A stretch of DNA of 64,000 nt from Neocallimastix lanati (nom. inval.) (taxonomy: Eukaryota > Neocallimastigomycota > Neocallimastigomycetes > Neocallimastigales > Neocallimastigaceae): contig JACVTC010000021.1 of the NCBI GenBank assembly GCA_016946835.1, forward strand, positions 1,082,501 to 1,146,500. Direction: 5' to 3'. The notes under the pieces were generated by a model that was not told the DNA's origin, searched no databases, and saw only the letters and a program-made list of their open reading frames with translations. The stretch's first letter is position 1; every line of letters starts with the position of its first letter. This document shows positions 1 through 64,000 of this stretch, piece after piece. Position numbers and translations under genes: made by a program.

Positions 1-3000
1 CTTTCAAGAACTAAACCTGTATCTGGGTCCGCTAGTTTTACCGCATTAAAATGTTTTCCAATAACCTTATAAGGGCCTACAAAATATGGATCTAATTTAA
101 ATCTACTGAAATTTTGTACTTTTACCAGATCATTTTTCCTAATAGTATTTTGTTTATTATTTCTAAAGTTTTCATTCCTTTCTTCTTCCCATTTCTTATT
201 AGTTTTTTTCATATTTTGGCTTGCTTCTAAAACCCATTTATAATGATTGCAAAATTTTTCCAATAATTTTTCTTCATTTGTGGCTTGTACATTAGATGTT
301 GGTAATGTTGTGGCTAATTCGAATGGTTGTTGGTCAATTCTTCCATATACCAACTCAAAACTGGAATGTTTGGTGGCTGTATTCCTGGAAGTTCTTAGAG
401 CCCATAAAGCAGATGGTAACACTATATCCCAATCTTCTTCCTTTTGACCTAAAAGGCGTAAATATTTCCCAATTTCCCTATTTCTATTTTCCGTCATACC
501 ATTAGTTTCTGGATGATATGTAGTTGAAAAATGAATGTATACATCATATAAGTCCAAAAATATTCTTGTTAATTCTGAATTAAATTGTGGACCGTTATCT
601 GTAGATACTACTTGTGGCGTGCCATGTCTTGCAAACACTCTACTTAAGAAATATATTACATCTTTTGAAGTGACAGTAGCCAAAGGCTCTGCTTCTACCC
701 ACTTAGTGAAATAATCAACTATCACTATGATATATTGATTATTTCTTTCAGTAATAGGTAATGGGCCAATAATGTCCATGCCTAAATGTATGAAAGGACC
801 CTCGACTGGAGTGGCGTAGCGTTCTGTGGCGTCAACAGATTTATTATTTTTACATAATTGGCATTTAGAGCATAATTGAATGGTTGCTTTAACATCATTA
901 CTCATACCTTTCCAGTAGTAGTGTCTCTTTAATCGTTGATACGTCTTGTCAAAACCCTCATGACCAATCTTGTGGGCTTCCCAGATAAGCTTTATTCTTT
1001 CTTCATATTCTTCTACAATTCTTCGGTAAGTTCCATTATCTCTGAAATATTTCTTATTATCAATTTCAAATATTTTATCTTTGATAAATTTCTTTAAGAA
1101 TTCAGTGTTTTCTTCATCATTTTCTTCTAAATTTAATGAATTTATTACTGTATCATCATCTATATTAATAATTGTATGAGATACTAAAGGAGTCACATGA
1201 TCATTCAAAGAATCAAAAATTTTTTTATAATTTAATGTATTTAAATTTTTTATGTTTTGACATTTATTATGATAGTTCTCGACTTCATACCACATTGCAT
1301 ATACTACGTCTTTACGTGTCGGTTTGCTTCCAGAATGGATATTTAAACTTTCTAAGATATTACTAAAATCAAGGTTTGTATATTTTGGTTTATTATTATC
1401 TAAAATATTCGATAAATTATTAATACAATTCATATCTGAAGCGCACGTTTCCTCTGTCAAGCCACTTGCAACATTATATATCATAGTGACTTTACTATTA
1501 TTTTCTTCAATAATAGGAAGTAATCTTGAAAGAGAATCAGCCAAAGCATTCTTTTTCCCTGGTTCATATTTTACGATAACTTTTAACATGCTTAAATCAA
1601 TGCACCAACGAGCGTGACGTGCATTGTTTGGTTCTTTATTATTAAATAAACCGACTAAAGGTTTGTGGTCGGTATATACGATAGTTTCATAAGGATTACC
1701 TTCAATATAAAATTTGAATTGCTTAACACAGTAATGAACAGCTGTACCTTCCAAATCTGTTATGCTATAGTTTCTCTCAGCTCTAGATAATGAACGACTT
1801 ACAAAGTGGATTGGACGTTCTAATTCACCAGCCACTTGTAGTAGAACGCCACCCAAACCTTTTTTTGATGCATCTGTTCTAATAAAGAATTGTTTAGTAT
1901 AGTCTGGAAACATTAATATTGGGGCTTTAATTAAACACTCTTTCAATTTATTAAAACTAGTAGTTTCTTCTTTGCTAATATTAAAAGTTATACCTTTACG
2001 TAGTAATTTAGTAAGTGGTGCAGCAACTTGTGCAAATTGATTTATGAATTTACGATAGTAACCAATTGCACCTAAAAACGACTTAAGTTCTGAAACATTA
2101 TTAGGAATTACCCAATTTTTTATTGCCATAACCTTTTTATCATCGGTTTTAAGTCCTTCCTTAGATATCACGTGACCTAACACATGTACCTCCTCCCTCA
2201 TAAATTGACATTTTTCAATGTTAATTTTTAAATTAAATTTTTCGAAAATATCCAGAACTAAAATTAAATGTTTCACGTGTTCTTCAGGAGTTTTAGAAAA
2301 AATTAATACATCATCTATAAAAACATATACACAAACGCCTATTAAGTCAAATAAAATTTTATTCATTTCCCTTTGGAACGTAGCAGGAGCGTTACACAGA
2401 CCAAATGGCATTACCTTGAATACAAAATTGCCATATTTAGTGGTGAAACAGGTTTTATCCACACTGTCATCATCCAATAAAATTTGATGATAACCAGAAA
2501 ATAGATCCAAAGTAGAAAAAATTTCCGCTCCTCCAAGGTTATCAAATATTTCGTCAATATAAGGCAGGGAATAAAAATCCGGAACTGTAATATCATTAAG
2601 TTTTCTATAGTCCACACAAAAACGCCAATCATTAGAATTGTTTTTGGGGACTAATACTACTGGAAATGACCATTCAGAAGATGAAGGTATTATTATTCTT
2701 TTATTAATCATGTCCTTAATATGGTCTTTAATAATAGCTGATTTGACATTATTAGTACGATAATATCGTAGCTTAATAGGGGCAACACCCTCCTTAATTT
2801 TAATATGATGGGGTCCCAAGCTAGAAGGGGTCAAATCATTAGTTGAGGTAGCAATAATAACTATATGGTCTTCTAAAATAGATGTGATTAAATCTACATA
2901 TTTTCCATCCACGTGATCTAACATACGGTCGCTATGAATAAATTCACTTGGGGTCATCTTATCCTTAACTTTTGTGGCGTAGCAGTGTAAATTATTATTT

Positions 3001-3016
3001 TCATTTACATCATCAA
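1..3016 (-). CDS. Gypsy element G: partial pol (RT, RNase H, integrase), cut by window edge
   Basis: Reading the minus strand from about 3016 to 1 gives one apparently continuous pol frame that leaves the window. In order I see the RT core (WRFCVDYRKLND, then a FIDD catalytic box near 2310), RNase H (TDASKKG, DLEGTA, YTDHKPL), the integrase HHCC finger (GHEG...CSKCQLC), the DDE core (MDIIGPLP, STDNG, NGMTENRN) and a GPY-like tail. Relative to A and B the domains are collinear and clearly related, but the sequence is distinct. Gag and protease are not seen; a T-tract and AT-rich DNA stand where they should be, so the element is broken. I checked the frame by eye, not base by base. Confidence 0.85.
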
Positions 3017-3287
3017 TTTTTTTTTTTTTTTTTTTCTTTTATATAAGTTTGACCAAAATTTCTATATTAATAACTCTTCGTAATACTAATTTAAAATATT
3101 TTCAATCTTCCTTAATTCTATAATTAAAAGTTCTACATCCACACTCTTCTTTAACTTTTAATTATAAATTAAATCACCTTTTTAGATTGAATTAATTCAA
3201 ATAAAGGATTCTTTAAGTTATTGTAAATAGAAATTTATATATAAAATAAAATAAATTTTGTAAAAATTAATATACTTCCTCCCTGAA

Positions 3288-3302
3288 CCGATATCTCCAC
3301 CA
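3288..3302 (-). other. Primer binding site of element G
   Basis: On the minus strand this reads TGGTGGAGATATCGG, matching the primer sites of A (12702-12718) and B (30162-30178). It is complementary to a tRNA 3' end finishing in CCA. I could not name the tRNA. Confidence 0.65.
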
Positions 3303-3304
3303 AT

Positions 3305-3845
3305 TTGATAAGGTTCAGTTAAGAAATTAACTTTATACACTTAAAGAGAGGTTTTAAGTATAGTTTTCTTTTAAGAACTTTTTATTTATTTATTATATAT
3401 TTTTGAACTATTTAGCTCTTTTAGCAATTAAACATTTTTTTGTACTATTTATACTTTATCTTAATTATAAATTTTATATTATTATAACATATGATTTTTA
3501 CTATGAAATATATAAATTATATTAAGGAGTAAATATCAGGTGTTATAATAATATTCTCTAATAAAATTCCTATTCTTAATAAATGTTATAAAATTACTAT
3601 TTTTCTATATGAACTATAATAAAATATTTCCTAAACTCTAATTAATATATTTTTCATATTTACTATTTATCTATTTGTTTTACATTAATTTCTTACATTT
3701 TGTATTCATTAATTTCATTTAATACGTAATTATTATTTACATTTATATTTTATAAATATTTTATGATATTTTTACACATTTTCTTATTTTATTATCATTT
3801 CATATCATTATAACAAATAAAATTTACGAATTAAGTTTCACAAAA

Positions 3846-3876
<31 letters not shown>

Positions 3877-4040
3877 GGATAAAATTTGTGTAACTAAGTA
3901 AAAAAATTAAATAATTTTTCCAAAAAAAAAATTAAAGTTTTATAAATTTTATATTCCCTATAACAAAATAATAAGTTTAAATAAAAAAAATTATATGTTT
4001 AATATTTATTCTAAGGTTTCTTTTCATCTTATAATGTGTT
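3305..4040 (-). repeat. Probable 5' LTR of element G
   Basis: It starts TGATAAGG just beyond the primer site. On the minus strand it holds a TATAAATA box (near 3447), as most other LTRs here do. The outer boundary is uncertain because the next recognisable item is the primer site of element D at 4047; G may sit inside D. A T-run of about 30 bases lies near 3850-3876. Confidence 0.45.
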
Positions 4041-4046
4041 TCAGGT

Positions 4047-4063
4047 GCCCGGATTCTCCACCA
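4047..4063 (-). other. Primer binding site of element D
   Basis: The minus strand reads TGGTGGAGAATCCGGGC. This is the same site as in F (33894-33910) and differs from the A/B/G type after the first nine bases. It lies 8 nt from the LTR edge. Confidence 0.65.
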
Positions 4064-4071
4064 TATTTTTA

Positions 4072-5547
4072 TGATACGGGCTGGGGTTGAAACACTAAGA
4101 TATTCAAAACAAAAAAAAAATAAATATTAACACATAACTATAAAAATAAGTTTGGAAACAAGAAAAAAAAAATTAAATTTTAAAATATTCTTTATTTAAA
4201 TTTAAAATTAAAATTATTTGTTCCAAGTATTAAAAAGAAAGAAATTTATTCTTCTTTTTATACTTTTATTTTAATACATTTTATTTATTATTAATATATT
4301 CTTTATAAAAAAAAAAACTATTATAACTATTTTATTTTAATTTTTAACTATTATTTTAAATTATTTTTTAAAAAAAAAAATAACATTTATTAAATTAAAA
4401 TATAAAAAATTAATTTGGAGCTTGTATCACGAAGGGCATTCCGGGCGGTAGCTTCTTCTTGATATTGTTATTCAGAGAGAGAATTATACAGAATTGATAT
4501 TTTCTGTATTTTAGATCATTTTTATTATTGGAATTCTTCTGTATTTTAGTTCATTTTTATTTTAATAAAGATTTAATTTATTTTTAATTTTTGTTTTATT
4601 TTTAGTTTATTTCAAAGGTTTTAGAAAATATTATACAGAAACTTATAATTCTGTATTTTACATCAAATATTTATTGAAATAGGTTTTTATTATTCTTAAT
4701 ATAAAAATAAGAATTAGTAATGATTTAAATATTATATAATTTTTAATAAGAATATTTAGTAATAATTTTTATTATATTTAATATTAATAAAATATTTAAT
4801 AATTATTTTTATTAGATTTGATATTAATAAAAGATTTTAATAAGAATATTTAATAATAATTTTTATTATATTTAATATTAATAAAAGAACTTTATAAGAA
4901 TATTTAATAATAATTTTTATTATAAAAGATTTTAATAAGAATATTTAATAATAATTTTTATTATATTTGATATTAATAAAAGATTTTAATAAGAATATTT
5001 AATAATAATTTTTATTAGATTTGATATTAATAAAAGAATTTTATAAGAATATTTAATAATAATTTTTATTATAAAAGATTTTAATAAGAATATTTAATAA
5101 TAATTTTTATTATATTTAATATTAATAAAAGATTTTTATAAGAATATTTAATAATAATTTTTATTATATTTGATATTAATAAAAGAAATTTATAAGAATA
5201 TTTAATAATAATTTTTATTATATTTGATATTAATAAAAGAAATTTATAAGAATATTTAATAATAATTTTTATTATATTTAATATTAATAAAAGAAATTTA
5301 TAAGAATATTTAATAATAATTTTTATTATATTTAATATTAATAAAAGAAATTTATAAGAATATTTAATAATAATTTTTATTATATTTAATATTAATAAAA
5401 GAAATTTATAAGAATATTTAATAATAATTTTTATTATATTTAATATTAATAAAAGAAATTTATAAGAATATTTAATAATAATTTTATTTTATTATTATTA
5501 AGAGTATTTAATAGGAAATACAAGGTATTTAGTGACACCCCGTATCA
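4072..5547 (-). repeat. 5' LTR of gypsy element D (1476 bp)
   Basis: The ends are inverted: TGATACGGG...CCCGTATCA. The primer site at 4047 shows this is a 5' LTR of a minus-strand element whose body would lie to the left, interrupted by or replaced by G. The right edge is followed by CAGT (5548-5551) and element A. More than half of it is an array of 54-bp units. Confidence 0.7.
4720..5490. repeat. 54-bp tandem repeat inside LTR D
   Basis: The motif AAGAATATTTAATAATAA recurs every 54 bp in the clean part (for example 5141, 5195, 5249), about 14 copies in all. Units in the left half are shortened or merged; the last five or six are nearly identical. Confidence 0.8.
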
Positions 5548-5551
5548 CAGT

Positions 5552-5857
5552 TGTTAAGGTTTTAGAGAATTAAATAAAAATAAAGTAAAGAAACACAAAT
5601 TTTATTTTTTTATTTATTATTTTTATTTATAAATTTATTTGATTTTATTCGATGATTTTTTAAAAATTGGTAGCAAAATTTACAACTATTTATACTTTTT
5701 TTCAAGGCATAAAAGTTGTTCTTGCCACTAAATTACATTTTATTTATTTTTTTTTTTTTTTTATAAAAACTATTAAATTTAAATTGAATTTTATAATCAA
5801 TTATATAAAATTTAATTATAACAATATAAATAAAATACATTTATAATATTAATAAAA

Positions 5858-5896
<39 letters not shown>

Positions 5897-6381
5897 TATC
5901 TAAAATATTACTAATAAGAATTTATTTAATTGGCTATAAATTTTATTACAATCTGTTAAAATATTCAAATAAAAATAAAAATACCATTCTAATATAAAGG
6001 TTTTTAATAAAATAAAATATTTTTCAATATAAAATAAAACATTTCGATATAAAATTTTATAATAAAAGTTAAAATATAATATATAAATTTTTAATCATCA
6101 ATATATAAAAATATTATTAATACAAATTTTCATTATTAATATAAAAATAAAAAAATAAGATTTATTATTAATATTGCTAATATAAGTTTTAAATATATAA
6201 AAATATTACTATTAATATAAGATTTAATATAAAAATATAAAGTTTAATATAATTTTTGATTTAATTTTTGATCTTTGGATTTAAAAATTTATTAAAGTAC
6301 AAAAATAATAATGTACACATAATGTATTAGAAATAAATCGTAGATTTAATTAAGAATGCATTATTTAGTACATTCTTATCA
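5552..6381 (-). repeat. 3' LTR of element A
   Basis: Matches 12725-13562 almost base for base apart from T-run length. On the minus strand it contains AGTATAAATAG, a likely TATA box. Confidence 0.9.
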
Positions 6382-6399
6382 AGATGCCCCGACGAAGAC

Positions 6400-9300
6400 T
6401 CAAGCTTCTCTGTAAGCGGAGTTAAACTTTACTAAATTTTTAAAGTGAACATTCCTATCGAGTTGCTTTCCAGTCTTCTGATCGATTAGGGTTGCTGTGT
6501 TGAATTGAATTTTTAAAATTTTAAATGGTCCATTGTAATATGGTTCTAGCTTAGTACGGCTAAAGTTTCTAACAAGAACAAGATCACCAACTTTTAATTC
6601 TTTTCCTTTTTTCATACTTATTTGTTCTTCTCGTCTTGTTGCCCAATACTTGTTAGCATTCTTCACATTTTCGCATGCTTCTCTAGTCCATTGATAATGA
6701 CGAACAAATTTTTCCATTAAAATTTCATCATATGATTTACCTGCATTTTCAATTGTTCTTATGGCTATATCATACGGCTGTTGGTCTTCTCTTCCATATA
6801 CTAATTCAAAACTAGAATGTCCAGTAGCTGTATTTTTGGTAGTTCGAAGTGCCCATAAAACAGAAGGTAAAACTTCATCCCAATCTTGATTTTTCCTTCC
6901 TAATAAACGGAGTAATTTTCCAATTTCTTTATTTCGATTTTCAGTAATGCCATTTGATTCAGGGTGGTAAGTAGCTACAAATTTAACATATACATCATAA
7001 AGATCAAGAAAGATTTTAGTCATATCAGAAGTGAATTGGACTCCATTATCAGTAGTAATAACTTGAGGTACACCATGTCTTGCAAAAACGTTTATTAAAA
7101 ATTTAATTATATCAGAGGAAGTTATGTTTTCAGTGGGTTCGGCTTCAACCCATTTGGTAAAGTAATCAACAGTTACTATAATATATTGATTATTATTTCT
7201 TGTTTTTGGTAACGGTCCTATAATATCTAATCCTAAATGCACAAAGGGACCCTCCACTTTAGTTGGATGGTTTTCGGTTGGTTCTGGATATGGTTGAGGA
7301 CGATTTAACTGGCATTTTTCACAATTACTAACAATTCTTTTGATATCTTTAATCATATGATTCCAATAAAAGTTTTTCTTAAGTCTTTGATATGTTTTGT
7401 AATATCCTTCGTGGCCAATATTATGAGCTTCTAAAATTAATTTAAATTTTTTATTTTCATCCGTTATTAATTTTCTATAATTTCCATTGTCGATAAAGTA
7501 ATCTTCACCATCAATAACAGTAAACTTTTCATTAATAAATTCCTTTATAACTTTAGATAATAATTCTTCATTATTTCCATTAGTAATTTTTGTTAATAAT
7601 ATCTTTCTCTCTTCCTTACTTTTCATTCTTGAAAGAGCATCAGCTAACACATTCTTTTTGCCTGATTCATATTTTATATTAATTCCAAGCATACTAGCGG
7701 TTAGACACCATCTTGTTTGCCTTGCATTCAAAGGTTCTTTATTTTTAAATAAACCAACTAATGGTTTATGATCTGTGTAAATAGTTGTAGGTAATGGATT
7801 TCCTTCAATATAAGATTTAAATTTAGTCATACAGTAAAACAAAGCGGTTCCTTCCAAATCTGTGATACCATAATTCTTTTCAGCTTTCTTCAAACTTCTA
7901 CTTATAAAATGTATTGGATGCTCCTTACTGGTTTCTTCTTCTTTTTGTAAAAGAACTCCACCAATTCCATTATACGAAGCATCAGTTCTAATGATAAAAG
8001 GTTTGTCAAATGACGGAAATTTTAGAATAGGTGCATTGATTAATTTTTCTCTTAGGAGTTCAAAGCTTTCTTGTTGTTCTTTATTCCATTCATATTTAGT
8101 ATTCTTTTTCAATAATTTACATAAAGGTGAGGTAATTTGAGCATATTTAGGAATAAAGTCACGATAATATCCTACTGCTCCTAGAAATGATCTTAATTCA
8201 TGAATTGATGAAGGGGCTTCCCACTTCTTAATAGCTGTTATTTTACTTTCCATGGGACTTAATCCTTTAGTAGTAAGTTTGTGACCTAATACATCAACTT
8301 CAGTTTGAAGAAAATGGCACTTTTCAATATTAATTTTTAACTTGTTTTCTTTAAATACTTCTAATACTTGTTTAATATGAATTAAATGTTCTTCGATACT
8401 TTTTGAATAGATCAAAACATCATCAATAAATACGTAAACAAATTCACCAATAAAAGGGAATAAAATTTTATTCATTTCTCTTTGGAAGGTTGAGGGAGCT
8501 CCAGTAAGTCCAAAAGGCATAACCTTAAATTGATAATTTCCAAACTTAGTAGTGAAAGTGGTTACTTCAACGCTTTCTTCATCCATTAAGATTAAGTGAA
8601 AACCAGAAAATAAATCAAGAGTTGTAAATATTTTAGCTCCTCCGAGACTATCAAAAATTTCATCTATATATGGAACTGAATAAGAATCTTTTTCTGTCAT
8701 ATCATTGACTTTTCGGTAGTCAATGCACAAGCGCCACTTTCCATTGTGTTTTAGAATAAGTACTACTGGAGATGACCATTCTGAACAGGATGGTTCTATC
8801 AATCCTTTCTTAATAAGTTTTGTAAGTTCTTCTTTTAAGATATCTGATTTTAATTTAGTTAACCTATAACTTCTTAATTTTACTGGCTTTGAATTTGCTT
8901 TTAAACGGATCTTATGTGGTGAAAGTTTAGAAGGAGTTAGTTCTTCTGTTGAAGTGGCAACTATGTCAATCATTTCTTTGAGAATTTTAATAATTTGTTC
9001 TTTATAATCTTTATTTAAGGTACTTAAAAATTCATCACTCTCAATAAATTCCATTGGAGTTAATTCCTTTATAATTTCCTTTTCATTATTCGTTTCTTTA
9101 ACTTTTCTAATAGTGTAAATTATACTTTCTTCATCATAATATTGATTATTTATTTTAGCTATTTCTTCGTATTCACTTTCTGACAAAAGTTTACATAAAC
9201 TGTTTAAGGTCGGATGAATAAATAAACAATGATCGATTTGAGTTTTAAAGTTTATTACCATATCATAAAAAGAGTCTTCTTTCTCAATAATTCTAAAGTC

Positions 9301-10215
9301 CACATTAAATTCATAATTATTAATTTTTACTGGTAATCGAACAATAATTCCTTCCGAGTATTCTTCATCTTGTGTTGCTAGTTGGATTCTTCCACGACTT
9401 TTTCCAACTGTTTCATATTCACCAGGTAATTTATCAAAATACTGCTTAGTAACGATGCTTAGGTTACTACAAGAATCAATTAAAAGTTTTCCTAGTACTC
9501 CGTCAACACTTGCATCAACCATTGCTAAGTCTTCTTCGGCTACTTCATTACTTTTACTTATGTAGCTATGATCATAGTTATTTACTAATAAAGTTCGTGC
9601 TATTACATTGTCTACAGTTCCAATTATTTTAGACTTTTCTAACTTTAAACCTTGAGTTAATTGTGAACGAATTTTCGGACATGCATTCAAGAGTTGACCT
9701 ATCGTAATACTGGATTTAAGATTATTTAAATCATCCATAATATTGTAAGGTTCTTTATTATTCATCATTTTGATATTCCTTTTTACTAACTGAGTATTTT
9801 CATTATTAGTTTCTTTAGTTTTTGTTGAAATTAATTTTTCCAAAGTATTAGTTTTATTTTGTTGATTATCTTTATTCATTTCTAGATCTTCTATTTCATT
9901 ATCGATTACAAGTATATCTTCAGATTCAACTTTTTCCTTTCCTTTTGATGAATAATTGTTGTTTTCTTCTTTACTTTCTCTTACTCTTGTTATTTTTCTT
10001 AATTCCTTTTCTTTTTGTTTTTCTTTGTTAATATTTGGTTGAGTTAAAATTGAAGGAAGTATTTGATTTTTATAAACTTTATTTGGTTTATTATGTAGCT
10101 CATTTTCTTTCTTCTTTCTTAAAGCAGGAGTTGCGAAAGGACGTGGATTATCTTTTAAACTTTTATGTACTTTCTTGGAATTATTTTCTTCTTTTTCGCT
10201 GTTATTATCATTCAT
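6400..10215 (-). CDS. pol: Element A pol polyprotein (PR-RT-RH-IN), 1271 aa open frame
   Basis: Retropepsin active site at about residue 245 (LLIDSCSN, an Asp-Ser-Cys variant shared with B). RT spans about 430-640 with FIDD near 597. RNase H follows (RTDASYNG, TDLEGTA, TDHKPL). The integrase HHCC finger is near 930-970; the catalytic Asp-Asp-Glu are in LDIIGPLP (about 998), TTDNG (about 1057) and ITENRN (about 1090). A GPF motif lies near 1228 with no chromodomain after it. The Lys/Asn/Glu-rich first 170 residues are a linker. The frame is open upstream of this ATG as far as the gag end, so expression is probably by recoding from gag and this ATG need not be used. About 55-60 percent alike to B pol by eye. 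Confidence 0.93.
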   Translation of the reverse strand: MNDNNSEKEENNSKKVHKSLKDNPRPFATPALRKKKENELHNKPNKVYKNQILPSILTQPNINKEKQKEKELRKITRVRESKEENNNYSSKGKEKVESEDILVIDNEIEDLEMNKDNQQNKTNTLEKLISTKTKETNNENTQLVKRNIKMMNNKEPYNIMDDLNNLKSSITIGQLLNACPKIRSQLTQGLKLEKSKIIGTVDNVIARTLLVNNYDHSYISKSNEVAEEDLAMVDASVDGVLGKLLIDSCSNLSIVTKQYFDKLPGEYETVGKSRGRIQLATQDEEYSEGIIVRLPVKINNYEFNVDFRIIEKEDSFYDMVINFKTQIDHCLFIHPTLNSLCKLLSESEYEEIAKINNQYYDEESIIYTIRKVKETNNEKEIIKELTPMEFIESDEFLSTLNKDYKEQIIKILKEMIDIVATSTEELTPSKLSPHKIRLKANSKPVKLRSYRLTKLKSDILKEELTKLIKKGLIEPSCSEWSSPVVLILKHNGKWRLCIDYRKVNDMTEKDSYSVPYIDEIFDSLGGAKIFTTLDLFSGFHLILMDEESVEVTTFTTKFGNYQFKVMPFGLTGAPSTFQREMNKILFPFIGEFVYVFIDDVLIYSKSIEEHLIHIKQVLEVFKENKLKINIEKCHFLQTEVDVLGHKLTTKGLSPMESKITAIKKWEAPSSIHELRSFLGAVGYYRDFIPKYAQITSPLCKLLKKNTKYEWNKEQQESFELLREKLINAPILKFPSFDKPFIIRTDASYNGIGGVLLQKEEETSKEHPIHFISRSLKKAEKNYGITDLEGTALFYCMTKFKSYIEGNPLPTTIYTDHKPLVGLFKNKEPLNARQTRWCLTASMLGINIKYESGKKNVLADALSRMKSKEERKILLTKITNGNNEELLSKVIKEFINEKFTVIDGEDYFIDNGNYRKLITDENKKFKLILEAHNIGHEGYYKTYQRLKKNFYWNHMIKDIKRIVSNCEKCQLNRPQPYPEPTENHPTKVEGPFVHLGLDIIGPLPKTRNNNQYIIVTVDYFTKWVEAEPTENITSSDIIKFLINVFARHGVPQVITTDNGVQFTSDMTKIFLDLYDVYVKFVATYHPESNGITENRNKEIGKLLRLLGRKNQDWDEVLPSVLWALRTTKNTATGHSSFELVYGREDQQPYDIAIRTIENAGKSYDEILMEKFVRHYQWTREACENVKNANKYWATRREEQISMKKGKELKVGDLVLVRNFSRTKLEPYYNGPFKILKIQFNTATLIDQKTGKQLDRNVHFKNLVKFNSAYREA

Positions 10216-10377
10216 TTTTCTTTTTATAGCATTTATAATGATATCATCCTCACTTTCAGTTGTGTCACTAAAATCAGATTCTTCAGATTCTTCATTAAAG
10301 GAATTATTATCAATTGGAGCATTCTTAGTAAAAGTATTATTTTGTAAATTATTTAATGAAGCTATTGTTTTGTCATT

Positions 10378-10410
10378 GGGAGTGCTTCTGCTCCCATTTA
10401 GAAGTTTAAA
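10378..10410 (-). promoter_or_regulatory. -1 ribosomal frameshift signal at the gag/pol junction of A
   Basis: On the minus strand a slippery heptamer T TTA AAC (10404-10410) lies in the gag frame just before the gag stop. After an 8-nt spacer comes a hairpin GGGAGC-AGAAGC-ACTCCC (10378-10395). Pol is in the -1 frame relative to gag. B has the same heptamer, spacer length and loop. This is the usual layout of a -1 frameshift site. Confidence 0.8.
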
Positions 10411-11308
10411 GACTTTTTGGAATATATTTCTTTTTTATTTTTTTCCATAATCTTATTTAATTGAGGGCAATAGTATGAGTAATGACCTTCTTCCTTACAG
10501 AAGAAGCAAGTTTTAACAGATAAATTTCTCATTTTCTGGGTTGATTCTTCTATAATATCTTGAGGTTTCAGTTTATTATTTGTTTGACTTGTTTGGAAAG
10601 TTTCGTTTCTTCTTTTAGGATAAAGTCTTGAAGTAGTACTGTTTTGATTATTTTGATTATGCTGGGAATTATTAACATTATAGGTATTAATATTATTGTT
10701 CCTTACAGAAAGTCTATCTACTTTCTCGGCAATTTTGAAAGCTTTCTCCATACTTATATCATCTTTAAGGGATAATTTCTTCCAGGCTTCATAATTATTT
10801 TGAATAGAATCAATATAATCTAGTACACCAATGCGCTTTCTTCTCTTTTATCAAGTTTAGTGTACAAAGTTCTATATCTTACATTAAAGTCTTTAATCTT
10901 TTCGTTTCTTTTAATTCGCATTGCACGAAGTTCTTTAAGAAGTAAATTTTGGTCTTCTTTAATACCGTAAAAATTTTCAAGACTTGAAATAATTTTTCCA
11001 AGAGAAGGAAATTTAATATCATCATCAACATTTTCTTCTTCATCATCTTCTTCTTCTTCATCTGATGAATCATCACTTTCATCATCACTATCTTCTCCCA
11101 AATCTTCAATAACGCGTTGTACTTCACCAGAGCTGGTAAGTAAACAAGCATTAAATATTGTTTCTGGATCTGTAATACCTTGTATCTTGATCCAAAGTTT
11201 TAATTCAGTAGCCCAGGACTTAATATCTAAATTGTCCTTGCTAAGTTTCACAATATCTCTTAATTCTTTTTTCAATTCTTTAAAGCTCAAAGTTGTTTCC
11301 TTGGACAT
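10398..11308 (-). pseudogene. gag: Element A gag (broken, about one break)
   Basis: N-terminal capsid-like region (LSFKELKKELRDIVKLS, then LDIKSWATELKLWIK), a Glu/Asp-rich stretch, a conserved block FPSLGKIISSLENFYG and a C-terminal zinc knuckle (CFFCKEEGHYSYYC). Order and motifs match B gag (28764-29681), F gag and fossil M. It ends at the frameshift signal before pol. Confidence 0.85.
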
Positions 11309-11459
11309 TTTGTCTAAATATGAGGTGATTAAATACGAATAAATTTGGGAAATCCAACTTTCAAAATATAATTTAATAGGTAATTTAATATCGAATCAAT
11401 TTTTAAAACAATATATTTTAGTAACTTTTGAAAATAATAATTTTATTTGATTTCTTTAG

Positions 11460-11705
11460 TAGATATAAGCTCGAAATCCTTATCGACAACTTAGTAGAAA
11501 TTATAAAGCACGAGGTTCTTTTCGACTACTTTATTAAGAATAATTTTTAAGTTCGAAATCTATATCGACAACTTAATAGAATAATTTTTAAGTTCGAAAT
11601 CTTTATCGACAACTCAATAGAATAATTTTAAGTTCGAAATCTTTATCGACAACTTAATAGAATATTTTTCAAGCTCGAAATCTTTATCGACCACTTGAAT
11701 TTTGT
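11460..11705 (-). repeat. About 41-bp tandem repeat in the 5' leader of A
   Basis: The word TTCGAAATC(T/C)TTATCGACAA recurs at 11552, 11593, 11633 and 11675, with weaker units at 11471 and about 11512: six units of 40-42 bp. B has nothing like it in the same place. Confidence 0.8.
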
Positions 11706-11870
11706 AATTTAGTATATTTGTAGTAATAAATTTAGAAGCAAAGTTTTATTTATTATTTTCACCTTTCAAAAAATTTTTCTTTTTAAACGATAAATATTGT
11801 ATTATTATAGCTAATAAAATTATTAATTAATTATAATTATTAAATACAAAAAAAATAATCTTTATTGTCG

Positions 11871-12028
11871 TACAATCTGATAGTACACACTGTCTGACGT
11901 GCAGCTTACCTAATGGTGTCATGCCACGCGTGTGCCACGATTACTATATTCAATATAAAATATAGCAGTTCAGAGCCCACTAGCCCAATTACTATGTAGG
12001 ATAAACTTAATCCGATAATCTATGTACG
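11871..12028. ncRNA. Conserved structured leader domain, copy in A
   Basis: GC-richer than everything around it and alignable with 29838-30001 (B) and 19657-19836 (C). The outer stem is CGTACA/TGTACG (11871-11876 with 12023-12028). An inner hairpin is CTATATT/AATATAG (11944-11950 with 11959-11965). Both stems change in a pair-keeping way in B and C. Near-invariant blocks include GCAGCTTACC, GTGTCATG, CCACGCG, CAGAGC and GATAAACTTAA. Function and sense strand are unknown. Confidence 0.75.
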
Positions 12029-12701
12029 GAATAAAAAAAATTTTAAAAGTATTCAATAATATTTTTATTAACTAATAAAAATTAACTAAAAACACAATAT
12101 TTTCAAAGTAAATTAAGATTCTTTTACAGGAATTATTAAACAAATAAAGTATCAGTAATAAAAAAAAATAAAAAAAATTTAAATGGTGAAGTTAGCCAAA
12201 GTCTGATACTTTATATAATAAAGTGCCTTATAACTAGCACAAAGAAAAATAAAAAAAATATAAAAAAAAAACAATCTTACGCCTTCGGTGACGTAAGCTC
12301 CTTATTCGCCAATGCTTGGAAAGTACCCGCACCTTCGTGTGTTGAAACGTTGAAGGCTGAACTATTATTACCGGGTCGGTAACCAAATACCTTCGTCTAC
12401 TTTCCAATTAATTCCCAAAATAACTATTATCCAATAACCTACTATGAATAATAGATATTTTGTTGTTTTCTGGAAATACACTGTGTATGAGCTCTATCCG
12501 CTCCTTGTTATAATTTTACAAGATTTGTTTTTTTTTAGAATCTTAATTTTATTTATTTTAAAAAAATTTTTTTTTTTTATATATATATATCAAACAAGCG
12601 CCATAGGTTAATCAAAGGATTAACGACTTACTTGTTTATCAATATAAAATAAAAAAAAATTAAAAAAAATCTATGTTATTTACTATTATTTCTATTTAAT
12701 T

Positions 12702-12718
12702 CCCCGATATCTCCACCA
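12702..12718 (-). other. Primer binding site of element A
   Basis: The minus strand reads TGGTGGAGATATCGGGG, 6 nt from the 5' LTR, identical to B. The primer tRNA was not identified. Confidence 0.75.
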
Positions 12719-12724
12719 TATAAA

Positions 12725-13027
12725 TGTTAAGGTTTTAGAGAATTAAATAAAAATAAAGTAAAGAAACACAAATTTTATTTTTTTATTTATTATTTTTATT
12801 TATAAATTTATTTGATTTTATTCGATGATTTTTTAAAAATTGGTAGCAAAATTTACAACTATTTATACTTTTTTTCAAGGCATAAAAATTGTTCTTGCCA
12901 CTAAATTACATTTTATTTATTTTTTTTTTTTTATAAAAACTATTAAATTTAAATTGAATTTTATAATCAATTATATAAATTTTAATTATAACAATATAAA
13001 TAAAATACATTTATAATATTAATAAAA

Positions 13028-13073
<46 letters not shown>

Positions 13074-13562
13074 AATATCTAAAATATTACTAATAAGAAT
13101 TTATTTAATTGGCTATAAATATTTTATTACAATCTGTTAAAATATTCAAATAAAAATAAAAATACTATTCTAATATAAAGGTTTTTAATAAAATAAAATA
13201 TTTTTCAATATAAAATAAAACATTTCGATATAAAATTTTATAATAAAAGTTAAAATATAATATATAAATTTTTAATCATCAATATATAAAAATATTATTA
13301 ATACAAATTTTCATTATTAATATAAAAATAAAAAAATAAGATTTATTATTAATATTGCTAATATAAGTTTTAAATATATAAAAATATTACTATTAATATA
13401 AGATTTAATATAAAAATATAAAGTTTAATATAATTTTTGATTTAATTTTTGATCTTTGGATTTAAAAATTTATTAAAGTACAAAAATAATAATGTACACA
13501 TAATGTATTAGAAATAAATCGTAGATTTAATTAAGAATGCATTATTTAGTACATTCTTATCA
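12725..13562 (-). repeat. 5' LTR of element A
   Basis: Starts TGTTAAGG and ends CTTATCA. It has a long T-run (about 48) at 13030-13066 and a minus-strand TATAAATAG box near 12860. Confidence 0.9.
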
Positions 13563-13565
13563 CAG

Positions 13566-14495
13566 TGTAAAGAATAATAATTAATTTTTATTAAAATAAA
13601 AAATAATTATTAATCTTTATTAAAATAAAAAATAATTATTAATCTTTATTAAATAAAATAATAATTATTTAATAAAATTTATTAACTTTATTATAAAATA
13701 TTTTTAATATAAAATTATTATTAATAATTTAAAATTAATATTGTAAAATTATTATTCTTTATCATTGTATTAATTAATAATATTAAAATAATTAAACATT
13801 AATATTTTTTATATTTGTTAAAATTCATTTGATAATTATATGTTAAGTTTTAATTTAAATAATTGTTACATTAATATAATTTTAAACAAATCTAATATAA
13901 ATTATAGAATTATAATTTAGAAATAATTATAAAATTATATTAAAATCATAATGTAACAAATCAAATGAAAAAAGAATAATTAATATTTAAAAAATTAATT
14001 AAAATAAAACAATGTCATGTATAATTGACATTGTTTAAATAAAACAAATGTTAATTGAAGTTTTCCGATTTGAAAATATCGGTTTTTATTCAATTAACAT
14101 ATGATCAATTTTATTAATAATTGATCATTAAACTTTTTAGGTTTTTCTCCCAAATCTTTTCCTAAAAAGTTATTCATTAAGATTTGGAACTTTACTATAA
14201 ATAATTCTTGATTTTCTTTATTTTGAAAATCAAGAGTTATTATTATAAGAATATAATTATAATAATAAACAAAATAAATTTTTAATTTTTTAAAAATAAC
14301 AAAAATCTAAATAAAAATTATTTTTAATAAAAAATATTTTAATAAAAATTTTATTTGAACTAATCTCTTATAATAAACTCCTACCCTATTTTAAGTTTCG
14401 TTAAGTATTTTCTTTTTTTTTAATTTCTCGATTAATATTAGTATTAATTGTAGAAAAGGGTTAAATTTAATTAAGTTTAAATTTAATTCTTTACA
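13566..14495. mobile_element. Solo LTR H (930 bp), rich in hairpins
   Basis: Ends TGTAAAGAAT...ATTCTTTACA are inverted repeats, flanked on both sides by CACAG (13561-13565 and 14496-14500). No coding sequence. From 14009 to 14234 it is a chain of near-perfect hairpins: 14048-14059/14089-14100, 14101-14110/14119-14128, 14131-14141/14161-14171 and 14207-14216/14225-14234. The third one overlaps a second pairing (14150-14158 with 14179-14187), giving a possible pseudoknot. Confidence 0.75.
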
Positions 14496-14500
14496 CACAG

Positions 14501-15499
14501 TGTAATAATTTAATTAAAAAATTATAATTAAATTATTAATCATTAATATTAGCTCTAACTGCTAATATTAAAGGTTTAGAAAAGAATCATACTTACCTAT
14601 GGTTCTTTCTAATTATCGAGTTTATTATAACGAATTATAATAGACGAAACACTAAAATTGATAAGGAAAAGTTTTAATTATAAAATTTGTTTTATTAAAA
14701 TAATTTGTTTTATTATTTATTAAAAATTTTAAATGTTAAAACTTATTGTTATTATTATTATATTATAATTGTTATAATAATAACTCTTGATTTCTCAAAG
14801 AGAACTCAAGAGCCTTATTTATACTTTTTTGTCAAAATAAGGTTAAAATCAAAAGGGGTTCTAATCTTAACAAATCTCTTATCTAGGAAAAGACTAGAAG
14901 AAAAACCTAGATAAGTTTTTTGATCGATATTCTATCCATATCGATCATCGCGTTAATTAAGTAAAACCGATTACTTTTAAGAAGTAATTGGAAAAACCTT
15001 AATTAACCAATTACTTAATCTAATATAATGATCGAAAATAAAAGAATAAAATAATGAAAATTATTTCGATCATAAAATTTAAAATTTAATCTATTTAGTT
15101 CTATTTTATAGAACTTTACATAAAAAATATAAAACAATACATTAATAATAAAATACATGATTAATACAATACAGAATACATGATAGAATACAGAATACAT
15201 GATAAAATACAGAATAGTGTTTTAGTTTATGATTTAATAAGTGAGAGAAAACTAAAACTAATAAATTTAATAATTAAGTGAATAATTAAATAAATTTAAT
15301 ATTATTTTAAATGTATAAAAATTATTTGATTAAATAAATTTTTAATATTAAACTAAATAAAATTTTAATATATAATTAAATAAATTATTAATTATAATTA
15401 ATTGTATAAATGAAATATGAGTTAAATAAAAGTTATATTAATTATAACCTAACTAAGAAAATATAATTATTTTGTTAAAAATAATTATAGATTCTTACA
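14501..15499 (-). repeat. 3' LTR of element C (999 bp), a chain of stem-loops
   Basis: Perfect or near-perfect inverted repeats follow one another: 14576-14612, 14784-14812, 14878-14887/14906-14915, 14921-14930/14938-14947, 14952-14961/14998-15007 (with 14967-14976/14982-14991 nested inside), and 15029-15072. The predicted TATA box and transcript start lie among them. Confidence 0.88.
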
Positions 15500-15508
15500 T
15501 TGCTCCCT

Positions 15509-18500
15509 TTATGGTGATGGTTCCTTTAATCCTATGTCTCTTTCAGTATAAGGCTCCAACTGCGAGATATGAAATACCGGGTGTAAATGAAGATTTTCTG
15601 GTAATTCAAGCCGGTAGTTCATTCTTTCCCTCACTTCTATGACCTTAAAGGGTCCAAGATACTGGTTAGAAAGCTTTTTTGCAGGTTCATTGGAGAAGTA
15701 ATACCTTTTCAACCAAACCATGTCGTTAACATGGAAAGTAGGACCAGAAGCTTTCCTAGAGTCACCAAACTTTTTGAAATCTTCTTTAGCTTTGATAAGG
15801 TGCTTTTTAAGGGCATCAAAATGGGCAGACCAATCCCTAGTAAGTACAGAGGCATTATCTTTTAAAAGAACAGGAGGAGAGTCAATATTGCATACTGGAT
15901 TAAAACCATAATTTGCACAGAAAGGCGACATGTTTATAGATTTGTGAAATTAGTTGTTATAAGCCATTTCACAAAGAGGTAGATAAAAGCACCATTCATT
16001 TTGGGCAGTAGAACAGTAGCATCGTAAATATTGTTCGATTACGGAATTAGCCCTTTCGACTTGACCATTTGTTTGTTGGTGATGAGCAGTAGCGAGTCTT
16101 GGCTTAGTATTTAGAGCTGAGCAGAGTGAGGTCCAAAATTCAGAAGAGAACTGGGAGCCATGATCAGAGACAATGATTTTAGGGAATCCATGATACCGAA
16201 AAACGTTGTAAAGGAGCATCTTGGCGGTCAGGTCAGCGGAAGGGACGTCGGAGCAAGGAACTAAATGGATCATCTTTGTTAAGTGATCCGAAACCACCAT
16301 AATACATGTGCAATCTTGTGAACTAGGTAACGAAACTATAAAATCAACCTCAATAATTTCCCATGGTTTATTGGGAACAGGCAACGGTTGAATTTTTCCG
16401 TAGGGTTTATGTCTACGAATTTTACACCTAGCACAAGTTGAACAAGAAAGTACATAATTATGAATATCTTTCTTCATATTAGGCCACCAGTAGTATCTCT
16501 TGATTTTATCAAGAGTTTTGTCAATACCTTGGTGTCCGTTGGTGGGTGAGTCATGAAAAGATTTCAAAATTCTTGCTCTTAAAGTGGATGGGACGATGAT
16601 TCTGTTTTGGAAATGTAAGACCCCTTCATTTAAAGAAAATAAAGAACTTTTAACTGTGTTTGACTTAGTTTTAATCTTTTCTAAAATAGATTTGCAATAT
16701 GTGTCAGCCGTTTGGGCATCAATCAAACTACTAATATTATCAGTGTTTGCACAACATAAGGCATTATCATCCAATAAAGGACGGTCTTTGTTGTGGAGGG
16801 AAACCACGGAATTATAATCCGGACGTCTCGACGACGAATCTGGTTCATTACTCCTTGATCCACAAAATTTGTCAGTCGGTTGGGTATCAATCAAGCTACT
16901 GATAATAGTGTTTGCACAACAAAAGGCATTATCATCCAATAAAGGACGGTCTTTGTTGTGGAGGGAAACCACGGATTTATAATCCGGACGTCTCGACAAC
17001 GAATCTGGTTTACCACACCTTGATCCAGGTCTGAACGAAATCCTAAAGTCAAACTTAGAAAGAAAGAGGCTCCATCTTATCTGGCGTTGGTTTAAATGTT
17101 GAGGCTTTTTAAAATATAATAAATTCCTGTGATCGGTAATGATTTGAACAGGAAACTTAGCCCCTTCAAGGTGGTGACGCCAGGTTTCAAAAGTGGTGAT
17201 AATAGCGAGTAGTTCCTTGTCATATATTGTATAATTTAATTCAGAAGATGACAAAGACCTAGAATGAAAAGCGACAGGGTGAAGTTCGTTATCCTTGTCA
17301 CTGATTTGAGAAAGAATGCAACCCACAGCAAAATCACTGGCATCAGTTTCAACAGTGAATTCCTTATCTGGATCGGGGTAGATAAGGATTTCGTCTGTGG
17401 TAAAAGCAAGTTTTAATTTTTTGAAGGCATTCTCAGCATCATCATTCCATTTGAACTCGTTATTCTTCTTGAGGAGTATTCTTAAGGGTTCCATAATTAT
17501 GGCGAAATTCTTTATGAATTTCCTATAGTAGTTACAGAGTCCGAGGAAACTTTGAAGTTCATTCATGTTTTTTGGAGTAGGCCATTCAAGAATTGATTTT
17601 ACTTTGTTTTTATCCATAGAAAGGCCATTTATTGATACAACAAACCCTAAAAAAGTAGTTTCAGGAACGTGAAATTCACATTTTTCTAGTTTTACATAGA
17701 GACCATTTTTGACTAATAAGGAAAGGACATGATGAACATGTTTAATATGTTCAGTAAGGTTTTTCGAATATATTATAATGTCATCTAAGTAGACAAAGAG
17801 AAACAAGCCAATATCATCAGAAAAAATGTCTTGGATAAAGCGTTGAAAAACCGAAGGTGCATTACGTAAACCAAAAGGCATTACACGGTATTCAAAATGA
17901 CCAAAAGGAGTACGAAAAGCAGTAAGGTATTCATGGCCTTTCTTGACACGAACTAAGTTATAGGCAGATCTTAAGTCAAGCCGAGAGAAAATAATAGCAC
18001 CTTTAAATGATTCTATCAAATCAGATATCCTAGGAATTGGATAACTGTTTCTAATGGTGATAGAATTGAGCTTTCTATAGTCAACACAAAGTCTAAAAGA
18101 AGCGTCATGTTTTTTAACAAATAGCACTGGAGCACCAGCAGAAGATTTTTTAATTATTTCTTCATTTCTGTTAGAATCCTTCATTTTACTATCTTGAATT
18201 AAAACAGCACAGATATCCATATCGCTTAATTCGTCTTCAGAAATGGAATCAGGAATTATAGAATCAAGAGAAGTTTCTCCCTTATGTTCAGATTCAGTAC
18301 TGGGTAAGAGAGAAGCAGTAATATCTGATGAATGGAAAACAAACTTATTACCCTTAGCGGAAGGACAATGACTAAAACAGTGAGATTCCAAGAAATAGAT
18401 TTTATTATTCTTATAGTCAATGTAAGGAGAATGAAGATTTAACCAATCTCTTCCAAGGATTGCTAAAATGTCCTGAAGTTGGAGATTTGCGATAAAGAAT

Positions 18501-19510
18501 TCAAACATTTCAGTATGGTCCATAAAAGTAAGTTTAAGTCTCTTTGTAACTTGCCTTATGGCCATATTCTTCTCGTTAGGAAGTTTTACATTGATCGTAT
18601 TTGAGAGGTTTGAATAAGGAATTTTGTTTGCTGTTACGAAGCTTTTGCAGAGATAACTTCTAGCAGAGCCCGAGTCAATAAGGATTCTGGTTTTAATCTT
18701 TTTGTTATTAACGGTCAACAAGAAAGTTGTAGTCATTTTATTATTATGACTTGGGGTGTAATTTGCTGATAAAATACTTCCATTGTCTCGTCCCTTATGG
18801 TGCTTATTGCGTTTAAATTTGTTTTCGGTCATGTTAGTTTCGTTTCTTTTTCGTTTGAAAGATTTACTACTCTTTGGCTTGTAGTCATTGGTCTTTACTT
18901 TTTGCTTAAGTAAACATTTTCTATCAATATTGATAATAGAATTTGTTGCCTCAAATAAACTTTTAGGTTTGTCTAATTTATTGAACTCTGTTTTAACATC
19001 CTCAAGAAGACCTCTTTTGATTAGGTCAATGAATACATCGTCCGGCCATCCAATACGTCCAGCTAACCTTCGAAATTCAATAGTATATAATGCGGCTCTT
19101 CCTAAATGAAGTTGTTTTAAGTTTAGAAGTTGTTCAATAAGAATATCCTTCTGTTCTTTAGTATCCCCAAAATTACTTATCAAAATATCTTTAAAGGTGT
19201 CATAGCTTAACGAATTTAAAGTCCCATCAGCCTTCAATGAAAGTCCCCATTTCTTTGGAGGTCCATGTAACATGCTGATAACATAAGAAATTTTTAAGTC
19301 GTCCGTGGAAAAAGAGTTGGGATGTTTTTTAAAAAACAATTCACTCTGTTCCAGGAGCTCATTAACGTTAAGTTTGTTGTTATCAGCTAAGTTCTTGGAT
19401 AACACTCCGTTGGCGGAAAAGAAGGTAGGAATAAATTCTGTTAAAGCTGTTATAAGCTTTGAGGATTCAACTTCACTTGGAATTTGGGCGTTATTACTAT
19501 TGGATTCCAT
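15509..19510 (-). pseudogene. gag-pol: Element C gag-pol polyprotein (broken, about one break)
   Basis: The start at 19510 (MESNSNNAQ) opens a retrotransposon gag domain (LHGPPKKWGL, LNLKQLHLGRAALYTIEFRRL) and a basic Lys/Arg tract with no CCHC knuckle. Next come protease (LIDSGSARSYL, about residue 281), RT with YLDD near 573, RNase H (ETDASDFAVG, DKELLAI, TDHRNL), integrase HHCC (about 990-1030) and DDE (VDFIVSLP, VSDHGSQF, GQVERAN). The C-terminus reads YLGPFKVIE...LHPVFHISQLEP, the chromointegrase-type tail of the Tf1/sushi clade. A 55-residue linker between RNase H and integrase is tandemly duplicated (spacing 165 bp, about 16700-17030). It is a different clade from A, B and G. Confidence 0.88.
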
Positions 19511-19656
19511 TTTTACCTAAATTATAAATTATATTAACTATGAAATATATATATATGTTTATTATGATTATAAGGTCATAGTTAGGAAGTTTTGGCGAAA
19601 GAAAACAGTTGAATAAGAAAATACTCAAGCATTTCCAGACGATTTTCCAGAAGCAC

Positions 19657-19836
19657 GTTAGCAGTAAACAGTAGTATGTACTTAATGACGGGAGCAGCTT
19701 GCCTATTACTGGTGTCATGTTCCCGCGTACACCACGATTGCAACCTACCACACATCGGATAGGCCAGTCCAGAGCTGCCCAGATCGCTGCCTGTGACAGA
19801 TAAACTTAATCCGGAAACTGTTACCTAGATGCTAAC
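19657..19836. ncRNA. Conserved structured leader domain, copy in C
   Basis: Outer stem GTTAGCA/TGCTAAC (19657-19663 with 19830-19836) replaces the A and B stems with different but still paired bases. The inner hairpin is CCTACC/GATAGG (19744-19749 with 19758-19763). Shared blocks GCAGCTTGCC, GGTGTCATG, CACCACGATT, CAGTCCAGAGC and ATAAACTTAATCCGG align to A and B. It sits between the gag start and the 5' LTR. Confidence 0.75.
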
Positions 19837-19979
19837 ACACTTCTGCTTCTAAGATCTGTACTAAGTCTTGGTTCTTCTATATTGTTTCCTTGGCCTACTT
19901 CTTCCAGTTCTATTTCCCTAAAATCATGTAAACATATGTTAGTGTATTTATGTGTTCTTATTATTGTTATTATTTATTT

Positions 19980-20240
19980 TATTATTGCTATTTATTGTTG
20001 TTTAATTTTTTTTATTATTTATCATTTATCATTTATCATTTATCATTTATTATTTACTATCATTATTTATTATTATTTATTATTATTTATTATTATTTAT
20101 TATTATTTATTATTATTTATTATTATTTATTATTATTTATTATTATTTATTATTATTTATTATTTATTATTATTTATTATTATTTATTATTATTTATTAT
20201 TTATTATTATTTATTATTATTTATTATTATTTATTACTAT
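19980..20240. repeat. TTATTATTTA microsatellite in leader of C
   Basis: Nearly pure 10-bp units (TATTATTTAT) with some 7-bp variants. It lies between the structured domain and the 5' LTR, so it would be part of the element transcript. The long frames over it are low-complexity artefacts. Confidence 0.9.
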
Positions 20241-20608
20241 ATATCTATTCTTTTAATTTTTTATGATTTTAATTATTTATCCAACTAATTATTACTATTT
20301 ACTTATTTTTTAATATTTAATTTATGTTTTATATTAATTTATTCTTATAATTTCTATACTAAATTATTAATTAATGATTTTTGATCTGATTTACTAATAT
20401 TATCTACTTATATTTTAATATTTAATTTATTTACTATATATTAATTTATTTTTTTAATTTCTAGATTATTCTATATAATTTATATTATTTTATTTATTAT
20501 TAATCATAAAAATTTTTATTGTACTACACTAAATTATTTTGTACTACTTGATTCTAGAAATTAATTATATTATTAAATTAATTAACTATTCTATTAAACT
20601 ATACTAAG

Positions 20609-20620
20609 AAGAGTTATTAT
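20609..20620 (-). other. Self-priming primer site of element C
   Basis: Directly against the 5' LTR, where a tRNA-type site would be, the minus strand reads ATAATAACTCTT. This is an exact 12-nt reverse complement of AAGAGTTATTAT inside the LTR (plus coordinates 20897-20908). Tf1/sushi elements prime reverse transcription with the first bases of their own transcript, which predicts a transcript start at 20908. A TATAAATA box lies about 35 nt before it. Confidence 0.7.
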
Positions 20621-22276
20621 TGTAATAATTTAATTAAAAAATTATAATTAAATTATTAATCATTAATATTAGCTCTAACTGCTAATATTAAAGGTTTAGA
20701 AAAGAATCATACTTACCTATGGTTCTTTCTAATTATCGAGTTTATTATAACGAATTATAATAGACGAAACACTAAAATTGATAAGGAAAAGTTTTAATTA
20801 TAAAATTTGTTTTATTAAAATAATTTGTTTTATTATTTATTAAAAATTTTAAATGTTAAAACTTATTGTTATTATTATTATATTATAATTGTTATAATAA
20901 TAACTCTTGATTTCTCAAAGAGAACTCAAGAGCCTTATTTATACTTTTTTGTCAAAATAAGGTTAAAATCAAAAGGGGTTCTAATCTTAGCAAATCTCTT
21001 ATCTAGGAAAAGACTAGAAGAAAAACCTAGATAAGTTTTTTGATCGATATTCTATCCATATCGATCATCGCGTTAATTAAGTAAAACCGATTACTTTTAA
21101 GAAGTAATTGGAAAAACCTTAATTAACCAATTACTTAATCTAATATAATGATCGAAAATAAAAGAATAAAATAATGAAAATTATTTCGATCATAAAATTT
21201 AAAATTTAATCTATTTAGTTCTATTTTATAGAACTTTACATAAAAAATATAAAACAATACATTAATAATAAAATACATGATTAATACAATACAGAATACA
21301 TGATAGAATACAGAATACATGATAAAATACAGAATAGTGTTTTAGTTTATGATTTAATAAGTGAGAGAAAACTAAAACTAATAAATTTAATAATTAAGTG
21401 AATAATTAAATAAATTTAATATTATTTTAAATGTATAAAAATTATTTAATTAAATAAATTTTTAATATTAAACTAAATAAAATTTTAATATATAATTAAA
21501 TAAATTATTAATTATAATTAATTGTATAAATGAAATATGAGTTAAATAAAAGTTATATTAATTATAACCTAACTATGTCAAAGTTTTAAGATAATTTGGT
21601 CTTAACGATTAGGTCAAGATGCCAAATTATAGTAATTAATTAATAATTTAATTTTACTCTTATTTAAACATATTGTTATTAGTAAATTTTATAATTAAGT
21701 TTTTTATTTAAAATATAAATTTTATTTAATCTTAATAATATTTTATTACATTATTATTTTATATAATTATTACTATAATTTAAATTACAATAATCCTACA
21801 AAGGATTAATCAAAAGATTTAAACATGTATTTATATAAAATAATTAATTATTAAAATATTAATTATTAATATGTAATAGTATTAATATAAGTTTGATATT
21901 GATAATATAAAATAAGATAATAATATAAATATTTAATATAAATAAAATATAAGAATTAAATATTGCTAAATATTATAATTTATAATTAAAATATAATATG
22001 TAGAAATTAATTTAATATGACAATCACGTGTTTACATTATTTAATATATATTAAATTCAATATGTTAATAATATTTAGTAATTAGTTGGCCTAGACTAAT
22101 TCCTAAATATTTTAATAAAGTTAATTTAATAATAATTATTATATTATTATTATTTATTAATATTGAAATTCAAATAACTGAATTATCGAAATTGAAATTG
22201 AATTGAAATTCAGTTATTATCTTAACAAACTAAGAAAATATAATTATTTTGTTAAAAATAATTATAGATTCTTACA
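20621..22276 (-). repeat. 5' LTR of element C, interrupted by solo LTR I
   Basis: 20621-21575 and 22233-22276 match the left LTR; 21576-22227 is foreign. The predicted promoter (TATAAATA, near 20940) and the predicted start (20908) lie on the element-body side of the insertion. Confidence 0.88.
21576..22227 (-). mobile_element. Solo LTR I (652 bp) inserted in the 5' LTR of C
   Basis: TGTCAAAG...CTTAACA flanked by AACTA on both sides (21571-21575 and 22228-22232). The uninterrupted copy of the site is in the left LTR near 15455. A minus-strand TATAAATA box lies near 21829. Younger than C. Confidence 0.88.
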
Positions 22277-22282
22277 CACAGT

Positions 22283-22939
22283 TGGTACAAGACTTTTCAT
22301 TTATTTATTTTCAATAATAATATATTCTAATTAATTCTAATTAAACTTATTTATTTATTTCCGAATTTATCTAAATTAATTAAACTCAACATTAATATTC
22401 TAACTAATGTTTTTAATTATTAACTAAGCTCTCTTTTATTTTATTTTAAACCCCTTAACTAACTTAATTATTATTTAAACTTAAAACTATTATATTCACA
22501 ACACAACTTAACACTAAATTAAAACACCCTTAATTTATTTTACCTTATTTTATTCTAGAATTTAATTTATAAAATTTGAGAGAGAGTTTTTAATATTTTT
22601 TGATTTTACAAGTTATTTATAGAATTTAATGAAGTTTTTTAATTGGTTCAAATAAATTTTTAATTAATTAAAATAAAATATAAAAAATAATAAAATAATA
22701 TAAAAATAATAAAAATTAAAGTAAAAGTAAAAATAAAAATAAAAATATAAAATAAAAATAAAATATAAGATAAAAATAATATAATAAAAATTAAAATAAA
22801 AATAAAGTAAAAGTAAAAATACAAATAAAAATTTAAAATAAAAATAAAGATATAAAATAAAAATAATATAAAAAAAAATAAAAACAAATATAAAATAATA
22901 AATTCAATAATATAAGCAATATTAGATTGTTCCGTATCA
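22283..22939 (-). mobile_element. Solo LTR J (657 bp)
   Basis: TGGTACAAG...TCCGTATCA, flanked by CAGT (22279-22282 and 22940-22943). Minus-strand TATAAATAA box near 22615. Its inner half is AAAATA/AAATAT simple sequence (22660-22900), which gives a meaningless Phe/Tyr-rich frame. Confidence 0.75.
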
Positions 22940-22943
22940 CAGT

Positions 22944-23960
22944 TGGTAGACTCGGGGTTGACACTTAGATATTTAAAATCAAGCAGGGGGGACGGGTATT
23001 ACCCTGCTTTGATTTTAAATAAAAAAAAAATAATTTTTTATTAAAAGTTATTTATTTTTTTTTTATTAATATAAATTTTTTTTATTTAAAGTACACACAT
23101 TTAATTTTTAAGAAATTGTTACAATATTTATATTTTTTTATAAATTTAAAGTATAATTAATTGTTTATAATTTAAGTAATTTTATAGAATTATTGAATTA
23201 ATTTTATATCAATAATTCATTTTTGTTTTAATTTTTATAAATATAATAATATAATATTCAAATATAATTTAATTAAAAATAATTATAAAATAAATATATA
23301 GAAAATAGTTTTTACTATTTTCTTTGATATTTTTAAGTTAAATAAATTGTTTTTAAAGATTAATATAATAAATTTAATAATCTTTAATTATTTTAAATAA
23401 TACTTGTAATTATTTTCAAAATAAAATAAAATTTTTATAATATTTAATTAATAAATTTGATAATATTTAAATAATAATTTTTATAATAAGTAAAAATTTT
23501 TAATAATAATTTTTAATAATAAATTTAATTAATAATCTTAATAATTTTATAATAATATTTAATAGTTATAATAAATAAATTTTTACAATAATATTTAATA
23601 ATTTTAATAATTTTATAATATTAATAATTTATAATAATTTTTAGAATAATATTTAATTAATAATTTTAATAATTTTATAATAATTTTTATAATAATATTT
23701 AATTAATAGTTTTAATAATTTAGTATCTTAAAAGTATAATTTTAATATTTACAATTGTATTTTAATATATACATATATTTAATAATATAACAATAAAGTA
23801 ATTAATTAAAATTTATTTACATTATTTACAAGTGTAAATTAATTTATATCAAAATAAATTAAATTTACAATGAGGTTTAGGTTATGAAGAATATAGGAAA
23901 GTACAATTTAGTAAAGAATTATTAATAATAAAATAAAGGTTATTAATTCATTCTTTACCA
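22944..23960 (-). mobile_element. Solo LTR K (1017 bp)
   Basis: TGGTAGAC...TTTACCA, flanked by CAGT (22940-22943 and 23961-23964). Minus-strand TATAAATA near 23130. An unusual G-run (CAGGGGGGACGGG, 22984-22996) sits near its left end, followed by a partly complementary inverted stretch (ATTTAAAATCAAGCAGG and CCTGCTTTGATTTTAAAT). Confidence 0.75.
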
Positions 23961-23964
23961 CAGT

Positions 23965-24751
23965 TGGTATGGTTCATATAGTTTTAGGAATATAATAATA
24001 ATTAACACAAATAATTAAATTACAATAAAAAAAAATAATTTGTTTTAAAATCAATATTTATATATTTAAATTTATAAAAGAAAAATAATAATATAATTAT
24101 TTATTTAATAAAAGTAAGTTATTCATTATATTTTATTTCACTAAAATTACATGTATTTATATTTTTTTATCAAATTAAAATTTGTAAAGCCTAACTATTT
24201 TTTTAATAAACTAATTACTAATTATTTTTATAAATAAAACATTTAAATTGAAATTGAATTATTATTTTAGTTAATAATATTATTGTTATAAATAGTAGTT
24301 ATATATTATTGAATTATTAATTATTTAATAATAGTTTAATACTAATATATATAAAATAAAAATAAAGAGATTATACAGAATATTTTATTGTGGTTTAGTT
24401 AAATTTAGTAATTAAAAATAAATTTAAATTGATAACGAAAATTTTAATAACTAATTAAATAGATTTGATTATTTTCAATATAACATAATACAAAAGAAAT
24501 ATAATATTAATATATTAAGTGGGCAAGGACAATATTCTTGGCTAAAGATTTTTAATACATTATAATGGAATCGGATCGATAATTCAAAAAGGAATTATAA
24601 GTTAATTAGTGATTTATTAACTTAAGATTTCTATTTAGTAATATTTGAAGAATATTGGAAAGTTCCAATTATATAGAATAGAATAATCTATAAGGTTAGA
24701 ATAATTTATATTATTCTAGCACAATTAGTATTATTTGTTCATTCTGTATTA
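23965..24751 (-). repeat. 3' LTR of element B
   Basis: Nearly identical to 30187-30972. The minus strand has a TATAAATACATG promoter-like box near 24155, also recognisable in the LTR of fossil M. Confidence 0.92.
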
Positions 24752-24774
24752 AGATGCCCCCGCTAAGACTCAAG

Positions 24775-27700
24775 CTAGGTAGAAGCTGAGTTAAACTTGA
24801 CAATATTTTTCAAATGAACATTACGATTCATTTGTATATTAGTAGCAGGATCAGCTAAAGTGACTGTATTGAATTGTTTCTTTACCACTTTCATAGGTCC
24901 AACAAAGTAAGGTTCTAATTTAGTTCGATTAAAGTTTCTTACTAGTACTAAATCACCTGGTTTTATTCTTTTAGCTTGATTCATACTGGTCTTTTCTTCT
25001 CTCCTAGTAGCCCAATACTTCGAAGCATTTTTGATATTAGACGCGGCCTCCATTACCCATTGGTAGTGTGATACAAATTTTTCCAGTAGAATTTCGTCAG
25101 AAGACTTATTTATACCCTTAGTTGGTCTGGCAGCAATGTCAAAAGGTTGTTGGTCCTCCCTTCCATAAACTAATTCAAAGCTTGAATGGTTGGTAATTGA
25201 GTTTTTAGTAGTTCTTAAAGCCCAAAGTGCAGATGGTAAAATTTCATCCCACTCTTTGTGTTGTTTTCCTAGTAATCGTAATAATTTTCCAATTTCTTTA
25301 TTACGATTCTCAACTAAACCATTGCTTTCAGGATGATATGGAGTGATAAATTTAACATATACATCATATAAATCAAGGAAGATTTTTGTCATATCTGATG
25401 TAAATTGTGTTCCATTATCAGTAGTGATAATTTGAGGTACACCGTGTCGAGCAAATACATTAATTAAAAATTTTATCACATCCTGAGAAGTAACATTTTC
25501 AGTGGGCTCTGCCTCAACCCATTTAGTAAAATAATCAACCACAACGATTATATATTGATTATTATTTCTGGTTTTACTTAGAGGTCCTATAATGTCCAAT
25601 CCTAAGTGTGTAAATGGTCCTTCTACTTCAGTTGGTTTATCTTCCGTTGGTTCAGGGTATGGTTGAGATTTATTTAATTGACATTTTTCACATTTACCTA
25701 TAATTCGCTTAATGTCATTAACCATATTGTTCCAATAGTAGCTCATTTTCATACGTTGGTATGTCTTGTAATAGCCTTCGTGTCCTATACTGTGTGCTTG
25801 AAAAATTAATTGAAGTTTTTCTTTTGTATCTGTAACTAATTTTCTATAATTATTGCCATCAACAAAGTAGTCCACACCATCAATTGTCGTAAATTTTTCT
25901 TCAATAAATTCCTTAATGGTTCTTGAAAGCAGGTTTTCATCTTGTTCCTTGATAATTTGTGTTGTTAAGACAACTTTTTCTTTTTCATTTTTCATTCTTG
26001 ATAAAGCATCTGCGACAACATTATTCTTTCCAGTTTCATATCGTAAATCAATTCCTAACATACTGACAGTCAAACACCATCTAGTATGACGAGAATTTTG
26101 TGGTTCCTTACTTTTAAGTAATCCGATTAATGGTCTATGATCTGTATATACTATAGTTTGCTTAGGATTTCCCATAATATAAGATTTTAATTTATTAATA
26201 CAGTAAATTAGAGCAGCACCTTCTAGATCCGTAATTCCATAATTCTTTTCCGATTTAGATAAACTTCTACTAATATAATGAACCGGATGCTCCTTTCCAG
26301 TTTCATCATCCTTTTGTAAAAGCACACCGCCTATTCCATCATAGGAAGCATCTGTTCTTATAATAAATTCTCTATCAAATCTAGGAAATCTTAATATTGG
26401 GGCATTGATTAATCTTTCCTTAAGAATTTTAAAACTTTCTTCTTGTTCCTTTTTCCATTCAAACTTAATACCTTTTCTTAATAGAGTGCAGAGAGGAGCA
26501 GTAACTTTTGCAAAGTCCTTAATAAAATTTCTATAATATCCAATGGCTCCTAAAAATGATCGAAGTTCATGAATGTTAGAGGGAGCCTTCCATTCTTTAA
26601 TAGCTTCAACTTTGTTTTCCAATGGACTTAAACCTTCTGAGGATACTTTATGTCCCAGTACTTCTACTTCAGTTTGCATGAAAGAACATTTTTCAATATT
26701 GATTTTTAACTTATGTTCCTTGAATATTTCTAAGACTTGTTTAAGATGTTCTAGGTGTTCTTCTTCAGTTCTTGAGTAGATTAAAATATCATCGATAAAG
26801 TTATAGACGCATTTTCCTATTAAGGGAAATAGTATACGGTTCATTTCTCTTTGGAATGTAGCTGGAGCACCTGTTAAACCGAAGGGCATTACCTTGAATT
26901 GGTAGTTTCCGAACTTAGTTGTAAAGGTAGTGATTTCAACACTATCATCATCCATTAATATTTGATGATAACCGGAATAAAGATCTAATGTTGAGAAGAT
27001 TTTCGCTCCATCTAAGCTATCAAAAATTTCCTCAATATTTGGTAAAGAATAAGAATCCTTCTTAGTTGCTTCATTTACTTTCCTATAGTCAATACACAGG
27101 CGCCATTTACCGTTCTTTTTAGGCACAAGTACTACTGGTGATGACCATTCTGAACATGAAGGTTCAATTAATCGTTTATATATGAGTTTGGTTAATTCTT
27201 CTTTTAAGATATCTGTTTTTAATTTACTAAGTCGATAAAATTTTTGTTTAATAGGTTTAACTCCTTCCTTAAGAATAATTTTGTGTGGTGATAAATCTGA
27301 AGGTGTTAATTCTTCAGAAGAAGTTGCAATTATATCAATATATTCTTCAAGTAATTTAGTAATGGCTTCTCTATAATTTGAATTAATTGTACTTTGAAAA
27401 ACTGTGTCATATATATATTTTATGGGTGGTAATCCTTCAATCGTTTTTAATTGTTGCTTAGCTTCTTGGTGATTCAATGCCTTGATTACACATAATAATT
27501 TTTCTTCGTCATCATATTCATTATTAATAGGTGCAATTTCTTCAATTAAACCTTGATCATTAAATCGACAAAGACTATATCTAATTGGATGTATAAATAA
27601 CTGGTTATCAATTTGAGTTTTGAGGTTGATTAATATATCATAGAATGGATCCTCCTTGTCTATAATTCTACACGTAACAAGTAGTTCTAGTTCATTAATT

Positions 27701-28593
27701 TTTAAGGGAACTTTGATTAACACATCTTCTGAGTAATCATCATTCATTGTTGCTAAACGTATTCGTCCTGCACTAACTCCTATAGGTTCATACTGATAAG
27801 GTAATTTATCTAAAAATTGCTTTGTGATAATACTTAAGTTGCTACATGAATCTATTAAAGCCTTGCCACGAACTCCATCTACTATTACATCAACCATAGT
27901 AATATCATCTTCTTGTGGTTCATGATGTTTACTTTTATATGTATGATCTATATTGTTCGTTATTATTGTAGTAGCGCACATATTATCCACTGCACCTGAA
28001 ATTTTAGTATTATTCTTTTCTAATTTAAGTCCTTGTGATACTTGAGACCGTATCTTTGGAGCAACGTCCAATAATTGTCCAAATGTAATATTGCAATTAC
28101 TGGAGTTTAAATCTTTGATCACGTCATAACTATCACAATCAGTTTGCATTTGTATTCTTTTTGGAATTCTAGTTGGCATAATTTCAGTTGACTTTTCTGA
28201 TGATTTTTCTTGAATTAATTTATTTAAAGTTTGTTTAGAATTATTTCCTTCCTGAGAAGTTTCTTCATTAATAATATTAACAATACTATTTTTATTATTT
28301 TCCACAGAAGTACTAGTACTAGCTCTTTCCTTATCTCTTAGCTCTTTCTCAATCCTCTTTTCTTTCTCTATTCTGGGTTGAGCCATAATCGAAGGATGTA
28401 ATTGAGTTGTTGGCTTTTTGACTGGTCGCGATGTTCCCCTTAATTGATTTTCTTTTTGTTTTCGTAAACCTGGAGTAACTATTGGCTTAGGATCATCTCT
28501 TAGACTACGGTGAACCCTCTTTCCTCTTTGGTCACTAGTCTCTTCATCTTTAGGATTTGCCTTTCTCTTTATAACGTTTACTAAGTAATCCAA
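24775..28593 (-). CDS. pol: Element B pol polyprotein, 1272 aa open frame
   Basis: Same layout as A: basic linker; protease with LIDSCSNLSI at about 248; RT with FIDD near 601; RNase H (TDASYDG, DLEGAA, TDHRPL); integrase HHCC near 936-970; Asp-Asp-Glu in LDIIGPLS (about 1001), TTDNGTQF (about 1060) and LVENRN (about 1094); GPM/GPF-like motif near 1231; end KFNSAST. The frame is open upstream of this ATG to the gag end, consistent with gag-pol recoding. Confidence 0.95.
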   Translation of the reverse strand: MDYLVNVIKRKANPKDEETSDQRGKRVHRSLRDDPKPIVTPGLRKQKENQLRGTSRPVKKPTTQLHPSIMAQPRIEKEKRIEKELRDKERASTSTSVENNKNSIVNIINEETSQEGNNSKQTLNKLIQEKSSEKSTEIMPTRIPKRIQMQTDCDSYDVIKDLNSSNCNITFGQLLDVAPKIRSQVSQGLKLEKNNTKISGAVDNMCATTIITNNIDHTYKSKHHEPQEDDITMVDVIVDGVRGKALIDSCSNLSIITKQFLDKLPYQYEPIGVSAGRIRLATMNDDYSEDVLIKVPLKINELELLVTCRIIDKEDPFYDILINLKTQIDNQLFIHPIRYSLCRFNDQGLIEEIAPINNEYDDEEKLLCVIKALNHQEAKQQLKTIEGLPPIKYIYDTVFQSTINSNYREAITKLLEEYIDIIATSSEELTPSDLSPHKIILKEGVKPIKQKFYRLSKLKTDILKEELTKLIYKRLIEPSCSEWSSPVVLVPKKNGKWRLCIDYRKVNEATKKDSYSLPNIEEIFDSLDGAKIFSTLDLYSGYHQILMDDDSVEITTFTTKFGNYQFKVMPFGLTGAPATFQREMNRILFPLIGKCVYNFIDDILIYSRTEEEHLEHLKQVLEIFKEHKLKINIEKCSFMQTEVEVLGHKVSSEGLSPLENKVEAIKEWKAPSNIHELRSFLGAIGYYRNFIKDFAKVTAPLCTLLRKGIKFEWKKEQEESFKILKERLINAPILRFPRFDREFIIRTDASYDGIGGVLLQKDDETGKEHPVHYISRSLSKSEKNYGITDLEGAALIYCINKLKSYIMGNPKQTIVYTDHRPLIGLLKSKEPQNSRHTRWCLTVSMLGIDLRYETGKNNVVADALSRMKNEKEKVVLTTQIIKEQDENLLSRTIKEFIEEKFTTIDGVDYFVDGNNYRKLVTDTKEKLQLIFQAHSIGHEGYYKTYQRMKMSYYWNNMVNDIKRIIGKCEKCQLNKSQPYPEPTEDKPTEVEGPFTHLGLDIIGPLSKTRNNNQYIIVVVDYFTKWVEAEPTENVTSQDVIKFLINVFARHGVPQIITTDNGTQFTSDMTKIFLDLYDVYVKFITPYHPESNGLVENRNKEIGKLLRLLGKQHKEWDEILPSALWALRTTKNSITNHSSFELVYGREDQQPFDIAARPTKGINKSSDEILLEKFVSHYQWVMEAASNIKNASKYWATRREEKTSMNQAKRIKPGDLVLVRNFNRTKLEPYFVGPMKVVKKQFNTVTLADPATNIQMNRNVHLKNIVKFNSAST

Positions 28594-28743
28594 TTCTTTG
28601 GAACCATCCGACTCATCATCAAAATCTTCGTAATAATCCGTAGTAGTACCTTCTTGGAAATCAGCAGTTTCTTCATAATCATCATCTTCTTTTAAGTCAA
28701 CTGTTTTGGAACGATGGCAGAATGAAGCAATTTTTTTGACGAT

Positions 28744-28776
28744 GGGAGTGCTTCTACTCCCTTTTAGTGGTTTAAA
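28744..28776 (-). promoter_or_regulatory. -1 ribosomal frameshift signal at the gag/pol junction of B
   Basis: The minus strand shows T TTA AAC in the gag frame (28770-28776), an 8-nt spacer holding the gag stop, then a perfect 6-bp hairpin GGGAGT-AGAAGC-ACTCCC (28744-28761). Pol is in the -1 frame. The loop AGAAGC is identical in A. Confidence 0.82.
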
Positions 28777-29681
28777 TGATTTTCATAAAACTTCTTGCGG
28801 TTATTTTCCAATATAGAATTTAATTTAGGACAGTTTCGTTTGATATGTCCTTCATTGCTACAAAACCAGCAAGTACTAATTTTCATTTCTTTCATCTTGT
28901 TAGTGAGATTTTCTATAGATACATTTTTGTGGGTTTTTGGTTTGTTAAAATCATTTGAAATGTTCTTATTAAAATTACTTTTAGAGTTAAGGAGATTGTA
29001 ATGAGTCTTATCATAATATTCAGTACTATTTTTAATAGATAAACGATCAACTTTTTCGGCTATAGCGAACGCTTTGGTAATAGAAATATGGTCTTTAAGC
29101 ATAACCTTTCTCCATGCGTCAGGATTATTGGTTAAGGAATCTGCATAATCTAAAACACTAATTTTTCTTCTTCTCTTTTTATCCAATTTATGGTACAAAG
29201 ATCTATAACGGACATTAAAATCTTTAACTTTCTCGTTCTTCTTTATTTTCATGGAACGTAATTCTCGTAACAAATTGGTTTGATCTTCTTTAAGTCCATA
29301 GAAAGTCTTCAGATGATTTATGATTTCATCAAGGCTTGGGTAGGTGCTAGTAGATTCACTTTCTTCATCATCTTCTCCTTCACTATCGCTATCGAAATCA
29401 GAATCTTCATCTTCAGTAAGGTCATTTCCATCTTCTAGTTCTTGGATAATTTCTCTTGGTTCTCCAGAAGCCGTTAATATACAAGCAGTAAAAATAGTTT
29501 CAGGATCCTTGATATGTTGGTATTTTATCCATGCCTTTAACTCGTTTGCCCAGGAATTGATGTCTAGGTTTTGTTTAGTAAGCTTTTCAAAATCTTTTAA
29601 TTCTTTCTTTAATTCTCGGAAGCTAAGCTTACTTTCTGGAGTACTCTCTGTTGGAGTACTGGAAGTACTGGATGTTCTCAT
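28764..29681 (-). CDS. gag: Element B gag, 305 aa open frame
   Basis: A Ser/Thr-rich start (MRTSSTSSTPTES), LSFRELKKELKDF, LDINSWANELKAWIK, an acidic Asp/Glu/Ser stretch (about 95-120), YPSLDEIINHLKTFYGLKED, then KVKDFNVRYRSLYHKLD and a C-terminal zinc knuckle CWFCSNEGHIKRNC. It ends 3 nt before the frameshift hairpin. Capsid and nucleocapsid functions are inferred from position and the knuckle; the capsid part is a family I recognise only from A, F and M. Confidence 0.92.
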   Translation of the reverse strand: MRTSSTSSTPTESTPESKLSFRELKKELKDFEKLTKQNLDINSWANELKAWIKYQHIKDPETIFTACILTASGEPREIIQELEDGNDLTEDEDSDFDSDSEGEDDEESESTSTYPSLDEIINHLKTFYGLKEDQTNLLRELRSMKIKKNEKVKDFNVRYRSLYHKLDKKRRRKISVLDYADSLTNNPDAWRKVMLKDHISITKAFAIAEKVDRLSIKNSTEYYDKTHYNLLNSKSNFNKNISNDFNKPKTHKNVSIENLTNKMKEMKISTCWFCSNEGHIKRNCPKLNSILENNRKKFYENHLNH

Positions 29682-29837
29682 TAAATAAAATTTATTGTAT
29701 CTATAGAATGCTAAACCTCGTAATGTATAAATTGTTATAAAAAGTAAAAATAAAAAAAAATTAAAAAAAATAAATCTTTTAACTAATAAAATTATTAATT
29801 ATTTATTATTATTAATCATTTATTAAATTATAATAAT

Positions 29838-30001
29838 CGTGCAATCTGATAGTACACACTATCTGACGTGCAGCTTACCTCTTGAAAGGTGTCATGCCAC
29901 GCGTGTGCCACGGTTACTATTTTCAATATAAAAAATAGCAGTCCAGAGCCTACTAGCCCAATTACTATGTAGGATAAACTTAACCCGGAAATCTATGCAC
30001 G
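29838..30001. ncRNA. Conserved structured leader domain, copy in B
   Basis: Outer stem CGTGCA/TGCACG (29838-29843 with 29996-30001) differs from A by a compensating pair. Inner hairpin CTATTTT/AAAATAG (29917-29923 with 29932-29938). Small hairpin GATAGT/ACTATC at 29848-29863. About 80 percent alike to A by eye. It lies between the primer site and gag. Confidence 0.78.
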
Positions 30002-30161
30002 AATATTAGTTTAATTTAATATTAATTAATATTTTTAACAATTAATAATAATTAGTTAAAAATATAAAAATTGTTTTTTAAAAAAAATTATTTGTTTTAT
30101 TAGAAAAATTATTTATTAATATTATAATTTTATCCCCAATGTATTAATTTATTATTATATT

Positions 30162-30178
30162 CCCCGATATCTCCACCA
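30162..30178 (-). other. Primer binding site of element B
   Basis: The minus strand reads TGGTGGAGATATCGGGG, 8 nt from the 5' LTR. Same site as A. Confidence 0.78.
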
Positions 30179-30186
30179 ATTTTTCA

Positions 30187-30972
30187 TGGTATGGTTCATA
30201 TAATTTTAGGAATATAATAATAATTAACACAAATAATAAAATTACAATAAAAAAAATAATTTGTTTTAAAATCAATATTTATATATTTAAATTTATAAAA
30301 GAAAAATAATAATATAATTATTTATTTAATAAAAGTAAGTTATTCATTATATTTTATTTCACTAAAATTACATGTATTTATATTTTTTTATCAAATTAAA
30401 ATTTGTAAAGCCTAACTATTTTTTTAATAAACTAATTACTAATTATTTTTATAAATAAAACATTTAAATTGAAATTGAATTATTATTTTAGTTAATAATA
30501 TTATTGTTATAAATAGTAGTTATATATTATTGAATTATTAATTATTTAATAATAGTTTAATACTAATATATATAAAATAAAAATAAAGAGATTATACAGA
30601 ATATTTTATTGTGGTTTAGTTAAATTTAGTAATTAAAAATAAATTTAAATTGATAACGAAAATTTTAATAACTAATTAAATAGATTTGATTATTTTCAAT
30701 ATAACATAATACAAAAGAAATATAATATTAATATATTAAGTGGGCAAGGACAATATTCTTGGCTAAAGATTTTTAATACATTATAATGGAATCGGATCGA
30801 TAATTCAAAAAGGAATTATAAGTTAATTAGTGATTTATTAACTTAAGATTTCTATTTAGTAATATTTGAAGAATATTGGAAAGTTCCAATAATATAGAAT
30901 AGAATAATCTATAAGGTTAGAATAATTTATATTATTCTAGCACAATTAGTATTATTTGTTCATTCTGTATTA
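30187..30972 (-). repeat. 5' LTR of element B
   Basis: Matches 23965-24751. The right edge (CTGTATTA) is followed by CAGT and then LTR F. Confidence 0.92.
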
Positions 30973-30976
30973 CAGT

Positions 30977-31636
30977 TGATACAGAACATTTAAAATATTC
31001 CATATCTAGTTATTTATTTATTTGGTCGTTTCTCTAGGGAATTATGACACAATAATATATTCTAATAAATATAAGAAAATAATTTATAATAATAATGTTT
31101 TATAATAATATTTTGTTCTTTATTTATTTTTATAATTTTATTTTTACATACATAATAATTTATTATTACATTCTCTTAATTTTATATAATTGTTAAAATA
31201 ATTAATTAATATTATATTTTTATTAAACATATCTCTTTAACTATTAATTTCCTAATAACTTTATTTAAAAAATACAATTTCATTATTAAATATATTTAAC
31301 TATTAATATTTAAAATATATTTCCTGAATAAAATATAATTATCAATATTTATAATATAATTCCTAAAACTATATAATTCTCAAAATAATATTTAAAATAT
31401 AAAATAAAACTTATTAATAATAATGATGAATTAATTTATTATCATAATAATAGAATCATTAATAATATAATTTATCTATTTTTAATTATGACAAAAGAAT
31501 TAACCATGCTTTTAAAAATAATTATTTGAATTAACTATATATAAATTATTTTAATTATTATAACCAATAATATTTATACAATATTTCTAACCTAAATTTC
31601 TTACCTAAATCTTATTTTTATAGTGGTATCGTATCA
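30977..31636 (-). repeat. 3' LTR of element F (660 bp)
   Basis: Related to 33915-34530 over the first 120 bp (TGATAC..., GGGAATTA, AATATTATATT-like words) but strongly diverged. Confidence 0.7.
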
Positions 31637-31679
31637 AGATTCCCCCACTTTAAATAAGACTTCGTCCCTTGAAGTCAGG

Positions 31680-31912
31680 CGAAAAAAAAAAAAAATTTTT
31701 TTTTTTTTTTTTTTTTAATTATTTAATAATTAAATTTTTATATATATTTTGTTAAAAAAGTAAAAACATAAAAATATTACGTATAAATTTTTTTTTTTTT
31801 TTTTTTTTTTTTTATAGAAATTTGAAATTTGAAATTTGAAATTTGAAATTTAATAATTTAAATTTTGAATTTTTGAATTTTGAATTTTGAAAATTTAATT
31901 GAATTATATTCA
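31680..31912. repeat. Homopolymer and GAAATTT simple repeat in F
   Basis: A-run/T-run (31681-31715), another T-run (31790-31813), then GAAATTT x4 (31822-31850) and TTTTGAA units. It lies between the gag stop and the 3' LTR. Confidence 0.85.
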
Positions 31913-31914
31913 AA

Positions 31915-33570
31915 CTATGTTTTTCTTTTTCTTTTATATTTGTAATTCCTGATAATACACTTTGTATCTTTCCTATTATTATTATACTTTTTAATAATTG
32001 TATTTTTATAATTAAATTTAATTTTAAATTTTCTTTTTGAATTATTTTTGCTATTACCATTATTTTGGTTGGAATTTTCTACAGTAGGTATTTTTTTTAT
32101 TATTATTTTATTATCAGAATTTATTTTAATTTTATTTATCATTTCATTATAAATATTTAAATTATTTCCTTCCATCTTAATTATATTTATTTTCAATTTA
32201 TCAATAGGTTTACTTTCTAATAATTTACTTTCCTCTTTACATAATAGTATGTTTTCGTTTTTCTTTTCTACTGGAATTAGTTTATGTGATGGATTATATA
32301 CGTTACCTTCGAGAATAGTATCACTCAATTTATTAATTACCATATTACCTTCTATATTTTCTTCAATAATTTGTTTATCCATATTATCATTATAAGTTGT
32401 GATTTTAGTTTGAATTCTATCATTATCATTATTTACGTGTTTATTTCCTGATTCGCCCTTAACATTAACATTTTCATCCACGGAATTTAAATTATAATTT
32501 TCTTCAATAGTGCAAGTATCTTTACTATTAATATTATGATCATAATTACTATTTATTATTTCTTTATAAATACCTTTTGAAGAACTATTAATATTACCAT
32601 AATAATAATATGAATTCAAATTTTCTTTATTAATATAATAATTATTTATTGAATTAACATTCATGCAAGAATTACAATTAGAATTATTCATAGATTTTAA
32701 ATAATTTTCTTTACCATTAAAATTTGAATTGCCACATTCAACATTAGTATAATCCGAATCAAAATAATTAAAATTTTTATTTTGTTCAATATTATAATTT
32801 CTTTTATAATAATTCATTTTGTTTTGTCTAGACGTAAAATTATTTATTTTATTATAATAATTATTAGTTTTTAATTTATTATTATAATTATTGTAATAAT
32901 TAAAATTAAATTTCCTAAAATTTTTATTAATATTTTCATTTATTAATCCATATTCTCTAAAATGCGTGTTATAAGGGTCAGTCCTATTGTTTCTCCTATT
33001 ATAAGTTATTTTATGGTTATTAAAGCTTTCTCTTTCTTCCTTATTAGATTCTATTAATTCATTTTCTATTCTTTCAGCGAGAGAAGCAGTTTTCATAGCA
33101 TCTTCTATAGTTTTGCATCCTTTTATAATTACTTGTTGATATGGGAAACGTCTAACTTTTATTGAATTTAAATAATCTTCAATTGTCACTAATTTCCTAA
33201 AGTCGCACTCCAAATTCTTTAATAGTCTTCTATAAGTTACATTAAAAATTGAAATTTTTGTATCATTTGGAACTTTTATGGTCTTTAAAGTCCAGCATTT
33301 TTCACTTTGAGTAATATTTAAATATTTTTCAATGGCATATTGTATTTCTTTTAATGTTGGATATTCATTTCTTTTATACTTTTCTTTTAATATTTTAATT
33401 TCTATATTTATGTCTTGATTTACACATTTAATTATCCAAAAGTATTGTTGCCTCAATGTGTAAATCTCCCATAATTCCATAACTTCCTCAAAGTCCTTAA
33501 TCCATCCATCAATATCCCTTCCATAATTGACTAATAAAGGTAGTTCTTTTATTAAGCCTTGAACATTCAT
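31915..33570 (-). CDS. gag: Element F gag-like protein, 551 aa, Asn-rich tail
   Basis: The first 180 residues resemble A and B gag: DIDGWIKDFEEVMELW matches the DINSWANELKAWIK block, YPTLKEIQYAIEKYLNI the FPSL...FYG block, ISIFNVTYRRLLKNLE the DFNVRYRSLYHKLD block, and AMKTASLAERIENEL the AFAIAEKVDRL block. From about 190 on it is Asn/Tyr/Lys-rich low complexity, with no zinc knuckle visible. No protease, RT or integrase follows. The frame is open although the LTRs differ, which suggests the protein was kept in use or the LTRs have separate origins. Confidence 0.8.
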   Translation of the reverse strand: MNVQGLIKELPLLVNYGRDIDGWIKDFEEVMELWEIYTLRQQYFWIIKCVNQDINIEIKILKEKYKRNEYPTLKEIQYAIEKYLNITQSEKCWTLKTIKVPNDTKISIFNVTYRRLLKNLECDFRKLVTIEDYLNSIKVRRFPYQQVIIKGCKTIEDAMKTASLAERIENELIESNKEERESFNNHKITYNRRNNRTDPYNTHFREYGLINENINKNFRKFNFNYYNNYNNKLKTNNYYNKINNFTSRQNKMNYYKRNYNIEQNKNFNYFDSDYTNVECGNSNFNGKENYLKSMNNSNCNSCMNVNSINNYYINKENLNSYYYYGNINSSSKGIYKEIINSNYDHNINSKDTCTIEENYNLNSVDENVNVKGESGNKHVNNDNDRIQTKITTYNDNMDKQIIEENIEGNMVINKLSDTILEGNVYNPSHKLIPVEKKNENILLCKEESKLLESKPIDKLKINIIKMEGNNLNIYNEMINKIKINSDNKIIIKKIPTVENSNQNNGNSKNNSKRKFKIKFNYKNTIIKKYNNNRKDTKCIIRNYKYKRKRKT

Positions 33571-33578
33571 TTTGATTA

Positions 33579-33609
<31 letters not shown>

Positions 33610-33893
33610 TTTTTTCTTTTTTTTTTTTTGTTTATATTTATTTCTATTACGCGTTATTTTAAATAATATATATTATTATAACATTTTAAATAACTATTAT
33701 TTTATTATTTACTATTTTAAACTATTATTTTATTATGTGTCATTAAAAACTATTAATATTATCTTTACGTGTTAAAATAAACTATTATTTTATTACACGA
33801 TATTTTTTTTTTGTATTATTATTATTATTATTATCATTATTATTATTATATTTTCAAATTTTTATTATTTTCATATTATCATGCTAGAGAAAC

Positions 33894-33910
33894 GCCCGGA
33901 TTCTCCACCA
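33894..33910 (-). other. Primer binding site of element F
   Basis: TGGTGGAGAATCCGGGC on the minus strand, 4 nt from the LTR, identical to D. Confidence 0.72.
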
Positions 33911-33914
33911 TTTT

Positions 33915-34530
33915 TGATACGATATTTTATTAAATACCGTATATGTTAGTTGGGCGTTTGTGCAAAAGGGAATTACTCCAAGAATATTATATTACAATAA
34001 TTATATTTACTTTTTATTTATTTATCTTTTATTATTTTATTTATTATATTTTATCATAAAAAAAAATACATGTTTTATTATTATTCCTTAAAAAAAAAGA
34101 AAATATTTATTTATAAATTATTTTCATAATTATATTTTTTACTAATTTTATAAATTTTATTTATCGAAACACTAAAATTAATTAATAAATATAAATATCC
34201 ATAACTTTTTACTTATAACTATTAATTCATCTTGTTTAACATTATTTAAAAATTATTTTAATATTAACATCAATTTAATTAAACATTCAATCTCCGTTAT
34301 AATTAATATAACTAATTTTACTATATTATCAACAATTCTTTTAATATTTTTAATATTATTATTTAATTTAATATTTTAATAATTAATAATAATAAATTAT
34401 CTTTAATAATATATTAATAATATATTTTAAGATTCATTATATAAAATTAATTTTTAATAAATATTTATATTAATAATTTTTCTAAATAATTTTTCTATTA
34501 TTTTCTATTATTTTTACTGGACATGCATCA
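33915..34530 (-). repeat. 5' LTR of element F (616 bp)
   Basis: Starts TGATACGATA and ends CATGCATCA. Its right edge is 14 bp from the tRNA gene, separated by CAGTAACTTCAGAT. Confidence 0.72.
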
Positions 34531-34544
34531 CAGTAACTTCAGAT

Positions 34545-34617
34545 ATCCAAATAGTGTAGTGTTTATCACGTTTGCTTTACACGCAAAAGGTCTCCGGTTC
34601 GAACCCGGGTTTGGGTA
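34545..34617 (+). tRNA. tRNA-Val (TAC), variant copy
   Basis: Acceptor ATCCAAA/TTTGGGT with discriminator A, D arm GTG..CAC, anticodon arm TTTGC-TTTACAC-GCAAA (anticodon TAC), T arm TCCGG-TTCGAAC-CCGGG. B box GGTTCGAACCC is intact. The D loop has GT where copy 45143-45215 has the usual GG (position 19), which would weaken the G19-C56 contact. A T-run follows at 34626. All elements in 4072-34530 lie upstream of it. It may be a working gene of lowered quality or an early relic. Confidence 0.85.
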
Positions 34618-34777
34618 TAGGTTAGTTTTTTTATATTTTATATGTTTTTTTTTTGTTTTTTTTTTTTATATATATATATATATTTTTTACATTTTTTATA
34701 TATATTCTTTTACCAATGGAGAAAAAAAAATTTTTTTTTAAATATAATAATAATTATTATTATAATATAATAGTTAG
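34618..34777. other. Short AT-rich spacer
   Basis: T-runs that can serve as Pol III terminators (34626-34632, 34646-34672), then simple AT sequence up to the MITE target duplication. No gene seen. Confidence 0.6.
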
Positions 34778-35918
34778 GGGTGTGGGGCATTTCGCCAAAT
34801 TGCATTTCGCCAAGTTGCGTTTCGCCAAATTGAGAATTATTAAATAAATAAATAAATAAATAAATTTAAATATTTTTAATATTGATGTATTTATAATTAT
34901 GAAGTAAATATTTAAATATTAAAAAAATTTTTTTCATATATAAATAGCTTTACAAATATCTGTTTAAATAAATAATAAATTGATAAATAATAAATAAAAA
35001 AAAAATAATAATAAAATAAACAATATAGTAATATAATTAATAAAAAAAATAATAATATAAACACTATTACTATAATATTAAAATATATAATAATAATTTT
35101 TTTAATAGTAAAAATTATTTTAAAAAGAGAATAAATGAATAAATACAATAATTATTAAAGTATTTTTAATCTTTATTAGATTAGGTTAGCTTAAAAACAT
35201 TAAAATATATTTTTATGATAAAATATTATTATTTTAAAAATATATTTTTATAATTAAAGTATTGCTATAATATTATTTTTTTTACAAAATATTAAAATAT
35301 ATCTTTATAATTAAATTTATTTTTATAATTAAATATTTTAAATAATTATTTTATTACTATTTTACAAAATATTAAAATATATCTTTATAATTAAATATTA
35401 TAAATTATTATTTTATTACTATTTTACGAAATATTAAAATATATAATAATAATTTTTTTAATAGTAAAAATTATTTTAAAAAGAGAATAAATGAATAAAT
35501 ACAATAATTATTAAAGTATTTTTAATCTTTATTAGATTAGGTTAGCTTAAGAACATTAAAATATATTTTTATGATAAAATATTATTATTTTAAAAATATA
35601 TTTTTATAATTAAAGTATTGCTATAATATTATTTTTTTACAAAATATTAAAATATATCTTTATAATTAAATTTATTTTTATAATTAAATATTATTAATAA
35701 TTATTTTATTTTAAAAAATATCTATAATTAATTATAAAATATAATAAAAACAAGTTTAAAAAAATTATTTTGAATTTTTATTTATTTAAAAAAATTATTT
35801 TGAATTTTTATTTATTTATTCATTCATTTACTTATATCAATAAGCCATTTGTCGAAATGCAACTTGGGGAAATGCAACATTTTGATAATACGCCACTTGG
35901 CGAAATGCAACTCCCCCA
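34778..35918. mobile_element. hAT-like MITE (1141 bp) with 8-bp target duplication
   Basis: ATAGTTAG flanks both sides (34770-34777 and 35919-35926). The ends are inverted and built of the motif GCATTTCGCCAA: three copies at the left end (34786-34834), two to three at the right (35841-35910, as TTGGCGAAATGC). Termini GGGTGTGGGGC and TGGGGGAGTTGC on the reverse. No transposase frame. Eight-base duplications fit the hAT superfamily, but the ends do not show a standard hAT terminus, so the family is inferred. Confidence 0.78.
35075..35692. repeat. Internal direct repeat of the MITE
   Basis: 35075-35337 and 35431-35692 are almost identical, offset about 356 bp. Both contain TTAGATTAGGTTAGCTTAA. 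A partial third unit lies between them (35341-35430). Confidence 0.85.
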
Positions 35919-35926
35919 ATAGTTAG

Positions 35927-36279
35927 TGTGTAGAAGCCAATTCTTTTTTTTTTTTTTTTTTATCATATGATTTATTTGAGCTAATCCTTAAATACTTTTT
36001 ATAAACTAATAAATATCTAGATATAATCAATATAATTAATATTTAATGGAATATTCATAATCTAATGTTATTAATGGAATTAAATATTAAAACTATAAAT
36101 TATAACATTTGGGTATAATGAAAATGTGGGGAATGTACCTATTATTAATATTTTTTAATTCCTATAATAATTATAAATATATGTTAATATGATATTATTC
36201 ATATATATATTTTTTATAAAAAAATAATATAATTTATCATAATTTAATTTTATATTATATTTTTTATTATTATTATTAT

Positions 36280-36336
<57 letters not shown>

Positions 36337-37868
36337 AAATAGAATCTATTAATAGAAAAAAAAATTATTTAAATATTATCATTTTAATAGTCTATTAATT
36401 AAAAAAAAAAAAAAAAAAAAGCTATTTATCTCAGTTAATCAATTTTAGTCATATTAATATATTAATATAAATATTAAATTTTATATTTATATAATTTCAT
36501 CAAAAATATTTGATAGATAAGATTTAATTATTATTTATATAATAATAAAAAGTAAATCATATTATTATATTAGTTAATTAAACAAAATAGTAAATAATAA
36601 ATCATAAATTTCAAAACATTGATAAATAGTTTGTAAAATATATATATATATATATATATATATTTTAAACAAGATTATTAAAGACATCTGATAAGTTACT
36701 CCTAAACAAATTTAATAATTTATATTTTATTCATTTTTATTTATTTATATTTAATTTTTAAATAAATAAAAGACAATTCATATTTATTCAATGTTGATTA
36801 AAAATAATTTAATAAAAAAAAAAAATTATAAAATAAACTTGGATTTTTGGTTTACATTAATATTATATTATATTTTATTTTATATTTATATTTTATTTTT
36901 TATTCTTTTAATATATTATATATATTTATATTTATTTTTTTTCTTTTTTATTAATAAGATTAATTTCTTTAACTAAAATGTTATTTTTATCAATATTTAA
37001 AAATTGAAGAAAAAAATAATTGGAAAACCAAAAATTATTATCATCATTATTATTTTATTTTGAATATTTATATTATTATTATTATTATTATATATTTTTA
37101 TTATAATTTTGAATATTAATAATAATATTATTATAACTATGAATATTATAGCTATTTTATTATTGTTACTTATTATTAATGATTTATTTATATATGTTAT
37201 ATGAATTAATTATTAATAGATTATTTGTACAATAATAAAATTAAAAAATAAATAAATATATATATATATATTTTTTTTTTTTATTGTAATTTTTAATTTC
37301 ATTATTATTATTAGTATTAATAATATTAGTATTTATATAAATATATTTATATTTATAATTAATTTTAAATTTTTTATATTATTAATATATATTATTTAAT
37401 AGACGTTGTTAGCTATTACATAATATATATTTTAACATAGTACTTTTATAATAAATATATATCTTATATAACTAAATATATTCTTTATATATAATAATAA
37501 AAAAAATAAAATAATAATAATTATATAATTTATCTTTAAAATTGTAAACTAAATTATTATATACTTTAATTTATTATTATATTACATCAAAGAAAAAATT
37601 ATATTTTTTATTATTATAAAAAAAACTTATAAATTCTTTATTTTTTTTTGTTTGTTTGTTTGTTTAAATTGATATTTATAATTAGTTTATTAATACATAA
37701 AATTTTTTTATTTTATTTTCGATAATTCGATTGTTATTATTATATTAGATTATATTATTTAATTATTATTACTTTATTAATGATTTGTTTTTTTCTTTTG
37801 GTATATTAATTTATTATTATTATTATTGTATTTTTACTCAACTTTTTTTTTTTTTTTAAATTTACTAC
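35927..37868. other. AT-rich intergenic region
   Basis: No gene seen. Contains T-runs (about 50 at 36283-36335), (TA)n at 36640-36662 and 37257-37270, and TTA-rich simple sequence. The short frame at 36791-36976 is low-complexity. This is downstream of the rhomboid gene. Confidence 0.6.
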
Positions 37869-39022
37869 TTATTCATAATTAGCACACCAGTCCTTATAAT
37901 CAATACAATTAATATATTTACACCATTTACATGGATGATCATCAGAATAGAAGGTACGGAAAACCCAGAAGAAGGCATAGGTGGTAATGAAAATAGAAGC
38001 AATCATAGATCCTCTCTTAATCTTAAGATCTAATTTACTAAATGAAATAGTGGGTATGAAAATTAAGCCAGTTAAAATACCAGAGATAAAACCACCAACA
38101 TGTGCTGAATTATCGATAAAATGAATTAAGCCAACAGCAAATGAGGAAATAATAACAAGTAACATTTTAACTAATTCTCTCCAAGGATTAATAATTAGTT
38201 TCCAACTTTGGAATAAATCAAGGAAAAGACAACCAAGAAGGCCTATTGTTATTAATAGTATTAATAGTAATAGTAGTATTAGTATTAGTATTAGTATTAG
38301 TATTGTTATTGTTATTATATTATTATGTTTTTTTTAATTAATAATTAATTAATAAACTTTTCATTTATTATCTTTATTTTTATTTTATTAATAATTACCA
38401 TATAAAGCACCAGAACAACCAACACTAGGTAATTTATTGTTTGAACCACCAAAAGCAAAACCAAATATACCCGTAGCTATATAAATAATACCAATTCTCC
38501 ATGAACCATAATCTCTTTCCATATCAAATCCAGTTCTAACTTGGAACAATAAATTAAATACAATATGTAATACACCAGCGTGTAAAAAGATTGCGGTTAT
38601 AAAACGATACCATTGTTTTGGTTCATCACCCTGTTTCATTCCCATACCACAGAAATCACTTAAAGTACAATAATTATTACCATTATTATCCACAACACTA
38701 CCTTTAATACCATTTACACAATTAAATGTTGAATTTGATGGGTAAAGTTCTTTCATACATAGTGAATATTTAGCACCCATGTGAATTAAAACCTATTTAT
38801 TAAAAAATAAAAAAAATTAAAGTTAAAAATACGATAAAAATGCAATAATTTATTAATATTATTATAAACATATGAATCATTAAACTAAAAAATTATTATA
38901 ATAATTATTAATAATATTTATATTATTTCTTTCTTCTTTATTATAATCAACATAGATATATATAATGAATGAAGAAAAAAATAAACTTTCTAAATTTTTA
39001 TTACTACTACTACTACTACTAC

Positions 39023-39082
<60 letters not shown>

Positions 39083-39142
39083 TATTATTATTACTATTAT
39101 TATTATTACTATTATTATTATTATTACTATTACTATTATTAC

Positions 39143-39185
<43 letters not shown>

Positions 39186-39900
39186 TATTAATCCATAAGA
39201 AATTACATACAGTTGAATCTGGACCAATCATTAAATTATTCTTTATTGGAGATATTGGAGAACCATTATTTTTCATGTTAAGAATCATACCGACAATTAA
39301 TAAAAATACTTGAATTGCTGTTACAACAGTCATAAAATATGGCTTATGAGGATGCATTTGTTCAAGTTGCCTACGGACTTCTGGGTCATATAAAACGGTT
39401 GGAACTCTATTAATTTCATCCTTTTTATGGGTTGGTTTATTACTACTTGAAGCAGCTGCTTCTGGTCTTTTAATATTATCACCGTATAAACCATCAGTAT
39501 CTTCTAATTTCGTATAATAAGCATTTTCATTAAATCTGTTATCATTATTATATAATGGAAGTGCTTCAGCTGGACGTGGCTTTCTTCTTATAGTAGTTGA
39601 GATATTACTTCTTGTTGTTTTTCTTCTGCCAATTGTTTTAGATTGACCTAATTTACTATTTTCTGCACTTTCTGCAGCATTAATTTTTCTGATAGTATCA
39701 TTTCTTTGAAAATATGAAATACCCACTGGTCTACTTTTACTGACTTCAGTATCTTCAGCATTAATCCAATGCCAAGCACCAGTTCCAGCTCTATTTATTG
39801 TCTTTTTTGCAGAAGTAGCACTTCTTTGAATTGTTTTAAAAGTTGTGGTTGTACTTCTTTGAATTGTTTTAAAGGTTGTACCTCTTCTTATATTACTCAT
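37869..39900 (-). CDS. Rhomboid intramembrane serine protease, three exons
   Basis: Exons 39900-39211, 38792-38399 and 38242-37869 give 485 residues. Introns are GTATGT...TAG (39210-38793) and GTAATT...TAG (38398-38243), phases 0 and 1. The basic N-terminal 185 residues (repeats of TTFKTIQRS) should face the cytosol. TM1 is 188-207. The loop has MIGPDS and WYRFITAIFLHAGVLHIVFN (291-310). The catalytic Ser is in GCSGALYG (Ser357) and the His in NSAHVGG (His409). A Cys-rich tail (PCKWCKY..C....WC) follows. The exon joins restore the family motif STVLIHMGAKY and SGALYGLLG, which fixes them. Rhomboids cut membrane proteins within the bilayer; the substrate here is unknown. Arrangement (long N-terminus, Cys-rich L1 loop) is typical of fungal secretory-pathway rhomboids. 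Confidence 0.92.
38990..39186. repeat. TTA/CTA trinucleotide array inside rhomboid intron 1
   Basis: About 65 units of TTA with scattered CTA. It lies wholly in the 418-bp first intron (38793-39210), so the poly-Leu, poly-Tyr and poly-Asn frames over it are not proteins. Confidence 0.92.
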
Positions 39901-40260
39901 TTTTTTTTTATTATTTTTTATTTATAAATTTCTTTTTTTTTTTTTAATTTAGAATACAAAATTTTTGTTTAATTAATATATTTATATTTTATATTTATTT
40001 ATTATTTACAAAAATAAAATTTTTTTATTTTTCTTTTTTATAATTAAATTATTAATTTTATTATTTTTATATTCAATTTCTCTATTTTAAAATTTTTCTT
40101 TTTTCAAAAAAAAAAAAAGAAAAAAGGAAATATTTATTCTCTTTTAATTTTTTATATATATATATATTTTTTTTTATTATAATAATATTTTAATAATTTA
40201 AAAAGAAAAATAAAAATATATATTTTTTTATTATTACTATTAAAAAATTTAATTATTATT
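39901..40260. other. Upstream region of the rhomboid gene
   Basis: Homopolymer-rich promoter-side DNA (T- and A-tracts near 39930, 40100 and 40165). No distinct box recognised. Confidence 0.4.
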
Positions 40261-41460
40261 ATTTAATTATTTATTACTCTTTTATTATTATTTATTATTT
40301 ATTATTTATTATTCAATTATTTATTATTTATTATTTATTATTTATTATTTATTATTCAATTATTTATTATTTATTATTTATTATTTATTTTTTATTATTC
40401 AATTATTTATTATTTATTATTTATTATTTATTATTTATTATTTATTATTTATTATTCAATTATTTATTATTTATTATTTATTATTTATTATTTATTATTT
40501 ATTATTTATTATTTAATATTTATTATTTATTATTTATTATTAATAAATACTCTTTTTATTATTTATTATTAATTATTTATTATTCAATTATTTATGATTT
40601 ATTATTTATTATTTATTATTTATTTTTTAATATTTATTATTTATTATTTATTATTAATAAATACTCTTTTTATTATTTATTATTTATTATTTATTATTTA
40701 TTATTTATTATTCAATTATTTATTATTTATTATTTATTATTTATTTTTTAATATTTATTATTTATTATTTATTATTCAATTATTTATTATTTATTATTTA
40801 TTATTTATTATTTATTATTTATTATTTATTATTTATTATTTATTATTTATTATTTATTATTTATTATTTATTATTTATTATTAATTATTTATTATTTATT
40901 ATTTATTATTTATTATTTATTTTTTAATATTTATTATTTATTATTTATTATTAATAAATACTCTTTTTTATTATTTATTATTTATTATTTATTATTTATT
41001 ATTAATAAATACTCTTTTTATTATTTATTATTTATTATTTATTATTTATTATTTATTATTTATTATTTATTATTTATTATTTATTATTTATTATTTATTA
41101 TTAATAAATACTCTTTTTATTATTTATTATTTATTATTTATTATTTATTATTTATTATTAATAAATACTCTTTTTATTATTTATTATTTATTATTTATTA
41201 TTAATAAATACTCTTTTTATTATTTATTATTTATTATTTATTATTTATTATTTATTATTTATTATTTATTATTTATTATTTATTATTTATTATTTATTAT
41301 TTATTATTTATTATTTATTATTTATTATTTATTATTTATTATTTATTATTTATTATTTATTATTTATTATTTATTATTTATTATTTATTATTTATTATTT
41401 ATTATTTATTATTTATTATTTATTATTTATTATTTGTTATTTATTATTTATTATTCAATT
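40261..41460. repeat. (TTATTTA)n 7-bp microsatellite, left arm
   Basis: About 1.2 kb of TTATTTA units. A higher-order pattern is visible: the words TTATTCAATTA and TTAATAAATACTCTTTTTATTA break the array repeatedly (for example 40546, 40653, 40951, 41000, 41100, 41156, 41201). Confidence 0.92.
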
Positions 41461-43263
41461 ATTTAAAAAATATTTTTGTATCCAAAAAAATTCAATTTTT
41501 AATTGTTGTATAGTTTTAATATATTCCACAATCAATGTATTTCATATGAATGTATCAAATATATTAAAAACTATATATTCATGTGATATATATTTTTATT
41601 GATACAATATAATAATAATATATATGAATACATATGAATAAAAAAATTGAATATATTTTAAATGATATTTGGAAGAATTGATGATTTAAAATAATAATAA
41701 AAATAAAAATAAAATAAATATTGAATAAAAAAAATATTAATAAAAATACATATAAAATTTGTTATTGTAGAAATTTATCTTAAACAAATGGTCATTCAAT
41801 TTTCTCATTTTAAAAGTTTTTGAATATTCTTAAAATGAATAAAAAAAAAAAAAAAAATTCAAATATTTTGTTTAAATAAATTATAAATTAATTTATCCAA
41901 TTAACCAATGATCGTTGAGTATTATTGTAAATCATTATAAATTAAATATTGCAAAAAAAAATTTTTTTTTTAATTAACAGAAAATACTTTAAATTTAAAT
42001 AAATAAGTGAATAAATAATTATATTAATAAATCATTAACAATGTAAATACTACTACAAAAGTATATTTAATTTTAGAAACAAAATTGAATTGATTATCAT
42101 AATCAATTCAATAAATAATTATAAAAAAAATATATATATATAAATAGGAATAATACAAAAATGTAAAATTATTAAATTGGTAAACTTGTAAATAAACATA
42201 AGATACCCTAATACTTACTAAAACATAGTAAATGAAAATTCACTTTATCCTTTCATCATATCATAAAAGATTATGATGAAAGGATAAAAAAAATAAAAAA
42301 ATAAAAAAAAATTAAATGAATATTTTGAATAATAATTAAATAAATTTGTTATAAACATTTAATTATAGAATATCATAGAATATTCTTTTAAATCTATTAT
42401 ATTGATTAATAGCATAAAAAAACTTTTTTCGGAAGTTTCTTTTGATTCAATTATTAAACATATAATTATTTATTTATTTATATTTATATATTAATTTATC
42501 TATATTTATATTATTTATCTATTAATATATTAATTAAAAAAATAATTTAATAAGAATAATTAATTTTTTTTTTATATTCATTTTATATTTATATTTACAA
42601 TTAAAATTAAAATTAAAATTAAAATTAATTATGGATTTATGAAGTCTATTCTATTCTATTATTATATTTATTAACTATTCTATTCTATTATTACATTTAT
42701 TAACTATTCTCTATTATTATTATATTTATTAACTATTCTATTCTATTATTACATTTATTAACTATTTAATACTTTACCATTTATTTGATTTGTATTTTTT
42801 CCTTTATTTCATTTTATTGCCATTGTTATGAAATTAGGCATGACCTCCTCATTTCAAGTAAGTTGCTATGACCATTATTCTATTTTTTCTCTATTTAATT
42901 TCATAATTCATTAAATTTTACATCACTTTCTTTTAATTTTATACTCAAATGTTGTATTTCAATTATTTGTAAATTTATTGACCTATTTTTTTTTTTTTTT
43001 TTTTTTTTTGTTTTTTTTATTTATGTTATAAAATATATACTTAATGTTATTTTACTATTAAGAAAAAACTTTTATATTATTCTTTATTATCATTAATCAT
43101 TAATTATTATTATTATCATCATAAATAACATTAATAATTTTATTATTACCATTTTTACTATATATATATTAATTATTGAAAATATTAAGGAGTTATAAAT
43201 CTTAATAGTTCTTCACATCAGATAGAGGTAATTCCAATATATAAATTATGACATTATTTTAAT
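41461..43263. other. Spacer between two mirror microsatellites
   Basis: No coding sequence seen. Contains a 17-bp perfect hairpin (42244-42288), a tandem of TTAACTATTCTATTCTATTATTACATTTA units (about 42640-42765), AAAATT repeats (42600-42628) and a slightly GC-richer patch (42825-42880) of unknown meaning. Confidence 0.5.
42244..42288. repeat. Perfect 17-bp inverted repeat
   Basis: TTTATCCTTTCATCATA (42244-42260) pairs with TATGATGAAAGGATAAA (42272-42288) around an 11-nt loop. An A-rich tract follows. Could be a terminator-like hairpin or a transposon footprint; nothing decides. Confidence 0.85.
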
Positions 43264-44215
43264 TATAGATAATAAATAATTAAATAATAAATAATAAATA
43301 ATAAATAATAAATAATAAATAATAAATATAAATAATTAAATAATTAAATAATAAATAATAAATAATAAATAATTAAATAATAAATAATTAAATAATTAAA
43401 TAATAAATAATAAATAATAAATAATAAATAATAAATAATAAATAATAAATAATTAAATAATTAAATAATAAATAATAAATAATAAATAATAAATAATAAA
43501 TAATAAATAATTAAATAATAAATAATAAATAATAAATAATAAATAATTAAATAATAAATAATAAATAATAAATAATAAATAATAAATAATTAAATAATAA
43601 ATAATTAAATAATTAAATAATAAATAATAAATAATAAATAATAAATAATAAATAATAAATAATTAAATAATAAATAATAAATAATAAATAATAAATAATA
43701 AATAATAAATAATAAATAATAAATAATAAATAATAAATAATAAATATTAAATAATAAATATTAAATATTAAATAATAAATAATAAATAATAAATAATAAA
43801 TAATAAATAATAAATAATAAATAATAAATAATTAAATAATAAATAATAAATAATAAATAATAAATAATAAATAATAAATATAAATAATAAATAATAAATA
43901 AATAAATAATAAATAATAAATAATAAATAATAAATAATAATAATATATAATTAATAATTGAATAATAAATAATAAAAAGAAAAAGAGTTTTAAAAATTCA
44001 AAATTAATTATAAAAAAATTAGGAAAAAAAAGGAGAAAAGAGTAACTAAAAAAAACATGTAACAGAAAATAAATAATAATAATAATAAAAAAACTAATAA
44101 ATAATAAATAATAAATAATTAAATAATAAATAATAAATAATTAAATAATAAATAATAAATAATAAATAATAAATAATAAATAATAAATAATAAATAATTT
44201 AATAATAAATTTTGT
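43264..44215. repeat. (TAAATAA)n 7-bp microsatellite, right arm
   Basis: Mostly AATAAAT units (43264-43950 and 44093-44205), the reverse complement of the left array. A less regular stretch with AAAAGAAAAAG lies at 43960-44090. Confidence 0.92.
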
Positions 44216-44220
44216 TAAAA

Positions 44221-45130
44221 ATCAAGATTATTATATAATTATATAATAATACTAATATAAACTTAATTTAATATAAAAATGTATATATATAAATTTATTC
44301 CACCATATGACGTCACATGCATTTATACTTTTAAAAATGTACTTTTTTAAACTTAAATAAAGTGTTAATAATAATTATTAATACAAAACAATATTTAAGG
44401 TATTATTTTGTCTTTATGTCTTTTCTATCGATAATCGTTTAATAAATATAAATATATATTATATATTAAATATAAAATAACATATATATATATAATTAAA
44501 TAATATAAAATAATTATTATAACAAATAAATAATAAATATAAAATACTAATAAAAAATAAAATAAGAAAAATAAATATAAAATATAATATATAAATAATA
44601 AATATAAAATTATAATAAATAAATAATAAATATAAAATTATAATAAATAAATAATAAATATAAAATACTAATTAAAAATAAAATAAGAAAATACTTGTTA
44701 CAATATGTGAATTTATATATTAAATGAATCTAGAATAATAATAATATAAATTATTAATATAAACATAATATAATGTAATTAATTAAAAGTAATCTAGAAC
44801 AAGCCACATTTTTAGTATAAATAGATGTAAATTTCATTATGTAGAACATAGCTAATAACCTATTCATATTTATCATAAATAACCTCATTAATAAAACTTC
44901 ATATAAAATAACAATACTAATTAAAAATAAAATATGAAATATAAAATAATAAATAATAACAAATAATAAACAATTAAATAATGAATATAAAATAAAAAAT
45001 AATAGACTCATATCATTAAAGCATTCTTTTATAAATAAATAAATTCAAAGTTTAATTTCATCATTATCATTATTCTTAATAATTTGTATAAATAAAAATA
45101 AAAATTTAATAATTCTTATTTTTATGAATA
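44221..45130 (+). repeat. Decayed LTR-like region beside the tRNA-Val gene
   Basis: Two promoter-like words resemble those of the LTRs: GCATTTATACTTTT (44320, minus sense) and AGTATAAATAGATGTAA (44814, plus sense, like the B/M LTRs). No clear TG...CA ends. 45020-45140 resembles 50200-50297 beside the third tRNA copy. I infer one or more old solo LTRs. Confidence 0.35.
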
Positions 45131-45142
45131 AAAAAACCATCA

Positions 45143-45215
45143 TACCCAAACCCGGGTTCGAACCGAAGACCTTTTGCGTGTAAAGCAAACGTGATAACCA
45201 CTACACTATTTGGAT
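45143..45215 (-). tRNA. tRNA-Val (TAC), best copy
   Basis: Same tRNA as 34545-34617 with the standard GG in the D loop and a TTCGG-TTCGAAC-CCGGG T arm (one G-T pair). Anticodon TAC in TTTACAC. A and B boxes are intact and a T7 run follows within about 14 bp on the minus strand. No LTR sits at the target position upstream, and the flank reads GAAACTTCAGAT instead of CAGTAACTTCAGAT. Confidence 0.9.
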
Positions 45216-45474
45216 ATCTGAAGTTTCAAATTTTTGGTTCTTATTATCTAAAAATGTTTTACTAACTGAAACGTTTTTTTGTTTGTTACAAATATTAGTG
45301 GATTTAAAATTGAAATTCACTAATAGATCAATTGAAATTTAATTTTATTATTGACATTTTTTCGATTTTTATTATATATATAAATATTAAAAATGATAAA
45401 TAATTAGAAATAAAAGGGTTTGGACTATTTTAATTAGATAATTCAATTTAATTTAACCCTTATGAAATTAATAA

Positions 45475-45990
45475 AAATAAATCGAAGAAAAATGACGATA
45501 GCTCTTCATATAATAGAAATTTCCCTCTAAAATTATAACTAATATTATAATCATTAAAAAGCTACACTCAAAATCTACAATTATTAATTTCAACACATTT
45601 GGACCACTAGAACACGAGATATTAGACTTTAAAGAATTTTAAAAAAATAATTTATTATTTAAATGAATCCTAAATAAAAAAATTAGTATGTTATATAGAT
45701 AAAATCTTTAATGTGGAATTTTATATTACTAATTTTTATAAACAAAAATAAAAAATTAAATTATACAAAATTAGTAATTGATAATAATTTATATTACTTT
45801 AAATAATTTTAATAGTTTTAGATAAATTAGTATAATATTTATTAATAATAGTTAGCAAAATAATTTCTAAACTATACTAAGGAATTCTTTAAATTCTAAA
45901 GATTTCAAAAAAGACTTTTAATTAGTTTTAATATCTTAAATCATTTTATTTTTAAATTGTTTTATTATTAAATTATTTTATTCTTAAATT
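45475..45990. repeat. Dispersed repeat P, copy 1
   Basis: Aligns with 51905-52385: shared words ATAAATCGAAGAAAAATGACGATA, CATTTGGACCACTA, AGTTTTAGATAAATTA and CTTTTAATTAGTTTTA, roughly 75 percent alike. It lies upstream of tRNA-Val copies in both places, so it may be part of a duplicated tRNA locus or an old LTR. Confidence 0.65.
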
Positions 45991-46179
45991 GTTTTATTAA
46001 TAATTATATAGTTATTTTATTAAAAAATTCTTATCAATATTATTTTATTATAATACTATGCTATATTGTTTTTTTAATTAAAGCTCCAGATTAAAAATAT
46101 AAAACAACAATATGGTTTTAATTCTAAAATATATCAAAAACTATATACAAAATAAACCCTAAAAATAGTGAATATTATG

Positions 46180-46320
46180 AATGAAAACAACTGAATGGTT
46201 AAACGAAATGAAGCGAATGAAGACGAGTGAGAGATCGAGCACGTAACGTAGTGAAGATGTGTAGTAGAGGGTCGAGATCAAACGAGAATGAGCGAAATGT
46301 AGTCAATGAGGTTGTTGAAT
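46180..46320. other. GC- and purine-rich island
   Basis: Rich in GAGCG, CGAG, GTAACGTAG and GAATGAG words in a region otherwise above 85 percent AT. No frame, tRNA or repeat match recognised. Possibly a remnant of fossil element M's leader or of a gene. Confidence 0.35.
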
Positions 46321-46701
46321 TGAAATATATAGTTAATATACATGTATATATATATTAAGATTGAATGTATTATTTAATTATATTGTTAATTATTATTTTT
46401 AGATTAGTATAAAAAGGAATTGAAATTCCATTCATTAAAATCTTTTTAATATTATTAACCCATTAAACTTAAATAACATCATTTAATTAATTATAGTAAT
46501 AATAATTCTTACTGTTAATCTTAACTTATTATTAATTATTGAATTAAAGATTCTAATAAAACATAAATTTTTAAATATTGAATTTCTTAATTAATTTATA
46601 AAACTTTGAGTATATTAATTTATTTTAATTTTATTTAATTGTTATAATTAATAAAAATATCTCGATCTGACCAATGTAACTCTAGCTAATTTTTTCAAGA
46701 C

Positions 46702-49216
46702 ATGGAGAATGATTACTTCTTTAGTTGTGATGACGAAGATAACAACAATAGCAATAATAGCAATAATAATCTTAATTTCCCAAGCATAGATAAAATCAAG
46801 GACGAATTAGAAAAATTTTATGGCCTTAACACGATCAAAATATACTACTGTAAAGATTTAATAAATCTTTAATACATTAAATAGTTTAATTTTTCGTACA
46901 ATTAATTTATTTAATGTATATGAAATTTTAATTTATTTAATGTATATGAAATTTTTTAATATAAAATTTATTGAAATTAAATTTAATTATTTAATTGAAA
47001 ATATTTTTTAATTAGTTTAGTTAGCTTAGTTTAGTTTTAAATAGTTAAATATTAATTTAGGAATAATCTTAAATAGTTAATATTTATAAAAATAGTTTTT
47101 CAATATTAAATATATAATTAAAATTGTTATAAGTATTAAAATAATAAATAGAATAAAGAGTTTAAAAAATTAATTTTAGTTTTAGTAAATTAATAAATAG
47201 TAAAAATTATTAATTAAAAAATCTTTTGTTTATAAATAAATAGCTTTATATATATTAATAAATAACATCATATATTAATAATATAATAAGAAAAAATATA
47301 AATACATGTAATTTTTCTCAATTAAATCGCTGTATTAGTTATTAACTATTTTACAGTTAATAACATAAATGAAATTTATAATTAATAAAAAGAATTTAAT
47401 AATAAAAGAATTTACTTATTTGTTTAAATTGTAAAGTGCTTTTTATTGTTATAATCTGTTTTAATTGACGGATTCATTACAACTACTTAGAAATTTTCGT
47501 GCACTTATAATCAAAAAGAATGAAAAAGTAAAAAAAAGATTTTAATATACGCTACAGAAATCTTTATCATAAGTTGGATAGTAATAGAAGAAAATGAATC
47601 AATCTATTAGACAATACAATACCGATTCATTACAAAATACTAAAGAGGCATGGAAAAGGATTTCTCTTTAGGGTAGTATCTCTCTCAATAAAGCTTTTAC
47701 TATAACTGAGAAAGTCAATAGACTTATTCCCCAAGTTGCCTATGATTCAGATGAAAATACTTATTCTAATTAAAGTAAATCTTCCAATTTTAATAAAAAG
47801 AATTTTTTTTAAAAAAAAAATCTTTTTCAAAACCAAAAAATCCAATAAAAATCCTGATGTTGATGATCTATTCAAACGAATGAAGAACCTAACTATTAGT
47901 ACTTGTTTCTACCTTAAGGAAAAAGGACATTTCCAGAATAATTGTCTTAAAACTCAAGGCAACTGTTGATGAAAAGTACCAAGAATATTACAAAAATATA
48001 AAATTTTAAATCACTTAGAGGGAGAAGAAATATTAAAGAATATCCAAATATAAATCTGATATTCTAAAAGAAGATCTTACCAAATTGATTAACAGGAAAC
48101 TAATTGAACCCTCGTATTCAGAATGGACCTCACCAGTAGTATTTATTCCCAAACATAATAGAAAATGGAGAATATGTATTGACTAACAAAAAGCAAATGA
48201 TGTTACGATTAAGGATTTTTATTCTCTGACAAATATCGATGAAATTTTCGATAGTTTAAATGGAACCAAAATTTTTGCTATAATAGATCTGTACTATGGT
48301 TACCATCAAATAATTCATGGATGAAGAAAGCATTGAAATAACCAGTTTTACTACTAAATTTGGCATTTACAATTCAAGGTAATACATTTCGGATTAACTG
48401 GAGCTCCTGTTACCTTCCGAAGAGAAATGAATAAGAATTTATTTCCATACATTGGTAAATTTATTTTTAACTTTATTGATGATATTTTAATCTATTCAAA
48501 AACAGCTGAAGAACATCTCAACCACATTAAGAATGCTTTATATGTATTCAAGGAATATAAACTTAAGATTAATATTGAAATATGGTCTTTCTTGCAGTCA
48601 AAAGTAGAGGTTCTAGGTCACAAGGTATCTGCCATAGGCTTTAGTTCACATGATATTAAAAATAGAAGTTATTAAATAATGGACAGCTCCTACTTATCTT
48701 CATGAATTAAGAATCCTTCTAAGGAATTATTGGATACTATAGATCCTTAATTGATAAATATGCTCAGGTCACAGCTCCTTTTTGTAAGTTGTTACGAAAA
48801 GATGTTAAGTACCAATGGAAAGATGAACAAGAATTAGGCTTTACTCTGTTTAAAGAAAGATTAATGAATGTTCCAATTCTAAAATCCCCTTCTTTCAATA
48901 AAGAATTTATTATAAGAACTGATATATCATATGATGGAGTATGGGGTGAAACTAACAAAGAACATTCAGTTAATTATACGAAATGAACACTAAGTAAAAA
49001 TGAGAAAAATTACGGAATAACTGATTTAGAAGGAGACCTGGTCTTTATTTGAAATTTTTCAAGGACCAACCTTGAACCATACTTTGTTGGACCATTTCAC
49101 GTAATAAAAAAACAGTTCAATATACAGTAACTCTTGCAGACCCTAAATCTAGAACCCAAATGAACCGCAATACCCATTTAAAGAATATAGTAAAGTTTAA
49201 CTCAGCTTCTGTATAG
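46702..49216 (+). pseudogene. Fossil M: decayed gypsy gag-pol of the A/B type
   Basis: On the plus strand, in order: gag blocks (LNFPSIDKIKDELEKFYGL; zinc knuckle near 47910), RT (EWTSPVVFIPKHN, then FIDDILIYSK near 48480), start of RNase H (NYGITDLEG) and the pol C-terminus (LEPYFVGPF...LKNIVKFNSAS). Closest to B. Heavily broken with many breaks, and protease and most of integrase are not seen. The only plus-strand coding element in the window. It is old and contains a later solo LTR insertion. Confidence 0.85.
46849..47481. mobile_element. Solo LTR (633 bp) inserted in fossil M
   Basis: TGTAAAGATT...GATTCATTACA flanked by ACTAC (46844-46848 and 47482-47486). Gag-like sequence resumes on the other side. 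Ends are like LTR H (TGTAAAGA), so a related family. Confidence 0.82.
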
Positions 49217-49239
49217 CTTGAGTTTTAATGGAGGCATCT

Positions 49240-49764
49240 TGATAAAGAATGACTAAATAATCTTATTCTGGTTAATTTTATATTATATAATTTAACCATA
49301 CATAAAATTATTTTGTCATCTTTACTATTTGGAACTTTCCAATATTTATTAAATTCATTCTTATTAGTTTTTACAAGAATTATTATATAAATTATTGTAT
49401 CAATTATTAAATCCATATCACATATAGCCTATTTTATCTATATATCAATTTATTAAGTACTTTATCAATATTTTATTAATATCAAAACTTATTTATCAAT
49501 ATTATGTAAATCTTCGGAAATTCCTAAATTATAAATTTATGATTACCAATATAAATTATCAATACTGAATATATTATTATAAACCTCAATTTCCTTGTCA
49601 TTAAAATTATTAATAATCCCTCCAAAATAAACCCATTTTGAAAATTATTACTAATAAAAATTTAATTTAAAAATAAAAATTTATATTATTATTATATGTT
49701 TTATTATAAACAATATATTATAAATCTAATGAAATTATTATAAATTTTATGTTAACAATTTAAT

Positions 49765-49814
<50 letters not shown>

Positions 49815-50113
49815 CTAAATTAGTAAAATATTACTCTCAATAAAATATTATTAAATCACAAATTGAAATCAACAAAACATGATAAAATTTCTTTAATTAA
49901 TATATTTCTTATTTAATATTATTAATAAATAATTAACAATACAATAATATAAAATTATTAATAAAAATAATTTTGTAATGTAAAGAAATGACTTTACCAT
50001 TTCTATTAGTTTAAAAAGTATAAATAGCTGTAATATTCAATAAAAAAAATAAACGAATGTTGATAAAATATTATTGTAAAGATCATTATTAATTATAATT
50101 TTAAATAAAAGTT

Positions 50114-50148
<35 letters not shown>

Positions 50149-50290
50149 ATATTATTAATTATTTATCTATTTTTTTTTTTAATTATTCTCTCTGAAATTA
50201 AACATTTATATTTAAATTTATATTTAATTTCATCATAATTATTATTATAAATACTAAATAAAATATACGTTTTTTTATGAGAAAAAAAAA
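49240..50290 (+). repeat. 3' LTR of fossil M (right edge uncertain)
   Basis: Starts after the purine tract GGAGGCATCT. TGATAAAGAATGACTAAATAAT, TTTGGAACTTTCCAATATT and AGTATAAATAG (near 50018) align with the sense strand of LTR B. Contains T- and A-runs (49770-49814, 50118-50146). The far edge is unclear; sequence next to the tRNA copy resembles 45020-45140. Confidence 0.6.
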
Positions 50291-50297
50291 TAACATA

Positions 50298-50371
50298 TAC
50301 CCAAACCCGGGGTTCAAACCAGAGACCTTTTGCATGTATAGCAAACGTAATAACCACTACACTATTTGGAT
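50298..50371 (-). pseudogene. Decayed tRNA-Val (TAC) copy
   Basis: Same tRNA as 45143-45215 but 74 nt. T loop is TTTGAAC in place of TTCGAAC, the T arm has one extra C, and position 33 is A in place of the invariant T. The B box is therefore damaged. Upstream flank CAGTAAGTTCAAAT matches the first locus (CAGTAACTTCAGAT). Confidence 0.82.
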
Positions 50372-50383
50372 ATTTGAACTTAC

Positions 50384-51489
50384 TGATATGGTACGTTACT
50401 CACTAAAATAGAATAAATTATTAAAAATATAAGAAAATAAATAATTCTTTATTTATTTTATTATAATAGATATAAGGTTTAATTAGTATATAAAAATATA
50501 ATATTAATAAAAATAATTTTAATTAATAGTATAAAAATAAGTAAAAGATAAAATATTAAAAAAGGGGAACTAAATAAGCTAATATCTTTAAAGAATATAA
50601 TAGTTAAAATAGGAATTTAAGTAATATTTAGAAAATAAAGATTATAAAATATTATTCGGGTGAATAAATATTTAAGATATTTGGTTAATATTATTAATAA
50701 AATATATAAAATTTAAGGATATAATAAAGTCATAATAAAATTATATGTACTTATTTAAAGAACAAAACTTATAAATAAAATAAAGACTTAAAAGTAACAC
50801 ATTATTATTTATTAAAAATTTATTATTAATTTTTGTGTTATAATTTTTTTTATTTATTTCTTTTATTAGAATATATTATTTTATAATTTTACAACTTGCT
50901 TTCCCCAAATCATATAAAAGGTACAATATATAAAAATATCGTACCAGATACGTGTCGTATAGAAATATTATACTTTAATGAAATATTATAGTTAAATTTT
51001 ATATAAAAATATTATTGGTCAATTAATAATTTATAATTATATATATTTTTAATAAATTATTTATTTAATGAGGGGATTCTTTGATTTATAATAAAATACT
51101 GAGAGAAATGTAGAATCCAAAAACTAGTTTATTAGAATAGAGATATAATTAATAATAATTAAATATATAAATATACTGATGAAATGTATATTTAAAAACT
51201 AGTGATGAATAGTTTATAATTGTAATAGTATTAAATAATAATATTAAGAGTTTATAATTATATTTGATAAAACATAATGTATAATAATTATATAATAAAA
51301 TAAATAAAGAAGGAATAATAAAACAAATAATAAAATAAAATATTTTAGTATAAAATTATATTATTTTCGTGTCATTATTATATATTTATTAGAATATATT
51401 ATTTTGTTATCATTCCCTACTGTCATACTGTCATTCCTAAATAAAAATAAAATATTTAGATACTGGTATTTTATAAATATCACGTATCA
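50384..51489 (+). mobile_element. Solo LTR L (1106 bp) upstream of the decayed tRNA-Val
   Basis: TGATATGG...ACGTATCA flanked by TTAC (50380-50383 and 51490-51493). The insertion is 8-12 bp before the tRNA-like sequence, within 2 bp of the place used at the first locus. A plus-strand TATAAATAA (near 50771) suggests it reads away from the tRNA, as in the big nest. Confidence 0.75.
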
Positions 51490-51904
51490 TTACTGATGAA
51501 GAAATTATAAAATCAAATATTATAATAAAATTTATTTAAAAATTAAATTTTAACCTTAAATAAGATTAAATTATCTGAACCTTAAATAATTCTTCTTTAA
51601 TAAAATTAAAATTAAAAATTAATAGAAAAAAATATAATAACTTTAAAAGATAACTTTTAATAATCTTATTTTTATCAACGATATAATTTCTTTATTTTCT
51701 TTATTGTTATTCTTTTATTTCTTTATTATTCTTTTATTTCTATAATAAAATATAATTATTCTTTTATTTCTTTTAACATAATATATTTATTCTTTTATTT
51801 CTTTTAATATAAAAAATATTTATTCTTTTATTTCTTTTCTTACTAAAATTATAAATACCTTAAATTCGTGTAAAAATATAAATACTTGTAAATATTTTTT
51901 AATA

Positions 51905-52385
51905 AAATAAATCGAAGAAAAATGACGATAACTCTATTAATAATGAAAATTTCCAGCTAAAATTAAACCCAATATTATATTCATTAGAGAACTATGCTCG
52001 AGACCTACAACATATATTAATTTCAACTCATTTGGACCACTAAAACACGATATATTGGATCTTAGAGAATTTTAAATATATAAAAAATAATTCAATTATT
52101 TAGATGGCCCATAAATAATAAATTTGTATTTTATTTAGAATCTTTGACTTTATCTTTATATTACTAATCATTATAAACAGAATTAATAATTAATAATAAA
52201 TCAAAATATTTTAAATGACTTAATAGTTTTAGATAAATTATTACAATAATTACTATTAATTATTTAACGAAATAATTTCCAAAAAAATTCGAAGGAATTA
52301 TTTACAATTATAAAAGTTACTAAAAGTCTTTTAATTAGTTTTAAGATTGTAAATCATTTTATTTTTACATTATTTTATTATTAAA
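51905..52385. repeat. Dispersed repeat P, copy 2
   Basis: Counterpart of 45475-45990. Here about 400 bp beyond solo LTR L. Confidence 0.65.
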
Positions 52386-53100
52386 TTCATATTGGTATAT
52401 GCAATATACAATGTTTTCTACTATTATCTTAAATATTATATTTTAATCTTAAATATTATATTTTTTAGTATTAATATGTATTATACATAGTATAAAAGAG
52501 AAGTACAAAATCTATAATCTCTTACATTCTTTGTAATATTATTCCACTATAATATGTAATAATTTACATAAATACATTATTGACATTATAAAATTAAATA
52601 AAAATTATATTATTATTTTATAAAACTATTATTTCATAAATTATATTTCTAAAGTTGTTAAATATTAAATAAATATAAATATTCCCTATTTAGTTATTGA
52701 CTTTACTTTATAAAATATTTATATCAACGTAATGATCTAGTAACGATTTAGAATCTATCAATTTATTAAAGTAAATATGACTCTAAATTTGACGTTTTTA
52801 TCTCTTTATTGTTTTCTTAAATACTTAATTAATTAATACTATATGTATGCACTCTCTTAACTACTTTCTTATTCATATAATTCATAATTAAAAAAATTTA
52901 ATTATGAATAATATGAATGTGAAAATGTTTAATTTTAATAGAAATGAATTAAAAAATATAAAATATTCATTTATATTCTATTATTATATTGTTATTAATT
53001 AATTAAAAAAAAAAAAAAAAAAAAAAGAAAAATCCATAATATTAGATTTCCAATAGGTTAGAATATAAAAAAAAAAAAAAAAAGAAAAATCCATAATATT
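52386..53100. other. AT-rich intergenic DNA with a short duplication
   Basis: No gene seen. At 53025-53118 the word AATCCATAATATTAGATTTC plus CAATAGGTTAG occurs twice, separated by an A-run. Confidence 0.55.
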
Positions 53101-53107
53101 AGATTTC

Positions 53108-53416
53108 CAATAGGTTAGTTGCATTTCGACAAGTGGCGTAGTATTAAAAGGTTGCATTTCCCTAAGTTGCATTTCGACAGGTTGCATTTCGACAAGTAGA
53201 GTATTGATATAAATAAATGAATAAATAAATAAATATTTATTCAAAATAATTTTTTTAAAATTGTTTTTATTCGATATTAATAATATTTAATTTTATTTAT
53301 TGACTTATTTATTTATTTAATAATTTTCAATTTGGCGAAATGCCACATTTTTTTAATACGCCATATGCTTTCAAAAAATTTGGCGAAATGCAATTTGACG
53401 AAATGCACCATACCCG
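53108..53416. mobile_element. Decayed relative of the 34778 MITE
   Basis: Subterminal GCATTTCG(A/C)CAAG motifs: three or four at the left (53120-53200) and three inverted ones at the right (53333-53407). The reversed right end GGGTATGGTGCATTTCG resembles the terminus GGGTGTGGGGCATTTCG of the first copy. No clear target duplication. About 300 bp long, with a different core. Confidence 0.65.
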
Positions 53417-53419
53417 AAT

Positions 53420-54466
53420 CTAGTGCGCTTTGTAATGTGGGATATTTTCATATGTGGCTTTTTTTAAAATAATAATTAAATAATAATTAAATAAATAATA
53501 AAAATTTCTTTTTTTTTTTTATATATATAATTTATTAATATTTAATTGTAAAAAAGTTTTTTTTATATAATTTTTTTTTAATATAATATATATAATATAT
53601 TATTTCTTTTGAAATAGTTATTTAATAATATATAATTGAAAAATATATTATTTATATATATATTTTTATGATAGCTTTATTTGAAAAATATTATAAATCA
53701 CATTACGAAATGTATGATCCCCTTTATCTTTATGTACTCTAACCCCTTTAAAAATAATTAATATTACTGTTGAAAAATTAGGAACTAAATAAATAAATAT
53801 ACACTAAATAAAATAAATAAATAAAAAAAAATATTAAATAAACCAAAAGAATAAACAATTATAAATAAAAAAAAATTTATATATATATATATATATGATA
53901 TATATATAAATTAAATATTATTAAATATTATAAATATTTTTAAATTTATAATTTTTTTAAGAATATTATATGTTTTGAATTTTATTATATTTTATTTTTA
54001 ATTTTTTATTTATTTATAAAAAAAAATAAAAATAAAGATAATAATTATTTAAAATTTATATTAAAAAAAAAAAAAAAGTCTACTTTTAAAATATAATGGC
54101 TGAATTAATAAACTATATAATTTTAAGTTAGTATAGAAAAATGAAAAATGAAAAAAAAAAAAAAATAAAAAAAGAAAAATTATTTGAATTGAAGTAAAAA
54201 AAATATAAATAATATTAAATAAAATTTAAAAAAGACTCTATGTATTTATTAATGATGATGATGTTAATAAAAAATGATTCTTTTTTTTTTTTCAGTTTTT
54301 TTGTTCTGTTTTGTAATTGCTATAGATATTTATATATATTAATTTTTTTTTTTTTTTTCATTTAAAAAGATTCTTTATCCCTTAGAAAAAAAAATTTTCT
54401 AAAAATGAAAAATAAATTATTTTTCTTAAAATTTTAAAGTATAAATAGAAAAGAGAATATTGTAAT
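53420..54466. other. AT-rich intergenic DNA
   Basis: Downstream side of the ankyrin gene. A/T runs and (TA)n at 53879-53896; nothing gene-like. Confidence 0.5.
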
Positions 54467-57400
54467 TTATTCAGTAACTTGTAATTCGTTTGTCATAATT
54501 TCACTCTCTCCCATTGGTGTGTCTTCAGTATTTTTTTCTTCTGTATTAATAATTTCACTCTCTCCCATTGGTGTGTCTTCAGTATTTTTTTCTTCTGTAT
54601 TAATAATTTCACTCTCTCCTATTGGTGTGTCTTCAGTAATTTTTTCTTCTGTATTCATAATTTTATTCTCTACTATTGGTGTGTCTTCAGTAATTTTTTC
54701 TTCGGTATTTATATTATCATTTTCTCCCATTGGTGTGCCTTCAGTAGGCTTTTCTTCTTCTTGTTTTACGATTTCATTTTCTTCTTTAGGAGTATCTTCA
54801 ATTGGTTTTTCTTCTTCTTCTTGTTTTGCAATTTCATTTTCTTCCTTAGGAGTATCTTCAGAAGGTTTTTCTTCTTCTTGTTTAACAATTTCATTTTCTT
54901 CCTTAGGAGTATCTTCAGTAGGTTTTTCTTCTTCTTGCTTAACAATTTCATTTTCTTCCTTAGGAGTATCTTCAGTAGGTTTTTCTTCTTCTTCTTGTTT
55001 TGGAATTTCATTTTCTTCTTTAGGAGTATCTTCAGTAGGTTTTTCTTCTTCTTCTTGTTTTGGAATTTCATTTTCTTCTTTAGGAGTATCTTCAGTTGGT
55101 TTTTCTTCTTCTTGCTTTACAATTTCATTTTCTTCCTTAGGAGTATCTTCAGTAGGTTTTTCTTCTTCTTCTTGTTTTACAATTTCATTTTCTTCTTTAG
55201 GAGTATCTTCAGTAGGTTTTTCTTCTTCTTCTTGTTTAACAATTTCATTTTCTTCCTTAGGAGTATCTTCAGTTGATTTTTCTTCTTCTTCTTCTTGCTT
55301 AACAATTTCATTTTCTTCTTTAGGAGTATCTTCAATTGGTTTTTCTTCTTCTTCTTGTTTAACAATTTCATTTTCTTCCTTAGGAGCATCTTCAATTGGT
55401 TTTTCTTCTTCTTCTTGTTTAACAATTTCATTTTCTTCCTTAGGAGTATCTTCAATTGGTTTTTCTTCTTCTTCTTTTTTTACAATTTCATTTTCTTCCT
55501 TAAGAGTATCTTCAGTTGGTTTTTCTTCTTCTTGCTTAACAATTTCATTTTCTTCCTTAGGAGTATCTTCAGTTGATTTTTCTTCTTCTTCTTGTTTAAC
55601 AATTTCATTTTCTTCTTTAGGAGTATCTTCAGTAAGTTTTTCTTCTTCTTGTTTTACAATTTCACTTTCTTCCTTAGGAGTATCTTCAATTGGTTTTTCT
55701 TCTTCTTCTTGTTTTACAATTTCATTTTCTTCTTTAGGTGTATCTTCAATTGGTTTTTCTTCTTCTTGCTTAACAATTTCATTTTCTTCCTTAGGAGCTT
55801 CTTCAGCTGGTTTTTCTTCTTCTTCTTGCTTAACAATTTCATTTTCTTCCTTAGGAGTATCTTCAATTGGTTTTTCTTCTTCTTCTTGTTTTACAATTTC
55901 ATTTTCTTCCTTAGGAGTTTCTTCAGTAGGTTTTTCTTCTTCTTCTTGCTTAACAATTTCATTTTCTTCCTTAGGAGTATCTTCAATTGGTTTTTCTTCT
56001 TCTTCTTGTTTTACAATTTCATTTTCTTCTTTAGGAGTTTCTTCAGTAGGTTTTTCTTCTTCTTCTTGTTTTGTAATTTCATTTTCTTCTTTAGGAGTAT
56101 CTTCAGAAGGTTTTTCTTCTTCTTCTTGTTTTTCAATTTCATTTTCTTCTTTAGGAGTCTCTTCAGCTGGTTTTTCTTCTTCTTCTTGCTTAACAATTTC
56201 ATTTTCTTCCTTAGGAGTATCTTCAATTGGTTTTTCTTCTTCTTCTTGCTTAACAATTTCATTTTCTTCTTTAGGAGTATCTTCAATTGGTTTTTCTTCT
56301 TCTTCTTGTTTTACAATTTCATTTTCTTCCTTAGGAATACCTTCAGTTGGTTTTTCTTCTTCTTGCTTAACAATTTCATTTTCTTCTTTAGGAGTTTCTT
56401 CAGAAGGTTTTTCTTCTTCTTGTTTTACAATTTCATTTTCTTCCTGAGGAGTATCTTCAATTGGTTTTTTTTCTTCTTCTTCTTGCTGTACAATTTCATT
56501 TTCTTCTTTAGGAGTATCTTCAATTGGTTTTTCTTCTTCTTCTTGTTTTACAATTTCATTTTCTTCCTTAGGAGTATCTTCAGTAGGTTTTTCTTCTTCT
56601 TCTTCTTGCTTAACAATTTCATTTTCTTCCTTAGGAGTATCTTCAATTGGTTTTTCTTCTTCTTCTTGTTTTACAATTTCATTTTCTTCCTTAGGAATAC
56701 CTTCAGTTGGTTTTTCTTCTTCTTCTTCTTGCTTAACAATTTCATTTTCTTCCTTAGGAATATCTTCAATTGGTTTTTCTTCTTCTTCTTGCTTAACAAT
56801 TTCATTTTCTTCTTTAGGAGTTTCTTCAGTTGGTTTTTCTTCTTCTTGTTTTACAATATCAGTTTCTTCTTTAGGAGTATCTTCAGTAGGTTTTTCTTCT
56901 TCTTCTTCTTGCTTAACAATTTCATTTTCTTCTTTAGGAATATCTTCAATTGGTTTTTCTTCTTCTTCTTGTTTTACAATTTCATTTTCTTCCTTAGGAG
57001 TATCTTCAGTAGGTTTTTCTTCTTCTTCTTCTTGCTTAACAATTTCATTTTCTTCTTTAGGAATATCTTCAATTGGTTTTTCTTCTTCTTCTTGCTTAAC
57101 AATTTCATTTTCTTCCTTAGGAGTCTCTTCAGCTGGTTTTTCTTCTTCTTCTTTCTTAACAATTTCATTTTCTTCTTTAGGAGTTTCTTCAGTAGGTTTT
57201 TCTTCTTCCTCTTGTTTAACAATTTCATTTTCTTCCTTAGGAGTATCTTCAGTAGGTTTTTCTTCTTCTGCTTGAGTAACAATTTCATTTTCTTCCTTAG
57301 GAGTATCTTCAGTAGGTTTTTCTTCTTCTTCTTGTTTAACAATTTCATTTTCTTCTTTAGGAGTATCTTCAATTTGTTTTTCTTCTATTTCTAAAATTTC

Positions 57401-60184
57401 ATTTTCTTCTTTAGGCGTAGCTTCAATTGGCATTTCATTATCTTCTTGTTTCAAAATTTCACTTTCTTCCTTAGGAGTATCTTCAGTAGGTTTATCATCA
57501 GCTTCTTGTTTTACAATTTCATTTTCATCCTTATGAGTATCCTCAGTAGGCTTATCTTCCTCCTTTATTTCTAATATTTCATTTTCTTCTTTAGGAATAT
57601 CTTCAATTAGTATTTCTTTATTTTCTTGTATCAAAATTTCATTTTCTTCCTTAGGAGTTTCTTCAGTAGGCTTTTCTTCTTTCTCTTCAGTTTTTAAAAT
57701 TTCATTTATATCTTTAGATACCTCTTTAATTGGTGTTTCTTCTTCTTCTAATATTAAAATTTTGCTCTCTTCCATAAAGGTAATATCAATAGTTTTTTCT
57801 TTATTACATTTATTTAATATATAAATAATCTCTTTATCTAAATGTAATGGTTTTTTTATGTCCTTTTCATTCACCTTTGGGATCTCATTAGTTTTGATAG
57901 AATAATCTATAATTAACTTCACCATATCTTTGTTATTTTTATTTATGGCTTTTAATAGTGGAGTTCGTCTATTTTTATTTTCATCTGTAATTGTCAAAAT
58001 AATATTATTCACATTGGAATAATTAATAATCAATTCTGCTATTTCAATATTATTTCTTACAGCAGACATTAAGAATGGATAATTTCCATATCTGTTTTCC
58101 TTTTCATTCATATTAAGGGTAATACTATTTTTATTAGCATAATCTATTAATAATTTCACTATTTCCACGTTATTATTAGCAATGGCACTTAGAAGTGGAT
58201 AATCTCCATATATATTTTGTTCATTAATGTTTAGGATAATAGAATTTTCATTGGCATAATCTAATATTTGTTCTACTAATGTCACATTATTTTTAATAAT
58301 TGCTACTAAAAGAGGGTCATATGGATCTTCATTTCGTTCATTAATTTTCAATACAATATCATTACTTTTAGCATAATCTATGAGTAATTGAACAATTTCA
58401 GTGTTATTTTTAATGACAGCATATAAAAATGGATAATCTCCATTTTTATCTGATTCATTAAGAGTTAAAGTGATGTCTTTCTCTTTGGCATAATCTACAA
58501 TTAATTTGACCATTTCATAATTATTATGAATAACAGCCACTAAAAGAGGGTAAAAGCCATCTCCACTTGAATCATTAATTTTTAAGGTGATATTATGTTT
58601 ATTGGCGTAATCTATAATCCGTTGAACTATTGATACCTTATTTATAATATTACTATAAAGTAATGGATAATATCCATCTTCATTAGAATCATTAATGTTT
58701 AAGACAGCATCATGATTATTGGCATTATCAAAGATCGATTCTACTAATTTAACATTATTTTTTATTATGGCATAAAGTAATGGTGAATTTCCTTCTTTAT
58801 TCGTTTCATCCAACTTTAATGAAATATTATTTTTATTGGCATAATCAACTATTAATTCAATTAATTCCATATCATTATTAGAATTAGCTCTCTTTATTGG
58901 ATAATCATTGTTTTGATCCGGTTCATTAAGGTTTAATATAATATTATTATTATCAGCATAATCTAGTAATAACTTTGTGATAGAAAAATTATCATTATAG
59001 ATGGATTCTAAAAATGGATAATTTCCTTCACTATTTTTTTCATTCAATTCTAAAATGATGTTATTCTTTTGTGCATAATCCACAATAAGATTAATCATAT
59101 CCACATTATTCTTCATGAGAGCATAGAGTAATGGATAATTTCCATGATTATCTTGATTATTAATCTCCAATACAATATTATTTTCATTAGCATAATCGAC
59201 AAGGAATTGAACCATTTCCATATTTTGATGATAAATTGCTTGTAATAATGGATATTTACCATCTTCACTTTTATCATTTATTTTAATTAAAGTATCATTT
59301 TTTTTGGCATAATCGATAACTAATCGTGTAAGTTCCATGGAATTACTTTCCACTGCTTTTAAAAGAGGATAATCACCAGAATTATTTTTTCCATCTACTT
59401 GGAGATGGACATCATGATGATCAGCATAATCCATTAATGAATGAATTATTTCCATATTATTATTAGAGAGAGCCAATAACCAAGGGAAATTGCCATCTTG
59501 ATCATGTTCATTGATACTCAATTCCAAACTATTTTCACTGGCATAATTTAGGATGAGTTTCAACATATCTTCATTATTATTATTAATAGCTTTTAGAAGA
59601 GGATATATACCATAACTATTTTTTTCATTTATATTAAGGGAAATACTATTTTTTTTGGCATAATCAATTATTAATTGAACAATTTCCATATCATCATAAT
59701 GAACCCCATTTAAAAATGGATAATCTCCATGATTATTTTTATCATTAATATTGAGAGGGATATTATTATTATTGGAATAGTCTATGATGAGTTTAGCTAT
59801 AGCATTACTATCTTTAGAGATAGCTTTTAATAAGGGATAATCCCCTTCTTTATCTTGAATATTTACATTTAACGCTATGGATTTATCGCTAGCGTAATCT
59901 AAAATGATTTTAATGATTTCCAAATCATTGTTACTAATAGCTTTTAGTAAAGAGTCATCACCATTCACGTCTTGTTCATTCATATTGAGAAGGATATCGT
60001 GATCATTTGCATATTGAATGATTAATTTTAAGATTTCTACATTTTCAGAATCAATAGCTTTTAATAATGGACAATTTTCATCTTCAACCTTTTCATTAAT
60101 TTTCAATTCATTATTCTCCTCCAAAATTGATTTAATTTTATCTATATTATTTTCATTGATAGCTTCTAATAGCTCTTTCTCCAT
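54467..60184 (-). CDS. Ankyrin-repeat protein with a long Glu/Lys/Pro-rich repeat tail, 1905 aa
   Basis: Single open frame from ATG at 60184. Residues 1 to about 790 hold about 20 ankyrin-type repeats of 39-40 residues with the core GDYPLLKAI..NN.EIVKLLIDYANKN, longer than the usual 33 because of an 'I(T/I)LNINE' extension. Residues about 835-1800 are about 45 copies of a 20-21 residue acidic unit (EENEIVKQEEEEKPTEDTPK). The last 80 residues are a related unit (TEEKITEDTPIGESEI). No signal peptide or membrane segment, so probably cytosolic. Ankyrin repeats bind proteins; the partner is unknown. The tail is likely disordered and should vary in copy number. Long frames on the other strand here are shadows of the repeat. 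Confidence 0.93.
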   Translation of the reverse strand: MEKELLEAINENNIDKIKSILEENNELKINEKVEDENCPLLKAIDSENVEILKLIIQYANDHDILLNMNEQDVNGDDSLLKAISNNDLEIIKIILDYASDKSIALNVNIQDKEGDYPLLKAISKDSNAIAKLIIDYSNNNNIPLNINDKNNHGDYPFLNGVHYDDMEIVQLIIDYAKKNSISLNINEKNSYGIYPLLKAINNNNEDMLKLILNYASENSLELSINEHDQDGNFPWLLALSNNNMEIIHSLMDYADHHDVHLQVDGKNNSGDYPLLKAVESNSMELTRLVIDYAKKNDTLIKINDKSEDGKYPLLQAIYHQNMEMVQFLVDYANENNIVLEINNQDNHGNYPLLYALMKNNVDMINLIVDYAQKNNIILELNEKNSEGNYPFLESIYNDNFSITKLLLDYADNNNIILNLNEPDQNNDYPIKRANSNNDMELIELIVDYANKNNISLKLDETNKEGNSPLLYAIIKNNVKLVESIFDNANNHDAVLNINDSNEDGYYPLLYSNIINKVSIVQRIIDYANKHNITLKINDSSGDGFYPLLVAVIHNNYEMVKLIVDYAKEKDITLTLNESDKNGDYPFLYAVIKNNTEIVQLLIDYAKSNDIVLKINERNEDPYDPLLVAIIKNNVTLVEQILDYANENSIILNINEQNIYGDYPLLSAIANNNVEIVKLLIDYANKNSITLNMNEKENRYGNYPFLMSAVRNNIEIAELIINYSNVNNIILTITDENKNRRTPLLKAINKNNKDMVKLIIDYSIKTNEIPKVNEKDIKKPLHLDKEIIYILNKCNKEKTIDITFMEESKILILEEEETPIKEVSKDINEILKTEEKEEKPTEETPKEENEILIQENKEILIEDIPKEENEILEIKEEDKPTEDTHKDENEIVKQEADDKPTEDTPKEESEILKQEDNEMPIEATPKEENEILEIEEKQIEDTPKEENEIVKQEEEEKPTEDTPKEENEIVTQAEEEKPTEDTPKEENEIVKQEEEEKPTEETPKEENEIVKKEEEEKPAEETPKEENEIVKQEEEEKPIEDIPKEENEIVKQEEEEEKPTEDTPKEENEIVKQEEEEKPIEDIPKEENEIVKQEEEEEKPTEDTPKEETDIVKQEEEKPTEETPKEENEIVKQEEEEKPIEDIPKEENEIVKQEEEEEKPTEGIPKEENEIVKQEEEEKPIEDTPKEENEIVKQEEEEEKPTEDTPKEENEIVKQEEEEKPIEDTPKEENEIVQQEEEEKKPIEDTPQEENEIVKQEEEKPSEETPKEENEIVKQEEEKPTEGIPKEENEIVKQEEEEKPIEDTPKEENEIVKQEEEEKPIEDTPKEENEIVKQEEEEKPAEETPKEENEIEKQEEEEKPSEDTPKEENEITKQEEEEKPTEETPKEENEIVKQEEEEKPIEDTPKEENEIVKQEEEEKPTEETPKEENEIVKQEEEEKPIEDTPKEENEIVKQEEEEKPAEEAPKEENEIVKQEEEKPIEDTPKEENEIVKQEEEEKPIEDTPKEESEIVKQEEEKLTEDTPKEENEIVKQEEEEKSTEDTPKEENEIVKQEEEKPTEDTLKEENEIVKKEEEEKPIEDTPKEENEIVKQEEEEKPIEDAPKEENEIVKQEEEEKPIEDTPKEENEIVKQEEEEEKSTEDTPKEENEIVKQEEEEKPTEDTPKEENEIVKQEEEEKPTEDTPKEENEIVKQEEEKPTEDTPKEENEIPKQEEEEKPTEDTPKEENEIPKQEEEEKPTEDTPKEENEIVKQEEEKPTEDTPKEENEIVKQEEEKPSEDTPKEENEIAKQEEEEKPIEDTPKEENEIVKQEEEKPTEGTPMGENDNINTEEKITEDTPIVENKIMNTEEKITEDTPIGESEIINTEEKNTEDTPMGESEIINTEEKNTEDTPMGESEIMTNELQVTE
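54740..57660 (-). repeat. Coding 60-66 bp tandem repeat array
   Basis: About 45 units encoding the acidic tail. Units differ mainly in number of GAA codons (2-5) and in T/I/A/S after KP. Neighbouring blocks of two units recur (IEDTPK unit followed by TEDTPK or AEETPK unit), showing growth by multi-unit duplication. Confidence 0.92.
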
Positions 60185-61784
60185 TATATATAAAATTATA
60201 AAATAGTCTTTCCTCTAGTATTATTTAATTAATTTTAGTAAAAATAAAAAATTAAAATAATGATAATATATAATAATAATTATAATAAATGAAATTGAAT
60301 TATTCTATAAAAATAAATATAAATAGGAAAAAAAATAACAATAAAAAAAAATGAGTGTAATAGTTATTCTATTTTTTAATGATTATAATGAAAAATTATT
60401 TATTTAATTGTTATTTTGGTTATTATTTATTTAATTGTTATTTTAGTTTTGAAGATAAAAAAAAGTTTTTTTATTTTTTTTTTTTTTTAAAAATATATAT
60501 ATGTGTATATGTATATAATATATCGTGTATAGATTAAATAGTTTAATATACTTTTATATAAAAAAAAATAATAATAAAGTTTAAACAAAATTTTTTATAA
60601 AAGTTTAAATAATGTAAAAAAAAAATTTTTTTTTTCTTTATTTTTTTTTTTTTTAAATACATTAATTTCTTCTTTTTTTTTTTTTTTTTTTTTTTTTTAT
60701 AAATATATACCGAATTATAAATTTCCTTAACTACTTTTCAAATATTACCACTAATTTGAATTAATTTTGAAAAATAGCAATGTTTTTTTTTTTCACTAAA
60801 TAAATTATTATGGTTATCAGATTATATTTTTTATTTCGATTTTCTTTTCAATAATAAAAATTTTTTTTTATTTCTATTTTATTTTTTTATAAGTAGAGGA
60901 TGAATAAGAAGAATGAATTAATTTTATAGGGATAGGATTTAATGTTATTAAAATTAACAGATAAAAACAGTAATAAGAATAGTGATAGTAAAGTTGTACG
61001 GTTATAATTTTATTATATATAATATATAATATTTTATTTTATTTCATTTTTTTAGACTAGGAATAAAAATATATAATAAAATAAAAAAAATTATTTTTTT
61101 ATTCTTCAATTTTTTTTTTCTCTTTTATTTATTATTTATGTTTTAAATAATAATAATAATAATATCATTATTTTTTTCTTATTATTATTATTACTTTTTT
61201 TTTTATGCTGCGGAGTTTTCTAATCATTATGGTTTAAAAAATTTTTTTATTTTATTTATTATTTATTTTATAGAGAAAAAAGAATATAAAAAAAACTTTT
61301 TTATTATTTATATAATATTTTTTTTTCAAGAATTTATTTTATTATTTTAACTTGAATTTTTTAAAAAATTTTATTTTATAATAAAATATATATTAATATA
61401 AATATATATTATTATATATATTTATTTATTAATAAATTTTCAATAATTATGAATATGATTGTTATTAAATTATACTAAAATATTTATAATGTCTTATTTA
61501 AAATTAGAAATAATTGATGTTTGGAATTAATGTTCCAGTTTATATTAAGAATTCTTCTAATTAAATAATTTTTGAAGAATACTATAATTAGTTTCAAATA
61601 AAAAATAAATAAAGATTAATAATAGTAAGTGATATTATGTTATTTTGGATATATGATAGGCAATTATATGGATGATTATTTTTGAAAAATAATAATATTT
61701 GTATACATATTTATCTAACTTTCATTTTCTTTTTCATTTTCTTTTTCATTTTTTTTTTATCTTTATATATATTAATAATATCAA
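60185..61784. other. AT-rich intergenic DNA upstream of the ankyrin gene
   Basis: Many T-runs (60470-60488, 60623-60654, 60674-60699). No gene or repeat with clear borders seen. Confidence 0.5.
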
Positions 61785-62336
61785 TTATGAATTTTTTTTA
61801 GATTGAAAAGGTTCTGGGTATATTTCGATAACTTTCATAACAGAAGATTCATTTTTGAAACTACGATTCATCATGATTTTTTCTCTTTGTTCTAAATCCC
61901 CTAGAATACTATTCCATATACCAAGATTATAAAGAGTTTTCTGAATTGCCATATCTTTAACAATTTTATCCTCTTCTAAATCTTTTATTTCCTGATTTTA
62001 TGTTATAATATATAATAGAAATTATAATAATTTATGAAAATAAGTAAGTAATAATAATAATAATATATATTTTTAAAAAATAAAAATGAGGTTAAAAAGT
62101 ATGAAATATAAAAAAATGAAAAAGACAAATTGAAATCTCAAGATTAAATATATATAATAGATTTCATTATCTATAATTGTTACTACTATATATTTTATTA
62201 TATATCATTATTACCTTTTTTAAAACTAAAACAGGGTTAGAATAACTATTTACAAGACTTGTAGTTACTTTAGCTTTTAATAAATTTAAAGATTCATTTA
62301 TATCTTGAATAGGAATAGTTGATTTATTATCCGCTA

Positions 62337-62389
<53 letters not shown>

Positions 62390-62713
62390 TATTTTTTTTT
62401 TTAAAATGAAAAGTATGAAAATTATAATTATTATTATAATAATATAATATGTTTATTAAATTAAGACCCATTTATATATATTTTTTTCCTAATACAAAAT
62501 TGATATGAATGTTTTTATTTAGGAAACTATAATATGAAAAATTTCCAATTATTGTATATATATTATTCTTTAAAAAAAAAAAAAAAAAAAAAAAAATTTA
62601 CAATCTATTTGTTTTTCGTTAACATCTTCAGGAATTAATTCTACTAATTTATTTAAATTTCCAGAAATGTCCTCTAATAATTGGAGTGCACTTAAGTCTG
62701 ATTTTTTACTCAT
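61785..62713 (-). CDS. Small helical protein, three exons, 145 aa, unrecognised
   Basis: Exons 62713-62602, 62333-62215 and 61991-61785. Introns are GTAAAT...TAG (62601-62334) and GTAATA...CAG (62214-61992), phases 1 and 0. Predicted protein starts MSKKSDLSALQLLEDISGNL, continues with LNLLKAKVTTSLVNSY and KEIKDLEEDKIVKDMAIQKT, and ends PEPFQSKKNS. Heptad-like Leu/Ile spacing suggests two or three amphipathic helices or a coiled coil, as in small subunits of kinetochore, BLOC/BORC or mediator-type complexes; I cannot choose. Codon-level content is clearly higher in complexity than the surrounding DNA, splice sites are canonical and the frame is kept over both introns. Intron 1 holds an ATA/TTA array (62338-62390). 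Confidence 0.78.
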
Positions 62714-63828
62714 TTTTTTTTTTTATCAAAATGTAATTTTCAAATTGTTTATGAATAATATTAAAATAAAAAACAAGATATTTTTATTAAAAATATTTAA
62801 AAATTAAAAAAATTTATTATTAATTTATAATTTATTTACATATATATATTAATATTTTATTTATTTATATATGATGCTATTATGTATTAAATTAGTAGTA
62901 ATTAAATTAAATCACATATCACTCATAATATTTCATGTTCTACATAGAATAATATAAGGAAAACATAAATTTATATAAATAGTTCATAATTTTATGTAAC
63001 ATTTTATTAATTTAAAATTACTTATTAATAAATTAATAGATAAAAAAGATTTAAAAACTTCAAATGTCTTATAATAAAAATGAGTATGTATAATATTGAA
63101 TATTTCAATTCAAAAGAAATTATTTTTAAAAATTGAAAGAATATACTTAAACATTATTTTAATAAATTTAAAAAAAAAAAAAATAAAAAAAAATAACAGA
63201 AAAGAAAAGAAAAAAATTTAAAGATTATGGCAAAGTGAAGTATTAATATTTTTTATAGAATAATATATAAATAATACTATTTTAATCTATAAAAATGGAT
63301 CATAAATTTATGTAACAATATTTCGATTTTTATTTTAAAATATCGATAAAAAAAGAAAAAAATATAATAATAGTAAACTAAATAAAATGAAATAAAAAAA
63401 TGTATTTACATATATTAAAACTACAACTATTTATTAAAAAAAAAAAAAAAAAAAAACTTTCCAAAAATAAATTTAAAATTATAACTAATGAATTAATTGA
63501 TATTTTAAGGCCAAAATTTAAATTTTAATGAAAAATCCATTTTAAATATGAAATATATTATAATTCAAATTCACTAAATATATATATATATTTATTTGCA
63601 ATTGAAATAATTTTTATTTACTTTTTAATTGATTAATTTATTTATTTATTACAGTTATTATTTATACAATAACAATAATAATTAAATGAAGCTTTTATTT
63701 GAAGGTTTCTTTTTTTTTTTTTTTTGTGGGCTGTTATATTGTTCTGAATTTTTTTGTTTTATTTATTTATTTATTATTATTATTATTTATACAACAATAA
63801 TAATAATTAAATGAACTTTTTATTTTAA

Positions 63829-63859
<31 letters not shown>

Positions 63860-64000
63860 GTGGGTTGTTATATTGTTCTGAATTTTTTGCTTTAATTGTT
63901 TTTATCTTTTTCCATTTTTCTTTATCTAATAAAATGAAATTTTACAATATTATCTATAAAAATACATTTTATTTTATATTATTTATTTAATTAAAAAAAA
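62714..64000. other. AT-rich intergenic DNA to window end
   Basis: No gene seen. A- and T-runs (63169-63190, 63437-63456, 63831-63859). Confidence 0.5.
63656..63893. repeat. Tandem duplication of about 125 bp
   Basis: TTATTTATACAA...AATAATAATTAAATGAA, a T-run and TGTGGG(C/T)TGTTATATTGTTCTGAATTTTTT occur twice (about 63656-63755 and 63780-63893). The copies differ mainly in T-run length. Confidence 0.8.

Follow-up and report, generated by a model that had tools for sequence, protein, structure and literature searches.

A covarying RNA domain in the 5' leaders of eight or more LTR-retrotransposon families of Neocallimastix lanati, with a possible role in packaging

Three LTR retrotransposons lie within the window, a 64,000-nucleotide stretch of the very AT-rich Neocallimastix lanati genome, and each carries a similar segment of about 160 nt ahead of its first gene. 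What is this segment, and what might it do for elements that differ in LTR and Gag? Comparison of the copies, here called A, B and C, shows a single RNA domain with a conserved fold in the 5' leader of the elements. Searches with cmsearch place all three on the minus strand, within a few bases of the coordinates proposed in an earlier sequence-only reading, and the sequence blocks named there, such as CCACG and CAGAGC, are found in the copies. The scores below come from covariance model R1, in which each of the three copies is itself a row.

11869..12028, minus strand: structured leader domain, copy A (P1 to P1'); cmsearch R1, 179.7 bits
29838..30001, minus strand: structured leader domain, copy B; cmsearch R1, 188.2 bits
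19663..19825, minus strand: structured leader domain, copy C, inner part; cmsearch R1, 131.4 bits
~19657-19833, minus strand: copy C including the extra closing stem GTTAGCA/TGCTAAC; from sequence
19629..19864, minus strand: outer flanks of the C domain, TTAGTAC and AGAAGC (5' side) and GGAAATGC (3' side); direct reading
11902..11923, minus strand: P4 apical core of A, CAUGACACC / GGUAAGCUG; sequence and alignment
19695..19719, minus strand: P4 apical core of C, CAUGACACC / GGCAAGCUG; sequence and alignment
29871..29896, minus strand: P4 apical core of B, CAUGACACC / GGUAAGCUG; sequence and alignment

A conserved fold in eight families

Read from 5' to 3', P1 is the stem that closes the domain, within which P2 encloses a three-way junction bearing hairpins P3 and P5; the long hairpin P4 comes next. 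P2 reads CCGGAUU/AAUCgUGG with one G usually bulged, P3 consists of 5 bp, usually one bulged A, and 4 bp, and P4 is tipped by a bulged helix that hardly varies, CAnGA(C/A)RCC...GGY(A/G)AGCUG. The domain has a GC content of 0.37-0.49 (A, B, C, E) against 0.10-0.25 in neighbouring leader stretches.

The paired changes noticed earlier in the closing and inner stems are confirmed, and they exceed chance: in a MAFFT alignment of A to C with a further family, D, both sides change in 21 of 56 pairs, compared with 7.7 +/- 2.0 after shuffling and 0-5 with slid partners. With one row per family, the count rises to 35 of 56 (shuffled 20.3 +/- 2.4, slid 5-10), and 95.3% of cells pair, against 32-40% when slid. 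Since the stems are preserved while their letters have changed, the shape of the RNA must itself matter.

Model R1, built solely from A, B, C and D, recovers four further families of the same genome at full length: H (3e-30), F (2e-13), G (2e-11) and E (2e-9). In this genome the domain occurs in eight LTR-retrotransposon families or more. For E and F, covariance bits are about twice the sequence-only bits (L223, 40.7 vs 21.7; L226, 54.9 vs 22.1); their loci are also significant from sequence alone (E-values 5e-6 to 5e-5), with the exception of L232, found solely by the structural model. Folded singly, E and F yield the same helices with z ~ -5. The outer flanks of the C domain are common to E, F, G and H and are not seen in A, B or D. 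The proteins compared, those of six families, form two gypsy clades, A, B, D and E on one side and C and H on the other. The earlier claim that two such clades share a covarying structured leader is borne out, with eight families in place of three copies.

Some counts and single loci need care. The sequence patterns required CATG and hence missed H; for the same reason, the lack of a pattern match in 50 distant relatives of C does not mean that the domain is absent there. One more distant C relative, L268, has no such domain within 429 nt ahead of gag. The count of two loci for family D is probably a pattern artefact, the D LTR alone giving 552 first-look candidates, 40 of them scored. The idea that D is non-autonomous, based on a lack of gag in 1434 nt, was dropped once gag was located further downstream. 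Likewise, an F copy at C24:717369, where the LTR end is repeated just past the domain, was considered as a miniature element and proved to be a rearranged copy; three other F copies run on normally for the 511 bases read, which makes it uninformative on function.

Comparison with Rfam 15 (4227 families) gives no match of the domain at the gathering threshold, and the window yields only three tRNAs, all elsewhere. At E<=10 the A region has three matches, the best with E 2.5 and 13.4 bits against a threshold of 75; at E<=5, L223, L226, L235 and L236 together give one, CRISPR-DR25 (E 2.8, below threshold); and L087, L245, L244, L243 and L261 give none at threshold. A known RNA family is rejected on this basis for the domain, its relatives other than H (L267) and the remainder of the A leader. 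Self-cleaving ribozyme families, among them hammerhead, HDV-like and twister, are represented in Rfam, and none of them matches at threshold, in agreement with the earlier remark that the fold is not a recognised hammerhead, HDV-like or twister RNA. That reading was open to failure in two ways, a lack of further pair-keeping copies or a match to a known family. Neither occurred in the searches of this genome and of Rfam, so it was not refuted there: families E to H turned up, and no Rfam entry scored at threshold.

Position in the leader and sense of the RNA

The elements that host the three copies have the following parts.

12725..13562, minus strand: 5' LTR, element A; 98.0% identical to its other LTR, 5552-6381
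30187..30972, minus strand: 5' LTR, element B; 99.5% identical to its other LTR, 23965-24751
20621..21575, minus strand: 5' LTR, element C; 99.8% identical to its other LTR, 14501-15455
12702..12718, minus strand: putative primer-binding site TGGTGGAGATATCGGGG, element A; ~6 nt past the 5' LTR
30162..30178, minus strand: putative primer-binding site, element B; 17 nt identical to that of A
10820..11308, minus strand: gag ORF (broken), element A; starts 560 nt past the domain
28764..29681, minus strand: gag ORF, element B (zf-CCHC); starts 156 nt past the domain
15950..19510, minus strand: gag-pol ORF, element C (Ty3_capsid, RVP_2, RT, RNase H, integrase); 152 nt past the inner domain
6400..10215, minus strand: pol ORF, element A
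24775..28593, minus strand: pol ORF, element B; 65% identical to A pol

Between C and A or B there is no BLASTN match longer than 25 nt in LTR or leader, C Gag has no BLASTP match to A or B Gag at E<=1, and C has no CCHC knuckle (Pfam, E<=0.001). Its Pol is a Ty3/gypsy Pol, 40% identical to that of B over RT/RNase H. The earlier statement that the LTRs and proteins of C are unrelated to those of A and B thus stands for the LTRs and Gag and goes too far for Pol.

None of the LTRs of A, B and C includes the domain. Its general place is after the primer-binding site and ahead of gag. Of 84 loci, 81 have gag downstream on the domain's own strand; many of these loci are near-identical copies. A primer-binding-site motif precedes the domain in A, B, D, E and F, and no motif of that kind is present in C. 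Distances vary: the primer-binding site is 57 nt from the domain in D, ~160 nt in B and ~670 nt in A. Between domain and gag, A has no AUG in 560 nt, B one in 156, C two in 144 (from the outer stem) and E three in 704; the core-to-gag distance is ~170-200 nt in B and C loci. In D, gag follows ~2127 nt past the domain, with 9 AUGs between. In this family, nearness to the primer-binding site and distance from gag tie the domain to the end of the genomic RNA and not to gag initiation.

The sense is most likely that of the element (gag-pol), a step beyond the earlier view that G-U pairs are split between the strands and the sense is open. The hand alignment, which was built in element sense and so favours it, has 55 G-U against 2 A-C pairs, and 421 of its 430 cells are paired when read that way; the antisense reaches 368 of 430. 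For E and F, the element-sense fold is favoured by 10-11 kcal/mol. An antisense or Pol III-derived small RNA from the plus strand is a very remote prospect: both strands do fold, the antisense of E and F also beats all 200 shuffles, and the plus strand suits the P6 pairs better (24/24 cells vs 22), but the excess of G-U over A-C pairs, for all the alignment's orientation, argues for the element sense, and the domain has no small-RNA match in Rfam at threshold. Of the roles listed earlier, antisense and Pol III RNA lose support, and an internal ribosome entry site (IRES) is weakened by family D.

Weighing the possible functions

The domain may be a cis-acting element of the genomic RNA, and the leading, still tentative, candidate is an encapsidation/dimerisation (psi-like) signal. 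Such a domain would mark full-length RNA for the particle, with P1-P5 as a scaffold free to change in pairs, and with the fixed P4 tip and the P2/P3 junction displayed on it for a protein partner. Its position, read from DNA alone, is the element-sense 5' leader of the genomic RNA, as a packaging signal calls for. In Ty1, Ty3 and HIV-1, the sequences for tRNA annealing, dimerisation, cyclisation and packaging are described as lying within the structured 5' end (PMC11381356). CACGCGTG occurs within P4 of A and B and is absent from E, F and G, and no conserved palindromic loop for kissing is seen, both by eye. Weighing against packaging are the missing Gag match (BLASTP, E<=1) and CCHC knuckle of C, the variable primer-binding-site distance, the lack of such a site motif in C, and the 429 nt of L268 without the domain.

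The Gags of the two clades are unrelated, and a signal specific to one Gag should not carry over to the other; this favours a host partner. A host protein could bind the domain as an element for constitutive export, retention or stability, comparable to the CTE of simple retroviruses, and such an element would work beside unrelated Gags. It would fit the sharing between clades with unrelated Gag and LTR, the variable distances to gag and primer-binding site, and a P4 tip that is fixed while its scaffold covaries freely, an arrangement that resembles a protein-binding site. Against it, Rfam 15 offers no match at threshold and the data point to no particular host protein; this role is unlikely on balance. 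Control of gag translation, with the domain as an IRES or ribosome-shunt obstacle that would carry ribosomes past the long leader, is also rather unlikely. The place ahead of gag and the core-to-gag distance in B and C loci suit it, as does the IRES activity reported for other LTR-element RNAs (PMC10974842). Of the 64 trinucleotides, AUG shows the strongest depletion in the leaders of A, B and E (6 seen vs 24.1 expected), so that these leaders look scanned. However, AUG is depleted upstream of the domain as well (2 vs 12.2), a feature for which an IRES has no need; in the downstream part by itself, CAT depletion exceeds AUG depletion (10 vs 24.3; 4 vs 12.6), so composition may contribute; and C leaders show no AUG depletion (10 vs 11.1). 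The long path to gag in D, with its 9 AUGs, also speaks against it. A conserved AUG or upstream ORF in the core was dropped as a candidate: H reads CAAGACACC there and has lost the core AUG, so no conserved upstream ORF begins at that point.

Splicing control is very improbable. Here AG|GYAAGC at the P4 tip would be a regulated 5' splice site, with what remains of the leader spliced out of gag mRNA and unspliced RNA genomic, which would explain access to the D gag across 2.1 kb. AGGYAAGC is present in seven of the eight families, with GU or GC (G has AGGCGAGC), but the donor would have to be GC in four of the eight (C, D, E, G), the A/G of RCC is the usual pairing partner of the Y (A-U or G-C; an A-C mismatch in C and E), and no acceptor was identified in the one leader read by eye. 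A self-cleaving ribozyme or other catalytic RNA is likewise very improbable. Such a role would be in keeping with the domain's size, its two stacked junctions and its invariant tip, yet the domain matches none of Rfam's known ribozyme families at threshold and would have to be a new fold; cleavage between primer-binding site and gag would also cut the genomic RNA of elements that have tens to hundreds of first-look copies.

Known leader RNAs and possible exchange between clades

Retroviral and Ty1/Ty3 leaders resemble the domain as folded RNA near the genomic-RNA 5' end, around or after the primer-binding site (PMC11381356). The domain differs in having a fold and core with no Rfam match at threshold, in being common to two clades with unrelated Gags, and in lacking, by eye, a palindromic dimer loop. 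According to PMC4974528, Ty1/Ty3 packaging sequences are not precisely defined, and cis-acting signals of LTR elements are poorly defined even in yeast. A defined structured RNA is also a feature of retrozymes, which are LTR elements too (PMC4918200, PMC9695139), but theirs is a hammerhead in the LTR of a non-autonomous, non-coding element, whereas this domain is internal, precedes gag in coding elements and, by Rfam, is not a hammerhead. The TRIMs Cassandra, Helenus and Ajax (TRIMp3), whose structured parts resemble 5S rRNA or tRNA, likewise carry such a segment (PMC10886601); there it derives from Pol III genes and sits in the LTRs, while the domain of A, B and C is internal and has no tRNA, 5S or other small-RNA match at threshold. 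The IRESs of LTR retrotransposons and retroviruses (PMC10974842, PMC3319624) are likewise structured leaders ahead of gag; the remote gag of family D sets the domain apart. Among the literature matches listed, none describes it.

Relatedness of the domains, as aligned here, conflicts with relatedness of the proteins. The domains of C and H are 61-69% identical to those of A, B and D, and that of E only 52-53%, although the Gags of E and B share 59% identity and that of C cannot be aligned with B Gag. Elements of one clade could have gained the domain from the other through template switching between co-packaged RNAs. A portable RNA module, new to Rfam, that moves horizontally between clades independently of LTRs and Gags and acts through a host factor is a doubtful but possible reading; if true, unrelated elements would share one RNA 'plug-in'. 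The leader module is common to clades whose LTRs and Gags are unrelated.

Deep covariation is seldom known from leader RNAs. Eight diverged families of a single leader RNA occur in this one genome, and evolution has set out in them which part is constant core and which is variable scaffold; the set makes the function of such a leader structure directly testable. Viral contigs gave no relatives: sequence patterns found none among those examined of at least 147 loci, R1 on 39 of these gave one match (E 0.5), nhmmer with A-D on at least 134 loci reached a best E of 0.51, and Pol searches of these contigs returned none. Pol relatives are present in metagenomes and in Orpinomyces.

The leader domain and its host elements

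The genome holding the window spans 199 Mb in 762 contigs, and the GC of the window is 0.20. Its three LTR retrotransposons, A, B and C, each contain reverse transcriptase (RT), RNase H and integrase domains (Pfam) and carry one copy of the leader domain.

5552-6381 and 12725-13562, minus strand: LTRs of element A, 98.0% identical
14501-15455 and 20621-21575, minus strand: LTRs of element C, 99.8% identical
23965-24751 and 30187-30972, minus strand: LTRs of element B, 99.5% identical

The three copies align across the extent that the sequence-only reading had given them. Its claim that the LTRs and proteins of C are unrelated to those of A and B holds for the LTRs, which share only 20-25 nt matches, and for Gag, which has no BLASTP match at E<=1 (Ty3_capsid in C, zinc knuckle in B; Pfam), but goes too far for Pol, where C and B are 40% identical across RT/RNase H. 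Pol identity between A and B is 65%. Relatives of B Pol include one at 72% identity labelled Orpsp1_1, which we take to be the anaerobic gut fungus Orpinomyces, and many in metagenomes. The host itself is probably an anaerobic gut fungus (Neocallimastigomycota). The gag ORF of A (10820-11308) is interrupted after 162 codons, and a similar protein seems to resume in another frame.

In element sense, the domain is built as follows.

P1: outer helix
P2: CCGGAUU paired with AAUC(g)UGG
P3: bulged A in A, B, C, D, F and H (by hand)
P5, then P4: helices following P3
P4 tip (apex): CAnGA(C/A)RCC-loop-GGY(A/G)AGCUG

Here D to H denote further families from the same genome. Extra flanks (UUAGUAC, AGAAGC, GGAAAUGC) and longer closing stems occur in C, E, F, G and H and are absent from A, B and D. 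P2 pairs poorly in F, and P2a is left open in the hand alignment. The tip pairs CA/UG and CC/GG are invariant over the eight families, so covariation is uninformative on them; in the tip loop of G, C and A are jointly replaced by A and G.

Covariation, folding and strand

Stem changes that keep pairing, as the sequence-only reading had described, are borne out by a structure-blind MAFFT alignment of A-D: both sides change in 21 of 56 pairs, against 7.7 +/- 2.0 in shuffles and 0-5 with partners slid. Paired cells reach 96.4%, compared with 29-42% for slid partners, a control that tilts towards structure because the structure was drawn on these same sequences. In an alignment of one row per family, both partners change in 35/56 pairs (shuffles 20.3 +/- 2.4), with a covariation score of 0.619 (shuffled 0.236, slid 0.06-0.09), while a 15-row alignment gives 35 double-changed pairs against 23.1; both alignments were fitted to the model and are biased towards it. 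The hand alignment, built to fit the structure, shows double-sided changes in 40 of 57 pairs (shuffles 25.2 +/- 2.7). Folded singly and free of any alignment, E (-54.3 kcal/mol) and F (-49.4 kcal/mol) form P1, P3, P5, P4 and the P4 tip; 0/200 shuffles are as stable. Single-sequence folds of A and B are only slightly more stable than shuffles on both strands (z -0.8 to -1.9).

Element sense is the better-pairing strand. The hand alignment, itself made in that sense, contains 55 G-U and 2 A-C pairs, and therefore 421/430 cells pair in element sense and 368/430 on the other strand. Independently of it, element sense is 10-11 kcal/mol more stable in E and F, whose antisense folds are likewise more stable than any of 200 shuffles (z -3.0 and -4.1). 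RNAalifold on A-D yields -79.4 in element sense versus -65.2 in antisense. The exception is P6, which the other strand fits better (24/24 vs 22/24 cells).

Families, copy numbers and relatedness

Family D was recovered by pattern search. A core pattern built to exclude the usual A and B form hits 85 genome places (reversed control, 0), including C, A/B variants and two new families, E and F. A covariance search, the check that the sequence-only reading had proposed for its structure, recovers E, F, G and H from A-D rows alone, and no Rfam family reaches threshold for families A-G. Across all 163 positions, the A-D model gives E-values of 2e-13 for F and 1.8e-9 for E. A model of those four rows based on sequence only still picks up both (E-values 5e-6 to 5e-5), at 19-22.5 bits versus 38.5-56.7 with structure, and misses locus L232. 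Family G emerged by BLASTN with E (73% identity; model E-value 1.8e-11), and H comes from the leader of an element related to C whose Gag-Pol start is 64% identical (108.5 bits, 3e-30, filters off); E-values vary with the bases searched, a second search giving 1e-10 for G and 2e-28 for H. Locus L265, 88% identical to F and scoring only 12.5 bits, is probably a decayed F copy.

First-look candidate copies, with at most 40 scored per search, number 629-630 for A/B, 70 for C, 14 for F and 53 for E with G. Family E domains are spaced 7097-7100 bases apart in runs of three, one run on each of two contigs (C223:260766-275189 and C391:2161-16581), as if whole tandem elements shared LTRs. Several A/B copies sit only a few kb from contig ends (e.g. 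C85, C64, C24, C19), through either a preference for subtelomeric sites or an assembly broken at repeats.

Domain identity is 84-92% among A, B and D, 61-69% for C and H against these three, and 52-59% for E, F and G against them. Gag identity is 58% for A-B, 50% for D-B and 59% for E-B, with none for C-B; domain and protein relatedness therefore conflict. This pattern of identities suggests that modules may have been exchanged between elements; unequal rates would also do. An eight-sequence domain tree is weakly supported (34-60), except E+G at 99. Literature searches listed no description of this domain. Signals in leader RNAs are familiar as such; the fold, covariation depth and cross-clade sharing are new as far as tested.

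Position in the leader and candidate roles

Gag lies downstream on the same strand in 81 of 84 loci (88 less four chance pattern matches, L082-L084 and L086), which are not independent, most being near-identical to A, B or C. The others are L017, at a contig end, and L087 and L088, both family D; gag was found about 2127 nt further on in L087. In the E locus L243, gag begins 704 nt beyond the domain; the search for gag covered the families other than F and G. A putative 17-nt primer-binding-site motif is present in A, B, D, E and F and was not found in C; it precedes the domain by 57 nt in D, about 160 in B and about 670 in A (B and A from window coordinates). Among the 90 scored of 1988 C-like Gag candidates, 36/40 matches at >=83% identity have a pattern-listed domain <=2.5 kb upstream, compared with 0/50 at <=64%. 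That test is weak because a 64% relative with no listed domain does prove to have one (H) when its leader is read. A relative at 54% identity has none in 429 nt of leader read.

In the A, B and E leaders no trinucleotide is more depleted than AUG (6 vs 24.1 expected; upstream of the domain alone, 2 vs 12.2). CAT is also depleted (18 vs 34.5), and downstream of the domain alone it is depleted more (10 vs 24.3) than AUG (4 vs 12.6). C leaders show no AUG depletion (10 vs 11.1). Given the AUG depletion, the A/B/E leaders look scanned by ribosomes.

An encapsidation or dimerisation signal of genomic RNA is our tentative first choice: such a signal would fit both the D domain near its putative primer-binding site and a fixed tip on a covarying scaffold. 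Ranked after it is a candidate role in gag translation; the apparent scanning of A/B/E leaders counts against an internal ribosome entry site as the sole route there, and the distant gag of D counts against gag-proximal action. A candidate host-factor role, likewise ranked after encapsidation or dimerisation, is favoured by the domain being common to clades with unrelated Gags.

Between domain and gag, tandem units occur in A (window 11466-11696, 41-nt unit, 5.7 copies) and E (L243 2446-2680, 55-nt unit, 4.3 copies), and D has four similar units by motif (L266 about 444-615, minus-strand reading; no TRF call). They differ in sequence and are each hairpin-like by eye; the leaders may contain a second module, in repeated form. 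GC-richer, possibly structured islands lie in the leader of A (window about 12270-12500; no Rfam match at E<=1), in D (L087 about 1850-2100, minus-strand reading), in F (L245) and in a distant C relative with no domain in the stretch read (L268 about 100-260). Also in the window are two equally scoring tRNA-Val(TAC) genes, at 34545-34617 and 45143-45215, one on each strand.
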